This document shows positions 1-64,000 of a stretch of DNA of 64,000 bases, piece by piece. This DNA comes from Planctomycetia bacterium (GTDB lineage: Bacteria; Planctomycetota; Brocadiia; Brocadiales; Brocadiaceae). A model generated the notes under the pieces. The model did not search any database. It was given only the letters and a program-made list of their open reading frames with translations, and had not been told where the DNA came from. Made by a program: the position numbers and the translations under genes. The DNA is taken from positions 558,001-622,000 of the forward strand of contig JABTVC010000001.1 of NCBI GenBank assembly GCA_015075005.1. Direction: 5' to 3'. Within the stretch, counting starts at the first letter, position 1; each line of letters begins with the position of its first letter.

Positions 1-2
1 AC

Positions 3-509
3 ACCCTCAATATCAGGGTGGGAAACTGTCTCTCCTATGCGATACAGTTTACCATAATATGCCGGCACTTTGATATCGACATCAAGAATATCTTTGTTCC
101 CGGACATATTTATAATATGCTGGTATCCGGCAAACAAACACGTTACTTTGAACATACCCACAGCGATGGTATTGTTAAGAACGCCGACAAATATCATCCT
201 CAAAAGAAGATAATGAAGGACAAGGAATTGCTTGCGGAAATATTTTTGTATAAGGCCCGCAATGCAAACATCGATATGAAATATGAAGAATCACGCAAGG
301 ACTGTCAACAAGCGTTGCTGTGCAATCCTGATGATAACCGCCCCGTTATCCTGCTCCTGGATAATCACATTGCAAAGAAGAATTACGAAGAGGCATTTCG
401 ATATCTGAATGAATATCTCTCCCGGCATCCCCACGACAAGAAATCATTAAAAAAAACTTATATACTATTAGAAAGGTTGTGTAAAAAAGAGGATAATGAA
501 ATTAAATAA
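3..509 (+). CDS. C-terminal part of a transglutaminase-like/TPR protein (5' end off window)
   Basis: The reading frame is open to the left edge, so the GTG at 18 is not the real start. The first residues contain a GNCLSYA motif that resembles the catalytic-cysteine segment of transglutaminase-like (papain-fold) proteins, and a plausible catalytic His lies in the GHIYNML segment further on. Residues after about 80 form helical repeats (Y.ESRKDCQQALLCNPDD and YEEAFRYLNEYLSRHPHD) typical of TPR units. The gene overlaps the next one by 14 nt, implying translational coupling. Function beyond a likely peptidase-like or scaffold role cannot be told from this fragment. Confidence 0.6.
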   Translation, partial: TLNIRVGNCLSYAIQFTIICRHFDIDIKNIFVPGHIYNMLVSGKQTRYFEHTHSDGIVKNADKYHPQKKIMKDKELLAEIFLYKARNANIDMKYEESRKDCQQALLCNPDDNRPVILLLDNHIAKKNYEEAFRYLNEYLSRHPHDKKSLKKTYILLERLCKKEDNEIK

Positions 510-1527
510 CATGAGAGCGGTATATATTTTTATAAGTATTATTTCCGGAATACAAGTATTTCCTTCTATCAACATAATCTTTGCGGATGACTGGAATTTT
601 GAATACGAAACATCAAAAATAGAATGGGGACTAGAAGATGAACCACCCGTAAAATACGAATGGGGTTTGGAAGAACAGACAGTAGCACATAAGAAAAGCG
701 ATAGTATTATATTACATTATGATGGAAAGGCGTGGAGTTGCATTTATAATGCATACAGCATGAGGCTTAATAGTATTTATGGATTTGATTCCAGCGATAT
801 TTTTGCTGCCGGTGATAATGGTATTGTGCTCCATTATAACGGTAATTCCTGGGTAAAACAGGAAACGTATACAAATTCCCGATTAAACAGAATCTGGGGT
901 GTCAGCCCCGAAAATGTCTATATCTCCGGAGATGGTGGTGCCATTCTTCATTACAACGGTACGGAATGGAGAAAACAGACCATGATGAACCCGACTTGGT
1001 TTAGCAGCACCTGGGGATTACATGCGAAATATGTATTTATTGTGGGTGCATTAGGAAAGATATTACATTACAGTGGAAAAAAATGGATACAACAGGATAG
1101 TGGTACTACCAATTGGCTTTATGGTGTCACAGGGAATAGCACAGATAATGTGTATGCTGTTGGAGATTATGGTACCGTACTTCGTTATGATGGAAATGAA
1201 TGGAAAAAGATAGTGCTCAACACAAATAAAAGGCTTATGAGTGTCTGTGTCCCTGACACTGACAATGTTTTTGTTGTGGGTGCTGATGGCCTGATCCTTC
1301 ACTATGATGGAATTCAATGGACACGTCAAAGAAGTGGCACAGATAACTGGTTGAGGAGGATATGGGCTATTGATAGCAATAATATCTTCGCCGTTGGTGA
1401 TAATGGCACGATACTTTATTACGATGGTAATAAATGGAACAAAACGAAAAGTGGTACTAATTATTTATTGCTGGGAATATGGGGGAATAAGAAAGACAAT
1501 GTATATGTTGTAGGAATTAACCCATAA
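496..1527 (+). CDS. Secreted seven-unit beta-propeller-like repeat protein
   Basis: A hydrophobic N-terminus (residues about 5-30) looks like a signal peptide. After an Asp/Glu/Trp-rich stretch the protein is built of seven repeats of roughly 43 residues, each with a core such as GTILHYDGNKW followed by a W/L-rich strand, an IWG.s..NV.AVGD turn and a Gly-rich loop. This pattern is seen in YCF48-like and other propeller proteins and suggests one seven-bladed propeller acting outside the cytoplasm. Either ATG 496 or ATG 511 could be the start; 496 overlaps the upstream gene. No catalytic motif is visible, so a binding or assembly role is only an inference. Confidence 0.7.
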   Translation: MKLNNMRAVYIFISIISGIQVFPSINIIFADDWNFEYETSKIEWGLEDEPPVKYEWGLEEQTVAHKKSDSIILHYDGKAWSCIYNAYSMRLNSIYGFDSSDIFAAGDNGIVLHYNGNSWVKQETYTNSRLNRIWGVSPENVYISGDGGAILHYNGTEWRKQTMMNPTWFSSTWGLHAKYVFIVGALGKILHYSGKKWIQQDSGTTNWLYGVTGNSTDNVYAVGDYGTVLRYDGNEWKKIVLNTNKRLMSVCVPDTDNVFVVGADGLILHYDGIQWTRQRSGTDNWLRRIWAIDSNNIFAVGDNGTILYYDGNKWNKTKSGTNYLLLGIWGNKKDNVYVVGINP

Positions 1528-1573
1528 TAGGTACTGATTTTAGATTTTTATCATGCGCAAGGGAGGAACATTT

Positions 1574-2176
1574 GTGGCTACTTATAAATTCGTGGCAAAA
1601 GATTTAATGGCAGAAAAGGTGGTTTGTGTCCATCCGGAAACCTCAATGAACGATCTTATAAAAATACTCGTCAGGAACCATATAAACGGGGCGCCCGTTG
1701 TGAATAAAGCGGGAAAACTGGTCGGGGTTGTTTCAAAAACGGATGTTGTTGAATATGATGAAAAAACAAATAAAAAGCGAGGCGGTATCACGAAAAAATC
1801 GTTTTATGGCGACACCAATGGAAAATTGAAAAAAGAACTGGATAAGCTATTAAAGACAAAAACCTTTGGAAAGACTTTAGTAAAAGACATCATGACGCCC
1901 CGTGTCATTACTGCACGGGCTGATGATACGATAGACCGTCTTGCAAAGATCATGCATGATAAAAAAATCCATAGAGTCATTATTCTGGATAAGGAGCAGG
2001 TTATTGGCGTTGTGAGTACCCTCGATATCCTCCATGCCGTAAGCACCATGGGCTACGGCAGCAGCGCCTTTGTTACAGAAGAGGCGATTCTGGATTTGCA
2101 GGAACGGCTGGAAGCCGCAGAAAAGTCTATCCTGTCCCTGCGTGATATCCTGGCTAAAATTCACGGTGAGAAGTGA
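1574..2176 (+). CDS. Dual CBS-domain protein
   Basis: Two CBS (Bateman) modules are readable: the first begins AKDLMAEKVVCVHPETS and contains HINGAPVVN and VGVVSKTDVVE; the second begins VKDIMTPRVITARADDT and contains KIHRVIILD and VIGVVSTLDIL. Such pairs bind adenine nucleotides and regulate enzymes or transporters. A basic insert of about 40 residues separates the modules, and a short helical tail (LQERLEAAEKSILSLRD) could be a coiled coil. The GTG at 1574 is preferred over ATG 1553 because a GGGAGGA ribosome binding site lies at 1561-1567, inside the longer reading. The partner is unknown. Confidence 0.8.
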   Translation: MATYKFVAKDLMAEKVVCVHPETSMNDLIKILVRNHINGAPVVNKAGKLVGVVSKTDVVEYDEKTNKKRGGITKKSFYGDTNGKLKKELDKLLKTKTFGKTLVKDIMTPRVITARADDTIDRLAKIMHDKKIHRVIILDKEQVIGVVSTLDILHAVSTMGYGSSAFVTEEAILDLQERLEAAEKSILSLRDILAKIHGEK

Positions 2177-2310
2177 GTGATGTTTGGCGGGTGATGCCCA
2201 CCCTACCCAGTTAACCCGATTTACAAAAAATCGGGAATGCACCCGGTGCGAACCGCTGCGTTCGCCTGCGTCTCTTCATAATCCCATAAATACATTGCAT
2301 GGTTACAATA

Positions 2311-2643
2311 ATGAATAAAAAACCGCTGATATTTTTTGGTATCCTTCTGGGCTTGATACTCGCGGTGGTTATCTGTTTAGCCGTAGAATCTTTGAGTGTG
2401 GGAGGGAGAAATGTTACCGTTGAAAAGAACTTCCAGCACGTAGTGCATGGCGTGGGTTTGGGTGCCACAACAAAACCAACCTGGTGCTATATCAACTTCG
2501 ACCCACGGATTGATCCCCGATGTCCCTCCATCGAATGGCCCATCCCGGGGGGATATTGCTACTATCCTGACCATACCGGCACGGTATCCTATATGACGGG
2601 AAATGTGAAAATGGGCGTGGCGATTGATATCGTCAGAAACTGA
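2311..2643 (+). CDS. Small single-pass membrane or secreted protein, unknown function
   Basis: The protein starts MNKKPLIFFGILLGLILAVV, a single hydrophobic segment that may be a signal anchor. The remaining 80 residues carry three cysteines (one in PTWCYINF, the others in DPRCPS and GGYCYY) and many Pro/Gly, suggesting a small disulfide-containing extracytoplasmic domain. ATG 2311 is chosen because it places the hydrophobic run directly behind Lys-Lys; ATG 2299 is also possible. I do not recognise the family. Confidence 0.45.
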   Translation: MNKKPLIFFGILLGLILAVVICLAVESLSVGGRNVTVEKNFQHVVHGVGLGATTKPTWCYINFDPRIDPRCPSIEWPIPGGYCYYPDHTGTVSYMTGNVKMGVAIDIVRN

Positions 2644-2685
2644 AACAATTAACCTTAAAGTTAGATGAATTCAGAGGAAATACCT

Positions 2686-2922
2686 ATGAAAAAACAGATG
2701 CCCATGACTATTGAGCTGGAGCCAGGTACGTATCATTGGTGTGCGTGTGGGCATACGAAAAATGAACCATTTTGCGATGGCTCACACCAGGGAACTGACA
2801 AGGTTCCATTCCCGTTTAAAATCATACTGAAAAGAAAATATGTAATGTGCAATTGCCATGTAACAAAAAATCCACCATTTTGCGATGGTATCTGTCGTCG
2901 TATCAAAGTGGATGAAACATGA
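2686..2922 (+). CDS. CDGSH iron-sulfur domain protein
   Basis: Two CDGSH-type motifs are present: CACGHTKNEPFCDGSH and CNCHVTKNPPFCDGIC. Each C-x-C-x(n)-C-D-G-x-H signature normally holds a [2Fe-2S] cluster with three Cys and one His; in the second motif the His position is a Cys (FCDGIC), so its ligand set may differ. The protein is a compact 78 residues, usual for tandem bacterial CDGSH proteins implicated in redox or iron-sulfur handling. ATG 2686 has an AGAGGA site 7 nt upstream, better than ATG 2665. Confidence 0.85.
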   Translation: MKKQMPMTIELEPGTYHWCACGHTKNEPFCDGSHQGTDKVPFPFKIILKRKYVMCNCHVTKNPPFCDGICRRIKVDET

Positions 2923-2929
2923 ATCCGTA

Positions 2930-2957
2930 GCGCAGCACAGCCGCAACCAAATTGGTA
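2930..2957 (+). repeat. R1 repeat, left-end fragment
   Basis: The sequence GCGCAGCACAGCC followed by AACCAAATTGG matches the left end of the R1 family described at 50888-51005. Only the left arm is kept; the hairpins are missing. Confidence 0.5.
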
Positions 2958-3041
2958 ACACTTTAGTTTTTTGAAAAATTCATGGGGGACATAAAAAACA
3001 ATGAAACCCCGTTAGCTGATACTAATTTATACAACCTTTGT

Positions 3042-3287
3042 CTACTCTTTTACTTCCCGTTCGGGGCGTTCGCCAAGTTTGTCAGAAGTAACATCCAAAT
3101 CGTACTGTGCCTGTAATCCAAGCCAAAACTCAGGGGAAGTACCAAAAAAACGAGCCAATCCAGGAGCCGTATCCGCTGTTATCCGTCTTTTTTGAAGTAT
3201 AATCTCGTTGATTCTCCGGGGAGGAACACCGATATTAAGAGCAACTCTGTTTTGGCTCAAGCCCATAGGCTTGAGAAATTCCTCCAA
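3042..3287 (-). CDS. higA: HigA-family antitoxin (XRE/addiction module), orphan
   Basis: The protein reads EEFLKPMGLSQNRVALNIGVPP, then NEIILQKRRITADTA and FFGTSPEFWLGLQAQYDLD, matching the HigA antitoxin family (helix-turn-helix, about 95 residues). Family members usually begin M..PVHPGEILLEEFLKP; here QPVHPGGVLL is encoded in frame upstream of 3287, but the frame reaches a TAG at about 3340 with no ATG or GTG. A TTG at 3285-3287 follows a CGGAGGGG site and would give a slightly shortened protein. No HigB toxin gene is adjacent, so this is an orphan or a degraded module. Confidence 0.65.
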   Translation of the reverse strand: MEEFLKPMGLSQNRVALNIGVPPRRINEIILQKRRITADTAPGLARFFGTSPEFWLGLQAQYDLDVTSDKLGERPEREVKE

Positions 3288-3347
3288 AAGAACCCCTCCG
3301 GGGTGAACCGGCTGTAATTTCTTCTTTCCCAGTGAAGACCACTATTA

Positions 3348-4073
3348 TTACTCTTTTCCTGCGCGAACAGGCCATACATAGCAAGTTTCGGTCTTATGGG
3401 CAGTGTCCATGATGCCGTGATCGCTCATGTTCACGATCCACGCATAAGCTATACCACCCTTGAGGGTATCATTCGACCAGTAGCTGTCCGACTGCACGCT
3501 GCTAAAGAAGCCAGAGTAGCCCGATGGAAGGGCTGGATTGTTGTTACTTGAATCAGTCAGGCTTGATAACTCATTCCTATTTGGCAGACGCCAGTCTGTT
3601 TGGTGACTACCACCGTTGCTCGTATCACCAGCAAAAGTTCCATTCATCGTTCCGTCTCTATTCAGGTTTGCCACATCAGTCAGGGCATCTGCCCAGGTCC
3701 TCGCTCCCGCTATATTGGCATTCTGCAACCATATCAATCCAGTAAGGTTGTCCGTTATTGTGCCGTTACCATTATTTGTAAAGCGTGTGTTGGGTGAAGC
3801 TACCCCTTTGTCTGAATTTGCGGCATCCCCTGTCGCATAAGAAGTCGTCTGCCAGGTCTTTTGAACTGAACTCAGAACTATGTTCTGGGATTGAATTCCC
3901 GTAATTAATCCCCATCTGTCGACGCTCGTTAGCTCCAGGAAGGTTTTCCCATTAAGTACATCTGACTCTCTGGCGGTTGGAACGACTGTATTGTCGAGAT
4001 GCCCGGAGTATGCCAAAAAGGGGGAGAGGGTAACCAAGCCAATAATTACTGTACAAAAACGTAAAAATAACAT
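3348..4073 (-). CDS. Secreted DUF1566 (Lcl C-terminal-like) protein
   Basis: An N-terminal signal peptide (LFLRFCTVIIGLVTLSPFLAYS) is followed by a linker and a DUF1566 domain: RFTNNGNGTITDNLTGLIWLQ, then WADALTDVANLN, TDWRLPNRNELSSLTD and a C-terminal SYWSNDT...YVWPVRAGKE. This fold occurs in many secreted or surface proteins, often as a C-type-lectin-like adhesion module. AAGGAGAA lies before the ATG at 4073. The gene is convergent with the downstream HigA reading only in the sense that both are on the minus strand with little space between them. Confidence 0.8.
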   Translation of the reverse strand: MLFLRFCTVIIGLVTLSPFLAYSGHLDNTVVPTARESDVLNGKTFLELTSVDRWGLITGIQSQNIVLSSVQKTWQTTSYATGDAANSDKGVASPNTRFTNNGNGTITDNLTGLIWLQNANIAGARTWADALTDVANLNRDGTMNGTFAGDTSNGGSHQTDWRLPNRNELSSLTDSSNNNPALPSGYSGFFSSVQSDSYWSNDTLKGGIAYAWIVNMSDHGIMDTAHKTETCYVWPVRAGKE

Positions 4074-4101
4074 GTAAGATTCTCCTTGATTTGTTAGCTG
4101 G

Positions 4102-4197
4102 CTATTGATGTTGCAATATTGGGGCTGTTGGGATTAACGTCCACCGTTCTGGTTTTCTCGGGTTTTTTAAGGAATCTTTTACATTTACAATACCCAT
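4102..4197 (-). CDS. Possible 31-residue small ORF upstream of the DUF1566 gene
   Basis: A short reading frame starts at ATG 4197 with a GAGGGA site about 7 nt upstream and ends at 4102. It begins MGIVNVKDSLKNPRK. In the +1-shifted frame the tail reads TRTVDVNPNSPNIATSIAS and stops at 4094, which looks more protein-like, so a one-base error inside the ORF is possible. It lies 25-30 nt before the DUF1566 start and could be a leader peptide. Support is only the ribosome binding site and position. Confidence 0.3.
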   Translation of the reverse strand: MGIVNVKDSLKNPRKPERWTLIPTAPILQHQ

Positions 4198-4324
4198 TTC
4201 TATCCCTCCTGCAGTTATCCTGCTTCATCTCACATTTTTCAACATACTATCTCTTGAAATAGCGTATGTCAACTCAAAATCGGCATAATTACTTGAATAC
4301 ATGAAGATATTTTCCATATAACGT

Positions 4325-4358
4325 TTGACAATGTGTATGCAATTAAATAAAATACACA
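4325..4358 (+). promoter_or_regulatory. Promoter with operator-like inverted repeat for the toxin-antitoxin pair
   Basis: A consensus -35 box TTGACA (4325-4330) is spaced 17 nt from a -10 box TAAAAT (4348-4353). A perfect 7-bp inverted repeat, TGTGTAT at 4332-4338 and ATACACA at 4352-4358, brackets the spacer and the -10 box. This is the place where an RHH-type antitoxin would be expected to bind for autoregulation. Confidence 0.75.
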
Positions 4359-4372
4359 CGGAGGTGAGAGAA

Positions 4373-4582
4373 ATGAAGGGTACTTTAAAAGTGAGAAAGC
4401 AATTTATTCTTGACCCGGCAAAGATAGAAGCCGTAAAAAAAATCACGGAGTCAAAGACAGATACTGAAGCTATCAATAAGGCCTTAGATATGGTAATAGC
4501 AAACAGCAAAGTAGAAAAAATGCTTGTATCGATACGGGGAAAAGGGAATATAAAAGATGTCTACCACAGGGTTTCCGGTTAA
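4373..4582 (+). CDS. VapB-like ribbon-helix-helix antitoxin
   Basis: A 69-residue protein starting MKGTLKVRKQFILDPAKIEAVKKITESKTDTEAINKALD (shown in parts: KQFILDPAKIEAVKK and DTEAINKALDMVI) has the basic strand plus two helices of ribbon-helix-helix antitoxins. The ATG at 4373 is preceded by GGAGGTGAGAGA, a strong ribosome binding site; the longer reading from 4325 would begin inside the -35 box. Its 3' end overlaps the PIN-domain gene by 26 nt. It should neutralise that toxin and repress the shared promoter. Confidence 0.75.
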   Translation: MKGTLKVRKQFILDPAKIEAVKKITESKTDTEAINKALDMVIANSKVEKMLVSIRGKGNIKDVYHRVSG

Positions 4583-5009
4583 AGTAATTTTCGATACCTC
4601 AATATATATACCTTTTATAAATGATGGAATTGCATATCCAGCAGGTGAACCCAATGTCAATCCTGGGAAACAAATGCTCTATCTGAGCGCAGTTGTTATT
4701 GAAGAACTCTATGCAGGTGCGTTTGATACCCAATCTATAAAGCTCCTCGATACATTGTATAAAACATTCAAAAGTCTCAATCGGTTGTTAATTCCCGATG
4801 CTGCTGATTGGCAAAAGACAGGAAAGGTTATAGCGAACATTGGGAAGAAGTATGGATTTGAAGGTATATTCTTGTCTAAAATTACGAATGATGTCCTGAT
4901 CGCTGTCTCCGCCCGAAGGATTGGGGCACGTGTAATTACCAACAATGTAAAGGATTTTTCAAGAATTAAAGAGTTTGTAGATTTTACATATTACGAAGGA
5001 CATGTATAA
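4557..5009 (+). CDS. PIN-domain ribonuclease toxin (VapC-like)
   Basis: The N-terminus VIFDTSIYIPF carries the first PIN acidic residue (D13); VVIEELYAGA supplies E49/E50; ITNDVLIAVSARRIGARVIT supplies D112 and NNVKDF supplies D133. These four acidic positions form the metal-binding site of PIN-domain RNases that cleave tRNA or rRNA in VapBC modules. The length of 150 residues fits the family. It overlaps the antitoxin gene, so translation is probably coupled. Confidence 0.8.
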   Translation: MSTTGFPVKVIFDTSIYIPFINDGIAYPAGEPNVNPGKQMLYLSAVVIEELYAGAFDTQSIKLLDTLYKTFKSLNRLLIPDAADWQKTGKVIANIGKKYGFEGIFLSKITNDVLIAVSARRIGARVITNNVKDFSRIKEFVDFTYYEGHV

Positions 5010-5197
5010 CAATCGGCGTGAGCCCGGTCGAACGCTTACCATGACCGGTTTTGTTTGACTATTGCCGTTCATTCATCGAAATGCTCAGGATGAACAGTTT
5101 AGGGAAAAACTGGCAACCTTTTATCAATTCAGTATAATCACAAAATGGTTGCTGTTGAACCATAAATGCCGGGCAAATATAAAGGCAGAAAGTTGTT

Positions 5198-6346
5198 ATG
5201 AATAAACATATAAATTTACTCCTTCTGGCTACTGAAAACTTATTGCGGCATAAGGCGAAGACGATTGTCGTCTGTCTTTGTATTATTGCTATCCTTACAC
5301 CCTTTATCACTGCCATTGCCATTTCAGAGGGTATACGGGCACAATCACTTATCTCTCTAAATGCTGATGCCGACCTCTATCTGACATTTGACGAATTTGG
5401 CAGGAATGCGGCCATTCCCTTGAAATATCTGGATGAGATTAAAAAGATCTTTGGGGTAACAAAGGCAATACCACGCATTATCGGCCGGGCTTTTATACAA
5501 AATAAGCTTGCGGTCATCGTGGGTATAAATAAAGAAGACCTGCCGGAGTCCATATCCTGTATTTCAGGCAGAATATTTGAAAATCCAAATGAGGTTGTTG
5601 TGGGACACGAACTGGCAGGGCATTTTCATTTAAAAATCAGCGACCAGTTCAGCATGCGCGGACAACAGCGCAAGACCTTTACCGTTGTAGGATTCTTTTC
5701 CTCTGACGTAAGCATCTGGGGCGCTTCCATGCTACTCATGTCATTCAAAGATGCAGGAGAACTCTTTGGGAAACAGGATGTTGCTACCGATATACAAATT
5801 CACACCCTACCCGGACATAATTCAGAGATTGCGACAGATTTGTACGATATTCTTCAGAGCGAACCATACCGGTTGCAGGATAAACAGATGATAGGGTTAT
5901 ATTTTACAAAGGGTTTTATGCTGAAGGAGGGTATCTTTAGCGCCTTATATATCGTCGCCTTTGCCCTGGGTGTTCCGGCCATTCTGGTTGTCTCTGGTTT
6001 TGGATTGTCTGAGCGGAGGAAAGAAATCGGTATTATGAAGGCCACGGGTTGGCAGACCCTGGAGGTATTAGAACTCATTTCATTTGAACAATTACTCATT
6101 AGTTTATTGGGAGCAACTATTGCCATATTACTATCCATGCTCTGGGTTAAGGGTTTTAACGGCGCTTTTATTGCACAATTTTTTGTTGCAGAGATAACCA
6201 TGTTGCCAAAATTTACGTTACCTGCAAGGTTTTTACCATTACCGTGTCTATTAAGTTTCTTTTTTGCCTTTCTCCTGACCATGGTGGGTAGTGTCTATTC
6301 TTCGTGGAGGGCGTCAACGGTGTCACCGGTTATGTCGATGCGATAA
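5198..6346 (+). CDS. ABC transporter permease, FtsX/MacB type
   Basis: The protein has one N-terminal membrane segment (TIVVCLCIIAILTPFITAIAI), an extracytoplasmic domain of about 200 residues and three C-terminal membrane segments, the FtsX/MacB_PCD topology. The RKEIGIMKATGW motif of this superfamily (coupling helix region) is at about residue 275. The stop codon overlaps the ATPase start (TAATG), so the two genes form a coupled operon. The family exports lipoproteins, peptides or transmits mechanical signals; no adaptor gene is present, which points to a LolCDE-like or cell-envelope remodelling role rather than a MacAB pump. Confidence 0.85.
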   Translation: MNKHINLLLLATENLLRHKAKTIVVCLCIIAILTPFITAIAISEGIRAQSLISLNADADLYLTFDEFGRNAAIPLKYLDEIKKIFGVTKAIPRIIGRAFIQNKLAVIVGINKEDLPESISCISGRIFENPNEVVVGHELAGHFHLKISDQFSMRGQQRKTFTVVGFFSSDVSIWGASMLLMSFKDAGELFGKQDVATDIQIHTLPGHNSEIATDLYDILQSEPYRLQDKQMIGLYFTKGFMLKEGIFSALYIVAFALGVPAILVVSGFGLSERRKEIGIMKATGWQTLEVLELISFEQLLISLLGATIAILLSMLWVKGFNGAFIAQFFVAEITMLPKFTLPARFLPLPCLLSFFFAFLLTMVGSVYSSWRASTVSPVMSMR

Positions 6347-7011
6347 TGATAAGAACAGAGGGTCTTTGTAAATCATATAGCCATTATTCACGCCATGAGG
6401 TACGCGCACTCTATGACGTGCATGTTACCATTTCAAAAAACAGCTTTGTGGTATTAAACGGTCCATCCGGCTCAGGGAAGACTACCTTACTCAACATCAT
6501 CGGCACACTGGACAGACCTACAGCAGGGAAGGTATTTCTGTATGGTGAAGAGATTACCACATTTTCTGATATTGCCCTTGCACGGCTGCGGCGTGAAAAG
6601 ATCGGTTTTATCTTTCAGGACTTTCATCTCATCCCCAGGCTTACCAGCTGGGAGAATGTCTCTTATCCCCTTATTCCTTCAGGAATTGGTTTCAGGGAAC
6701 GTTTTGAAAGGGCAAAATTTCTGTTAGAAAAAATGGAACTGGGGGACAGGCTGGATCATACACCCGAAGAACTCAGCGGAGGGCAGCAGCAGCGGGTAGC
6801 CATTGCCCGGGCGCTGATAAATAATCCCGGAATTATCATTGCTGATGAACCCACATCCAATATAGATGAAGATACCAGTACACGTGTACTGGAACTTTTA
6901 ACAGAGCTAAAATCCAGAGGTGTAACCATCCTCGTTACAACCCATGATTTCCATTTCGAAAAGATTGCCGATGTGGTCTATAAAATGAAGAACGGCAGGA
7001 TTGAGTGCTAG
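6346..7011 (+). CDS. ABC transporter ATP-binding protein, LolD/MacB-type
   Basis: Walker A GPSGSGKT is at residues 39-46, the Q-loop Gln at 91, the signature LSGGQQQR at 143-150, Walker B IIIADEP at 163-169 and the switch His at about 200. The 221-residue length fits LolD-like ATPases. ATG 6346 overlaps the permease stop by one base and is preferred over the upstream in-frame GTG, which would run through the permease end. It energises the adjacent permease. Confidence 0.9.
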
Positions 7012-7070
7012 CTTTGCTACGAAGCACGTGCATTTGTTTTACACAATTACAGACAGACTCAGGAAAAAGG

Positions 7071-7101
7071 GGGTGGCACGGACAAATTTTGTTTGTCCGT
7101 G
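7071..7101 (+). repeat. R2 hairpin repeat, copy 1
   Basis: GGGTGG is followed by a perfect 10-bp stem, CACGGACAAA (7077-7086) and TTTGTCCGTG (7092-7101), with a TTTTG loop. Related copies are at 11054-11083 and, inverted, at 30552-30582. It lies between the LolD-like gene and arsR and could also attenuate read-through, though it has no long T run. Confidence 0.75.
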
Positions 7102-7107
7102 TTTGCC

Positions 7108-7136
7108 TTGACAATAAAGCTCTCCCTTTATATAAT
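7108..7136 (+). promoter_or_regulatory. Consensus sigma-70 promoter of arsR
   Basis: TTGACA (7108-7113), a 17-nt spacer and TATAAT (7131-7136) match both consensus hexamers exactly. It is 25 nt before the arsR start codon. Confidence 0.85.
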
Positions 7137-7154
7137 ATCAATATAATTTGATAT
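7135..7154 (+). promoter_or_regulatory. ArsR-type operator
   Basis: A perfect inverted repeat ATATCAA (7135-7141), 6-nt spacer, TTGATAT (7148-7154) covers the -10 edge and the transcription start. ArsR/SmtB repressors bind such imperfect or perfect AT-rich palindromes, so autorepression of arsR and its operon is the natural reading. Confidence 0.75.
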
Positions 7155-7160
7155 GTTTAT

Positions 7161-7469
7161 ATGAATACAGGTAAAACCCAGCAATTTGCCAAATTACTCA
7201 AGGCGTTGAGCGGCGACATCCGCCTCAATATTATTTCCTATCTTGCGTCTGGCGAGAAGTGCGTGTGTCATATGTATGAATATTTTAAGCTTCCACAAAA
7301 TCTTGTCTCTCACCACCTGAGAATTTTACGGGAAAGCGGTCTCATTAAAGACCGGAAGGACGGTAAATGGGTCTACTACTCGCTCAACGAACGAAATATA
7401 GAAAAGGTAACACACTTTTTACAAGAGATTGTGCAGAAAAAGAAAGAAGAACGAGTTATGCAAAAATAA
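7161..7469 (+). CDS. arsR: ArsR-family metalloregulator
   Basis: A 102-residue winged-helix protein with KALSGDIRLNIISYL, then a metal site SGEKCVCHMYEYF in which C34 and C36 correspond to the ELCVC arsenite/metal site of ArsR, and the recognition helix region QNLVSHHLRILRESGLI. On binding As(III) or a related thiophilic metal it should leave DNA and derepress the genes downstream, including ACR3. The palindrome at 7135-7154 is the likely operator. Confidence 0.9.
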   Translation: MNTGKTQQFAKLLKALSGDIRLNIISYLASGEKCVCHMYEYFKLPQNLVSHHLRILRESGLIKDRKDGKWVYYSLNERNIEKVTHFLQEIVQKKKEERVMQK

Positions 7470-7502
7470 AATCAGAACTTCAATAATCTTGCGGGTCTGT
7501 AA

Positions 7503-7835
7503 GTGTTTGAGATAAAAACTATTGGTCTATTTATTATTACGGCCATCGCAGAGATTGCAGGGTGCTATTTACCGTATCTATGGCTTCGAAAAGATAAGAC
7601 AATTTGGCTTTTGATCCCTGCCGCAATCAGTTTGGCATTATTTGCTTGGTTACTTTCGTTGCACCCCACAGCAGCTGGCCGTGTTTATGCAGCATACGGT
7701 GGGGTATACATAATGGTTGCCATATTTTGGCTTTGGGCTGTTGATGGTATGCGTCCAACAACTTGGGACATTGTAGGTTCATTGGTTGCACTAGTAGGCA
7801 TGGCAATTATTATGTTTTCTCCCAGGCCATCGTGA
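7503..7835 (+). CDS. ynfA: YnfA family small membrane protein (UPF0060)
   Basis: A 110-residue, four-helix membrane protein reading [18 protein letters not shown], then [18 protein letters not shown] and [18 protein letters not shown], all hallmark YnfA segments. Family members are SMR-like and have been linked to efflux of small toxic compounds. The start is GTG at 7503. Its place between arsR and ACR3 suggests co-regulation with arsenite resistance. Confidence 0.9.
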
Positions 7836-7868
7836 TTTAGGCAACGTACTGGCCCTGTGTAAGTGTAA

Positions 7869-8024
7869 AAGGCGTACATAACAATAATTATCGTAACACT
7901 TTCAAGAATTACCTTTGAAGGAAAACCTGCCATCATTGCCGCCGAAGTGAAGAAAGGTGACGAAACACTAAAGCTTCGCGACGAAAAAGGGTTTCCATTT
8001 TGGAGTGGATGGAGAAGACGCTAA
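7869..8024 (+). pseudogene. Remnant reading frame without start
   Basis: An open frame of 51 codons follows a TAA at 7866 and ends at TAA 8022. It has no start codon but reads like real protein: ITFEGKPAIIAAEVKKGDE, then LKLRDEKGFPFWSGWRRR. The charged, repeat-free text and its clean end suggest the 3' remnant of a gene. I do not recognise the family. Confidence 0.4.
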
Positions 8025-8078
8025 TTAAGACGTTAAGGAATTGCAAATATTTTTAATTACTTTAGGAATAAGGATTCG

Positions 8079-8512
8079 ATGATGATGGATAGATCAAAGG
8101 TCAATCTGGTAATTGATGCCCTGATGTTTTTCTGCGTGATGGCAATGACAGGGATCGGACTTCTTGTGAAGTTTGTCTTGTTGCCCGGCAAGGATACATG
8201 GGCAGTATACGGCAGAAAAGTGGAATTGTTCTTGTTTGGAATGGAGCGCCACCAATGGGGAACGATTCATATGATCATTGCCTTTGTCTTTCTGGGATTG
8301 ACAGTGCTTCATATCATACCCACTGGAAGATGATTTTGTCATTGTATCCCAGGTTAATAAGGAGCAGGGTTGCCAGGCGCATCATCGCCGTGATTATTGT
8401 CATTGGGGGTCTGTTTTTTGTGGTCTTTCCATTTGTTTTGAAACCGGAGGTGCAAGAACTTGAAGGGAAAGGAAGACATTACCGTGAAAGCAGTGATATT
8501 AAGAAGAAATAA
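8079..8512 (+). pseudogene. DUF4405-type membrane protein, frameshifted
   Basis: The first part, MMMDRSKVNLVIDALMFFCV to GMERHQWGTIHMIIAFVFLG, matches DUF4405 membrane proteins, whose conserved histidines (RH.WG.IH, HIILHW) resemble heme-binding positions. The frame ends early at 8333, but the -1/+1 frame continues exactly where expected with HWKMILSLYPRLI and a further membrane helix to 8512. A single-base lesion near 8318-8325 therefore splits the gene. The intact product would have three or four membrane helices. Confidence 0.6.
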
Positions 8513-8526
8513 GCTAAATGTAGCGC

Positions 8527-8760
8527 TTGATTTACTTGATTTTGAGGTATTTGCTGATCTTTACGATTATACGAAGAGTTAGAATATACCGTTACCGCAG
8601 ATACGGAAATAAATATCGTACATTAAGGGAGGATATCCGGCGTTTTCTTGAAATCGAGTTTTACACGGAAAAGACGGACAACGAGTTAAAGGCGCTTCTC
8701 GGCGCCCTCCTTTCAAAAAAGAAAAGACTCGGTGGAAACAGTCCCTTGCTCCCCGATTGA
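8527..8760 (+). CDS. Small hypothetical protein, N-terminal membrane segment
   Basis: A 77-residue ORF from a TTG codon with a short hydrophobic N-terminus (YLILRYLLIFTII) followed by a strongly basic and then acidic helical tail. It sits tightly between the DUF4405 gene and ACR3. No family recognised; position is the main support. Confidence 0.35.
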   Translation: MIYLILRYLLIFTIIRRVRIYRYRRYGNKYRTLREDIRRFLEIEFYTEKTDNELKALLGALLSKKKRLGGNSPLLPD

Positions 8761-8784
8761 GCGCTGAGAAAAGCAAGGAAAAGA

Positions 8785-9890
8785 ATGAAAGTTGAAAAAC
8801 CGAAATACGGGAGAGAAGGTAAAGAGATTCCCGAAAAGAAGTTATCCGTCTTTGAGAAATATTTAACACTCTGGGTTTTGCTCTGTATCGCTGCAGGCAT
8901 TGTTTTAGGAAAGGCGGCCCCCGAGGTTGCGGTCAAGTTAGATTCCCTTGCTGTATATGAAGTTTCTATTCCTATTGCGATATGCCTGTTTTTTATGATG
9001 TACCCTATCATGGTGAAGATAGACTTTGCGGAAGTTATAAAAGCAGGGAAGACTCCCAAGCCGGTTATTCTGACCCTGGTTATTAATTGGTGTATTAAAC
9101 CGTTTACGATGTATTTCATCGCAACATTTTTTTTAGGGTATCTGTTTAAAGATTTTTTGCCCGGCACAGAAATTCTTAAAGACGGAAGCACGGTGGGGCT
9201 TTACCGTTCATATATATCGGGAACTATCCTTTTAGGAATTGCACCCTGCACAGCAATGGTTTTAATGTGGGGATATTTAGCAAGGGGTAACGACGGGCTT
9301 ACCCTGGTGATGGTGGCCATAAACTCTTTGACTATGCTGGTTTTATATGCCCCGCTGGGTGGTTTCTTATTAAAAGTGAACAGGATGCCCATTCCCTGGG
9401 AAACAATAGCGCTATCAGTTTTAATTTACGTTGCCCTTCCTCTTGTTGCGGGGTATTTTTCCAGAAAATGGATTATCAAGACGAAAGGGTTGGTGTGGTT
9501 TCAGGAAAAATTCTTACACTTTTTAACACCGGTATCCATAACAGCACTTCTGGCAACCCTCGTTCTTTTATTCTCATTCAAGGGCGATGTAATCATGACT
9601 CAAAAACAAGTGATTCTTTTTATAGCAATTCCTCTTTTTATTCAAACCTGTCTTATTTTTGCAATAAGTTATGCGTTAGCAAGATTCTTCAGGTTGGGCT
9701 ATAGGGATGCTGCACCCGCCGCAATGATTGGGGCAAGCAATCATTTTGAAGTGGCTATTGCCACATCAACGATGCTTTTTGGCCTGTCATCGGGGGCATC
9801 TCTGGCTACTGTTGTGGGAGTATTAATTGAGGTGCTGTGATGCTCATGTTGGTTAAGATATGTCTCAAAACACAAAATTGGTTTAGATAA
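8785..9890 (+). CDS. acr3: ACR3-type arsenite efflux permease, C-terminus frameshifted
   Basis: About ten membrane helices and the family signature [19 protein letters not shown], with the conserved Cys at residue 155, identify an ACR3 permease that extrudes arsenite in exchange for protons. The track reading stops at 9840 after VVGVLIEVL. Adding one base at about 9836 restores EVPVMLMLVK, the expected family C-terminus, and the frame then runs to TAA at 9888. The lesion is therefore one missing C. It lies in the arsR operon. Confidence 0.85.
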
Positions 9891-10018
9891 CAGACATTTT
9901 TAATTTCTGAAGGGTCGTTTGTTAAACCCCAGGTTAATTTGGAGAAGTCCACTCTTGGGAGGGGCTTGTGGTGGGTTTATTCATTGTTTGACAAAAAGAT
10001 TGAAATCCTATACATTTT

Positions 10019-11039
10019 ATGATTATAAACATCTTCACCCTTATCATGTTGTTTGTTGGTTTATTGTCTCTTTCCTGGGCGGATTTTTATTATATGCAAC
10101 GGTAAGGGTTCTGAGTCGTTTTGAAGCAATTGTACCGCTAGAGGCAAAGAGTAAATTTGAACAGAAAGGTTATCTGATATTTCTCCTGGCTTGCGTGGTG
10201 CTGGCTGTAAGGATGCTTGCCTGGCCGTGGTTCTACCTTATGCTCCAGAGCTTTGTGTCTGAAGTGCCAGGTGCGATGTGTATGTTCGGGGTTACCCAGA
10301 TTTTACCGTCTACGGTAACCTTTTTACAGATCATTAAACCTATCTCCTTCTTTATGATGGGCGGCTGGCTGCTGTGTTATTACGTTGACAAATCTACACC
10401 GACAGCGCCCCTTGCCAGGAAGAACCTGATCTTTCTTCTCATCGTCTGTAGTGTACTTCTGTCCGATAGTATTGCGGATATCTATTATGTATCTGTATGA
10501 AACCATTGATGTCTGTTTCCTGCTGTGCCACCTTCTTTGATGTCCCTCTAAGGCCTTCAGCCATGGGTCCCCAGGCCATCTTTGGAAGACACTTTCAAGA
10601 TTTTATTTATAGGGTATTATCTGACAAATACAGCACTTATCACCTTGTTATTTATATCTCTTTCAAAGAAATGGTCTTCATTAGCATCATTACCCAGGAA
10701 GATTATCATGTATAGCCAGGCCGCTATAGGGATTGTCAATATCCCCGTTGTGATCTATGCGTATATTGAAAACATTGCCCCCAGACTTATGCAATTGCCT
10801 TACCATCACTGTATTTATTGCTTTATGGGAAATGGCCTGGTACTGATGCCCCCATTATGCTTGGGTTATTTATCATTGGTACCTTTGCTATCGGTTGGAT
10901 GGGTATGCTGCGTCTTCTTTGCATGGTTTCAGAAACACACATTGTAACAGAGAGGCTTTTGGTGAAGGTAAATAGCTTATCGGTCTTTTGCCTGCTTGCC
11001 TCCCTTGTGATGGTGACAATACATTTGATGCTTACATGA
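10019..11039 (+). pseudogene. Polytopic membrane protein with Cys/His motifs, several frameshifts
   Basis: Four overlapping frames fit together as one protein of about 330 residues. A start at ATG 10019 gives MIINIFTLIMLFVGLLSLSW; the next frame carries GGFLLYATVRVLSRFEAIV to 10500; another carries SCCATFFDVPLRPSAMGPQ; then KIIMYSQAAIGIVNIPVVI, PYHHCIYCF and DAPIMLGLFIIGTFAIGW. About eight membrane helices and two Cys-rich motifs (SCCATFFD and YHHCIYC) are visible. Shifts fall near 10077, 10497-10590 and 10846. It precedes a NosL-like gene, so copper or other metal handling is a reasonable but unproven idea. Confidence 0.45.
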
Positions 11040-11053
11040 CAAAATTTTTCACC

Positions 11054-11083
11054 GGGTGGCACGGATAAACAAGTTTGTCCGTG
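11054..11083 (+). repeat. R2 hairpin repeat, copy 2
   Basis: GGGTGG followed by CACGGATAAA (11060-11069), CAAG loop and TTTGTCCGTG (11074-11083). One G-T wobble relative to copy 1. It lies between the membrane protein gene and the NosL-like gene. Confidence 0.7.
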
Positions 11084-11132
11084 TGATTATGAATTGTCTG
11101 TATTTGCTTCAGTTAACTAATTGAATTCTCAC

Positions 11133-11518
11133 ATGACAAAAAAATTCTGGATCGGACTCATTATTATTTTCATCATTGCGCTCATAGGGGTATCTTATCA
11201 AAAATTCGTGAAGAACCCGCGTTGTGCTTACGATGGTTCAGCAGTCACACCCATCTATGAGGTTGATATTGTCCTTAAGGATCGGTCAACAAAAAATTTT
11301 GTTCTATCTATTGTGCGGTGCAATGGTTCAAAAACAATGTCCACCGGATGGATCATGTTATCGTTACCGATGAAATGAGGGGGAATAAAATAGACTCATA
11401 TATGGCCTATTTTGTAGAAAGTGAACTGGTCACAAATAAAACCAACGACAATCGCATCCATGTATTCCAGCAACGTCAGGACGCTATCACCCATGCCGAA
11501 AGTTTCACGGCACGATGA
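11133..11518 (+). CDS. NosL-like periplasmic protein, frameshifted
   Basis: The N-terminus MTKKFWIGLIIIFIIALIGV is a signal anchor. The domain then reads RCAYDGSAVTPIYEVDIVLKD and, after a one-base shift in an A6/T4 homopolymer at about 11289-11299, CSIYCAVQWFKNN, HVIVTDEMRGNKIDSYMAYF and NRIHVFQQRQDAITHAESF. The order C..DG, CS..CA, VTDE..G..ID, AYFVESE resembles NosL-type copper-binding or chaperone proteins. The frameshift position in a homopolymer favours a sequencing artefact. Confidence 0.55.
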
Positions 11519-11740
11519 CAGACGACCCGTTTACCATGGACGAGTTTTGAAGCATCGCAATAAAAAGCAAGGCTTACCATATCGAACAAGGAATAATGAA
11601 TGTCGAAGGATAAGAAAACTTCATAATTCGAAATTCCCTGCTCGTTATTCGTTATTCATTACACGGTTAAATTAATCCGTAATTTTAACTTAGCTCTTAT
11701 GGGGAATGCAGACCACAAGGTGTAGGTGCCACGTTATTTG

Positions 11741-13766
11741 CTAAAATTTTGACAAATGCTTATATACCCCATTTTTAGCAATCTCACTTAAGATATTCTT
11801 TGTCGTAAAACCATAGTGATCTGCTAATATTTTTGCTGGTGCCGAGGCACCATACCGATCGATTCCAATGACAAGACCATCGAATCCAACAAATTCATAC
11901 CAGCTGCTTTTCCCGGCGGCTTCAATAGCCACTCGTTTCTTACAGGAAGGTGACAGTATGCTATTCTTGTACTCTTCAGATTGAGACCGAAACAGCTCAA
12001 AGCTAGGCACACTGACCAGCCTTGCCTGGACACCCTTCGCCTGCAATTGTAACGTGGCTTCAAGGGCAATAGAGACCTCTGAACCGGTTGCCATAAGGAT
12101 AATCTCAGGGGTTTTGTCGAATCCTTCAATATATAAGCGCCATGTTTTAATTGACTTTGTGGTGGATAGATTGAGCGGTTAATTACCGGCACATCCTGGC
12201 GGGTCAGGATCAGAACCGTTGGGCCATCTTTATGATTGAGCGCCTCTACCCATGCTGCGGCGGTTTCTGTGGCATCTGATGGCCGTATTACAAGCATGTT
12301 TGGAATTGCACGCAGGGATGGTAGATGTTCGATGGGTTGATGGGTTGGCCCGTCTTCCCCGACAAAATACTATCGTGGGTAAATACATAGATCACCTGAA
12401 TCCCCATTAGGGCTGCAAGTCGAATGGAAGGCCTCATATAATCCGAGAACATCAGAAAGGTCGAACCAAAGGGATAACACCTCCGTAAAGTGCCAATCCA
12501 TTTAAAATACCACCCATGGCATGCTCCCTGACCCCAAAATGAATATTCTTCCCTGTAAATCTATTTTTGTCCAGAGAAGGGGCACTTTTGATGTACGTCT
12601 TTGTCGATGGGCAAAGATCAGCAGAGCCACCCAGAAAAGGGGGTATCCGCTGTGCAATTACCTGCATCATTTCTCCGGATGCTGAACGGGTAGCCATTGA
12701 ATCTTTTTTTATGGTTTTGAGTAATTCGGATTCCAAATCTTCAGGAATCTCTTTTTAAAAGTAGGCATCCCATACCTGGGAAAGATTTGGGTCTTCTTTT
12801 TCCCTGTATTAAACAGAGACTGCCAGTCCACATACTCTACCCGGAGTTCTGCAATACGGGTTTGACAAAGCTGTTTTACTTCATCCGGGATGTAGAATGC
12901 CGGGCTTTTAGGCCAGCCGAGGTTTTCTTTTGTTAATTCGAGTTCTTTCGCTCCCAGCGGCTCGCCATGAACTGATGCCGTATTCTGTTTATTGGGACTG
13001 CCTTTGCCAATGTGAGTCCTGGCAATAATCAAAGAAGGCTTCTCTTTTTCATTTCGTGCCGATTCGATAGCCCCGGCAATTTCATTATGGTCATGCCCGT
13101 CGATCTTGTATACGCGCCAGTTATAGGCCTCAAACCGTTTTGCAACATCTTCTGTAAAGGTAAGAGATGTATTTCCCTCAATAGAGATTTGGTTACTATC
13201 GTAAATATAAATAATACGGGAAAGTCCGAGATGTCCTGCGAATGAAGCTGCCTCTGATGTTATGCCTTCCATCAGTTCACCATCGCTCACAAGACCATAA
13301 ATATGATGGTTAATAATAGTTCTGCCATCTTTGTTAAATCGGTCAGCTATCACCCGTTCAGCCAGCGCCATACCCACTCCGTTGGCAAATCCCTGACCGA
13401 GAGGTCCCGTAGTAACTTCTACCCCGGGGGTATGCCCATATTCAGGATGACCGGGAGTCTTGCTCCCAAATTGGCGGAATTGTTTTATTTCATCTAAGCT
13501 CAGATCGTAGCCAAAAGATGTAACAAAGAATACAATAACATGGAGCCGTGCCCGGCAGACAGGATAAATCTGTCCCGGTTTGGCCATTGTGGGTCTTTTG
13601 GGTTAAATCGCAGGAATTGCATCCAGAGAACAAAAGCGATGTCCGCACATCCCATAGGGAGACCGGGATGACCTGATTGCGCCTTTTCAACAGCGTCTGC
13701 AGAAAGCATTCTTAAGGTGTTTGATGCCAGATCAATTTTGTGTTTATCTATTTTACTTATAAGCAC
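11741..13766 (-). pseudogene. tkt: Transketolase, multiple frameshifts
   Basis: Thiamine-diphosphate transketolase of the pentose phosphate pathway. Family segments appear in order but in different frames: [20 protein letters not shown] and [53 protein letters not shown] and [24 protein letters not shown] and HFGVREHAMGGI; GEDGPTHQPIEHLPSLRAIP; then ATGSEVSIALEA and FGFDGLVIGIDRYGASAPA-type text. The summed length of about 675 codons is normal. The start is taken as GTG 13766, which has GGAG upstream. At least four shifts (near 13545, 12735, 12450-12300 and 12120) are needed. Confidence 0.8.
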
Positions 13767-13933
13767 GAATAACTCCTTTATACAGATTCCCTTTAGAATA
13801 ATTATTTGAAGCCCCTTTTTGAAGCACATCGTTACCCATATAGGATATACTGTAGAGTATGGTAATGTCGTTCACCCTCCTTGCGAAGCAGGGGATTAAG
13901 GTGAGTACTATAGTTTGCTATACTACACGATAT

Positions 13934-14747
13934 TTATAGCGATTCACCCAATTTCTTCGATTTTAAGGTAGCAGCCTCAACAGCATGTATAACGGCCGAT
14001 CTAAGTCCGCCGTCTTCTAATTTACTTATCCCTTCAATAGTTGTGCCCCCCGGTGAGGTCACGGCATCTTTCAACTGTGCAGGATGCTGCCCTGTTTCCA
14101 ATACCATCTTTGCAGCTCCCAGTACAGTTTGTGCTGCCAGAGTGGTGGCCACATCCCTTGCCAACCCCATCTTGACGCCACCATCAGACAATGCCTCAAT
14201 GAACATATACACGTATGCAGGACCACTTCCACTCAACCCCGTTACGGCATCAAGATACTTTTCATCAAGCTCAAATACCTTACCAACGGCGCTGAATATG
14301 GTGAACACCAACTGCCCGTCTGCATGTAGCGTACTTGCCAGGAGCAAAAGCAGTGGCTGATGCACCTGTCAGACATGGGGTATTGGGCATTACCCGGATT
14401 ACTCTAACGTCTCCTTGTAACCGGGATTCAATAAAACGAATAGGTATACCGGCTGCAATTGACACTACTAAATGACGATGGGTAATATCATTTTTTAAAT
14501 TGACGAGTACGTCGTTCATCAACTGCGGTTTTACCGCTAATATGATAATATCGGCAAAGGAAGTAACGTCCTTGTTGTTTTGAGTGGTCTTTATACCGTG
14601 TTCTTTTGTTAAAAGTCTGCATCGTTCTGCAACCACATCGCTTACCATAATATTGTCAGGGGTACTCAATTTGGCATTAATAATGCCATTGCTTAGTGCC
14701 TCGCCCATCTTTCCACCGCCAATAAATCCTATTTTTTCTTTTAGCAT
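13934..14747 (-). CDS. proC: Pyrroline-5-carboxylate reductase, one frameshift
   Basis: Last step of proline synthesis, NAD(P)H-dependent. The N-terminal Rossmann motif is [34 protein letters not shown] follows; after a shift near 14325 the second frame gives [39 protein letters not shown] and [14 protein letters not shown], the family signature. Total length of about 271 residues is typical. Tail KSKKLGESL ends at 13934. Confidence 0.85.
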
Positions 14748-15083
14748 ACTATGCTATCCCAAATAATTCGATTTTAATCCTTAGGAACTTCCATACCAAA
14801 GGGGTAGGACTGATAACCTTGTTTGTGCGTACACAAAGGAATTCAGCTTACAACTCAGGCACTGAAATAGAAGGTAAGAAAGTTTTTATACGAGAGACAT
14901 TTTATGGTTTTTCCCGTTAATTACCCAAGTATCTTAACATTTTAATCCCTTCAAATTCTATATCTTTTTGTCTTTGCTTCATATTTTGTTTTGGGGGAAT
15001 ATTTTTCAAAGGTATGGTTGTAGAGCGAAGTCTCTTCGCTCTACATTAAAAAATAGCTGCAGGCCTAATTACATAGTGCTGAG
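14748..15083. other. Intergenic, no gene seen
   Basis: This 336-nt stretch is AT-rich upstream of proC (its promoter would lie here on the minus strand). I see no convincing ORF, long hairpin or repeat copy. Confidence 0.4.
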
Positions 15084-16439
15084 TCAACGTGTTCCGCGCG
15101 AGTGGTGCGATCTGCGTGTCGATGCATCAGTCGTGTGCGAAACATGGGGGTGGCCAGGCTTCGTTGCCTTAGGGCGACCCTCCTTCGTTGTCTTTGTGGT
15201 TGATGCCTTTCGTGTCGTGGATCCGAAACTGGTTGATTTTTGTACCCCTGTCCGTCTTGTAGTAACTTGTTTATGACGGCGCTGCGGTTGATATCGTTCA
15301 GATGCTGACTTTTGCGCGGGCGCAGTGTAATTGAAGTCCTTCAGTGTCCGTCGCTCGAGCTTTACGTCAAGGGCGTTTTCTATGGTGCGCACCATAGATG
15401 CATCTTCCCGTGTGATAAGGGTAAACGCATCGCCGGTTTTGGCTGCACGGCCGGTACGACCGATGCGATGAGTGTAAGCCTCTGCGGTGTCAGGTATGTC
15501 GTAGTTAATTACGTGAGAAATCCGCGAAACATCGATCCCGCGAGCGGCAATATCGGTTGCTACCAGGATCTTGAACGAACCATCACGAAAGCCATCGAGA
15601 GCGGCCTGACGTTGGTTCTGCGATAGGTTACCCTGTAACGAAGTCGCGCAGTAGCCCGCTTTTTCGAGTTGCCGTGACACCTGCTTGGCACGATGCTTGG
15701 TGCGTGTAAAATAAGTACCGATTCCGTATTTGTGTGGCGCAAAATCTCCGTCAGCATCGAAGTTTTGAGGTGCTGATCGACCGGATACAGTGCATGTGAT
15801 ACCGTGGTTAACGGTACGTGTGGTCGATTTGTACCGTAACCGGGTCACGCAGAATATCGTGTGCAAGACGACGGATATCGGCGGGCATCGTGGCGGAGAA
15901 AAAGAGTGTCTGCCGCTGAGCGGGCAGGTGCTTTAATATCTTCCGCACATCAGGCAAAAGCCCATGTCGAACATACGGTCAGCCTCGTCAAGCACGAGCA
16001 CTTCTACCTGTGATACATTGATGGTGCCCTGTCTTAAATGATCGAGGAGACGGCCGGGGCAGGCTACGGCGATTTCTGTTCCGCGACGCAGTTTCTGAAT
16101 TTGTGGGTTTATAGACACACCTCCATAAATGGTAACACTGCGTAAACCTGTTTGCTTGCCCAGTCCACCAATAGCCTCGTGTATTTGCTCTGCCAGCTCA
16201 CGAGTTGGTGCAATTATGAGAGCGCGAAGTCGTTCGCGCGGCCCTTGCATCAGGCGCTGCAAAATCGGCAACACGAATGCTGCAGTTTTGCCCGTTCCGG
16301 TCTGGGCCAGTGCCATAACATCGCGACCTTGAAGAATTGACGGAATAGATTGAAGTTGTACCGGCGTGGGTGTAATGTACCCAAGCGCCTGCACGCCAGC
16401 CGCAATGTGCGGGTGGAAATTAAACGTTTTAAAATTCAC
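15084..16439 (-). pseudogene. rhlE: DEAD-box RNA helicase, RhlE type, frameshifted
   Basis: The first frame (from 16439) gives the Q motif (PTPVQLQSIPSILQG), motif I AQTGTGKTAAF, motif Ia APTRELAEQI and motif II VLDEADRMFDMGF. It breaks near 15950; the other frames give SATMPADIRRLAHD-type text, then TRTKHRAKQVSRQLEKAGY, SFKILVATDIAARGIDV (motif V) and HRIGRTGRA (motif VI). A Lys/Arg/Ser/Thr-rich tail ends at 15084. RhlE helicases remodel structured RNA and ribosome precursors. The gene is markedly richer in GC than its neighbours, a possible sign of transfer. Confidence 0.8.
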
Positions 16440-16941
16440 TGAAACTCCTTATGGTTAAAATATGAGCCAGGTCACGTTAGTTAATGGCCCTCTGATAAAT
16501 GATAATCCAATTGCCCTTTGTAGCATCCGGAATTACCTGACCAGAATTATTCAAAAGTTGAGAGGGAAAGATTTGAATGTGAGCCGTGAACCTGCATTGT
16601 GGGTCAGAGACTCTTGTCCGGTCTGATAGAATTAGGCAACTACAAATAGCCAATCACCTACTTCAGTTAGCGACTATTACGTAGTCCGCCTATACCATCG
16701 AACACGATGTCCGACTAGCATAAGATGTGAAAGGTTACGATGTTATATTTTATACGTAGCAGGTTATCTGAAACCTATATTACATACAACAATGCCGCTT
16801 AACGATTAAAGTATATTTATGATTATACAGAATATTTCCATTAATAAAACAAAATATTAATATTTATTTTGCTTGCACAAAATAATAACAATGCTAAAAT
16901 TCCGGGCAATCAACTCAATCAAATACCTGTAAGGGTTGGAG
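16440..16941. other. Intergenic, divergent promoters presumed
   Basis: About 500 nt separate the rhlE start and the App1-type gene, which diverge. The right part (16790-16900) is strongly AT-rich. I see no ORF with protein-like text and no repeat copy that I can recognise. Confidence 0.4.
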
Positions 16942-18062
16942 GATGCTTGCTATGAAACCCATACTAACTTTTCTGTTCATCTGTTCACTTGTTAGTTGCT
17001 CTCATGTTTTGACGGTACATACGCGACGGCAGCCTTGGATGAAAAGCACGTAACTTTTACCCCACATACGGGTATAAGGAAGGGGATACCTGGGTAATCC
17101 CAATGCGCGTCTGGGTTCATGAACGTCGTGGCCTTGTTGAAAAAGTGTTGGCAAAATGGCGGCATTTATGGGTAATCTGGATTCAAACGAAATCGATAAC
17201 TTCCGTTTACGCATCCAGGATTTCATAGCGGATAGTGAATCTCACGAGATCGTTACCTTTAAATTTGACAATGACCCTGAGAATCAGGCATACCGTGTGC
17301 AGAACGGACATGAAACCTTCCCCAAAACAGACATGAATGGCCTCATAGAGGGCTTTATGGAAATCCCGGTAACGAAAGCCAGGAGCTGTTAAGCCGGCAA
17401 GGTTCGCAGGATGGCTGGCTAACCTATCACGCTGTGGAAAAAGGGTACTCTGGCATAGGGCGAGTCCGTCTGATTGAATCCACCGGACTATCAGTGATTT
17501 CGGACATTGACGATACCGTGAAGATAACCGAAGTTCCCGCAGGTTTGAAAGTTGTGGTCAGAAATACATTCTTCCGTGACTTTATGGCCGCGCCTGGGAT
17601 GGCGAAGATGTATCAGGAATGGCATAACGCCTCTTTTCATTACGTTTCAGGAAGCCCCTGGCAATTGTACGGGCCGCTTTCTCAATTTCTCTTTAGGGGA
17701 AAGGGGTTTCCCTGAAGGTACTTTCCATATGAAGAATGTGAGGAAGAATCCCTGAGCGCAAATTCCTGGGAAGACCTTCAAGGACTGGTCACGAATGAGA
17801 ACGCCACTTTTGAGCAAAAATTGGCGCAGATAAGTGAAATCATGCAAAAATTCCCGGAGAGGAAGTTTATTTTGGTAGGAGACTCCGGTGAGAAAGACCC
17901 TGAGGTTTACCGCGAGATAAAGAAGAGATTTTCTGATCAAGTGCAGAAATCAGGATTCGTGACGTCGTCAATGACAGGGAGAAAAATAAAAGTCGATTGG
18001 AGGGTATGACCATCATTCAAGCCGCAACGGTGATCAGGGGTGCTGCTCATTTCGAAAACTAG
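16942..18062 (+). pseudogene. App1-type (DUF2183) phosphatase-domain lipoprotein, frameshifted
   Basis: The start gives a lipoprotein-like signal with an LVSC box (KPILTFLFICSLVSCSH). Conserved text follows in several frames: FRLRIQDFIADSESHEIV, then STGLSVISDIDDTVKITEV with the HAD-type DxDxT motif, MYQEWHNASFHYVSGSPWQL, RKFILVGDSGEKDPEVY and IRIRDVVNDRE. This is the actin-patch-protein-1/DUF2183 catalytic domain, a phosphatidate phosphatase-like HAD fold. Shifts occur near 17040, 17390, 17715, 17755 and 17950. The product would sit on the outer or inner membrane. Confidence 0.65.
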
Positions 18063-18625
18063 CAAGCGTAGCATGAATGGAGTGAATCCCGAAGTGATGT
18101 CCATAATGTCAGGCATTCACAGTGCTACGTTATAGAATAAATGCTCCAAAGAATACTTGAGTCTCATAGCCAGCCAGTACTCAGCAAATGATTTAAATGC
18201 CCTCTCTGCTCTGAATTTCACACCACTACCAATCTAAATACTAACCTCGTCAGGTGGTTCCGTTGTAAAAAAAACTTTAATACCATCGATATCGTCATGA
18301 TCGATTCCCACCCCTCTTTCCTCGATGCGGTCTATCTGCTCAAATCTGTTTTACCTCTATATCTTATATTTCACGTAATTTGAGAATTTCGGGGTCATTT
18401 GTTGTGGGGTCTAATGTGTCATGGCACACGGTGTGTGACGTTACACTTGAGGTCATGGCGACACATAAGTCATATCGCTTTTGAATACATCAGTTGTTTT
18501 TTTTATGTTGTTAATTTTATTTCTAAGTTATTAAGTTTACAAGGCGAAGTAGACAATTTTATGAAAAGTTTTAACTAATTCACTATAGTGGTATTTATTT
18601 TGCTGGATCAGATGCATCTATCAGA
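18063..18625. other. Intergenic leader upstream of riboswitch 1
   Basis: No protein-like ORF is visible. A hairpin-forming segment ATGCATCT/AGATGCAT (18613-18630) touches the 5' end of the riboswitch and CACTATAGTG (18581-18590) is a perfect 10-bp palindrome in the likely promoter area. Confidence 0.4.
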
Positions 18626-18626
18626 T

Positions 18627-18738
18627 GCATTTCGATAAGGGCAAACTCTGAGAAATCAGGGGACGCAAAGTAAAGGATCTTTAACATATATTCCTGTAAA
18701 AACAGGAATATATAAGACAGCCTTACTGCCGAAAATGT
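18627..18738 (+). ncRNA. GEMM-I (cyclic dinucleotide) riboswitch, copy 1
   Basis: The conserved GEMM-I blocks are present: ATAAGGGCAAAC, a P2 hairpin CTCTGA-GAAA-TCAGGG with a GNRA tetraloop, GGGGACGCAAAG, and the distal ACAGCC...ACTGCCGA segment. P1 can form between CATTTCG (18628-18634) and CGAAAATG (18730-18737). The 3' strand of P1 is also part of the terminator stem at 18720-18764, so ligand binding should prevent termination (an ON switch). The base at 18639 is G, as in c-di-GMP-binding members. It precedes the GH39-like gene. Confidence 0.8.
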
Positions 18739-18770
18739 TTCAATGAACATTTTTGCAGTAAGGCTTTTTT
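18720..18770 (+). terminator. Intrinsic terminator of riboswitch 1
   Basis: GCCTTACTGC pairs with GCAGTAAGGC and the inner AAAATGTT with AACATTTT, giving a stem of about 20 bp, followed by TTTTTT. The left arm overlaps the aptamer. Confidence 0.85.
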
Positions 18771-18999
18771 GTTTTTATAGGATTTTTCAAAACATTTTTA
18801 CAGATTACAGAAGTGAGGTGAAAATGAGTCGAACTCGATTTATGATTTAAAAATATTTAGAACTTTCATGTTTTCAATATGTATCACCGTATCACAGAGA
18901 ATCTGTAAGCTATCTGTAAGTATCTCGGCATATACGGCGTGACAAATCTTGTGTTGCGGAATTTAAATCGCCACCTGGATACAAAGGAGGATATAAAGT

Positions 19000-21003
19000 A
19001 TGATTACTGTATTTATAAAAGAATTTATACAACTGTTTTAAGATATGTAATAATTGCTGTTTTGTTATTAGGTGACCCTACTCTTTTCGGGGAAACAAAA
19101 GGCATCGAACACGACAGCAATAACTGTGGATTTCACAGAACCTCGGCCAAATGCCAGGTATCGCAGCAGTAGGAGTGGAACTTTCTCAATGGGAAATGAT
19201 TTTCCAAGTCTTATTTTCGGAAAAATACGAAGAAGACATTGAAAATGCAGGGAGTATCTATCGAACAGGACTGAATCTGAGATATCATGTTTCTGATTTA
19301 TCCAATGACATTCAAAAATATATGGATCACCTCAATGATTTTTAATAATACAACATTGTTATATAAGAAAAGAGGGAGGATCTTATCTTTACCGTTTATG
19401 GTATGCCTAAGTGGCTGAGTAAAGATGTGTAAAAACAGGGACGGAAATATATATGCGGACCGAATTAGGGCAAACACCGCCCACTGATTATGATGCCTGG
19501 GCAGAACATGTTAAGGGAATAGTGAGTTATTATAAATATAAATTGGGCCTGATTGTGGTATGAAATATGGAATGAACCAGATCAGGGGTATCTCTTTTCC
19601 AATACAGACTTCTGGTTTGGAAGTCAGGAAGAGTACTTTAAATTATATAAATACAGTGTTATGAGCTCTTGAAGCAGACCCCTCATGTGAAGATAGGAGG
19701 ACCTGCCAGTTCTGTATGGGATAATGGGGCGATTGAGGAGTTTATAAAATATGCGGCCACAAACAACCTGCCCATCGATTTTATAACCTGGCATATGTAC
19801 GCTGGATGGAATAATTTTGGGGACACAAATCAGAATACAGAGAAATGTCGGATACTATCAGAAAATGGCTGAAACAGTATGGCTACGATGAAAATACCCC
19901 CATAATTAATGAATGGAACAGTAATGCAATGCCTCAATGATTTAGAGGATCATAACACTGAGCAGAATAGTGCGTACGCCGTTTATGCCGTTTTTTAATA
20001 TGCTCGAAACAGGTATTGATAAACAAGCCTTCTTTAATATTGCCGATTTTGAACGAAATTCAATATTTTCTGGTAATCCTGGTATTATGAGTAACGACGG
20101 CATTATCAAATCGGTTTATAATGCATTCAAGGCACTATCCGTCCTGCAAGGCAAACAAGAAAACGAGATCACAAATAGACTTAAAGCAGATATCGCGAGC
20201 GAGGATGGCTTTGTTGCAGCCATTGCATCTCAAACGAAAGATAATCGTAAAGTAAGAATGCTGATCTCTAATTATATTCCTTCCAACCGAATGCTAAAGA
20301 ACGCATTTCCTCAAAAACCTATCCATACGCTTTTAAATATAGAAAAATACCGAGGAAAATAACCATGAATTTTAAAAATATTCCTTTCTCAGGAGATGCA
20401 ATAATGACAACGTATCCTGCAGATAAGGATCATTCTGAATTCCTGCAAATATAATAAAATAACAGAAGAGATACAAACAGACACTCCTTATTGCGGAAAT
20501 AATGGCATGGTAGACAAGTTAGTCATGCAGGCAAAATCGAAACTCAAGAAAAGCATTGTCAGAAGCCATTGCATTCTTAAAATATAAAGGATATCAACAA
20601 AGTCAGATAGATATAATTGCAACACAACTTAGAAATTGTTTTCAAATAAATAGTAAATCTATTTTTAAAGACTGTATTAGTCCCTTAATCGAGCTAATTT
20701 GTTCTCAGGTTATGAGTCTAGGAAGTTACCCACCGGACTGTGCTGTATTTGAACAGGATGTTATCGACTGCAATAATGTGTATCACAACACCTGATGATA
20801 ATCTTTATTTCTCCGGTGAACATACAAGTTTTACTGGTCAAGCAATTAATGTCTCGATGTGGATCGATAAGATAAACAACGATCCCAATATCTCTGAAGG
20901 CTCAAAACAAACGAAACAAATTAATATAACTAACGGTTTATACCAAGAAACATTGACCTTGCAGCCGTATTCCGTTGCACTAGTTGAAATAATTATACCG
21001 TAG
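19000..21003 (+). pseudogene. Secreted GH39-like glycoside hydrolase, many frameshifts
   Basis: ATG 19000 has an AAAGGAGG site 9 nt upstream. A signal-like segment (YVIIAVLLLGDPTLFG) follows in another frame. The acid/base motif VYEIWNEPDQGYLF (clan GH-A, family 39-like) is at 19560-19605, followed by VKIGGPASSVWDNGAIEEF, LPIDFITWHMYAGW, RTPFMPFFNMLETGID and a C-terminal beta domain ending TLQPYSVALVEIII. At least six shifts break it. GH39-like enzymes such as PslG act on exopolysaccharide, which suits control by a cyclic-dinucleotide riboswitch. Family assignment beyond GH-A/GH39-like is uncertain. Confidence 0.55.
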
Positions 21004-21265
21004 GAGAGTAAATTCTGGGAATGTCTTACTTAATTCTGTGGTAACGTTGTCAAGTGGAGACCTGACAAAAGCCATCCAATTTATAGTTGTCACGCATCAA
21101 AACCATTGTAGTAAGAAGCAAGCCGAATTTTGGTAACGTTCAGTGCTCTGGTAACACTCCATTTGCTTACATTCACCCAGCAAAACCTACAACGAAGACA
21201 GTCAGTTCGGCATCATTATGGCGAACCAGCCCTTTACAGGCAACATTGACAAAGGTGACATTCAT

Positions 21266-21736
21266 TTACTTCATTGTGTCAGGAAAGCAATACGTCTGTT
21301 TATAGGTTTTCGTTACTTCGGTATTTCTTTCCAGGAAAATATCCCCATGGTAAAGAAGCCATGCATGGCCCTCGAGCCTCTTTTGTGCCTCACTATCAGA
21401 TAACGTATCGTATTTCACTCCAAAACATACCTGCACATCCATCCCCATTTTACGCAAAAAATGATAGAAAACCAAGGTGCGCTTGAGACAGGTATTTTCG
21501 CCTGCCATGGAATTACGACTCAGGATATAGTCCGTAAACTTCACGGCCTTAGCTCTTAATTTCTCCAGTTCCAGGTGCTGGTACACCTTCAAATCCCGTG
21601 GTGTTAAGATGCTCATAAGCCGGGGAATGGAGAAGAGTCTGAGCATGACAGGTAACAAGATAATCACGAAAAAAATTTGAGTAAAAAGCAAAAGCTCCTC
21701 AAAAGAACGAAAATTTGCCCTGAACTTTTTTAGCAT
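21266..21736 (-). CDS. Lasso-peptide biosynthesis B2-type protease
   Basis: A 156-residue transglutaminase-like cysteine protease of the lasso B2 family. Numbering from the ATG at 21736, a membrane segment (LLLFTQIFFVIILLPVML) precedes the catalytic region: Cys83 in AGENTCLKRTLVFYHFLRKMG, His124 in LEGHAWLLYHG and Asp132 in YHGDIFLE. In lasso and related RiPP pathways this enzyme removes the leader peptide after delivery by an RRE protein. The gene lies 10 nt after the PqqD-like gene, the standard B1-B2 order. Confidence 0.8.
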   Translation of the reverse strand: MLKKFRANFRSFEELLLFTQIFFVIILLPVMLRLFSIPRLMSILTPRDLKVYQHLELEKLRAKAVKFTDYILSRNSMAGENTCLKRTLVFYHFLRKMGMDVQVCFGVKYDTLSDSEAQKRLEGHAWLLYHGDIFLERNTEVTKTYKQTYCFPDTMK

Positions 21737-21746
21737 GCTGGTCTGA

Positions 21747-22031
21747 CTACCTATCTTCAACCTTCACTAATTTTTCACGAACAAGTTCATTCATGAGATT
21801 AAGCACACTTTCTGTGGCTTTTTCCGGTGAGACATCAAATTCTCCTGAAACTTTTTTGCTTATCTCTTCAGGTGTAAGGCCACTGCTCAGCATCTGCCAG
21901 ATACGCAGTCCTGTTTCATTTAAAGTGAAGTACATCTTCGTTCCCAGATGCAGAAGGACGGCCTCCTTGCCCTCTAACTCCGTAACAACTACTTCAGGGT
22001 CGGGTGTTACCCGCTGGTTTAACTGGATCAT
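21747..22031 (-). CDS. PqqD-family RiPP recognition element (B1-like)
   Basis: A 94-residue protein with the PqqD winged-helix text: VVTELEGKEAVLLHLGTKMY, FTLNETGLRIWQMLSSGL, TPEEISKKVSGEFDVSPEKA. Such proteins bind the leader peptide of a RiPP precursor and bring it to tailoring enzymes. GGAGGGAATCG before ATG 22031 is a strong ribosome binding site. It is directly followed by the B2-type protease. Confidence 0.85.
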   Translation of the reverse strand: MIQLNQRVTPDPEVVVTELEGKEAVLLHLGTKMYFTLNETGLRIWQMLSSGLTPEEISKKVSGEFDVSPEKATESVLNLMNELVREKLVKVEDR

Positions 22032-22172
22032 CGATTCCCTCCGCTCATGTACTGTACAAGGAATTTCAAATAACTACAAAGTTACCAAGAAATGCAAGGG
22101 TTAAAGATTTTCAACCCCTACGTTTAAGGTTATAAGAAATTTCAATGCCAGGCCTGAAAGGCTGTCAGGATA

Positions 22173-22197
22173 TAGCAGGGGGTAAAGCCCCCTGCTA
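22173..22197. repeat. Perfect hairpin in the 22.0-22.4 kb intergenic gap
   Basis: TAGCAGGGGG (22173-22182), TAAAG loop, CCCCCTGCTA (22188-22197): a 10-bp perfect stem. The 380-nt gap between the PqqD-like and radical SAM genes also holds shorter palindromes (CAGGCCTG, GCCCTTCGGGC) but no recognisable ORF. It could insulate the two transcription units. Confidence 0.6.
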
Positions 22198-22413
22198 AAA
22201 CTTTGTATTTCTTAGTCCAGTGGCTTCACCCCTGGCTATGTGCTTTCTGCCCTTCGGGCATAGATTGTATTGAAGAGTGGACAAGTACACAAAGTATTTT
22301 CTTTATGTCAGAGTGTCTTTGCGGCCAAAAGTCGCCAAAGATATAAATAAATACAAAATACTCTATTATTTCCTATGCACACCCCTTGCGTTGCAATTTT
22401 CTTTACCTTGCTT

Positions 22414-23439
22414 TCACAACGCGTTACACGAAACGGGTGACTTACGATTCTTCCAAACAAGACTTGCCCACGGACTCTCGGGATAGTGTGCAAGCCAGTC
22501 CATCTTTCTGAAATAATTCAAGCAGTACCAACAGGGAAAATAATCTGCATCTCTAAATGTACCATTGCTATGGTGTTCAAGCTTATCTTCCTGAAACTTC
22601 CCGATAGCCCGAACCAAACGCCCATAAGCCTCAGAAAAACTCATCTCATTCAAATTACCTAGTATATCATCGTTGCCCACATCTTCTCCATGTCCGGATA
22701 AATTACAGCATACGGTAACATTGCCACGCCAGTCGATGTTAATTTCCTGCATTTGTAACGGAGCACAGGGCAAGAGATCGGTCGTATAGTATCCCGGTGC
22801 TATAACTATAGGAATGGAAAAGGTTTTCTGCAGTTGCAAGATGACGGCCTCTGTCTGCCTTCTTTCTATCGGCGAAAGATCCATATTTCCTGATACAATT
22901 CGGGGAGTTGAAATAAGATGACCAAACCTGAGTCCCCGGCTTCCCAGTTTCGTTGCAAGCCCTGCTATTTCATGTAATTCATCCCGATTGTGGGACCTAA
23001 TGACCGTATTGAAGGTGAAGGGAATGTCCTTTGCCACACAAATGCTTACGGCCTGCATCACCCTCCGGTATGAACCCTTCCCACGGAGCATGTCATGTGT
23101 CTCTTCCTTTGCACCTTCTAAACTAAAGGTAATCCCTGTAAGCCTATTATGATAGGGGAGCAACATCTCATAAATGCTGGTAAAATTCCAACCGTTCGTG
23201 ACAAAGCCAAATTTATATCCCGCTTCTGATACCATCGCGAGTATCTCGGTGAATCTGGGATACAACGTAGGCTCTCCGCCAGTAAAAGAGAGGTGTTCGA
23301 AGCCATGTAGCCGGGCACTTTGGAGAATCCTTTCTATAATCTTTATTTTCAGCTCGCCGTCACCACAATGCCTTCCATCAAGGCAGTGATAACAGCCTAG
23401 ATTACAGCGATTGGTAAGTTCTATCAATATGCCTGGCAT
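22414..23439 (-). CDS. Radical SAM enzyme with C-terminal auxiliary-cluster cysteines
   Basis: The N-terminus IELTNRCNLGCYHC holds the CxxxCxxC motif (C12, C16, C19) for the SAM-binding [4Fe-4S] cluster, followed by LSFTGGEPTLYPRF (GGEP). The C-terminal third has further Cys groups (LLPCAPLQMQEI, NVTVCCNLSGHG, YFPCWYCLNYFRK) resembling a SPASM or twitch domain. Such enzymes modify RiPP precursors or other peptides. ATG 23439 comes directly after an R1 repeat copy. It lies between the kinase and RRE/protease genes, all on the same strand. Confidence 0.85.
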   Translation of the reverse strand: MPGILIELTNRCNLGCYHCLDGRHCGDGELKIKIIERILQSARLHGFEHLSFTGGEPTLYPRFTEILAMVSEAGYKFGFVTNGWNFTSIYEMLLPYHNRLTGITFSLEGAKEETHDMLRGKGSYRRVMQAVSICVAKDIPFTFNTVIRSHNRDELHEIAGLATKLGSRGLRFGHLISTPRIVSGNMDLSPIERRQTEAVILQLQKTFSIPIVIAPGYYTTDLLPCAPLQMQEINIDWRGNVTVCCNLSGHGEDVGNDDILGNLNEMSFSEAYGRLVRAIGKFQEDKLEHHSNGTFRDADYFPCWYCLNYFRKMDWLAHYPESPWASLVWKNRKSPVSCNAL

Positions 23440-23446
23440 TTATATC

Positions 23447-23560
23447 ATTACTGTATAAAAACTTCTTTTTTTTAAGTTTTTTACCTCCCCTTTCATCCCT
23501 TCCTTGTGAAGGAGAGGATTGAGGGGTGGTCAATTTAGCTGCGGCTATGCTGCGCTATGT
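23447..23560 (-). repeat. R1 repeat, copy directly upstream of the radical SAM gene
   Basis: Read on the minus strand: AGCGCAGCATAGCC, AAATTGACCACCCCTC, a hairpin with CCTTCACAAGGAAGG, GGGGAGGTAAAAAACTT, AAAAAAGAAGTTTTTATAC and TAATGATATAA, ending 7 nt before the ATG. It is a near full-length copy of the family. Confidence 0.75.
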
Positions 23561-23640
23561 ATTCTGTATCCTTAATCTACGGTAAAACTCATATTCCTTT
23601 TTGGTAACAGCTCAGCCGATTTGAAATGCATGCCGAATTA

Positions 23641-23717
23641 CAACCCCCCTCCCCCATTTTCTAAGGGGGATTTCGTTAAGTCCCCCTTAATAAAGGGGGA
23701 TTCAGGGGGTTGTGTTT
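23641..23717. repeat. Palindromic C/G-rich repeat
   Basis: The segment starts ACAACCCCCCT and ends AGGGGGTTGTG, with internal CCCCCTTAATAAAGGGGG and CCCCCATTTTCTAAGGGGG hairpins. Ends are inverted copies, as in small palindromic mobile repeats. It lies between the kinase and radical SAM genes. Confidence 0.6.
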
Positions 23718-23747
23718 TTCTTGTGGTTCATTCTTGCTTTGCCTTCA

Positions 23748-24807
23748 TTAAGGTTTTGGTAACAGTTCAGCACCCCACCTAAACTCCTGCCACTGGTGGG
23801 CGGGGGATGAACTGTTACAGGCCTTGATATTAGACAATAGGAAATCTGATATTTTCTCAGGACATTCATACAAATCACGCCCTGCAAGGAGTTCATAACT
23901 ATATGACTGAGATACAAGCCGCCTAAGAACCTCTAAATGTACATTGACCGCCTGACGTTTAAAAAATAGTGACGCACTTTGCCTCATCAATTTGATGTAA
24001 GGCAGTTGTTTTATCTATGGGTATCAACTTACTCACAGGCTGAGGAACTATGTGGGTGTAGATTAATACCCTTGGAATACAGCCTGGCCGAAATCGACCT
24101 GGGTAGACCGTTTCTACGTCTAAAAATCGCTTGGTATGGTCTCCCATTGCCGATCCCTTAAGATGAGGCGCTATTTCAGGGAACTGATGGGCCAAGACGG
24201 GATCAAGATAAAAATGCCTCCGAAAGGTCAGGGCTTCTATCCCGTCCGCTGATGGTCTGACTAAAATGGCATCATCTGAGACATAATGCCAGCCCTGACG
24301 GACCAGACTAAGGGCAGTGCTGGATTTGCCGCTGCCTGATTCTCCCAACAAAAGGTATCCAATTCCATTCCTAACAAGCCCGGCAGCATGAAGATCATAA
24401 AAACCTAAGGGAGAAAGCAGATGGATAAGGCCTATAAGAAAGAAGTTATACTTCGATAAAGGAGGTTTTTCTTTAAAAGAGCGATGAAGAGTTACAATCC
24501 CTATTCCCGCTTGAGGCTGGAGCTGGAAAATGGATAATCCGTCGGTGAGGGAAACATGACCATCTGCCTCATAGACTGATAAGTCATAGCAGGAAAAAGG
24601 CCCTGATGCCGAATGTGGGATATCCACGGGTGCATCCGTCGTGATAAATTTCAACTCAATATGAACGGAATGAGCTATACCGCTTCGTTTAACAAAGGGA
24701 AGAGGAGAGAAGAATTGCTCAATTTCCCCCTCAACCCCTTGCCCTTCCCATTTGACCCCAACGGTTATTTCGCAGAAAGAGTAGAGATTGACCCCAGCTT
24801 TAATCAT
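23748..24807 (-). CDS. HPr-kinase-like protein of a RiPP locus, one frameshift
   Basis: The kinase core is readable: YDLHAAGLVRNGIGYLLLG, Walker A GESGSGKSST (about residues 155-163 from ATG 24807) and WHYVSDDAILVRP. HPr-kinase homologues in paeninodin-type lasso loci phosphorylate the C-terminal Ser of the precursor, and the precursor here also ends in Ser. The frame breaks near 23975-23985 (after CVTIF); the next frame continues LMRQSASLFFKRQAVNVHLE and ends at 23748. The start is uncertain: ATG 24807 or 24828; the longer reading from 24945 overlaps the precursor gene and is not believed. Confidence 0.7.
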
Positions 24808-24865
24808 CTCAACTTCCCAACCTCTCATCTTCCCATCATTTTTTTTATAAGTTTCCTTGTTATAA

Positions 24866-25045
24866 CTACGACACAAAGGTACCAAAGAATCCGTTGTTCC
24901 CTGTAATCTTCGTCGCATCCCCGTGTTTCGTAAGCTTTGGCTCAATGAAGGTTAATTTAGGTTCGGTAAAATGCCTTTTGGTTTGAGAATCACCTACCAC
25001 CTTAACTTCCTGGCCTATGTGTCCTGCTGAAATATTTTCTGACAT
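24866..25045 (-). CDS. Lasso-type RiPP precursor peptide (59 residues)
   Basis: Too short for the usual ORF cut-off. ATG 25045 follows an AAAGGAG site; stop TAG is at 24866-24868. The leader ends with FIEPKLTKHGDATKIT, which matches the lasso-leader pattern aromatic-x-x-P-x-L...G.....T recognised by PqqD-like RREs, and a second copy, FTEPKL, lies 7 residues earlier. The C-terminus is GNNGFFGTFVS. If Thr48 is the usual -2 Thr, the core is about ten residues and ends in Ser59. The core lacks an Asp or Glu at positions 7-9, so a classical lasso ring is unlikely. The HPr-kinase-like gene follows 58 nt downstream. Confidence 0.8.
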   Translation of the reverse strand: MSENISAGHIGQEVKVVGDSQTKRHFTEPKLTFIEPKLTKHGDATKITGNNGFFGTFVS

Positions 25046-25083
25046 TTTTTTCTCCTTTCATTGTTTTTGGTATTGACAAGATT

Positions 25084-25126
25084 AACCACAGGGTACGCAG
25101 GGTATTTCTCTATGCACCCTGTGGTT
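25084..25126 (-). terminator. Hairpin between the RiPP locus and the giant secreted-protein operon
   Basis: AACCACAGGGT (25084-25094) pairs perfectly with ACCCTGTGGTT (25116-25126). It lies 46 nt after the end of the 25172-28657 gene on the minus strand. No T-run on that strand, so terminator function is a guess. Confidence 0.4.
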
Positions 25127-25171
25127 TTATATAATCCGTGTTCATCTGCGTCCAAGCCTATTTCTGACAGG

Positions 25172-28100
25172 TTAAGGACGGAATCTGCCAAAGAATCCCT
25201 TCTTGAATTTTACACGCCTTGATTCAGTATTTGTTAATCGGGGTGCCGCAGAAGATACCCCTTTCCCCACCCCTAACACATCCACAAGGAACTTGAACGA
25301 CTTTTTCTCCTTTAAACAAATAATGAAGTGAGCATTTACGAATTCTCCTGGGCTCAGTACGCCATCCGCATAAGCATCGGTCAATGGAATGGTCATTATT
25401 GACCCTTCTCCACCATGCCCTCCATCTGCATTATGGAGGAGATTTCCATTTGTTAGCGTTTTCACCTGAACCGCAAGGTTTGAAAGAGACGGACTACCGC
25501 CCTTGTTTGTGAGTTTGGCATCAAAACTGAATTTCCCGACAAATCCTGGAGGACAGCCCGTAGTATCAGAAGTAGTCGTATATGTTGATTTTATAGGTTC
25601 AAAGAGAACGAGATCATTAATGATTTCCGGTGTTGGAGCAGGCGTTGGTGTGGGCTCCACAGTCGGTATCGGTGGGGGTGTTGCCGTTGCCGTTGCCGTT
25701 GGTGTTGGTGTTGGTGTTGGTGTCGGTGTCGGTGTCGGCAATTTTATTTCAACAGAGGCAGTATCCAAAGCAGATAATCCATCATTATCCGTAACCCTCA
25801 AGAGAACAGTTCCACTGAATTCGACATTCCATGTGTGATTTGTTGTTGGTGAGGTAGTAGTTACATCGTAGATACCATCATTATCCCAATCCCATTCATA
25901 AGAAACAATAGCTCCATCTGGATCAAAGGAACCGCTAGCATCAAAGGTTATCGGTGAACCCACAGTTCCAGTATATGGTCCATTAGCCTCTGCTATGGGA
26001 GATTTTAACGACGTTTCTATTGCCTCTATAATTGCCTCGACAACATCTTCAGCATTTGGAGCGGTAAATACTTCTCCTCCTGTTCCTTCTGCTAAATTTG
26101 AAAAATAAGAATAAGCAGTGAAATCTCCACCGATTGAAATTGCATATATTGAAGCTGGGTCTACTGCCAAAGCGGCAGCTACCACATTGCTTGTGATATA
26201 GCCTGTAAACGGTTCTGGATCATGGGGCGGGGCATCACCCATAATGATTATTACCTTTTTGACATTATTTCGCCAAGCACCTAATCCTTCTGTATTTATT
26301 GATCTTATCAGTGCAGAAAAGACGGATTCTGGCCAATCATTACCGCCATATGCTGATAAACCCTGGATTGCTGTAATTATAGATGCTTTATCAGTAGAAA
26401 ATGGCAAATTTACGCTATACGTGTAATCGCCTGGATCACCGTATGGATCTATAGGAAAATCTTTATAATTAACAACGGCCATCCTCCAATCATCCATTTT
26501 AGAGTCAATAGTATTCACTATTTCCGTTGCTGAAGTCTTAACTGCATCTATGTCATCCCACATACTTCCTGTGGTATCAATGACAAATATTAAATCTAAA
26601 GCTCCTGGAGTAATTGAGCGAGACCTACTAACGTATATTCCTGTTTCTGGGGCATCGGTATTTCTCCCTTTTACAAACCAGTTGATAATAGCCCCACCTG
26701 ATAAAATCTTCTTCCAATCATCTTTTGATGGGGTATATTCGTTTGTGACGAGCTCGGGGGAAGAAAATCTCGAGGTAGCGAAATTCGTATCATAAAATTC
26801 AACGGTAAAACGATCATTTCTATGTGATGGACCTCCCCCATTAGAATCCCATTTAAAGGTTGGAGGATCCTCAGATCCTACAATAAAATTTTCTTCTGGA
26901 TTTGTAGGGTCAGCAGCAACATTATGCTCACTAAAAACAGCTCCATATTTCACTTGATCTGAGATTGACTTACCGTTAATCAAAGCATTCCAAAATGCAG
27001 ATAGAGTATGAGGCTTAGAATTCGTAAGAGTGTCCCAAATGGAATTGTCTCCAAGTGTTATTTCATCCCCAGTCTCTGATGAACTGTCATATAAATCCCA
27101 TAGAATCCTTTGTACAGCAAGTTCGTTATCTTCCCCTGCACTTATATAACCGGTGTTTGCTTCTAAATCATAAGAAATGTCAACTGAATTTGCATCAAAA
27201 TTATAAGCTGAATACATTGTATCCCCAACATATGGAATACCAAAGCCACCAGAACCTGTCTCTTGTTGCAAGGATGTACCGAAATAGGTTGGCCAACCTT
27301 CTCCCCAAGCTAAACGTATCCCTATGTCTTTCCCCAGCCGTTCTGCTAAATTTTCATCTATAGAATGGTTTCCGCCGGGATTATTTTCCAACGAATACAA
27401 AGCTGCTATATAATGACCATATTCGTGATGTATAGTATCTTGTGAAAACCTTCTCCTCCCAGTTATATTCAGTGATTTATCACCTGGATCATAATACGAT
27501 ACGCCTCCAGAAACTGGAAAATTTACTTCTAAAGGACCAGGTATACTTCCGGTTAGAGTTCCTATATAAGTAGAAGAAGTAACTAATGCATCTGCAACTG
27601 CAAAAGCAGTATTAGCCTCACCTGTATTATTTGCAGTTAAATTTATAATCAGATTAGTACCGTCTAAAACGTCTACATGTGCATCCAAAGGAGATTCCAA
27701 TTGATAAGTTGACCCGGGCAAACCAGGTGGTTTTACATAAAACCCCGTTGATTTCGCCAAAACTCTAATAAAGATGTCCCTTCCATTTTGTAAAAGCCCA
27801 TCATCATTGTTAATTGTTGTGTTATATGCCCCTGTAGCATCTGTCCAAACCGTTGTAACCAACTCAGAACCAATAAGTTCATCATCGTAAATTTCTATGG
27901 GAGAGAATCTGACAGGATGCGTATTTCCATTGCTATCTGTCCATTGAATTACCCCAGAAATATTTATATAGCCAGCTTCTGTAATGACGGTTTGTTTACT
28001 AATAATATTACTTTCAACACCTTCTTTTTTAAGCAGTTGATCCATCAACTGATTTAACACTTTTTCGTTTTCTGTTAATTTGAGAATAGGAAAAGGATCA

Positions 28101-28657
28101 TTTGTCTCAATAGCTCTTACGATCACTAATGAATTTACTAATTTCTTTAATTCCTCAGTGGAAAGATGTCCTCGATTTTCTAATTCTTGCATTTCCAACT
28201 CAATAAAACTACCACTTCCTGCTAACACTTTTTTATCTTCCGTCACAAGAAAATAAAGACTAGCAGAATTGCCAATCTTGTTCCCAGCCATATCAAAGGC
28301 ATTCGCACACACAGTGACTTTCGATTTACCAATATCGGTAATTCTAAACGAAATATTAATTTCTTTGCTCTTATCCTTTGCTATGTTCTCCAAAGTATAT
28401 TTGTTCACACTAAACAGTTCCAAATTACCCTCGATCTTCAAGCTTACGATAGTTTTAGTAATATCTATCCTTGGAGTAACTGACAAATTAGCTGTTAAAA
28501 TATTTCCCATTGCTGGAGAACCATCAGAAATATTTATTGTCAAATCTATTGGGGAAAGAGGTTCTGCCCATATCTTTTGATATGTACAAAGTATGTAGAG
28601 AAACAGTACTAAAGAAATAAAATTTTTAAACGACTTACTTTTATCCATACGCCGCAT
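25172..28657 (-). CDS. Giant secreted protein: HExxH metalloprotease-like, VWA and PKD domains
   Basis: A signal peptide follows the start (FKNFISLVLFLYILCTY). The N-terminal third has Ig-like and carbohydrate-binding-like text; HHEYGHYIAALYSL at about residue 410 is a zinc-protease HExxH motif. A von Willebrand A domain begins near residue 685 with LDLIFVIDTTGSMWDD (MIDAS), a PKD domain near 890 (ANGPYTGTVGSPITFDASGS) and a Thr-Pro repeat linker near 975-1010, then a C-terminal beta domain. ATG 28657 has AAGGAG upstream and lies one base after the preceding stop. A surface adhesin or protease is likely. The operon is headed by riboswitch copy 2. Confidence 0.75.
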   Translation of the reverse strand: MRRMDKSKSFKNFISLVLFLYILCTYQKIWAEPLSPIDLTINISDGSPAMGNILTANLSVTPRIDITKTIVSLKIEGNLELFSVNKYTLENIAKDKSKEINISFRITDIGKSKVTVCANAFDMAGNKIGNSASLYFLVTEDKKVLAGSGSFIELEMQELENRGHLSTEELKKLVNSLVIVRAIETNDPFPILKLTENEKVLNQLMDQLLKKEGVESNIISKQTVITEAGYINISGVIQWTDSNGNTHPVRFSPIEIYDDELIGSELVTTVWTDATGAYNTTINNDDGLLQNGRDIFIRVLAKSTGFYVKPPGLPGSTYQLESPLDAHVDVLDGTNLIINLTANNTGEANTAFAVADALVTSSTYIGTLTGSIPGPLEVNFPVSGGVSYYDPGDKSLNITGRRRFSQDTIHHEYGHYIAALYSLENNPGGNHSIDENLAERLGKDIGIRLAWGEGWPTYFGTSLQQETGSGGFGIPYVGDTMYSAYNFDANSVDISYDLEANTGYISAGEDNELAVQRILWDLYDSSSETGDEITLGDNSIWDTLTNSKPHTLSAFWNALINGKSISDQVKYGAVFSEHNVAADPTNPEENFIVGSEDPPTFKWDSNGGGPSHRNDRFTVEFYDTNFATSRFSSPELVTNEYTPSKDDWKKILSGGAIINWFVKGRNTDAPETGIYVSRSRSITPGALDLIFVIDTTGSMWDDIDAVKTSATEIVNTIDSKMDDWRMAVVNYKDFPIDPYGDPGDYTYSVNLPFSTDKASIITAIQGLSAYGGNDWPESVFSALIRSINTEGLGAWRNNVKKVIIIMGDAPPHDPEPFTGYITSNVVAAALAVDPASIYAISIGGDFTAYSYFSNLAEGTGGEVFTAPNAEDVVEAIIEAIETSLKSPIAEANGPYTGTVGSPITFDASGSFDPDGAIVSYEWDWDNDGIYDVTTTSPTTNHTWNVEFSGTVLLRVTDNDGLSALDTASVEIKLPTPTPTPTPTPTPTATATATPPPIPTVEPTPTPAPTPEIINDLVLFEPIKSTYTTTSDTTGCPPGFVGKFSFDAKLTNKGGSPSLSNLAVQVKTLTNGNLLHNADGGHGGEGSIMTIPLTDAYADGVLSPGEFVNAHFIICLKEKKSFKFLVDVLGVGKGVSSAAPRLTNTESRRVKFKKGFFGRFRP

Positions 28658-28658
28658 C

Positions 28659-29198
28659 CTATTTCTCCTTCTCAAAAAGTTTAAAAGTCGATACCATTTT
28701 AAAGAATAAATCATCTTGGTATTTTGTATAAACATCTGATATGATGAAAAATTTATCCTTTACAGGTATAACTAAATTGGCCGGTTTACTTTCAAATCCT
28801 GCTTTAATCTTAAAAAACATTTTTGCTTTTATATCGTTAAGCAAATATTCTTTCTCTCCACCCTCATTAAGAAAATAATTACACGTTCCTTGACTTCCAT
28901 TGAAAAAAGCATCAATTGACAACCCCTTTGGGTTTCGATAATAAAATATTGTTATATCTCCACTATATTCTACTGTTCTTTTCTTTCCTGGAGGATAAAA
29001 ATTTACAGCATTATCTTTCCCTGTAAAATCTGTTTCTTTTTCATAATGCCAACCTTCGGGATATTTAATTTCATACCTATATGCAGGATTTTTATAAATA
29101 CTCCAATTGATAGTATCTTCATTTGCATCTATTTTTTTATATCCGAAGAAAACTATCGCTATGGAAAAAACAAGAACTACTTTATTGATATTATTCAT
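28659..29198 (-). CDS. Secreted PsbP-like/unknown small protein
   Basis: A signal peptide (VVLVFSIAIVFFGYKKIDA) is followed by NPAYRYEIKYPEGWHYEKE, a text common in PsbP-like and lipoprotein-associated domains, and a beta-rich body ending FKMVSTFKLFEKEK. ATG 29198 is preferred, with AAGGAA upstream. The stop is one base before the next gene, so the two are translated together. Probably an extracytoplasmic partner of the giant protein. Confidence 0.6.
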   Translation of the reverse strand: MNNINKVVLVFSIAIVFFGYKKIDANEDTINWSIYKNPAYRYEIKYPEGWHYEKETDFTGKDNAVNFYPPGKKRTVEYSGDITIFYYRNPKGLSIDAFFNGSQGTCNYFLNEGGEKEYLLNDIKAKMFFKIKAGFESKPANLVIPVKDKFFIISDVYTKYQDDLFFKMVSTFKLFEKEK

Positions 29199-29302
29199 AC
29201 ACAATTTCCTTTTCTAAATACCCAACATCCAATAAATTACAACTTATATCAACAAAGTAGCTGGCTATTCCTATCCCGACACTTACAACAAATAGAGTTA
29301 CT

Positions 29303-29722
29303 TTAAAACGAAATCTCTTCAACAACACGCTCACCCCCGCTGTTTGTATATTCAACTCGCCATATTAATTTACTTATAGGAGGGTCTTCTTGCGAATCAC
29401 CATTATCTACAGAGATAGTAATACTCTCCGGACTTAATGCAGTTTCTCTAGCATTTATATTACCAAAGTAAATTGTATTGACATCGATCGACATGTTCTC
29501 TACATACGATACACTTGCATTGACATTGTTGATTGGAGCATCGCTCACATTTCTTGCTTTCAGTTTTACCAGAGTTGTTAGAGTTTGTCCGCTACTCTTG
29601 CTTTCAAGAATTTTATAACTTAATTTGACAATGCTTGATTCTTCTGCTGCTGATACATCTCTCCCTGCTAAAAGTCCTACAACTATCAAAATTAGTATCT
29701 TTGCTATAATCTTGCGTTTCAT
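29303..29722 (-). CDS. Small secreted beta-sandwich-like protein
   Basis: Signal peptide KIIAKILILIVVGLLAGRDVSA, then a 115-residue domain with alternating strands: TLTTLVKLKARNVSDAPINN and SVSYVENMSID, resembling CARDB or Ig-like secreted modules. It is the first gene of the riboswitch-controlled minus-strand operon. No catalytic residues seen. AGGGAGG-like text precedes ATG 29722. Confidence 0.6.
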   Translation of the reverse strand: MKRKIIAKILILIVVGLLAGRDVSAAEESSIVKLSYKILESKSSGQTLTTLVKLKARNVSDAPINNVNASVSYVENMSIDVNTIYFGNINARETALSPESITISVDNGDSQEDPPISKLIWRVEYTNSGGERVVEEISF

Positions 29723-29822
29723 CTTTCCCTCCTGTTTTTAATAGCTTCTAAGTTTTTTGTGATTATACCTCACCATGGTAGACCTACAATATGCGATCCA
29801 TGAATTATCCTCTTGTCTAATA

Positions 29823-30024
29823 TCGCATAAAATGCTTATCCGGTTGACTCCGGTAATGGGTAAACTCGTATAGGCGACTCGCCCATAGGAAAAGCCCTCA
29901 AGTCGCGCTTAAAACGCCTTAAACGGCACACCGCCCAGCCGACTCGGCAGTTGGTAACCAAAAAAACAGGTCAGTCTCATGAGAATACGTGAACCGGAGT
30001 CAACCGGATAAGCATTTCGCATAA
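29823..30024. mobile_element. MITE-like element, perfect 24-bp terminal inverted repeats and 8-bp target duplication
   Basis: The 186-bp element 29831-30016 starts AATGCTTATCCGGTTGACTC and ends with its exact reverse complement over 24 bp. TCGCATAA flanks it on both sides (29823-29830 and 30017-30024) as an 8-bp direct repeat. It has no ORF, so it must be moved by a transposase in trans. It is inserted between the riboswitch-2 terminator and the operon it controls. Confidence 0.85.
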
Positions 30025-30209
30025 TTATCACCTCCCTTCAATATAACCGTTATTATGTATTAAGCATTGTGTTATCATTTTAGAAAATAATATAACCACG
30101 GAAAAATCTCAATGCCCTTAAACATCAATTTTAACAAGGCGTCTACATATATTAGAAAACACGCATAATTACGCATTAAAATGATTTTTGCAAATATCCT
30201 TTAAAATAA

Positions 30210-30262
30210 AAAAGCCTTACTGCAAAGATATTCATTTGGAATATCCTCGGCAGCAAGGCTGT
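30210..30262 (-). terminator. Intrinsic terminator of riboswitch 2
   Basis: On the minus strand AGCCTTGCTGC pairs with GCAGTAAGGCT and inner GATATTC with GAATATC, followed by TTTTTT. The left arm includes the 3' strand of the aptamer P1 stem. Confidence 0.85.
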
Positions 30263-30345
30263 CTTTTTTCTACTTCCCTGTGTGTAAAGACCCTTTACTT
30301 TGCGTCCCCGGATCACTCCGGGTTTGCCTTTATCGGAATATTTTT
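30240..30345 (-). ncRNA. GEMM-I (cyclic dinucleotide) riboswitch, copy 2
   Basis: On the minus strand: CCGATAAAGGCAAACC, P2 hairpin CCCGGA-GTGA-TCCGGG with a GNRA loop, GGGGACGCAAAG, and distal ACAGCC...GCTGCCGA. It is colinear with copy 1. The base aligned with 18639 of copy 1 is A (30329), so AAGG replaces AGGG; this may be the position that separates c-di-GMP from cGAMP-type GEMM members. An overlapping terminator makes it an ON switch for the secreted-protein operon. Confidence 0.8.
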
Positions 30346-30399
30346 CTTTTATTCGCTGGAAAAATCTACTACAAAATTTCGCTGGTTGTATGTTTGTAT

Positions 30400-30429
30400 G
30401 TTATATGTCTTATTTTATGTTAATGTCAA
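30400..30429 (-). promoter_or_regulatory. Promoter upstream of riboswitch 2
   Basis: On the minus strand TTGACA (30429-30424), 18-nt spacer, TATAAC (30405-30400). It is about 60 nt upstream of the aptamer, correctly oriented. Confidence 0.6.
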
Positions 30430-30551
30430 ACAAATAATGTAAAATTACAAAATAGATTTTACGCCACAAAGACAACAAGCCGCAAAGAAAAACTTGGTGT
30501 CTGTGACTTTGTGACCACTTTGAATTTCCTGAACATCAAGTTAGGCACGAA

Positions 30552-30582
30552 CACGGACAAACAAAGTTTGTCCATGCCACCC
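30552..30582 (-). repeat. R2 hairpin repeat, copy 3 (inverted)
   Basis: Plus strand CACGGACAAA (30552-30561), CAAAG loop, TTTGTCCATG, then CCACCC. Read on the minus strand it is GGGTGG followed by the same stem as copies 1 and 2, with one mismatch. Confidence 0.7.
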
Positions 30583-30641
30583 TGAAACCTGCTTAAATAA
30601 AATGAAAATTCCTATACAGTAAATTTAAAACACTTTTTGCA

Positions 30642-34302
<3,661 letters not shown>

Positions 34303-34312
34303 CTGTACAGGT

Positions 34313-35845
34313 TCAATGATCATGGGTTGCCCCTGACTTACCCAGATCAGCCTTGAGAATAAAGCTGTTGCGCGCAACATACCTCTCTCCCGGCGAGAGG
34401 CCGCGTAACACCTCTGCCCATCGTCCGTCGTTCCGCCCCAACTCCAATGGACGAGCCTCAAACATGTCGCCATACTGTACAAAAACAACAGACCAATCAC
34501 GAAGTGTTTGTATTGCATCGACTGATACTGCTACCGGCACTGTCACCTCTTCCTGAACAATTTCGACAGTAACGAAGAGGCCGGGACGCCAGCGCCCTTC
34601 CGGATTTTGCACAACAACCCTCCCCTGTGCAGTACGGGTTTGCTCACCAACGAGTGGGCCTAAATACGTCAGCGTGCCAGTTGCTTCCAGATTAAATATC
34701 TTAGACCTTACCGTAACGTTTTGTCCAATCCTGACCACGTTCAAGTCTTTAGCATACACCGTGACCGCCACCCAAACCGTACGTAAATCAGCAATAGCAA
34801 AGATGTCGGCATCTTCCTTAATAGCTTCACCTACGGCAATCTCCTTTTTAATAACAACACCATCAAACTGTGCTTTTAGCTCATAACGTATAAGCCCCCT
34901 GCCTGTCATCTCCGGAATACTATTCAAATCGGATGGGGAAAACCCCAATGCGAGTAGTTTTTGGATAGCCCTTTGCATGTTTATCTCTTCTTCTGCCAAT
35001 GCCTGCCGGCTGGCGAGATAGTCTTTTTCTGAAGAGATCTTCTGCTTCCAAAGACGCTCTTTCCTTTCAAATGTTGCCCGGGCCAGTTCCACTCGTTTCA
35101 TAGAAGCCCTGTGTTCACTCTTCAGTTCTGCCACTTCCCGGCTGTCAAGAACGACAATAACTTCACCATGTCTGACCATATCGCCAAGGTTTTTTTTTAC
35201 CTCAGTTACCACACCTGAAACTCTTGGTACGACATGCACCACCTTATCCGCATTGAGTTCGATCTCTCCCGGAAGCTCAAGTATGGTCTTCATCTGCACC
35301 GGACCAGCAGTTTCAACAACAATTCCAGCGCTTTGTATCGCCTCCGGCGTAAGCTCGACCCTTCCCTCTATCTGCGAATATTCCCAATGGTATGCATTGC
35401 CTTTCCATTCTGCTAACACCCTGACATCAAAGGAGTGCGGCTCTTCAACAACCGTGTTACCACATAGATACCCACCCTCGTTCCGGAAGTTAATCACATC
35501 CACCCTGCCACCAAGCCTGTGTAATTCTATAGTCAGTTTTACCGTATCATGCTTAACTATTTCTCCTCTATTAAATGCATAGACTCTGAACTGTGGAGGA
35601 ACACCCCGTTCATAAATTGTGATCTCAACCTGAAAATCATCCTCTGATAATAATCTGCCTCCATGAGGTCCCTTTACCTGGTCACTTCCATGATGTTGAG
35701 AGGCAACGTCCTCATGAGATTCACGAACTGGTGTCTTTTCCATGCGAAGAATAATATACGCCAGAACAATGCCCGCCAGGATGACAATGCCAATTGGTAA
35801 CATCTTCTTAAAATAAATCATATGATATCTCTTCTTGTCCCACAT
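34313..35845 (-). CDS. RND periplasmic adaptor (CzcB/HlyD family)
   Basis: One N-terminal membrane anchor (MLPIGIVILAGIVLAYII) and a His-containing linker (HGSDQVKGPHGGRL) precede the adaptor fold: GEIELNADKVVHVVPRVSGV, LDSREVAELKSEHRASMKR, an alpha-hairpin, and VWVAVTVYAKDLNVVRIGQ. The C-terminus is also His-rich (ATHDH). It links the inner-membrane pump to the outer-membrane channel. ATG 35845 has AGGGG upstream, better than 35863. Length 510, long for the family because of an extra N-terminal domain. Confidence 0.9.
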   Translation of the reverse strand: MWDKKRYHMIYFKKMLPIGIVILAGIVLAYIILRMEKTPVRESHEDVASQHHGSDQVKGPHGGRLLSEDDFQVEITIYERGVPPQFRVYAFNRGEIVKHDTVKLTIELHRLGGRVDVINFRNEGGYLCGNTVVEEPHSFDVRVLAEWKGNAYHWEYSQIEGRVELTPEAIQSAGIVVETAGPVQMKTILELPGEIELNADKVVHVVPRVSGVVTEVKKNLGDMVRHGEVIVVLDSREVAELKSEHRASMKRVELARATFERKERLWKQKISSEKDYLASRQALAEEEINMQRAIQKLLALGFSPSDLNSIPEMTGRGLIRYELKAQFDGVVIKKEIAVGEAIKEDADIFAIADLRTVWVAVTVYAKDLNVVRIGQNVTVRSKIFNLEATGTLTYLGPLVGEQTRTAQGRVVVQNPEGRWRPGLFVTVEIVQEEVTVPVAVSVDAIQTLRDWSVVFVQYGDMFEARPLELGRNDGRWAEVLRGLSPGERYVARNSFILKADLGKSGATHDH

Positions 35846-36031
35846 TATTGATCCCCTGTTCATTTTCTGCAGCCACAGGCTTTAGCCGTTCGGCTAAGCT
35901 CACGCCGAAGCCAGTGCAAGCTCATCCTCGAACCTGTCGGGGAATGGCGCATCCCTTCGGTTTACTCAGGGCAAGCTCTAAAGGTTGCAGCTACCAGAAA
36001 CTCGTATAATTAAAATGAAATTTCTATACAA

Positions 36032-39000
36032 TTAACCTACGATAAAATTGGATTGTTTTATCGTTAGCAATCTTTTCGGAAACCATTGATAGAGTGCAGG
36101 TATCACAAAAAGGGTCAGGAAGCTGGAGAAACAGACCCCACCAACGATCACCGTTGCCAACGGTTTCTGTATCTCTGCCCCTACATCCGTAGATATGGTC
36201 ATCGGTAATAATCCAATAATATCTGCCAGGACAGTTATGAGTACAGGCCTGAGTCGTGTTGAAGCAGCCTCTACGATAGTATCTCTCGCTTCTTTTCCTT
36301 TCTGTTGAAATTCATTGATAAATGATACCATTACTGTGCCGTTTAATACGCACAGTCCAAAAAGCGAAATAAACCCTACCCCTGCTGAGATACTCAGCGG
36401 CATATCCCTTAAGAATAGAGCCACAATCCCTCCTGTTGCCGCAAAAGGGACATTTGCGTAAATAAGGGCGGCGTTTTTAAAGGAACGGAAACTCATGTAG
36501 AGAAGGATGAAAATTAACCCCATGGAAATGGGGAGGACGATTGCAAGGCGATTCCTTGCCCGCTGCATATTCTCAAATTGGCCGCCCCAGTCCAGGTAAT
36601 ATCCTGCGGGGATATCCACCCTTTCCATATCTTCTTTTGCGCCTCTGCTACAAAGCTGCCGATATCCCTGCCGCGTACATTACATTCCACTACGATACGG
36701 CGATGCCCGCTTTCACGGCTGATCTGTGCAGGCCCCTCTTCAACGGAGATATCCGCCAGTTGGCTGAGTGGTACACGCACACCACCCGGGGCGCTGATCA
36801 GGATGTTTTTGATTTCCTCCACACTGTTCCTTGCCTCCTCGATAAAACGTACCAGGAGGTCGAATCTCATCTGCCCTTCCAGCACCTGTGATGCAGCCTT
36901 ACCGCCAATGGCCGTTGTAATGACATCCTGTATATCCGATACGTTGATCCCATAACGGGCAATGGCGCTTCGATCAATCTTTATCTGCACCACAGGCAGT
37001 CCTGTCACCTGTTCTACTTTCACATCCTCAGCCCCCCGGATAGCAGTAACAACCCGTTCGATCTCCTCTGCCTTCGGCTTTAAGACCTCAAAATCTTCAC
37101 CAAAAAGCTTGATGGCAATATCAGAACGAACACCGGCTATCAACTCACTGACCCTTAGCTCGATGGGCTGTGAAAAACTATACTGCATGCCTGGTATCTT
37201 TTCCAAATCCTCTTCCATACGTTTAATGAGACCTTCTTTGGTCTTAGCTGTCTGCCACGACTTCCTGGGTTTAAGCATCACAAATACATCACTGATCTCC
37301 TGCCCCATAGGGTCTGTAGCAATCTCCGGCCGTCCGGTCTTGGATACAACCGTTTCTACCTCTGGATACTTCATAAGGGTCTTTTCTATAAGGGCAGAGA
37401 GTTCTACCGATTCATTTAAAGAGACACTGGGTAAGCGTAGCACGTTGATTGCTATGGCGCCTTCATCCAATTCAGGCATAAACTCCGAGCCTAAGAAGGG
37501 AACCAGGACAAGGCTCGAAATAAAGCACGCTGCGGCAGCAATAATGGTTACTCTGGGATGGAATACAGCCTTTTGTAACAATGGTTTGTAACGACTCTTT
37601 AAAAACCGCATTATGCGGTTATCCGTTTCTTCAGTATATACCTTTGTCTTTGTCTCTTTTTTAAAAATAAGGACGCAAAGGGTGGGCATAATGACAAGGG
37701 CAACAAAAAGAGAACTCAGCATGGCAAGACTGACTGTAAGGGCTACAGGCTTGAACATCTTGCCTTCAACACCTTGTAATGTCAGGAGCGGCACATAGAT
37801 GACAATGATAATTCCCACGGCGAAGAAGATGGGTCTCCCCACTTCCTGAGACGCAAGCAATATCGTTTCCCTATAACTCGCTGTGTTTTTTCTGAGGTTG
37901 AGACGTTGAACGATATTTTCAACGGTACAAACTGAGCCATCAGTGATATTACCAAAACCCAGGGAACCGATACTCATTACGGTAGCTGCAATCCCCAGGT
38001 GATACATGCCTGAAAAGGTTAATAGTATTGTTAAAGGAACGGAGAAGGCAATAAGGAGTGAGACCCGCCAATTTCCTACCGTCAAAGTAAGAATTATTAT
38101 TATCAGGATGATACCGAAAATGACGTTGCTAATAACGGTATGAATAACATCATTGACAAGTCTGGTCCGATCGTAAAATTGTATGATATCAACCCCTTTT
38201 GGCAGGTTTTGTCTGATTTCTCCAACCTTCTGTTTTATTCTTTGTACAACAGTCCTGCTATTCTCACCCTTAAGCATCATGGCAATACCCGTAACTACCT
38301 CCCCTTTGCCATCCTTGGTAACTGCGCCATAGCGTACCTCCGGTCCCACCACCACATTTGCGAGATTTTTTATATAAATAGGGGTACCCTCCATTGTGGC
38401 GTGGACAACAATATTTTCAATATCAGCTATTGAACTGATAAGACCAATTCCCCTGATGAGGTATTGCTCAGATGCATGCTCTATGTATTGCCCGCCTGCA
38501 TTGGCATTATTGGCAGCCAGGGCATCGAAGACCTGGCGGAGGGTGATATCGTAAGTAATGAGCTTTTGGGGATCCACCAGCACCTGGTACTGCTTTACAA
38601 AGCCACCAAAACTGTTGACCTCAATAACCCCTGGCGTGGTAAGCAACCTGGGTCTGATCAACCAATCCTGTATGGTTCTTAGTTCCATGGCGTCTTTGCC
38701 TTCACCAGCAACTACGTATTGATAAATCTCACCAAGCCCTGTACTAATCGGCCCCATGATAGGTTGAGCCTTTAAAACCTGCGGTAGTTGTTCCTTTGCA
38801 GTCTGTAAACGCTCTAAGACCAATTGACGGGCGAAATAGATGTTTACGTGATCATCGAAGACTACCGTGACCTGTGAAAGCCCTGTCTTTGAAAGAGAAC
38901 GTACCTCCACAACATCTGGTAAACTGCTCATGGAGAACTCAATGGGAAATGTGATAAGCTTTTCTGCTTCAACAGGGCCGAGTCCCGGCACCTCGGTATT

Positions 39001-39147
39001 GATTTGTACCTGGTTTGTTGTAACATCGGGGACGGCATCAATCGGCAAGCGTATGATGTAATATAAACCCATTCCTATAATGACACATATCACGACAATG
39101 ACAAGGAAACCCTGTTTTAATCCATATTCGATAAGTCTGTTGATCAT
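36032..39147 (-). CDS. Second heavy-metal RND pump (CzcA-like), one frameshift
   Basis: Starts MINRLIEYGLKQGFLVIVVI with [20 protein letters not shown]. The frame breaks near 36620 and resumes with DIPAGYYLDWGGQFENMQRA to 36032; the summed length of about 1040 residues is normal. The TM4 signature is LGFGNITDGSVCTVEN: the first acidic residue (normally D or N before FG) is Gly here, unlike the downstream pump. The start lies 4 nt after the adaptor stop. Metal specificity is open. Confidence 0.88.
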
Positions 39148-39151
39148 AAGC

Positions 39152-40483
39152 TTAGTGTACGCACCCCTTCCCAAACTTTTCCTTCATAATCTCAGACTTG
39201 AGCAGGAAGCCACCCTTGACAACCACACGGTCATTCTCGTTTAAGCCACTCATGACCCTTACGTGGCCATCTACCTGTGCTCCCAGGATTACATCCCTTC
39301 TCAGGAAGTATCCCTCATCGAGCGGTATAAAAACAAAGTGTTTTTGCCCCTCTGTCTGGACGGTTTCCACTGGTACCGTGGGCGAGCTGTTCATTGTCTC
39401 AGATTGCTGCAGAAGCAATACCCTGGCAAACATACCCGGTTTCAATTTTTCATGACGATTGTCGATCTCCGCCCGAACCTTCACAGTCCGTGTCTTTTCA
39501 TCAACGGTAGCTCCAATATACGTAACAAGCCCCTCAAATTGTTCGTCCGGATAGGCGGCAACAGATATCATTACCTTGTTTCCTGTCTTGACTATGGGGA
39601 TATCTTTTTCGTAAATATCAAACCATATCCACAGATTTGTGAGATCGGAAATGGTGACAATAGGGGCAAAGGCATCCTTTAGTTCACCAATGGCAACATT
39701 TTTTTCAATCACCACGCCATCAAAGGGGGCTGAAAGGATAAACAGAGAGGACACTTTGTCTTCCGCTATATCCTGGATGTCACTCTCCTGCTGACCCATG
39801 AGTATCAATTTCTCTTTTAGCGCTTTTAATTCTATCTGTGTCTGTTCGTAAGCGTTCTCAGCTACCAGAAAATGTTTTGTGGAAGAGATCTTTTGTTTAT
39901 AGAGAGTCTTTTCCCTGGAATAGTTCTTTTTTGCAATCCTCGCCATTGCCATTGCTTTCCTATAGCTGGCCCTGACCTCTCCCAGTTCTATACTATCCAA
40001 TACGGCCAGCTTCTGTCCTTTCTTCACATGATCTCCCCAGTCTACAAATAACTCCTTAATGACCCCTGATACCCTTGGGGAAACGATAACAAAACGGTCA
40101 CGGTTTGCTCCCACCTCTCCTGTTGCCTTATGAGTTAGATCCATGTCAGATAGCCCGACATTTTTTATGGTAATAATCTCCCCTATTATCGTCCTGTCGA
40201 CCTTGACGGCCCCAACTTCATGGCGGCATCCATCGCACTTGATAATGGAGATGTTGTGCTCACATTGCTTTTTCAATAATTCTTCATAACTGTTGTTTTT
40301 AATAGCAGGATTACATAAAGAACATGCGCTTTCCGGAACACCATGTTCAGGGCATATTTCATCTTTATGTGTATCCTGACAACCTTGATGTGCTGCAGTA
40401 TTTGCAATAGGAAGGATTCCCATGCATAAAAGAATAATCGCGAAATTGATTATTCGGATTTTACATGATCGTAAATAAATCAT
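39152..40483 (-). CDS. RND periplasmic adaptor with Cys/His-rich N-terminal domain
   Basis: A signal segment (IRIINFAIILLCMGILPIA) precedes a metal-binding-like domain: HQGCQDTHKDEICPEHGV, SACSLCNP and KQCEHNISIIKCDGCRHEV. The HlyD/CzcB adaptor fold follows (FVIVSPRVSGVIKELFVDWG; DSIELGEVRASYRKAMAMAR). The C-terminus GKGCVH is another metal ligand cluster. It is cotranscribed with the pump at 36032-39147. Confidence 0.88.
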   Translation of the reverse strand: MIYLRSCKIRIINFAIILLCMGILPIANTAAHQGCQDTHKDEICPEHGVPESACSLCNPAIKNNSYEELLKKQCEHNISIIKCDGCRHEVGAVKVDRTIIGEIITIKNVGLSDMDLTHKATGEVGANRDRFVIVSPRVSGVIKELFVDWGDHVKKGQKLAVLDSIELGEVRASYRKAMAMARIAKKNYSREKTLYKQKISSTKHFLVAENAYEQTQIELKALKEKLILMGQQESDIQDIAEDKVSSLFILSAPFDGVVIEKNVAIGELKDAFAPIVTISDLTNLWIWFDIYEKDIPIVKTGNKVMISVAAYPDEQFEGLVTYIGATVDEKTRTVKVRAEIDNRHEKLKPGMFARVLLLQQSETMNSSPTVPVETVQTEGQKHFVFIPLDEGYFLRRDVILGAQVDGHVRVMSGLNENDRVVVKGGFLLKSEIMKEKFGKGCVH

Positions 40484-40528
40484 ACGTTTCTTTTTCCCTT
40501 TTAAGTAATTGAGTTATATAGGAATTTC

Positions 40529-40622
40529 AATCTTGTGGGATTCCCCTCTGGAAAGCGGGGATCCAGGGGTGTGTAAATCAGACGGAACACACCTCCGCCC
40601 TCCTTTTTAGAGGGGAGCTTAA
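40529..40622. repeat. Palindromic intergenic repeat between TolC-like and adaptor genes
   Basis: TTCCCCTCTGGAAAGCGGGGATC and a later CCCTCCTTTTTAGAGGGGAG form hairpins; GGTGTGT and ACACACC flank the centre in inverted orientation. Same style as the palindromic element at 23641-23717. Confidence 0.5.
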
Positions 40623-40669
40623 AAACTGCTGCCAGAAGCAGCCTGATTTAAAATATCTTCTTATCCACT

Positions 40670-41995
40670 TTATTGCTCCCTTATTTTCGTTACTGCCAGT
40701 CTTTCAATGTCTGCAATCAACAGGTTTAAATTTTTTAAGGATTCTATATAGGAAATTCTTGTTTCAGCCCATGTCCTCTGGACATCCAGCAGGTCTATAT
40801 AATCAAACTCACCCTCTTTGTATCCCCTTGTAATTAATTTAAGGGATTCTTCCGCCTTTGGTAGAATCTTATCCCTATATTCAATGACACGCTTTCGTTC
40901 CACGTTGTATGAGTTGAAATCCCTTTTTAGCTGAAATAGCATTTCATTGTAAACCGACAGGTTTTCACTTTTCGCCTTTCTTGAAAGGGCCTTACCCTTT
41001 TGTATATTACCCTGGTTACGATTAAAAAAGGGGGCTGGTATCTCAATACCCAACTGAACGGTGTCTATGTTATCCAATGCAAGCCGTTTATAGCCTGCCA
41101 ATAGATTAATGTCGGGTATGGCCTGTCTTTTTTCCAGCGTCAACTGTGTTTCTGCTATTTCGATACCCTTCTTTGATGCCTTTAGGAATGGCTGATTACT
41201 CTTCATATTCAATTCAAGTTCATGAAGCGATAGTTCCCCAGGTTTCGTTAAGAGCTTTCCCATCACGCCATCAAATGTTTCCTCCGGAATGCCCATTACC
41301 GTCTGTAATCCCTTTATAGAATTTTGGAGATTGCCTTCGGCACTGGAAACGGTGTTCCTTGCCTTCGATAATTCAACCTCCGCCCTGAGGACATTCGTAA
41401 TAGCCACCTCGCCTGCATCAAACCTGAGTTTCTCACTCTCATAAAGGATTTTTGCAATTTCTTCTACCTTCTTTGCGATCGTCAGGCCTTCTTGATCTGC
41501 GACTGCTTTATAAAATGCCTTTTTTGTGTCAGCCATGACATGTAATAAAACTGCATCGCGTTCTAACTCGTTTTTTTCTTTCGCTTTTTCACTGACCTTT
41601 ATTCCCAGTCCCCTCTTGCCTCCTGTAATAATCGGCTGGGTTATCGCAACAAGGTTTTGGCTTTGATTCAGCCCAATTTCATTGCTAGGAATTTCTTCTG
41701 CCAGAAGTTCCAGGACAGGATTCGGGTACAGCCTTGACTGTCTTAATGCGCCTATGGCGGCGTCTACCTGGTCACTTGTCGACTGCAACTGTGGGTTTTT
41801 TTCGATAGCAGTACGCATGGCCTCCTCGATCGACATTTTTTTGTTTGATAATTGATAATCCTTGTCCTCGGCTTTGACAGAGAAATCCTTCCCGATGGCT
41901 ATTGACCAAAAACACGGTAAATAGGCACATACACAAACGATACAGACAAAACTGAATCTGTATCTTTGAAGACGAGGTTTAAAACCAACATGCAT
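40670..41995 (-). CDS. TolC-family outer membrane efflux protein (CzcC-like)
   Basis: A signal segment (FSFVCIVCVCAYLPCFWSIA) is followed by two long coiled-coil repeats: SIEEAMRTAIEKNPQLQST, NPVLELLAEEIPSNEIGL and IEIPAPFFNRNQGNIQKGKA, all typical of OEP/CzcC proteins. It forms the trimeric exit duct for the RND pumps downstream. It is the only channel gene here, so both pumps may share it. Length 441. Confidence 0.9.
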   Translation of the reverse strand: MHVGFKPRLQRYRFSFVCIVCVCAYLPCFWSIAIGKDFSVKAEDKDYQLSNKKMSIEEAMRTAIEKNPQLQSTSDQVDAAIGALRQSRLYPNPVLELLAEEIPSNEIGLNQSQNLVAITQPIITGGKRGLGIKVSEKAKEKNELERDAVLLHVMADTKKAFYKAVADQEGLTIAKKVEEIAKILYESEKLRFDAGEVAITNVLRAEVELSKARNTVSSAEGNLQNSIKGLQTVMGIPEETFDGVMGKLLTKPGELSLHELELNMKSNQPFLKASKKGIEIAETQLTLEKRQAIPDINLLAGYKRLALDNIDTVQLGIEIPAPFFNRNQGNIQKGKALSRKAKSENLSVYNEMLFQLKRDFNSYNVERKRVIEYRDKILPKAEESLKLITRGYKEGEFDYIDLLDVQRTWAETRISYIESLKNLNLLIADIERLAVTKIREQ

Positions 41996-42062
41996 ATCCA
42001 TAACAAAACCTTTCTCATTAAACCAAGCAATGTATGATAGTTCACACGGATTTTGAACTTTT

Positions 42063-42120
42063 AACCACCTCTCCCCCTCCTTCTCAAGGAGGTGGTGAAT
42101 AGTATCTCACAAAAAATATT
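42063..42120 (+). repeat. R1 repeat, partial copy
   Basis: AACCACCTCTCCCCCTCCTT, CTCAAGGAGGTGGTGAA and ACAAAAAATATTTTTAC match the middle and right arm of R1. It sits upstream of the TolC-like gene but in the opposite orientation to it. Confidence 0.5.
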
Positions 42121-42152
42121 TTTACATTTTCAGCAAAAATATGAATAAGATT

Positions 42153-42183
42153 AACCCTGTCAGGGTTCAAAACCCTGACAGGG
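42153..42183. repeat. Tandem palindromes
   Basis: AACCCTGTCAGGGTT (42153-42167) is palindromic and is followed by CAA and AACCCTGACAGGG. The two units can pair with each other to form a long hairpin. Confidence 0.6.
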
Positions 42184-42334
42184 CGGACTCTCTTCAGACT
42201 CATTCGGATTCGGATTAGGAGGTCTTCCGAGTTATCGGTGGATTAAGGCGTTGGTTTCACGCCAAAGCCACCTTCACGGCATTTGTTACTGGTGAGTTAC
42301 TAAGTCGTTGAAAGATGGTAATATTTAGAGTGGA

Positions 42335-42694
42335 TTACGCGGCTATACGTGGTGGATGATAAATAGTGGACTGAAAAATGCTTTTGGAATGATGTAAATG
42401 AAGGGTTTTGAACCAACTTGATGAACTGCTGAGAAACAGTGAGGAGTTTTGCAGTAAACCCAGGACAAAATTATGGGCACATAGTACACAACAATGCGAG
42501 CAATGTTGATCACCCGTCGGGATGTGAGAATCAGCGTCGTTATGAGATAAGATTACTAATTCCTTTTCTGCGCAATGCAACAAATCTTTTTCTTCACACC
42601 CCAGCAGCAAACAATCACCTGGTACAATGCAGAGAAGAAACCACATTATCAAAATACCGAGAAGGCCTTTTTTTAGAAATAATATTTTTAGCAT
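42335..42694 (-). CDS. Small secreted Cys/His-rich protein at the head of the metal-efflux operon
   Basis: From ATG 42694 the protein reads MLKILFLKKGLLGILIMWFL, a signal or membrane segment, and then CLLLGCEEKDLLHCAEKELV and a dense metal-ligand motif DQHCSHCCVLCAH, with later His-rich text (TLHLHHSK). It precedes the TolC/adaptor/pump genes on the same strand, suggesting a periplasmic metal-binding accessory. No family is recognised. The upstream in-frame extension to 42778 overlaps the promoter region and is not used. Confidence 0.45.
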   Translation of the reverse strand: MLKILFLKKGLLGILIMWFLLCIVPGDCLLLGCEEKDLLHCAEKELVILSHNDADSHIPTGDQHCSHCCVLCAHNFVLGLLQNSSLFLSSSSSWFKTLHLHHSKSIFQSTIYHPPRIAA

Positions 42695-42859
42695 GCTGTA
42701 TACACAAACGCTTGATATCTTTTCCTGTTTTCCGAGAAACGTTTCATAATAATAAGGAGTAATCGTCTCCAAAAGCAAGAGAAAAATATATTTGATTTAC
42801 TCTCTGTAAGTCCGTAGGTATACTAGCTGGCGTAACTTTCGTTTCATTAAGGAGAACAA

Positions 42860-44767
42860 ATGTTTATTTCGATTAAAATCCGGCTTATCTTTTTACTCAT
42901 TGTATTTACGCTGCTTCCTTTCGTTTTGCTGCGAATTATAGCATATCCAAAAGTGCAGGCCGATCTTCAGGAAGTGATTATACGCAACCTGGATGGTATT
43001 GGTTATAAACAGGCAGAATTAGTGACCCATTGGATGTATGAGAGAATAAAGGATGTCAGCGTAATTGCAGAGAATCCGTTTATGATTCCATACTCAAAGC
43101 TCACAAAAGAAGACGAGGATTATCCCGAGATTGCTCACTATCTGGAGATCGTGAAAAGCAAGTATGGGTACAAAGGTGTTTTGATAAGTAACATCAAAGG
43201 ATTGATAACAGTTGCAACAGCAGAAGAAGGTGTGGGGAATGATATTTCACACACGGATTACTTCAAACGGGCAATACAAGGCCATACCTTTGTATCGGGT
43301 ATCATTCCATCAGAAGTATCAAGAACAAATGAATTTGGAGAGAAGGAATCGGACATGCCTGCCCTGTTTGTTTCAGCTCCATTGCGAGGCAGGGATGGGG
43401 TCATCATGGGCATCGTTGCCATTCGGGTAGACGTGAATGCACTGAACGATCTGATGCTCAGCCTGAAATTAGGAAAGACAGGTGAAACATATCTGGTAAA
43501 CAAAGACGGATATATGTTAACGGAATCAAGGTTTGCCCGGGATTTAAAAGATATGGGGTTAATAAAAAGAAGGTGTGCGTTGGAAGTGAAGTTGGTTGAT
43601 CGGGAAACTGGCGAATTGACTACAGGTGTTAAACAGTGCGTTACCGGCAATAATGGGTTTAATGCAAAAGGTTACAAGGATTACCGGGGGATTATGGTAT
43701 TGGGTGTATGGCGCTGGCTGCCTGAGTTTAATTGGGGTGTTATAACAGAAATTGACAGTAACGAAGGTTATGGGCCTGTGTATAACCTCAATTACCTTGT
43801 TAGCTCAGTGTTGATCATGCTTGCTTTTCCTATCATACTCATAGCATATTTTATTGGTAAAAAGACATCGTTACCGATCATAAAACTGACCGAACTAACA
43901 AAAAAGATTGCTGCCGGAGACTTAACTCAAAGGGTGGGCATCAAGAGAGAAGACGAGATCGGGATATTAGCAAACTCCTTTAATGCCATGGCGAAATCTC
44001 TGGATGAGAAAACCGGGCAAATAGCGGATTCTGAGAAGCGGTACCGTGAATTGTTTAACTCGGTAAAGGAAGGGGTATACCAATCCGAGGCCACAGAAGA
44101 TGGCGTGTTTATCAGTATAAATCAGGCAGGGGCAGAAGTCCTTGGCTACAAGTCACCGGAAGAAGTGGTTGGAACGAAGGTAAAGGATATTTATATAAAC
44201 CCGGATGACCGCAGGAAAATTGTCGAGAAACTGACTAGCGAGGGCATATGGAAGAGTTTTGCATCGTTATGCAAGAGAAAGAATGGGGAACTTTTTTACC
44301 TGGAACGGACATCCAACCTGGTTACCGATGAAAAGGGGAAACCAATACGTATAGATGGAATATTCCGGGATATCACGGAACGGAAGAAATTAGAGATGGA
44401 ATTACAGGAATCAGAACTCCATCTGAGACAATTGCTGAAATCGTTAAAAGAAGGGGTCTATCAATGCGAATCCACTGAAGATGGTGTGTTTACATGGATC
44501 AATCAGGCAGGGGCAGAGATGCTCGGTTACCGTTCTCCTGAAGAGGTGGTTGGAACACGGGTAAAGGATATCTATGTAAATCCGCCTGATCGAAAGGAAT
44601 TCCTTGAGACATTAGAAAAGGATGGGGCGAGGAGAGACTTTATCACCTATTGCAAAAGGATAGATGGAGAGCGCTTCATCTGTGAAAACACCTGTAATCT
44701 TGTACGTGACGAGAGCGGCAATCCGATCAAAATCCTTGGTATATTTCGGGACATAACGGGAAAATAA
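42860..44767 (+). CDS. Membrane sensor: dCache, HAMP and two PAS domains, no output domain
   Basis: TM1 is at residues 8-28 (LIFLLIVFTLLPFVLLRII); a periplasmic dCache-type domain follows with SDMPALFVSAPLRGRDGVIM; TM2 near 312-332; HAMP text LTELTKKIAAGDLTQRVGI; then two similar PAS-type domains (IRDITERKK at the first end, GIFRDITGK at the second). The protein ends right after PAS2, so kinase, cyclase or methyl-accepting domains are missing. The two PAS copies are about 60 percent alike by eye, suggesting duplication. It may signal to a separate partner such as the kinase downstream. Confidence 0.8.
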   Translation: MFISIKIRLIFLLIVFTLLPFVLLRIIAYPKVQADLQEVIIRNLDGIGYKQAELVTHWMYERIKDVSVIAENPFMIPYSKLTKEDEDYPEIAHYLEIVKSKYGYKGVLISNIKGLITVATAEEGVGNDISHTDYFKRAIQGHTFVSGIIPSEVSRTNEFGEKESDMPALFVSAPLRGRDGVIMGIVAIRVDVNALNDLMLSLKLGKTGETYLVNKDGYMLTESRFARDLKDMGLIKRRCALEVKLVDRETGELTTGVKQCVTGNNGFNAKGYKDYRGIMVLGVWRWLPEFNWGVITEIDSNEGYGPVYNLNYLVSSVLIMLAFPIILIAYFIGKKTSLPIIKLTELTKKIAAGDLTQRVGIKREDEIGILANSFNAMAKSLDEKTGQIADSEKRYRELFNSVKEGVYQSEATEDGVFISINQAGAEVLGYKSPEEVVGTKVKDIYINPDDRRKIVEKLTSEGIWKSFASLCKRKNGELFYLERTSNLVTDEKGKPIRIDGIFRDITERKKLEMELQESELHLRQLLKSLKEGVYQCESTEDGVFTWINQAGAEMLGYRSPEEVVGTRVKDIYVNPPDRKEFLETLEKDGARRDFITYCKRIDGERFICENTCNLVRDESGNPIKILGIFRDITGK

Positions 44768-44885
44768 TTTCATCTCTTGCACCAGTTTGGTTCTAACGGA
44801 ATCCAAAGACTGTCAGATAGGAAAGCGCTTAGGCCAGACAAACCTGTTTATCCGTATCTAACCTGTGCCGATAAAGGAGTCAACC

Positions 44886-45692
44886 ATGTATTCAATCGAC
44901 AAGTACCATTTCAAAGAATTCAAGATAGCGCCAGGGCATCGTGCAAACTATGCCATCCTCTGTAATCCCGAGTTTAAAGAAAACCAGTGGGGCATGAAAT
45001 ACTCCCCGGGAAACAATTATGCACGCGAATATAAGATACTATCCCTCTTTTCACACCCTCAAATCCCTGTCCGGTATAAAGAGGGAAATGCGCTCATGTA
45101 CAAGGAAGGTAAATCGTTAATCATACAAAATTACCTTATTATAACCCACTTTGCGGGAGAAGACGTTGTTGAATATTACAAGAAAAGAGGGTTGCCGGAT
45201 CAACGTGAAATAAAACACGTGATTCAATATTTTTCCAATGCGACATTACCGTTGCAGCATATGCATTCCAAAGGATATATCCATAGCGATATCAAACCCG
45301 GGCACTTCATTTTAAACCCTGAAACGGGCACGATGGCGCTGATTGATCTCGAATGCACAATTAAAATAGGCGAAATTATCTGCGGCATGAGCAAGGAATA
45401 TGCCTCTCCAGAGCAGAAACAGATGATTCGAATGTTGCGGAGCGGTGAGCAGGAAAAATCTGTGCTGAAAAAAATTAAGATGAATACCGCCTCAGACCTG
45501 TATTCATTCGGTTTAATCTTTTACCTCGTAATGACGGGTAAATTATGGCAAGAGGCAAACATCAGCCCGCAAGAAATCAACAAGGCTATTCCGGACAAAC
45601 TTAACAGGGTTATCGTAGGGCTGCTGGAGGAAAACCCCGGTAATCGTATCCAGTCAGCAGAAACATTAAAGGCAGACTTGGAAACAGTATAG
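44886..45692 (+). CDS. Atypical Ser/Thr protein kinase
   Basis: A 268-residue Hanks-type kinase. ATG 44886 has AAAGGAG upstream. The catalytic loop is YIHSDIKPGHFIL: the HRD Arg is Ser and the usual Asn is His. The DFG position reads LIDLECT, and the APE region reads KEYASPEQKQ. The C-lobe text ASDLYSFGLIFYLVMTGKLW is normal. The catalytic Asp and Lys are kept, so activity is possible, but several metal-binding residues are changed. It follows the PAS sensor on the same strand. Confidence 0.75.
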   Translation: MYSIDKYHFKEFKIAPGHRANYAILCNPEFKENQWGMKYSPGNNYAREYKILSLFSHPQIPVRYKEGNALMYKEGKSLIIQNYLIITHFAGEDVVEYYKKRGLPDQREIKHVIQYFSNATLPLQHMHSKGYIHSDIKPGHFILNPETGTMALIDLECTIKIGEIICGMSKEYASPEQKQMIRMLRSGEQEKSVLKKIKMNTASDLYSFGLIFYLVMTGKLWQEANISPQEINKAIPDKLNRVIVGLLEENPGNRIQSAETLKADLETV

Positions 45693-45898
45693 CTGCAACA
45701 CCTTGAAATCTCAGCAAAAACCGGGTTTTAACATACTGAATAAAGACAAAGAATTTGCCCGATGGAAACACACCCTTTAAATCCACCGAGTTAGGTCTGC
45801 CGTCTCCGGTTGACACCATAAGACATTACGGGTAAAATAATTACAAAACAGCTTTCAGGCGGACAGGGGGGATATAAAATTATGTCGGGAGGATATTC

Positions 45899-47704
45899 GT
45901 GGCATTGTTAAGCTTGCAGCATGTAACGATGGGCTTTGGAAGGCCTTTATTGATAGAATACGCGAATTTGCAGATAGAACGGGGTGAACGGGTGTGCCTT
46001 CTTGGTCGCAATGGTACCGGTAAGTCTACCTTGCTCAAGCTGATTAATGGAGACCTGATGCCCGATTCGGGTGAGATTGTCCGGCAAAAGGGGCTGCGTA
46101 CCGCCTATCTCTCTCAGGAAATTCCCGGAGAATTGCATGGCACCGTGTTCGATATCGTATCTGATGGGTTTGAGGTGGCTGATCGTAGTAAGTTAACACG
46201 AAATAGTGCTCAGGAGTCGGACATGCAGCATCGGGCAGAAAAGGTAATTTCGCAGATGCAATTAAATGCCGGCGCCGAATTCAATACACTTTCGTCCGGC
46301 CTCAAACGCCGGGTTTTACTTGCCAGAGGTCTGGTGTGTGATCCTGATATTCTGTTGCTTGACGAGCCTACCAACCATCTGGATGTTGATTCAATCAACT
46401 GGCTGGAGGAGTTTTTCCTGCGTTACGGCGGAACGATACTCTTTGTTACCCACGACCGCAGATTTTTAAAGAAACTGGCCACCCGCATTATTGAACTTGA
46501 CAGGGGAAGGCTTTCCAGCTGGGCGTGTGATTACGAAACATTTCTTGTGCGGAAACAGGCAGTCCTCGATGCAGAAGAGAGTCAGCAGTCTGTTTTTGAC
46601 AAGAAATTGGCAGAGGAAGAGATATGGATCCGGCAGGGAATCAAGGCCAGGCGTACCAGGAATGAAGGGCGTGTACGGGCACTGGAAGAAATGCGTAAGG
46701 TGCGGCAGGGACGCTAGCAGGTCACGGGCGCGGCGCGCATGCAGACCCAGGAAGCCGAACGCTCCGCAGTGCTTGTAATAAAGGTTGAAGATGTCACCTA
46801 TGGCTATGACACCAAACCGGTTATCAGCGGTTTTTCCGCAGCGATTATGAGGGGCGATAAGATCGGGATTATCGGTCCTAACGGCGCGGGCAAGACCACA
46901 CTTCTGCGTCTTCTGCTGGGAGAATTGAGTCCACGTCAGGGTTATGTGCGCCACGGCACCCGTCTCAATATTACCTATTTCGACCAGCTCCGTGCACAAT
47001 TGAAAGAGGATAAATCAGTTTTTGATAATGTCGGGGATGGGAACGAGGTCATCATCTTTAACGGCAAACCACGGCATGTCATCAGTTACTTGCAGGATTT
47101 TCTGTTTTCCCCCGATCGTGTACGCGTCCCTGTGAATGCCCTTTCCGGCGGAGAACGCAACCGTCTCCTCCTGGCTCGCTTGTTTGCCAGACCATCCAAC
47201 GTCCTCGTAATGGACGAGCCCACGAACGATTTGGACTTAGAAACCCTGGAGCTTTTAGAAGAATTACTGTTAGACTATCCGGGCACACTACTCCTCGTCA
47301 GCCATGACCGCGCATTTCTTAATAATGTAGTAACCAGTACCTTTGTGTTTGAGGGGGAAGGGAAGGTGCATGAGTATATTGGCGGGTATGACGATTGGCA
47401 GTGGCAGAGCGAAGGAAAAAAGAAAGATGTTATGGAGAAAATTCCGGCGAAGACAGAATCAGCACGAAAGCAGCGTGAACGGCCCCGGAAGCTTACCTTT
47501 AAGGAGCAACGTGAACTTGAAGCCTTGCCACAGCGTATCGAAGTCATGGAAGCAGAACAACTGCAACTGTATCAAGCCATGAGCGACCCCGCGTATTTTC
47601 AAAAGGGGAAAGAGGAGATCGCGAATATCAAGGCGAGGGTATCGTCCCTGGAACGTGAATTGGCAGAGGCCTTTCAACGATGGGAGACTTTAGAAAACTT
47701 ATAG
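45899..47704 (+). CDS. uup: ABC-F ATPase (Uup type) interrupted by an in-frame TAG
   Basis: Two ABC cassettes: Walker A GRNGTGKST with LLDEPTNHLDVDS in the first, GPNGAGKTTLL and MDEPTNDLDLET in the second, then a coiled-coil C-terminal domain (LPQRIEVMEAEQLQLYQAMS). ABC-F proteins act on the ribosome or on branched DNA. GTG 45899 follows GGAGGATATTC. A TAG at 46715-46717 lies between the cassettes in the same reading frame (46739 is in frame with 45899), and the text QVTGAARMQTQEAERS on its far side is typical Uup linker. One C-to-T change (CAG to TAG) would explain it. Confidence 0.85.
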
Positions 47705-47713
47705 ATACTATAT

Positions 47714-48053
47714 CGCAGCACAGCCGAATCTCAATGACCACCCCTTCATCCCTTCTTTACGAAGGAGGGGATGAAGGGCATACGTGTTAAGTTAAGCGAT
47801 TGGGTTGGGTGGCAAGGACAAACCTGTCTGCGTGTTCCGCACATGCAGGCTTTGTTTATCCGTGCCTTTCTTGCGACACACAACGGCACAAAATCCACCG
47901 GAAACGTGGCTGACCACTGTCCCCCGCTGGCGAGGGCCATGGCTGATTCAACACGAATAAGGGGTTGATGGTGATTGTTAATTCCTTAACTTAACACGTA
48001 TGGGATGAATGGGTGGTAAAAACTTACAAAAAAAATGTCCTTATAGGATAATT
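47714..48053 (+). repeat. R1 repeat interrupted by a MITE-like element
   Basis: The left part (CGCAGCACAGCCGAATCTCA, then ACCACCCCTTCATCCC and GAAGGAGGGGATGAAGG, 47714-47778) and the right part (GGGTGGTAAAAACTTACA, AAAAAATGTCC, 48009-48053) are one R1 copy split by the element at 47779-48002. Confidence 0.75.
47779..48002. mobile_element. MITE-like element with 18-bp perfect terminal inverted repeats
   Basis: CATACGTGTTAAGTTAAG (47779-47796) and its exact reverse complement (47985-48002) bound a 224-bp segment. The flanks GGGATGAAGGG (left) and GGGATGAATGGG (right) look like a short target duplication. No transposase ORF fits inside; the 65-residue open frame across it is treated as chance. 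It includes GGGTGGCAAGGACAAA near its left end, similar to the R2 core. Confidence 0.75.
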
Positions 48054-48165
48054 TCCTTACTTTTTGATGTTGTAAAATGTCGCTTCATTTGTTAATCTGA
48101 AAATTGCAACAATTCTTCCGATGACATATGACATAATTTAAGATTTTTTAATGGAGAATGTATTT

Positions 48166-50853
48166 ATGGTATCCTTAGTAATAGACGGGAAAAAAGTGGA
48201 GGCTGAACCTTCTCAAACCATTTTACATGCAGCACAAAAACTGGGGATTCATATCCCTACGTTGTGCCACGACCCGCGCCTGACTCCTTCCGGGGCATGC
48301 CGGATGTGTGTAGTAGAGGTAGAGGGTGCGCGAACACTGGTCGCTTCCTGTGCAACCCCCGTTTCAGCAGGTATGAAGGTCTCTACCCAAAGCGAATCAG
48401 TAATGCGTGCACGAAAACTCAATCTGGAGCTTATCTGGTCTCACCATCCCAACGATTGTCTGACATGCGATAAGGCAGGAGAATGTCAGCTTCAAAAACT
48501 CATGTATGAGTACGATGTAAAGACGTCACGGTTTGTAGAACAAAATCCACCCCCCAAACCGGACACTTCTAATCCCGCTATCTATCGGGATACGAATAAA
48601 TGTATTCTTTGTGGAAAATGCGTAAGGATCTGCGATGAGGTTCAAAACCAGCATATATGGGCATTTTCAAACCGGGGGATGCATACCGCAATCTCAACGG
48701 CCTTTGAAAAACCCTTAAAAGATGCCAATTGTGTATTTTGCGGACACTGTGTTTCTGTGTGTCCGGTGGGAGCCCTCATGGACAAACCTGCTGCAAAAAA
48801 GGCAAGGTCATGGGAAACCAGGAAGGTAAGGACTGTCTGTTGTTACTGCGGTGTGGGTTGTAGTCTTCTGCTTCATGTAAAAGGGGGTGAAATTCTGAAG
48901 GTAACAGCCGATACCCATGACGCCCCAAATTATGGCAGTCTCTGTGTAAAGGGGCAATACGGGTTTGAATTTTACAAAAGCCCTGACCGTTTAAAGTCCC
49001 CGTTGATCCGGGATCGTATTGACCAGCCATTTCGGGAAGCAGGCTGGGATGAGGTCATTGACCTGGTCGCCAGAAAACTGCTGGAAATCAAGAAGAAGTA
49101 TGGTGCAGATGCAGTTGGGTGCCTCAGTTCCTCAAGGGGTACGAACGAAGAAAATTATCTGGCTCAAAAATTTGCCCGTGCCGTAATAGGAACCAATAAC
49201 ATGGATAACTGCGCACGTGTTTGCCATGCCCCTTCAGTAACAGGTCTCAGGGCTGCGTTAGGAAGCGGGGCAGCGACGAATTCCCTGGCTGATATAGAAG
49301 GTGCGGAGGTGCTCATTGTCAGCGGTTCCAATACTACAGAGGGCCATCCGGTAGCTGCTTTAAAAATCAAAAAAGCGGTACGGCAGAATGGGGCAAAACT
49401 CATCGTAATCGACCCGCGTGAAATAGAACTCGTGCAGTACGCAACCGTGTGGTTGCGTTTAAAACCAGGCACCAACGTAGCCCTTATCAATGGCATGCTG
49501 CATGTCATTTTAAAAGAAGGTCTGGAAAACAGGGAATTTATCCAGCAACGGACAGAAAACATAGACATGTTACGACAGGTAGTAGCCCAGTACACACCGG
49601 AAAAGACAGAGGAAATTACCGGGGTGCCACAAGAGGATATCATCAAGGCTGCCAGAATTTACGCAGGTTCGCGGAATGGCATGATTGTCTACGGATTGGG
49701 AATGACCGAACATAAGGCCGGCTCTCACGGTGTCATGTCTCTGGCCAATTTGGCCTTGATTACGGGCAATGTGGGCAGGCCAAATACCGGGATTAATCCG
49801 CTTCGCGGACAGAATAACGTCCAGGGTTCATGTGACATGGGGGCATTACCAGACGTCTACACCGGTTATCAAAAGGTTGATGATCCTATTGCCAATAAAA
49901 AATTCTCTGATGCATGGGGTTGCCAGCTTCCCGCAAAACCGGGTTTAAAGGAACCTCAAATGTACCGGGAAGCCCTTGCAGGAAAACTAAAAGCGATGTA
50001 TATCATTGGGTATGACCCGGCTATATCGCAGGCCAACCTCCATCATGTGCGGTCAGCCATGAAAAAACTTGATTTCCTAGTGGTGCAGGAGCTTTTTATG
50101 ACGGAGACGGCAAAACTGGCCCACGTAGTACTCCCCGCCGGCTGTTTCTTTGAAAAGGATGGTACCTTTACCAACGCCGAAAGAAGGGTCAGGAGGCTCA
50201 ATCAGGCCGTTCCTTTGCCTAAAGGAACAAAACACGATTGGGAGATTATATGCCTGATTGCCAGTGCAATGGGATATCCCATGCATTATAATCATCCAGG
50301 CGAAATTATGGACGAGATTGCAAGCATTACCCCGGAGTTTGCAGGGATCGATTTTAAGCGGCTGGAGGGAGATGGCCTGGTATGGCCTGTATGGGATAAG
50401 AAACATCCCGGCACACCCATTTTACACAAAGATACATTTACCAGGGGAAAGGGAAGGTTTAACGATCTTCTCTATACTCCTTCTGAGGAATTGCCCGATA
50501 GTGACTATCCTTTGTATTTGACCACAGGCCGTCGTCTTTACCACTACAACAATGGCTCCATGTCATTACGAAACCCGGAGATTTATGCGATCAGTTCAGA
50601 AGAATTCGCAGAAATCCATCCCCGTGATGCTGAAATATTGAGCGTAAAAACAGGGGACAACGTGCGGGTGACATCAAGGCGCGGCTCGTTGGAAGTAAAG
50701 GCACATGTCACAACAAAATCCCGGCCTGGAAGTATCTTCCTGTCCTTTCATTTCCCGGAAACTCCAACGAACGTCTTGACGGGTCCCGGGGAAGATTTAT
50801 TGGCACTTACCCCCGAATATAAGGTTTGTGCGGTAAAGGTGGAAAAGGCTTAG
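48166..50853 (+). CDS. fdhA: NAD-linked formate dehydrogenase, catalytic (alpha) subunit
   Basis: A NuoG-like N-terminus joined to a molybdopterin domain. From ATG 48166: [2Fe-2S] Cys34, Cys45, Cys48, Cys62 (LCHDPRLTPSGACRMCVVEV); a His-Cys cluster HHPNDCLTCDKAGEC; two [4Fe-4S] motifs CILCGKCVRIC and CVFCGHCVSVC; the Mo-pterin cluster motif VCCYCGVGCSLLL. The catalytic loop is NCARVCHAPSVTG, with Cys (about 352) in place of selenocysteine. It oxidises formate to CO2 or the reverse; the NuoE/NuoF-like partners at 52350-54554 pass electrons to NAD. GGAG 9 nt before ATG 48166 favours it over 48151. Confidence 0.9.
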   Translation: MVSLVIDGKKVEAEPSQTILHAAQKLGIHIPTLCHDPRLTPSGACRMCVVEVEGARTLVASCATPVSAGMKVSTQSESVMRARKLNLELIWSHHPNDCLTCDKAGECQLQKLMYEYDVKTSRFVEQNPPPKPDTSNPAIYRDTNKCILCGKCVRICDEVQNQHIWAFSNRGMHTAISTAFEKPLKDANCVFCGHCVSVCPVGALMDKPAAKKARSWETRKVRTVCCYCGVGCSLLLHVKGGEILKVTADTHDAPNYGSLCVKGQYGFEFYKSPDRLKSPLIRDRIDQPFREAGWDEVIDLVARKLLEIKKKYGADAVGCLSSSRGTNEENYLAQKFARAVIGTNNMDNCARVCHAPSVTGLRAALGSGAATNSLADIEGAEVLIVSGSNTTEGHPVAALKIKKAVRQNGAKLIVIDPREIELVQYATVWLRLKPGTNVALINGMLHVILKEGLENREFIQQRTENIDMLRQVVAQYTPEKTEEITGVPQEDIIKAARIYAGSRNGMIVYGLGMTEHKAGSHGVMSLANLALITGNVGRPNTGINPLRGQNNVQGSCDMGALPDVYTGYQKVDDPIANKKFSDAWGCQLPAKPGLKEPQMYREALAGKLKAMYIIGYDPAISQANLHHVRSAMKKLDFLVVQELFMTETAKLAHVVLPAGCFFEKDGTFTNAERRVRRLNQAVPLPKGTKHDWEIICLIASAMGYPMHYNHPGEIMDEIASITPEFAGIDFKRLEGDGLVWPVWDKKHPGTPILHKDTFTRGKGRFNDLLYTPSEELPDSDYPLYLTTGRRLYHYNNGSMSLRNPEIYAISSEEFAEIHPRDAEILSVKTGDNVRVTSRRGSLEVKAHVTTKSRPGSIFLSFHFPETPTNVLTGPGEDLLALTPEYKVCAVKVEKA

Positions 50854-50887
50854 CCTGGAAGCAGGGGCGAAGCATACTCAAATACCT

Positions 50888-51005
50888 AACGCAGCATAGC
50901 CTCAACCAAATTGACCACCCCTCTTTCCCCTTCTTCGCAAGGAGGGGATTGAGGGGAGGTAAAAAACTTACACAAAAAAGATGTTTTTACAGGGTAATAC
51001 TATAA
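50888..51005 (+). repeat. R1 repeat, full copy (reference)
   Basis: Order of parts: ACGCAGCATAGCC; AACCAAATTGACC; hairpin arms ACCCCTCTTTCCCC and GGAGGGGATTGAGGGG; GGTAAAAAACTTACAC; AAAAAAGATGTTTTTAC; AGGGTAATACTATAA. Two hairpins can form. Other copies at 23447-23560, 47714-48053 (split), 52212-52325, 54651-54697 and partial ones. Confidence 0.8.
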
Positions 51006-51224
51006 GAATGTATCCATGCCAACACCACCTAATGCTTCGTCCACAGATTGGTAAAATCTACGTATCGTTGATATTTTTCGAAAAACTAACTTGCTATAAA
51101 AAACGAATAATTTCTTGTTGTCTTTTCGCTAAAAAAAGGTATCGTGTATGGTTTTATACACCACATATTATATACAACATAATGCAGGAATATTTTTCCA
51201 AAAACGAAAGTAAATTACTGAATT

Positions 51225-51410
51225 GTGAAAGGCATACAGTATGTGATGGATGATAAAGGCGAGAAAAAAGCTGTAATTATTGATCTTAAAAAATATGGTG
51301 AAATCTGGGAAGACTTTTATGATAGTATCGTTGCCCGTCTGATATATGATGAACCCAGAGAATCATTAGAATCCGTTAAAAATAGGTTGCGCAAACTGCG
51401 GTTAAGATAA
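51225..51410 (+). CDS. Antitoxin-like small protein, orphan
   Basis: A 61-residue protein from GTG 51225 reading KGIQYVMDDKGEKKAVIIDL, KKYGEIWEDFYDSIVARLIY, DEPRESLESVKNRLRKL. The N-terminal strand-helix text and acidic C-terminal tail resemble Phd/YefM or RelB-type antitoxins that precede RelE-like toxins. Here the purQ gene follows directly, so no toxin is present. Confidence 0.55.
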   Translation: MKGIQYVMDDKGEKKAVIIDLKKYGEIWEDFYDSIVARLIYDEPRESLESVKNRLRKLRLR

Positions 51411-51417
51411 AAACATT

Positions 51418-52202
51418 ATGATAACACCAAAGGTTTTAATCCTCAGAACGGCGGGAACAAATTGTGATTATGAAACCCGATACGCCTTTGAAAAGGCAGG
51501 GGCAAAGGTAGACGTTGTTCACATGAATACCTTGCTTGCCAACAGGAAATTAGTTCATGATTATCACATATTGACCCTGCCAGGCGGTTTTACTTATGGA
51601 GATGATGTTTCCGCAGGTAAAATATTAGCAAACCAGATAAAATACCATTTAGCTGAAGATATTAAAACCTTCATTCACGAAAAAAAACTTATTCTGGGTA
51701 TATGCAACGGATTTCAAGCACTGACAAAGGCAGAGTTATTGCCCTCTTTCAACAAGGATAACCAGGAAGTCACTTTGACCTTTAATGACTCGAATAAATT
51801 TGAAGCCGGTGGGTTTATTTGAAGGTCTGTTCAAATAAATCTATCTTTATTAAAAATTCTGATGTATCAACTATCTATTTACCCATAGCACACGGGGAAG
51901 GGAAGTTTATCACAAAGGACGAAACTGTCCTGAATAGAATTACGATGAACCATCAGGTAATTTTTCAATACGTAAACGAACGTGGCGAAGAAGCTGATTA
52001 CTCATGGAATCCCGGCGGATCTATTCAAAACATAGCAGGTATCTGTGACCAGACGGGTCAAATCCTGGGCATGATGCCCCATCCGGAGAGGCATATAGAA
52101 CCGACGCACCATCCGCGATGGACACGCAACGGATTAAAAGAGTGGGGAGACGGTTTCTTAATTTTCAGGAACGCCGTTCAATACGTTAAAACTAGTTTTT
52201 GA
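51418..52202 (+). CDS. purQ: Phosphoribosylformylglycinamidine synthase, glutaminase subunit (PurQ), one frameshift
   Basis: Class I glutamine amidotransferase of purine synthesis. Conserved text: VLILRTAGTNCDYETRYAFE, LTLPGGFTYGDDVSAGKIL, catalytic Cys in LILGICNGFQALTKAEL and, in the second frame, IAHGEGKFITKD and catalytic His in MGMMPHPERH-type text (LGMMPHPERHIEP). The frame breaks near 51795-51800: FEAGGFI should read FECRWVYLK, a one-base loss. The joined length of 262 is usual. It sits, without other purine genes, inside the formate dehydrogenase locus. Confidence 0.88.
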
Positions 52203-52211
52203 ATACCCTGG

Positions 52212-52325
52212 CGCACAGAGCCGTAACCAAAGATAACCACCCCTCTTTTACCTCCTTCACAAGAAAGAGATGAAGGGGTGGTAAAACTTTATGTGAAAAG
52301 ATATTTTTACCGGATAATACTATAA
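52212..52325 (+). repeat. R1 repeat, copy upstream of the NuoE-like gene
   Basis: GCGCACAGAGCC, GTAACCAAAGATAACC, hairpin CACCCCTC/GAAGGGGTGG, TGTGAAAAGATATTTTTACC and GGATAATACTATAA. It ends 25 nt before ATG 52350, beside the ribosome binding site AAAAGGAGATG. Confidence 0.75.
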
Positions 52326-52349
52326 AGCAATAAAAGGAGATGTAACATT

Positions 52350-52844
52350 ATGCATAAAACGGTTACCTTAAATGAGGAAAGTGCACCTGCGGTTGACTTA
52401 GCCAAATGTCGGGCTATACTTTTAAAATATAACAGCGCAACCTCCGCAGACCTCATTCCGGTATTGCAACAGATACAGGACGCGTATGGATATTTACCTC
52501 AAAATACTTTAGAAGAAATAACGGCCAGGACGCGTATTCCCCTGAGCAAGATTTATGGTGTTGTTACTTTTTATTCACAATTTTCTTTGGAACCCAGGGG
52601 CAAACACACGATAAAGGTCTGCACAGGTACGGCATGTCATATCAAAGGCGCACCTGAAATAAAGAAAAAAATTACAGAAGTCCTTCAGGTCGATGAGAGA
52701 CAAACAACCCAGGATTACAAATTCACGTATGAACCGGTAGCCTGCCTGGGAACCTGTTTCCTGGCACCGGTCATGATGATTAATGATAGATACTATGGTA
52801 AGCTTACCGTAGAAAAGACAGAGACTATTCTCAAGAGTTATTAA
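52350..52844 (+). CDS. NuoE/HndA-like [2Fe-2S] subunit of the formate dehydrogenase complex
   Basis: A 164-residue thioredoxin-fold [2Fe-2S] protein: SADLIPVLQQIQDAYGYLPQ, IYGVVTFYSQFSLEPRGKH, then the cluster ligands in KVCTGTACHIKGAPE and VACLGTCFLAPVMMIND (four Cys in the C-x4-C...C-x3-C order). The equivalent subunit in NADH dehydrogenases and NAD-linked formate dehydrogenases or hydrogenases passes electrons next to the flavin. AAAAGGAGA is upstream of ATG 52350. It is 16 nt from the NuoF-like gene. Confidence 0.88.
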   Translation: MHKTVTLNEESAPAVDLAKCRAILLKYNSATSADLIPVLQQIQDAYGYLPQNTLEEITARTRIPLSKIYGVVTFYSQFSLEPRGKHTIKVCTGTACHIKGAPEIKKKITEVLQVDERQTTQDYKFTYEPVACLGTCFLAPVMMINDRYYGKLTVEKTETILKSY

Positions 52845-52859
52845 AAAGGAGATTTCAAC

Positions 52860-54554
52860 GTGGAAAAATTAAAAAACCCTGACGATCTCATAAAGTATAG
52901 GAAGTCCCTCGAATCGGAACATCGCCCTGACATGGTACGAATTTGTATCTGTACCACCGGTTGCAGGGCACTCGGAGCCGAGGAAGTATGCAGGGCGTTC
53001 AGGGCCGAGATTGAAAAACAATCACTCGCCGGCAAAATAGAGATCGTAGACACAGGTTGTCAGGGTCTGTGCGCAAGGGCACCTGTCTTGACAATAGAAC
53101 CCATGGGTATCTTCTATGGCAGGGTAACAGAAACCGATGTTCCTGAGATTATTTCACGAACTATTCTAAAAGGAGAAATTATTGAACGTCTCTGTTATGC
53201 AGAGGCGGGAAAACGCACTCCTTACACACGAGACATTCCTTTTTATAGCAAACAAAAAAAGATTGTACTAAAAAATTGCGGTAATATCGATCCGAAAAAT
53301 ATAAGCGAATACATCCTGAAAGAAGGATACTTGGCGTTTTCAAAAGTACTCTCCGGCATGACGCAGGATCAGGTTATTAATGAGATGAAAAACTCTGGAC
53401 TCAGGGGGAGGGGTGGAGCCGGGTTTCCTACGGGAAACAAATGGGAATTCGTCAAAAAGGCACAGGGAGACATAAAATACCTGATTTGCAATGGTGACGA
53501 AGGCGACCCGGGCGCTTTTATGGACAGGGCAGTCCTTGAAGGTGACCCCCACTCAGTTATTGAGGGCATGCTCATCGGTGCTTATGCAATTGGATCACGA
53601 AAAGGAATTGTCTATGTACGCGCAGAATACCCTATTGCCGTGGAACATTTGAAAATCGCCATAAAACAAGCCAAATCACTGGGTCTTTTGGGTGACAACA
53701 TCCTCGGATCGAATTTCAGCTTTGATTTAGATATCAAAATGGGTGCCGGCGCCTTCGTTTGCGGTGAAGAAACCGCCCTTATCGCATCTATCGAGGGGAA
53801 ACGAGGCATGCCGCGTCCACGTCCCCCATTTCCGGCAACCAGTGGTCTTTGGGGAAAACCTACAAATATTAACAATGTAGAGACCTTTGCAAATGTGCCG
53901 ATTATCTTCCTCAAAGGTTCTGCTTGGTACAAAGCCATCGGTACAGAAAGCAGTAAGGGCACGAAGATATTCGCACTGGCCGGCAATGTAAAAAATACCG
54001 GTCTCGTGGAAGTACCCATGGGAACATCACTTCGGGAGATCGTTTTTGACATTGGAGGTGGCGTCCCCGGCAGGAAAAAATTTAAGGCTGCGCAGATGGG
54101 CGGCCCTTCCGGAGGATGTGTACCCGCACAACATCTTGATCTCCCCATCGACTACGAAACGGTGAAAGAAGTAGGGGCAATTATGGGTTCCGGCGGTCTT
54201 ATTGTTATGGATGACTCTACCTCCATGGTTGACATTGCCCGGTATTTTATGGAATTTTGCCAGGATGAATCGTGCGGAAAGTGCGTACCCTGTAGGATTG
54301 GAACCAAGAGAATGCTCGATATCCTAACGCGTATTACAAAGGGACAGGGAAAGAAAGAGGACATTGATCTACTGAAGGAACTTGCCGAGGTTACCAAAAT
54401 GGCGTCCTTATGCGGTTTGGGACAAACAGCAGCGAACCCCGTGATCTCTACCATCCGTTATTATCTCAATGAATACGAAGAGTTAATTAATAAAAAAGGC
54501 GTTCAGCCTTTACCGCAGCAGAGTCCGGCAACACAATCACCGTGCTGCGCGTAG
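52860..54554 (+). CDS. NuoF/HndC-like NAD- and FMN-binding subunit
   Basis: A 564-residue diaphorase subunit. An N-terminal [2Fe-2S] thioredoxin-like domain has ICICTTGCRALGAE and VDTGCQGLCARAPV. The FMN/NADH motif GLRGRGGAGFPTGNKWEF is near residue 180, FICNGDEGDPGAFMDR-type text follows (YLICNGDEGDPGAFMDR), FVCGEETALIASIEG, and the C-terminal [4Fe-4S] motif DESCGKCVPCRIGTKRML near 470. GTG 52860 is preceded by AAAAAGGAGATTTC. It transfers electrons from the formate dehydrogenase core to NAD. Confidence 0.9.
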   Translation: MEKLKNPDDLIKYRKSLESEHRPDMVRICICTTGCRALGAEEVCRAFRAEIEKQSLAGKIEIVDTGCQGLCARAPVLTIEPMGIFYGRVTETDVPEIISRTILKGEIIERLCYAEAGKRTPYTRDIPFYSKQKKIVLKNCGNIDPKNISEYILKEGYLAFSKVLSGMTQDQVINEMKNSGLRGRGGAGFPTGNKWEFVKKAQGDIKYLICNGDEGDPGAFMDRAVLEGDPHSVIEGMLIGAYAIGSRKGIVYVRAEYPIAVEHLKIAIKQAKSLGLLGDNILGSNFSFDLDIKMGAGAFVCGEETALIASIEGKRGMPRPRPPFPATSGLWGKPTNINNVETFANVPIIFLKGSAWYKAIGTESSKGTKIFALAGNVKNTGLVEVPMGTSLREIVFDIGGGVPGRKKFKAAQMGGPSGGCVPAQHLDLPIDYETVKEVGAIMGSGGLIVMDDSTSMVDIARYFMEFCQDESCGKCVPCRIGTKRMLDILTRITKGQGKKEDIDLLKELAEVTKMASLCGLGQTAANPVISTIRYYLNEYEELINKKGVQPLPQQSPATQSPCCA

Positions 54555-54650
54555 CCACAACTAACCTGATGCGGTAAGCAGTTGGCAAGGGGAATTTATA
54601 GCCTTCTGCTTACCGCTAACTGTCAACCACGAACTGAAACAATCAAGCTG

Positions 54651-54697
54651 AATAGGTAATAAAAAAACTCACAAAAAAGAAGTTTTTACACGGTGAA
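54651..54697 (+). repeat. R1 repeat, right-arm copy upstream of the histidine kinase gene
   Basis: AATAAAAAAACTCACAAA, AAAGAAGTTTTTACACGG match the right half of R1. It ends 3 nt before ATG 54700; the left half is replaced by unrelated text. Confidence 0.6.
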
Positions 54698-54699
54698 CC

Positions 54700-56634
54700 A
54701 TGAAAATAGTTCTCATCGGTGCCGGGAAAGGGGGTTCTGCCCTCTTATCCATCTTGCACGAAGACAGGGAAATTGAGGTTGTTGGCGTTGTGGACAACAA
54801 CCAAAATGCAGAAGGTCTTAAGATTGCGAGACAGTTCAATATCCCCACCTGCTCAGAGTATGCAGCCTTGATAAAAAGGGAAGATCTGGACGTTATCATC
54901 GATGTTACAAAAAATCCACACGTACACACCGATATTGAGAGAAATAAACCTGCAAACACTGAGATCCTTGGTGGTTTAAGCGCAAAACTCATATGGAGTT
55001 TGGTAGAAGAAAGGAAGAAGAAAGAAGAGGAAATCCAAAAGAGTCTCTCTGAACAGCAGGCCCTTTACAGGATTGGGATCATGCTTTCTTCTGCAAAAAA
55101 GATGGATGATGTATTCCAAACAATCGTCAAAAGCGGTTTGGAGATAACGAACACCCAGGCAGGAAGCCTCGCCCTATATGATGCTGAAAAAAACGAACTA
55201 GAACTTACTGCTGTGTATGGTTTTAGTCCGGAGTTTTCATCAAAGGCAACCCGATGGAAGGTAAGGCCCGGCGGCCTTACCAGTAAAGTCCTTTCACAGA
55301 AACAACCCATTGTAGTACCCGATATAAACCAAGAATCCTCTATCGACGCCCGGGTCATTATGGCTGAGGGCATTCGATCCCTGGTAGCTACCCCACTGAC
55401 CACCGGAAACAGGATTGTGGGTATCCTTTATGTAGACGATTATAAACCCCGCAAGTTTACAAAACGAGATATTTCGATTCTGGGACTCCTGGCTACACAG
55501 GCAACCATTGCCATAGAAAAAGCGAAGATGCATGAACAGCTTGAATTGAAAAATCAGGAACTCAAGCATACGATGGATTACTTACAAAACATCCTGGACA
55601 ATTCTGCTGATATGATAATCACCACAGACATAGAAAATAATGTAGTAGAATTTAATAAATGTGCGGAAGAAATACTGGGATACCAGCAAAATGAGATTGT
55701 AGGAAAACCGTTGACTAAATTATCTGCCAACCCTGATCATTACAGAATGCTCTTAGAAAAAATTAAACAGGAAGGAAAGGTCTTCAACCAGGAAACCCAG
55801 CTCGTCACAAAGGGAATGAAGACCATCGATATCAGCCTTACTCTTTCTCAGCTCAAAGATAGTGCGGGAAACATGATAGGAACTGTCGGTATCAGTAAAG
55901 ACATCTCAGAATTTAAGAGAACCCAGGCGCAACTTATCCAGGCAGGGAAGCTTGCTGGTATCGGTCAGTTAGCTGCTGGCATTGCCCACGAAATTAACAA
56001 CCCGTTAAGCGGGGTATTAGGATACGCCAAGAGACTTATGAAGAAGGCAGAGGACGAAGACCTGAGAAAAGTACCGTCCTTTGAGAGCTTCCCCAAAGAA
56101 ATGAAGCTGATCGTTGATTCTGCCCTGCGCTGTAAAAAAATTATCGAGGGCCTCCTGAAATTCTCGCGCACATCGGAAACGGAAAGTATGAACGTAAACG
56201 TCAGCGACGTAATTGATGAATCCCTCGTACTGTTCGGAAATCAGTTATCATCTCATAATGTTGAATTGAATAAGGTTTTGAGCCCCACGATACCCACTAT
56301 CCGTGCCAATCATACTCAGATACAACAAGTATTTACCGATATCATTATCAATGCATTACAAGCCATGCCACGGGGAGGTAAGCTGACGATCGTTACAAGG
56401 CCAAAAAATACTTTAGCAGTTGAAATAGAGTTTACAGACACCGGAGAGGGTATTCCGAAAGAAAACCTAACCAAGATATTCGAACCATTCTTTACTACTC
56501 GCGAACCAGGTAAAGGAACAGGATTGGGATTATACATGATTTACAGGATTTTACAAAACCATCACGGACGTATAGACGTCAAAAGCGAAATAGGAAAAGG
56601 GACAACCTTTACGATAACCTTACCTTGCAAATAG
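54700..56634 (+). CDS. Histidine kinase with N-terminal Rossmann domain, GAF and PAS
   Basis: Residues 1-110 form a dinucleotide-binding-like domain ([56 protein letters not shown]) resembling the NAD domain of homoserine dehydrogenases. A GAF domain follows (about 125-275; [20 protein letters not shown]), a PAS domain (about 290-405) and a histidine kinase core: H-box [16 protein letters not shown] (His near 429), N-box [13 protein letters not shown]-boxes [19 protein letters not shown] and [11 protein letters not shown]. No membrane segment: it is cytoplasmic and could sense a dinucleotide or redox signal. The response regulator follows. Confidence 0.88.
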
Positions 56635-56685
56635 TAAAAATGAGAATTTTTAACACGATATACGATTACATATGGAGGAAAAGTC

Positions 56686-57876
56686 ATGCCAGGTGAAAGA
56701 ATTTTAGTCATTGATGACGAAGAAATTATATGCAGTTTACTGAAAGACACCTTAACCGATGAAGGATATCAAGTAGAAACGGTAACTGATAGCAAAGAAG
56801 GGTCTGAGAAGATTCTCAGGGGAGAACCTTTTGATATACTTATTACAGACATTCGAATGCCAAAAAAAGACGGTATACAAATACTTAAAGAAGCAAAGAA
56901 TCGTATGTCCGATATGATTGTTATCATCATAACCGGATATCCAAGCATTGAAACCATTCGGGAGGCAAGTGAATACAATGCCTTTGATTATATTACAAAA
57001 CCTCTGGACCCCGACGAGGTGTGTGATTGCATTAAACGTTCTCTGGAAGCACGAAAATTATCCAGGGAATTAAAAATTCCAGAAAAGCCCCCAAAAATAC
57101 TTGTGGTAGACGATAAGCAATCGGCATTGTTCCTCTCCGAGGGAGTCTTAGAAGACGAAGGCTACCATGCGGAAATTGCACAAAATGGACAAGAAGCCCT
57201 CGAAAGGTTCAAACAAAAACACTTTGATATCGTAATCTCAGACCTCCACATGCCAGGCATGGACGGCATTGAACTCCTGAACAACATCAAAAAACTGGAC
57301 ATTAAAACCCTTGTCATCATAATGACCGCACGTCCCAGCATAGAATCTGCCATCCAGGCGTTCCGGCACGGCGCCTACGACTACATCGCAAAACCAATCG
57401 ACCCCGATACTATCATTAACACCATCCAGCGTGGTTTTGAAAAGCACCGACTCGAGATCAATACTGATAAGTTACTAAAACGCCTGCAGGACTTACGCCA
57501 ACAATTGCTCGATGAAAATGCGTTGCTCATCCAGGAAAAAGATTTTGCAAATAATATCATAGATGCCACACCGGATATCATCATCGCCACAGACGAGCAT
57601 GCTACAATACGCATGGTTAACAATGCCACGATAGAACTTCTTGGTCATACGAAGGAAGAACTCCTAGGGAAATCGATTGATAGCATCTTTGACGAAAAGT
57701 AAAACTTTTTTAAGGGAATAGATTTTGAAAAAATGTTAGGAGCAGGTCATGTGTACAACTATCCACTAACCTGTATCACAATTAAAGGGAACAAAATAAA
57801 GACAGTATGGTCGGGAGCCCCTGTCCTCGATAAAGAAAAAAGGACAAAAGGTGCCGTTGGAATTGGAAGAAAATAG
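56686..57876 (+). CDS. Response regulator with two receiver domains and a PAS domain, interrupted by an in-frame TAA
   Basis: Receiver 1 has VIDDEEIICSLL and phospho-Asp in ILITDIRMPKKDG; receiver 2 has VVDDKQSALFLSEGV and IVISDLHMPGMDG. A helical linker and a PAS domain (FANNIIDATPDIIIATDEHA) follow. The first stop is TAA at 57700-57702 after SIDSIFDEK. The same frame continues NFFKGIDFEKMLGAGHVYNY to TAG 57874, completing the PAS fold, so a single substitution may have cut the protein. It pairs with the upstream histidine kinase; AGGAAAAG precedes ATG 56686. Confidence 0.85.
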
Positions 57877-58136
57877 CGTACTTACAACACGCAACTTTTC
57901 TTAACCACATCAAAGAGATGATTGGACAGTCAATCCAATCTATTTAATTAATTCTATCCTTTCAGTCTAAGACACCTGCTTTTCATGACAATTCTGCGCA
58001 ACATAAAGAGGGTAAATGAGATAATGAAATCTTTATATCCAAAATACCGGCGTAATAGACTGACAGCCCAGCATGCCGGGGGCGGTTAGTATGACCAGTC
58101 TGATTATTGTTAGGTTGCTTCTGTGAGGTTTCTGCA

Positions 58137-58751
58137 ATGAGTGGTTGTTGTGACAATGGTTGTTCTTTAGACCGCTTGCGCGAGCGGCAGCGCGGAACAT
58201 TACAAGTTGTCCTCAGCATCAACGCCATAATGTTTTTTGTCATCGTTGCTGCTGCGCTCTACGGCAAGTCAACCGCGCTGCTCGCTGACAGCCTCGATAA
58301 CCTTGGTGATGCATTGACATATAGCCTTAGCCTCTATGCAGTTTCGAGGGGTGCTACCGTTAAGGCCAAAGTCGCCCTATTTAAGGGTGGGCTCATTTTC
58401 CTTGCGGCTTTCGCCGTGGCCGCTCAAATTACTTACAAGCTTTTTGTCCCAAGCCTCCCCGTTTTCGAGGTTATGGGAGTGTTTAGTCTTCTTGGCCTTG
58501 CCGCAAACTCCCTTTGTCTTTTCCTGCTGTGGCGGCATCGTCACGAAGATGTGAACATGAGTTCAGTGTGGGAGTGCTCGCGAAACGACATCGCATCAAA
58601 TCTTTCGGTTTTCGTGGCGGCTGGTGCAGTCTGGTTCACCGGTTCAGGCTGGCCTGACATTGTGGTTGCACTAGGTCTCGTGTGGCTCTTAATGCGTTCC
58701 GCTATTCGCGTTATTTCTTCAGCCAGGGTAGCGCTTCGTGCGGCAACCTAA
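58137..58751 (+). CDS. Cation diffusion facilitator (CDF) transporter
   Basis: A 204-residue CDF with about six membrane helices. Metal-site residues: ADSLDNLGDALTYSLSLYAV in TM2 (D-x3-D) and WECSRNDIASNLSVFVAAG in TM5 (N-D-x3-N). An N-terminal SGCCDNGCS could bind metal too. It lacks the usual C-terminal cytoplasmic domain. The gene is richer in G+C than its neighbours. GTTAGGT upstream and ACGTTAGAA downstream recall recombination core sites of integron cassettes, so it may have been acquired. ATG 58137 follows a GAGGTTTCTGC site. Confidence 0.8.
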   Translation: MSGCCDNGCSLDRLRERQRGTLQVVLSINAIMFFVIVAAALYGKSTALLADSLDNLGDALTYSLSLYAVSRGATVKAKVALFKGGLIFLAAFAVAAQITYKLFVPSLPVFEVMGVFSLLGLAANSLCLFLLWRHRHEDVNMSSVWECSRNDIASNLSVFVAAGAVWFTGSGWPDIVVALGLVWLLMRSAIRVISSARVALRAAT

Positions 58752-58938
58752 GAGGGACGTGCCAAAAGCGGCGCGCCCCTCAACTTTACGTTAGAAAACA
58801 AAAGAATTATCTGGAGAAAAGATTTTTGCGTGCAACATAGTAATATCAGATGGTTAACCGTGATTTAAAATTATCATTTACAGAAGAGAACGTTTATGCT
58901 AACTGCTCATAGAAGAAATAGATCACTCCGTAGGATAT

Positions 58939-59736
58939 TTACTTTGGTAAGAGAGCCCAGATGCGACACTGTCCGCCAGACCCCCCTTCAATCTTAATGG
59001 GAGCTATGATAAGTGTGACTCCTTTGGGCGGCAACATATCAAGAGTGGCCACATTCTCAAGGATGAATTTCCCTGCACCATTCATAATATGATGTACCTT
59101 AAAATCCGAACAACTTCCACAGTCTCCACTAAGGGTGTCGATCCCAATGCCCTTGATATGCCTCTTTTCTACCAGGAAGGCAGCAGCCTCTTTCGAATAA
59201 CCGGGAAAGTGCATGCGGCTATTGCTATCCATGTTTTTATAATCTTCAAAATTATTCCAGCGTCTACTCCATCCGGTATTTAATAATACAATAGACCCAT
59301 CGGGTATCTGTCCATTTGCTTTTTCCCATAACAAGATGTCCGATTGCGAAAAGGTATAATCAGGATTTCTGTCGGTCATGTCTCTTACATCAATAATAAC
59401 AGCAGGGCCGATCAGTTGCTCAAAAGGGATTTGGTCCACCGAAGGCTGATTTATTTCAAAATGGTTGGGTGCATCGATATGTGTTCCCAGGTGTTCTGGT
59501 GTACTATACCTGCCAGAAAATACCATGTCCTTTTTGATGTTGGCAATGACCTCAAACTTGAATGAGGCATAGTTTCCTACCGGCCAGTAGGCATTCTTGT
59601 CATTCAGGGGATAGGTCAAGTCAGTAACCAAAGCCTTGCCTTCCATGACATCTTCGAGAATGCCTGCCCATACGTTCTGTCCGTATAAGAGCGACATCGT
59701 CATTCCAAGCACAATCATTTTCAGAAATATTTTCAT
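58939..59736 (-). CDS. Secreted cyclase-family (kynurenine formamidase-like) metal hydrolase
   Basis: The signal peptide is FLKMIVLGMTMSLLYGQNVWA. The cyclase-family metal-site motif HLGTHIDAPNHFEINQPSV is present, with DLTYPLNDKNAYWPVG before it and IGIDTLSGDCGSCSDFKVHH after it. Such enzymes hydrolyse N-formylkynurenine or related cyclic or amide substrates with Zn or Mn. The substrate is not told by sequence. It is periplasmic and monocistronic as far as seen. Confidence 0.85.
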   Translation of the reverse strand: MKIFLKMIVLGMTMSLLYGQNVWAGILEDVMEGKALVTDLTYPLNDKNAYWPVGNYASFKFEVIANIKKDMVFSGRYSTPEHLGTHIDAPNHFEINQPSVDQIPFEQLIGPAVIIDVRDMTDRNPDYTFSQSDILLWEKANGQIPDGSIVLLNTGWSRRWNNFEDYKNMDSNSRMHFPGYSKEAAAFLVEKRHIKGIGIDTLSGDCGSCSDFKVHHIMNGAGKFILENVATLDMLPPKGVTLIIAPIKIEGGSGGQCRIWALLPK

Positions 59737-59926
59737 CTACTATTTTCCCTTTCATTTTAAGCGTATTGTCAAAGATGAGTCATCATTAAACCTGTTTACA
59801 TCGATTATTACCAGAAGATTTTTCACAATGGCTGTAAGAATGAAATCCGTTCATTGCAAGGGGAGCGGGTATTTTCACATTGGTGCTGTATAGCACAATC
59901 TCTCAGCGGCACCCCATGAATAATTA

Positions 59927-59955
59927 TTGACATTACCCAGTATTTAAGCTATAAG
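59927..59955 (+). promoter_or_regulatory. Promoter of the HD-domain gene
   Basis: TTGACA (59927-59932), 17-nt spacer, TATAAG (59950-59955), about 80 nt before ATG 60036. The 300-nt gap 59737-60035 shows nothing else. Confidence 0.6.
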
Positions 59956-60035
59956 TTGACCAACTGCAGCCAGGAATACTGAAAAGGACTGGCATTGTTT
60001 GAATAGCAACTTTCGTTAAAGGGAATACGAAGATC

Positions 60036-61187
60036 ATGATAAGGAAGTCGTTGCTTTTAAAGATTTTTGACGCTGCTTACATGCAAAGATGGAATGATAA
60101 GATACGTCCTATAGAATTAATAGAATTGGATAAGCAAGCCCATAAGATGGTAATTGCTTATTTCCTGGGCAAATTCGAAGAGGGAAAAAAGGAATTTAAC
60201 TGGATAGATATCATTGAGGGGGGGATTTTCGAACTTTTGCAACGCCTTGTCATTACCGACTTAAAGCCGCCCATTTTTTATGAAATAAAGAAGGATGCAG
60301 CAAAGTATAAGCGGTTAAATGAATGGGTATATAGTGAGTTGGGGTCGATTATATCACCTCTCGGAGATGAATTTTGCGAAAGGTTTAGCGGTTATTTTCT
60401 AAAGACCGATGATACGTTAAATAAAAGAATTTTAAGCGCAGCTCATTTTTACGCCACAAAATGGGAATTTGATATTATAGAACGGGCAAATCCCAACGGC
60501 TACGAGATAGACAGGATAAAGGAAGACCTGCAGGAGAAACAGGAGAAATACTATGACTTAAAGGGTATGGAACAACTGACAAAACATATGAAATATGAAA
60601 ATTTCATTAATTTATGCGGCCAACTCAGATTCCAATTACGATGGTCTCATCTTCATAGAATACCGCGGACATCTGTTTTAGGACATTCGTTATTTGTTGC
60701 GATACTTTCCTATCTGTTTTCCTTAAAAATAAAGGCATGTAAACGGAGGTGCGTGAATAATTATTTTACCGGCTTATTTCACGACCTGCCAGAGGTGCTG
60801 ACCCGGGATATCATTTCTCCAGTAAAGAGGTCAGTTGAAGGGCTGAGTGATCTCATTAAAGAATACGAGAAGAAGCAGATGGAGAAAGAGGTCTATGGTC
60901 TTATTCCAAAGGACTGGCACTCAGAAATTACCATGTTTACTGAAAATGAATTTGATAATGTTGTAACCATACATCAGAAAAGAAAGAAAGTAAGTAGCAA
61001 GGATATTACAGACAAGTACAATGATGACGAATTCAATCCGAGAGACGGAGAACTCGTGAAAGCTTCGGACAGTCTCGCCGGATTCATAGAGGCATCCGTT
61101 GGAATAAGGAATGGGAGCGCGAGTTCGGAGCTCAAGAGGCAAAATATTATTAAAAGACAGTACGAAAAACTTCTGTATCAGGCATAA
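60036..61187 (+). CDS. HD-domain phosphohydrolase (YfbR-like)
   Basis: A 383-residue protein. The C-terminal half has the HD metal motif: first His in TSVLGHSLFVAILSYLF, then FTGLFHDLPEVLTRDIISPV (HD pair) and the last Asp in ELVKASDSLAGFIEA, as in YfbR-type 5'-nucleotidases. The N-terminal half of about 190 residues is helical with no recognised motif. The product may be a nucleotidase or ribonuclease-like enzyme. It has its own promoter at 59927-59955. Confidence 0.8.
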   Translation: MIRKSLLLKIFDAAYMQRWNDKIRPIELIELDKQAHKMVIAYFLGKFEEGKKEFNWIDIIEGGIFELLQRLVITDLKPPIFYEIKKDAAKYKRLNEWVYSELGSIISPLGDEFCERFSGYFLKTDDTLNKRILSAAHFYATKWEFDIIERANPNGYEIDRIKEDLQEKQEKYYDLKGMEQLTKHMKYENFINLCGQLRFQLRWSHLHRIPRTSVLGHSLFVAILSYLFSLKIKACKRRCVNNYFTGLFHDLPEVLTRDIISPVKRSVEGLSDLIKEYEKKQMEKEVYGLIPKDWHSEITMFTENEFDNVVTIHQKRKKVSSKDITDKYNDDEFNPRDGELVKASDSLAGFIEASVGIRNGSASSELKRQNIIKRQYEKLLYQA

Positions 61188-61389
61188 ATTTTGGAGAGAT
61201 CTACGCTGATTTCGATTAATGAATGCTTTAAAATTAAGGCGGATGGGTTTGTCAAGACCATCTGCTCGTAATATTTAGATGCAGTAATTCATCAATTACC
61301 GTGTGCAGAAGGGTAACGGAAGTAGCCCGTAGGGTGTTCTGTACACACCCCGTAATTTTCCTTCGTCCGCTGCCATCTTTTCCTCATTT

Positions 61390-61581
61390 TTACTGTTTCT
61401 TTTTCCTTTCTTTCGTCTTTTCTGGAACAATGTCATCTATCTGCCAATTGCGTTCAAAGGCTGTGCAAGTCTTGTAGGAAACATCACGCATGAGGATGTT
61501 ACAAAAAACAATTTCACCATCCAGGACAATCGCATAATTGCATCCAAAACAAATACTCTTCTTGTTTTTTTTGTTTTTCAT
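61390..61581 (-). CDS. Small Cys-containing basic protein
   Basis: A 63-residue protein starting MKNKKNKKSICFGCNYAIVL with four cysteines (ICFGC, VFCN, KTCTAF) that could bind a metal, and a basic tail. AAGGAGTATACC precedes the ATG, a strong site. The ATG directly follows the stop of the next listed ORF. No family recognised. Confidence 0.55.
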   Translation of the reverse strand: MKNKKNKKSICFGCNYAIVLDGEIVFCNILMRDVSYKTCTAFERNWQIDDIVPEKTKERKKKQ

Positions 61582-61878
61582 TTAGGTATACTCCTTAAGG
61601 TTTGGTAGAAACTTATGCATAAAAAATTCTACCTGATAAATACAGAATAAGTCAATGTAAAAAACACCCTGTCTCTTCATCGGTAAGCATATTGGGATAT
61701 TGTGACATGAAAATATTTTGAAATAACGATTGAAATTACTTGCAAAATCTCTTTGTAGGTGTAGTATATCCACAAATACGAACGAGGCTACTGTGGTAAC
61801 GCAAACGATTGCAATAGGTAAAAATATTTTGATAGTATGAATGCCATTACTGTTTTGCCAGGCCGACTTAGTTTCCAT
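61582..61878 (-). CDS. Doubtful small ORF, membrane-segment
   Basis: A 98-residue frame with one hydrophobic stretch (IKIFLPIAIVCVTTVASFVF). Its stop abuts the ATG of the small Cys protein and its end contains that gene's ribosome binding site. The rest reads like random coding, so I give it low weight. Confidence 0.25.
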   Translation of the reverse strand: METKSAWQNSNGIHTIKIFLPIAIVCVTTVASFVFVDILHLQRDFASNFNRYFKIFSCHNIPICLPMKRQGVFYIDLFCIYQVEFFMHKFLPNLKEYT

Positions 61879-61922
61879 AAATAAATTTGTCTTCCGTCTT
61901 TTTATAGGAGGAAAAGAAAGTG

Positions 61923-62872
61923 ATGAGGAGCAAATTGCTGAAACTTAATCATGTTAAAATAGTACTTTTTGGTATTTCTCATTACAGCCATACATGACAA
62001 AATAGCGCTCAGCGAAGAAAATTCATACAGATATGCGAAACAGTCGGAGCGGTTTAATAGTAGTGAATTTACTCAATTTCGGTCCGGTCTCAGTCAAACT
62101 ATTGGTAGATTGAGCAAAAATCAGATAACCTTGAGGCAATGAGTCAAAATCTCGAAGGGCGGGTCAATATGCTTGCATCGGAAAAAGATACGCTAAACAA
62201 GGCATATTTACAAATGAAGGTAAGACAATCTATGTTAGAAAAAGACCATACCAAATTAAAGAAAAAGACTACATCTCTGGAAGTCGCCTATAAGAAGTTG
62301 TCCAGCAAGGTTAATGTGGCGAAAACTTCTAAAAACCAAAGCCGGTAGCTCAAAAAATCAGGCGTAAAGACAGCACAAAAAAAATCCCTAAAACCAAAAG
62401 TGCAGCAAAAGTTGTCCGGCAAGGTTAATGTGGCGAAAACTTCTAAAAACCAAAGCCGGTAGCTCGAAAAAATCAGGCGTAAAGACGGCACAAAAAAACT
62501 ATCCCTAAACCAAAAGTACAGCAAAAAAACATCGGCAACTGGTACAAAGAATATTCGCAGTGAAAAGATAGAAAGCACATCTCATGTACAAGTTTATCCA
62601 CCCGTCGCATCAGGTGAAAGGAAAAAATCGAAGAGCAACAGGGCGAAAAGGGTAGTGGCATAGACATAAAAAGATTAATGAGAAGGGGATTGATTACGGT
62701 AAGAAGGGAATGTATGACGAAGCAATAAAGGAGTTTCAGAAAGTTGCAGCCATTGAACCTGATATGGCTAATGTCCATTACAACTTAGGCCTTGCTTATA
62801 AAAAAGGGAATGCACTCTGATGCGGATAGAGAATTTTCTGAATACGAGCGGTTAAAAGGACAAAACAATTAA
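61923..62872 (+). pseudogene. Secreted coiled-coil/Lys-rich repeat/TPR protein, frameshifted
   Basis: ATG 61923 with TAGGAGGA upstream. The signal-like start (KLNHVKIVLFGIS) shifts frame to SEENSYRYAKQSERFNSSEF and then to a coiled coil (MSQNLEGRVNMLASEKDTLN). A Lys-rich 38-residue repeat follows twice (KLSSKVNVAKTSKNQSR). Near the end EMYDEAIKEFQKVAAIEPDM, ANVHYNLGLAYKKG is a TPR unit. At least five shifts are needed. The product would be an envelope scaffold. Confidence 0.45.
62295..62522 (+). repeat. Tandem 114-bp duplication (38 codons)
   Basis: AAGTTGTCC(A/G)GCAAGGTTAA at 62295 recurs at 62409 and the identity continues for nearly the whole unit (AATGTGGCGAAAACTTCTAA in both). 114 is a multiple of 3, so the protein repeat would stay in frame. 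Confidence 0.85.
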
Positions 62873-62979
62873 GAAATATGCTATCCGTAATCCATATCAA
62901 AGTACCCATGACTTTTAGATTTTTACGGTAAGCAGCTAACACGGGGGTAGTAGAATTGCCTACTGTTGTAAGAGTATTT

Positions 62980-63408
62980 CTATTTGCCCCTCACATTATC
63001 ATCCAAGTCTGTTTCGCCCGGTACTTTTTCTAATTCTGCCCGTATGACGTAGGTTCCTTCTTTTAACCCCCTGGTATTCCAGCTATAGGTTATCTTCTGA
63101 GAAGATAGACTCTGGAGTGTTTCTGCTTCCCTGCCTATTTGTTGTTTTGTTGTAGGGCATGTTACCGTTAAAATGGTTGTTACTTTCGACGTCCTTTCGT
63201 TACCAATAACCACTTCAACATTAACCTTTCTTCCGATAGTTACGCGTAATGGTGCGTCGAGAGATACAATTGCTACACCATTTACTGGCGGCTGTGCCTT
63301 CTTTATTTCAGTTGCTCTGCTACTATCGGATAATTTAATTGATAAAATGGTATATATGAAAAGAATTAAAATTACTCTCCAGCCCTTTTTGTCGTAGTTT
63401 GTCTTCAT
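62980..63408 (-). CDS. Secreted CARDB-like protein
   Basis: A signal segment (WRVILILFIYTILSIKLSD) precedes a CARDB-like beta domain: VAIVSLDAPLRVTIGRKVNV, TTILTVTCPTTKQQIGREAE, YSWNTRGLKEGTYVIRAEL, VPGETDLDDNV. CARDB modules mediate adhesion at the cell surface. Only one module is present, so the protein may be a small secreted factor. The 5' end overlaps the debris of hutI on the same strand. Confidence 0.65.
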   Translation of the reverse strand: MKTNYDKKGWRVILILFIYTILSIKLSDSSRATEIKKAQPPVNGVAIVSLDAPLRVTIGRKVNVEVVIGNERTSKVTTILTVTCPTTKQQIGREAETLQSLSSQKITYSWNTRGLKEGTYVIRAELEKVPGETDLDDNVRGK

Positions 63409-63429
63409 AAATGTCCTCCTTTTTTATGC

Positions 63430-63870
63430 ATGTTGCGTGTGATAAATAGGTGTCTTTCATGAGAAAAAATGGTACTCCTGGCAACAGAACACAAATAACG
63501 CTACTCTCTTTTAATATTACTATATCACGATGTTTGGTGTTGTCAAGATGATCCGCCGATACCGCTTCCAGGTTAATAGCTAATGACACACCGCCAATAT
63601 CCTTAAATTCATTTGTATGTATCTTTAATCTAAAACCTAACGATTGTGCTGTTTTAAGCACCCTTTCTGATTGTTTTATGCTGAAAGCCCCCACGTCACA
63701 AAAAGTGTCGCAGAAAATTGCGTAAGGTTTTACCTTTGGCAATACCTTGCATACTAACTTAAAATTTCATCCATACCACGGAAAGTTTTAGTTTTAGGTT
63801 TATGAGATGCGCCTGTAGCCGTTACCAACTGTCCAATATTTTGTATGAATAAATCTGGTAATAGAGTCAC
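63430..63870 (-). pseudogene. hutI: Imidazolonepropionase (HutI) remnant with internal deletion
   Basis: GTG 63870 after AAGGAAA starts VTLLPDLFIQNIGQLVTATG, the HutI N-terminus, up to about 63755. After a jump the C-terminal domain appears in another frame: AIFCDTFCDVGAFSIKQSER, GFRLKIHTNEFKDIGGVSLA, AVSADHLDNTKHRDI and VICVLLPGVPFFLMKD. Roughly 130 residues of the amidohydrolase core between them are missing, so the histidine-degradation enzyme cannot work. Confidence 0.7.
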
Positions 63871-63878
63871 GATTTTCC

Positions 63879-64000
63879 TTAATCAGGTCTCTCGTTGTCA
63901 CAATAATTTTTGTATTCTTCGGGGGTGTTCAGATTGATAAGGGATTGTGTCGATTGATTCAATCCCTTGAATTCCTGCTCGTCAACAACCCTTACTTTCA
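63879..64000 (-). CDS. mobA: C-terminal end of MobA-like molybdenum cofactor guanylyltransferase (start off window)
   Basis: On the minus strand the edge reads KVRVVDEQEFKGLNQS, then SLINLNTPEEYKNYCDNERPD and a TAA at 63879-63881. The N-I/L-NTPE motif near the C-terminus is typical of MobA enzymes that make the bis-MGD cofactor used by formate dehydrogenase. The bulk of the gene is beyond the right edge. Confidence 0.6.
   Translation of the reverse strand, partial: KVRVVDEQEFKGLNQSTQSLINLNTPEEYKNYCDNERPD

Follow-up and report, generated by a model that had tools for sequence, protein, structure and literature searches.

The window, by which we mean the whole 64,000-nucleotide stretch of DNA analysed here, carries a RiPP gene set that, judged from its sequence, combines a lasso-type leader, an RRE, a kinase and a B2 protease with a radical SAM maturase and is without a cyclase. 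The set is accompanied by exported proteins that end in an undescribed C-terminal domain, here called SURF, and in several lineages by a small N0-domain protein with the tail FxFxFDP, here called KF. These partners and the radical SAM enzyme set it apart from the related pathways that make paeninodin and the linear polyphosphorylated peptides (LPP; PMC13381572, 2026). Our preferred reading, to which we give an even chance, is that the set is a radical-SAM cousin of the LPP and paeninodin pathways and that its peptide cooperates with machinery for sorting or assembling surface proteins. No description of this gene set was found in the open-access literature, which is not proof of its absence in print.

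The initial annotation had proposed a set of five genes, and all five ORFs are present on the minus strand at the coordinates it gave, per the ORF list (Table 1). Its upstream limit has to be moved, as the set reaches the gene of the 1187-aa exported protein, and the kinase start that it placed at 24945 is likelier to lie near 24807, by alignment with relatives. Including the window's own, 8 of the 11 anammox loci fetched have all five genes clustered, and 9 have a SURF ORF. Three further elements recurring around the set had been missed, namely the SURF exported proteins, the N0-domain protein (with a FKFEFDP tail) and a gene for an NTP_transf_5 protein.

Table 1. Features of the gene set in the window, with the evidence for each.
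Feature	Position	Strand	Evidence or remark
Precursor peptide, 59 aa	24866..25045	-	ORF; alignment of 11 anammox relatives
HprK-like kinase	23959..24807	-	Hpr_kinase_C; early end via frameshift; ORF open from 24945
Kinase C-terminal-like stretch, other frame	23748..23996	-	resembles relatives' kinases; not joined
Radical SAM/SPASM enzyme, 341 aa	22414..23439	-	Radical_SAM, SPASM; orthologs
PqqD-type RRE, 94 aa	21747..22031	-	PF05402 E 4.7e-17
B2-type (transglutaminase-like) leader protease	21266..21760	-	NF033537; overlaps PqqD gene end
Exported surface protein, 1187 aa	25172..28735	-	VWA, PKD, C-terminal SURF
SURF domain + tail FFGRFRP	25175..25630; FFGRFRP ~25175-25195	-	alignment, tail position, model

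An AGGAG-like stretch lies directly 5' of the precursor ATG, and 21 invariant columns are common to the 11 aligned anammox precursors. By profile search, the precursor is present in 12 of the 62 genomes of the order; matches of the precursor to lasso-leader models stayed below the model cut-offs. The window's leader contains two FxEPKLT repeats and is predicted to be cut after I-T-G, which would release the core NNGFFGTFVS. When 25 listed precursors are placed in a register set by the Thr at -2 (this Thr is therefore no independent test), positions -17, -14 and -12 are F/Y, P and L in all of them (F in 23, Y in 2), i.e., the spacing published for a lasso leader, and the lasso-type leader of the initial annotation stands. 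A lasso-like core does not, as none of the 25 has an acidic residue at core positions 7-9. Most cores instead carry FFGxF(xP), with 19 of 25 fitting FxxxFxP in full; the window's ends in FVS, without Pro. At least one Ser/Thr is found in every core (25/25). Paeninodin-like phosphorylation at a C-terminal Ser is nevertheless unsupported because the window's core is the only one to end in Ser, and with 24 of 25 cores ending in other residues we rejected it as a family trait.

The absence of a cyclase held up beyond the window. In 10 genomes tested, PF00733 had no match on the contig that bears the cassette in 6, and in the other 4 the nearest match lay about 150 kb off or further, a search whose scope is set by some short cassette contigs (G023, 12 kb; G027, 36 kb). 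The product of the radical SAM gene matches Radical_SAM at E 2.4e-24 and SPASM at E 1.2e-4, and orthologs at E <1e-120 (10 rows in alignment A1) are present in 10 of the 62 genomes, counting the window's own. The initial annotation had named in advance a radical SAM gene that is not conserved as the result that would speak against its reading, and this is not what we found, since 10 of the 12 precursor-bearing genomes have the ortholog; the other two are G018, whose precursor lies where a contig ends, and G022, which retains just a deletion remnant. The enzyme is a conserved member. Of the initial interpretation as a whole, the leader, the missing cyclase and the conserved radical SAM enzyme survive, and the C-terminal Ser phosphorylation falls. 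In public genomes, at least 17 cassette-like loci from several phyla were found among 80 relatives kept of 326. Four stretches of viral contigs matched a pattern, and none encodes a relative; on plasmids, 371 records matched, all below 60% identity (22-28% among the 10 matches listed).

Both lasso-associated proteins, the RRE and the B2 leader protease, are recognizable in the window. The RRE passes the Pfam cut-off for PqqD (PF05402), though it falls short with both lasso-PqqD models (51.8 bits where 80 are required, 49.1 where 70 are), and the protease scores 44.8 bits against NF033537 (cut-off 33). Its Cys and His, which we take to be two members of the expected triad, are conserved in 8 of 8 aligned sequences, with Glu at the third place. 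The kinase (Hpr_kinase_C, E 3.1e-9) carries the paeninodin-type His-Lys-Asp-Asp motif H-x14-G-x2-G-x-GKS-x15-DD, counted by eye, with the spacing published for BsfK. The frameshift lies further downstream and puts the conserved last ~60 residues out of frame, either as a mutation or as an assembly error.

SURF is a C-terminal beta-sandwich domain on the exported protein encoded upstream of the precursor. This protein also has a HEYGH motif, which we presume to suggest a metallopeptidase, and its tail, FFGRFRP, resembles the precursor core. No credible Pfam or NCBIfam family was found for SURF, a search of PDB sequences gave no match at E 1, and fold comparison returned generic beta-sandwich folds only (best E 2.3e-3). 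SURF lies at most 60 aa from the C-terminal end in 52 of the 61 ORFs examined, on exported proteins whose other domains vary. The pattern FF[GR]RF.P ends 12 of 463 ORFs, and all 12 carry SURF; these FFGRFRP tails are confined to one family and absent from SURF proteins elsewhere. When tails were scored against the cores of 8 precursors, 2 to 53 of 451 background ORFs did at least as well as the lowest-scoring SURF tail, and with the window's core one unrelated background ORF outscored all SURF tails, so that this sequence-based test is supportive only. The second partner, KF, resembles secretin N0 and FecR-like folds (E ~0.04), and 8 of the 9 KF members match FecR_C, at best with E 3.5e-4; this is suggestive of kinship with these families. 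SURF-KF pairs and FFGxF cores occur in the five further Nitrospirota genomes. We dropped the idea that tailed SURF proteins and a separate KF tail protein are mutually exclusive, because in G018 (L200) the two are neighbours.

SURF tracks the cassette. Among the 62 genomes of the order it occurs in 10, all within the 12 that bear the precursor (10/12 vs. 0/50 of the others). Across 392 Planctomycetota genomes, SURF was found in 9 and the radical SAM enzyme in 9, with both in 8. In Nitrospirota, where genomes were found first by SURF alone, it is present in 6 of 395, and all 6 are within the 8 that have the radical SAM enzyme. This co-occurrence is partly physical linkage, and the Fisher values disregard relatedness. 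G015 has the cassette and an FFSAF core without SURF; a related radical SAM enzyme also occurs with no SURF match in G419, G612 and three acidobacterial genomes, whose cores differ where read.

The same distribution bears on a rather unlikely alternative, in which the product is an ordinary peptide natural product (e.g., an antimicrobial or a signal) and the island carries surface-protein genes as chance cargo. The patchy spread of the cassette and a radical SAM tree with interleaved phyla would fit such an origin, and the LPP and paeninodin clusters are likewise described as patchy and near capsule loci in the sections of PMC13381572 considered. Against chance cargo, SURF genes lie on many contigs off the cassette (21 matches in G001, 15 in G044), SURF-KF pairs stand apart from it in G749 as well (L259), and SURF is confined to genomes with dedicated machinery: it is absent from 382 of the 383 Planctomycetota genomes without the radical SAM enzyme, and the one exception, G018, has the precursor.

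Sequence comparison establishes the gene content and its conservation, the leader spacing, the lack of a cyclase nearby, the core motif and the co-occurrence and adjacency of SURF; chemistry and docking we infer. Going by the protein families, the PqqD/RRE protein would bind the leader at F-x-x-P-x-L, the radical SAM enzyme would modify or crosslink the short aromatic core xFFGxFx(P), and the HprK kinase would phosphorylate and perhaps glycosylate a Ser/Thr of the core, in many relatives with assistance from the NTP_transf_5 protein; B2 would then cleave after [I/V]-T-x. The resulting peptide of ~6-14 residues may act outside the cytoplasm with SURF proteins, and in several lineages with KF as well, and may sort, anchor or assemble the SURF proteins at the surface by a mechanism that is speculative. 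For this last step we favour, also speculatively, a single docking site that the core would share with the SURF and KF tails (F-x-x-x-F-x-P). The fuller form of the proposal, in which a new system for C-terminal protein sorting or surface assembly has as its dedicated partner a phosphorylated mini-peptide made by radical SAM chemistry, and the core, FFGRFRP of SURF and FxFxFDP of KF are versions of one docking handle, we advance tentatively, at somewhat less than an even chance. One handle in core and tails would mean that RiPP chemistry is used to construct a layer on the cell surface, or to hold it in place, instead of making an antibiotic. A real link would join RiPP maturation to surface-protein sorting in anammox bacteria and other phyla. 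SURF and KF are also partners open to direct expression and testing.

The shared F-x-x-x-F-x-P endings could also be turned around, with the enzymes acting on the exported proteins' own tails (FFGRFRP of SURF, FxFxFDP of KF) and the precursor being a helper or a parallel substrate whose end motif is the same. By eye, 6 of 12 tailed SURF proteins have [IV][TS] shortly before FF, much as the precursor has I-T; yet nothing like the leader's FxxPxL pair can be made out by eye in the tails, most SURF ORFs outside the one family have no such tail, and the signal-like N-termini of KF and SURF sit poorly with enzymes that would be expected in the cytoplasm. We regard this as improbable. The initial annotation's own alternative, that the radical SAM enzyme works on a different substrate, is kept as a rival beside it.

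Comparison with LPP raises a further possibility with a similarly small chance, i.e., that the product is an LPP-like linear phosphopeptide, with the kinase and NTP transferase responsible for the essential chemistry and the radical SAM enzyme for a minor change. In the part of PMC13381572 considered, LPP likewise combines a kinase, an RRE and an NTP transferase, has no cyclase and shows a lasso-like leader motif. Several relatives match this combination, with NTP_transf_5 directly following B2 in 7 loci; in the window NTP_transf_5 was not found. Set against this, a B2-type protease occupies the place of LPP's enzyme resembling signal peptidase I (PMC13381572, same part, which also gives LPP an MsbA-like transporter), and the radical SAM gene is retained between kinase and RRE in several phyla, although the loci were found via this gene, which biases the count. 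The leader and core, the SURF/KF tie and hosts outside Bacillota also differ from what that part of the paper describes, and by eye the precursors (FIEPKLTKHGDATKIT) do not fit its leader motif YxxPxVLxHQxIxFETxxS. The same source calls the roles of paeninodins and LPPs unknown, with a biofilm role speculated, and the SURF/KF association hints at a job for this peptide class.

Paeninodin-type (Bsf) lasso peptides, as far as the sections of PMC9266682 and PMC10368454 used here describe them, share leader spacing, RRE, B2 and kinase motif with our set, and a nucleotidyltransferase with its relatives, but differ in having a cyclase, a ring acid and a conserved C-terminal Ser and no radical SAM enzyme. 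RRE-Finder noted ~300 cases in which a discrete RRE of the lasso model occurs alongside an rSAM enzyme, and in our set too a discrete RRE adjoins a radical SAM gene; a kinase or surface-protein link is not part of that account, and the word 'kinase' is absent from the portion of its text consulted (PMC7470986). The SynChlorMet cassette (NCBIfam models) also brings HprK-like, PqqD-like and radical SAM/SPASM proteins together. We rejected membership on scores, as all window proteins fall well short of the curated cut-offs for the ScmC, ScmD and ScmE/F equivalogs (25.1 of 125, 31 of 100, 66 of 400 and 68 of 400 bits). B2 and SURF are not known to be part of that cassette. In PEP-CTERM/exosortase and GlyGly-CTERM/rhombosortase, one C-terminal domain sits on unrelated exported proteins and is served by a dedicated gene set. 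SURF is alike in both respects, but the genes linked to it are a RiPP cassette in which no sortase-like enzyme was identified.

A decayed lasso locus invaded by a radical SAM gene, for which the lasso-type leader, RRE, B2 and kinase and the frameshift in the latter might speak, is scarcely credible and already contradicted: the arrangement recurs across phyla, the cores are conserved with the ring acid missing in 25 of 25, and no cyclase is near in 10 of 10 genomes, and we rejected it. For the radical-SAM cousin that we prefer, the window's own copy of the cassette may nevertheless be decaying, because its kinase is frameshifted and NTP_transf_5, present in many relatives, was not found in the window. 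An exporter was not noticed either. A DNA pattern for FFGRF chiefly picked up a recurring and apparently unrelated sequence, which drowned out the rest in many genomes, and protein profiles were therefore used.

All five genes of the set proposed in the initial annotation were found on the minus strand of the window, with family support as given in the table. In the window's kinase, counting by eye from the motif histidine, Gly falls at +15, +18 and +20, Lys at +21, Ser at +22, and Asp at +38 and +39, and the published passage on the Bsf lasso peptide kinase BsfK gives an identical spacing (PMC9266682, PMC10368454). The kinase ORF is frameshifted: the stretch that corresponds to the C-terminal part of the related kinases is encoded out of frame, at about 23996-23748, which reflects either a mutation or an assembly error. 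The best solved-structure match of the radical SAM enzyme was SkfB (E 2.2e-18), with PqqE next, then cytosylglucuronate decarboxylase, and YydG lower.

Cassette genes in the window
Gene	Coordinates	Strand	Support
Precursor	25045-24866	minus	ORF
HprK-like kinase	ORF end 23959	minus	family support
Radical SAM/SPASM	23439-22414	minus	family support
PqqD	22031-21747	minus	family support
B2 protease	21760-21266	minus	family support

All five genes occur together in 8 of the 11 fetched anammox loci. Locus L032 is without PqqD and B2, the second copy in genome G031 (L033) is truncated, and in L038 the kinase and B2 were not detected at the cut-off used. NTP_transf_5 directly follows B2 in L034, L035, L037, L039, L040, L041 and L122, with no match in the window, L032, L033, L036 or L038. 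Genes of the asparagine-synthetase-like lasso cyclase family (PF00733) are present in all 10 cassette genomes, off the cassette contig in six and at least about 150 kb away in four. In the remnant locus L201 (G022:C76), the precursor ORF and a short kinase piece are followed directly by the end of the B2 gene, as if the middle of the cassette had been removed by deletion. The radical SAM genes of L037 (G045) and L038 (G001) have an in-frame TAG shortly past the last Cys motif, where the other aligned proteins have Trp; two lineages share this codon, which marks either an early end or something odder.

Within the Brocadiales set, the radical SAM enzyme was found at E <1e-120 in 10 of 62 genomes, the window genome counted, and 34 had some match at 1e-15, those beyond the ten being generic. 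A scan of public genomes returned 326 relatives in all, however distant. Among the 80 kept, 17 resembled the cassette enzyme (E 5e-45 or better), and the other 63 scored 4e-18 or weaker. The hosts of the 17 are anammox bacteria, one deltaproteobacterium (68% identity), Nitrospirota, KSB1, Acidobacteria, Thiohalocapsa and another proteobacterium. Deltaproteobacterial and Nitrospirota rows fall among the anammox rows of a 25-row radical SAM tree, an interleaving that fits horizontal transfer, although 8 of the tree's 22 inner branches are drawn open.

We compiled 25 precursors from anammox bacteria, the deltaproteobacterium, Nitrospirota and Thiohalocapsa; the list excludes the G022 remnant and candidates from Acidobacteria, KSB1 and G612, which were too different or broken, and L134 yielded no precursor. 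With Thr placed at -2, all 25 leaders have F/Y at -17, P at -14 and L at -12, the spacing of a published lasso leader (PMC9266682, PMC10368454). The cores are 6-14 residues long, in one case 19, with F[GSN]xF in 23 of 25 and a complete FxxxFxP in 19; the core in the window ends in FVS and is not among the 19. No core has D/E at positions 7-9; every core contains Ser/Thr, and one ends in Ser. The Nitrospiraceae loci L126 and L129 encode another type of precursor, whose core is S[IA]PFSPIPN; in the L126 genome this is the precursor that was identified, and that genome yielded no SURF domain (described below). The acidobacterial loci L131 and L132 are distant relatives with a different core (TTFFQAVTSGATN in L132), two additional genes, with products of about 171 and 294 aa, as well as an LTD-domain protein that is weakly SURF-like.

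Upstream of the cassette, the protein at 25172-28735 carries VWA and PKD domains and ends in a domain of about 120 residues, here termed SURF, plus a 36-residue tail terminating in FFGRFRP. Members of the SURF family sit at the C-terminal end of exported proteins and track the cassette across genomes, with a SURF ORF in 9 of the 11 fetched anammox loci. Structure prediction confidently gives a beta-sandwich, followed by a disordered tail. In the loci examined, 52 of 61 ORFs have the domain no more than 60 aa from the C-terminus (window's family, 12/13; G001, 11/16; G044/G045, 13/13; outside anammox, 16/19). Its partner domains include beta-propeller, beta-helix, C-type lectin, Lcl_C, papain-type protease, CBM9, FG-GAP, Big_1 and others, and some SURF proteins show none. 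In L204 (G044:C10), a second precursor (9112-9288) adjoins a SURF gene (9540-12239), with no enzyme loci found so far on that contig.

In the order, SURF occurs in 10 of 62 genomes, and all 10 are among the 12 with a precursor, G015 and G022 having a precursor without SURF. Among 392 Planctomycetota genomes, SURF and the radical SAM enzyme were each found in nine and together in eight; G018 has SURF and a precursor with no radical SAM match, and G015 the radical SAM enzyme without SURF. For Nitrospirota (395 genomes), SURF was searched first and the radical SAM enzyme second, and all six SURF genomes fall within the eight radical SAM genomes (Fisher's p = 3e-10 without the seed genome, one of the six, ignoring relatedness and physical linkage). 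G612 and G657 have the radical SAM enzyme without SURF, the match in G657 being weak. Of the 10 genomes behind the named non-anammox loci, five have SURF at 1e-4, one as a 28-residue fragment only, and at that threshold none was found in G419, KSB1 or three acidobacterial genomes.

Another exported protein, KF, is small and combines an N0/STN-like domain with a tail of the FKFEFDP or FQFTFDP kind; its gene lies alongside SURF genes in G001, G018, G027, G044, G045, the deltaproteobacterium and Nitrospirota. Within the order, matches at E <1e-20 are confined to those five G-numbered genomes, all with a precursor; the matches in another 13 are weaker and generic. The KF model has a confident N0-like domain and a tail block at pLDDT 81 between linkers at about 40-53. 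The fetched loci contain 463 ORFs with a length of 100 aa or more. FF[GR]RF.P was the terminus of 12, all SURF; nine of the remaining 451, eight KF and one B2, have FxxxFxP within their final 14 residues. When SURF tails are compared locally with cores, the scores mostly, though not always, exceed background.

The closest published kin of the cassette are the pathways to linear polyphosphorylated peptides (PMC13381572) and paeninodin-type lasso peptides (PMC9266682, PMC10368454), and PMC7470986 had already noted radical SAM enzymes beside discrete lasso-type RREs. What is new is the combination of lasso-type leader handling, a kinase, a radical SAM enzyme, a very short FFGxFxP core and the SURF family. 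In our reading the peptide acts on the cell surface together with SURF proteins, its attachment, docking and chemistry being putative.

Sequence like TTCTTCGGTCGTTTCACTCC recurs in many genomes of the order, with 30 matches to a DNA pattern for FFGRF in G003 and 29 in G005, and resembles a dispersed repeat more than a coding sequence. Elsewhere in the window, 30642-42001 holds two sets of genes that, from their translations, we take to resemble heavy-metal RND efflux operons (pump, fusion protein and outer-membrane protein).
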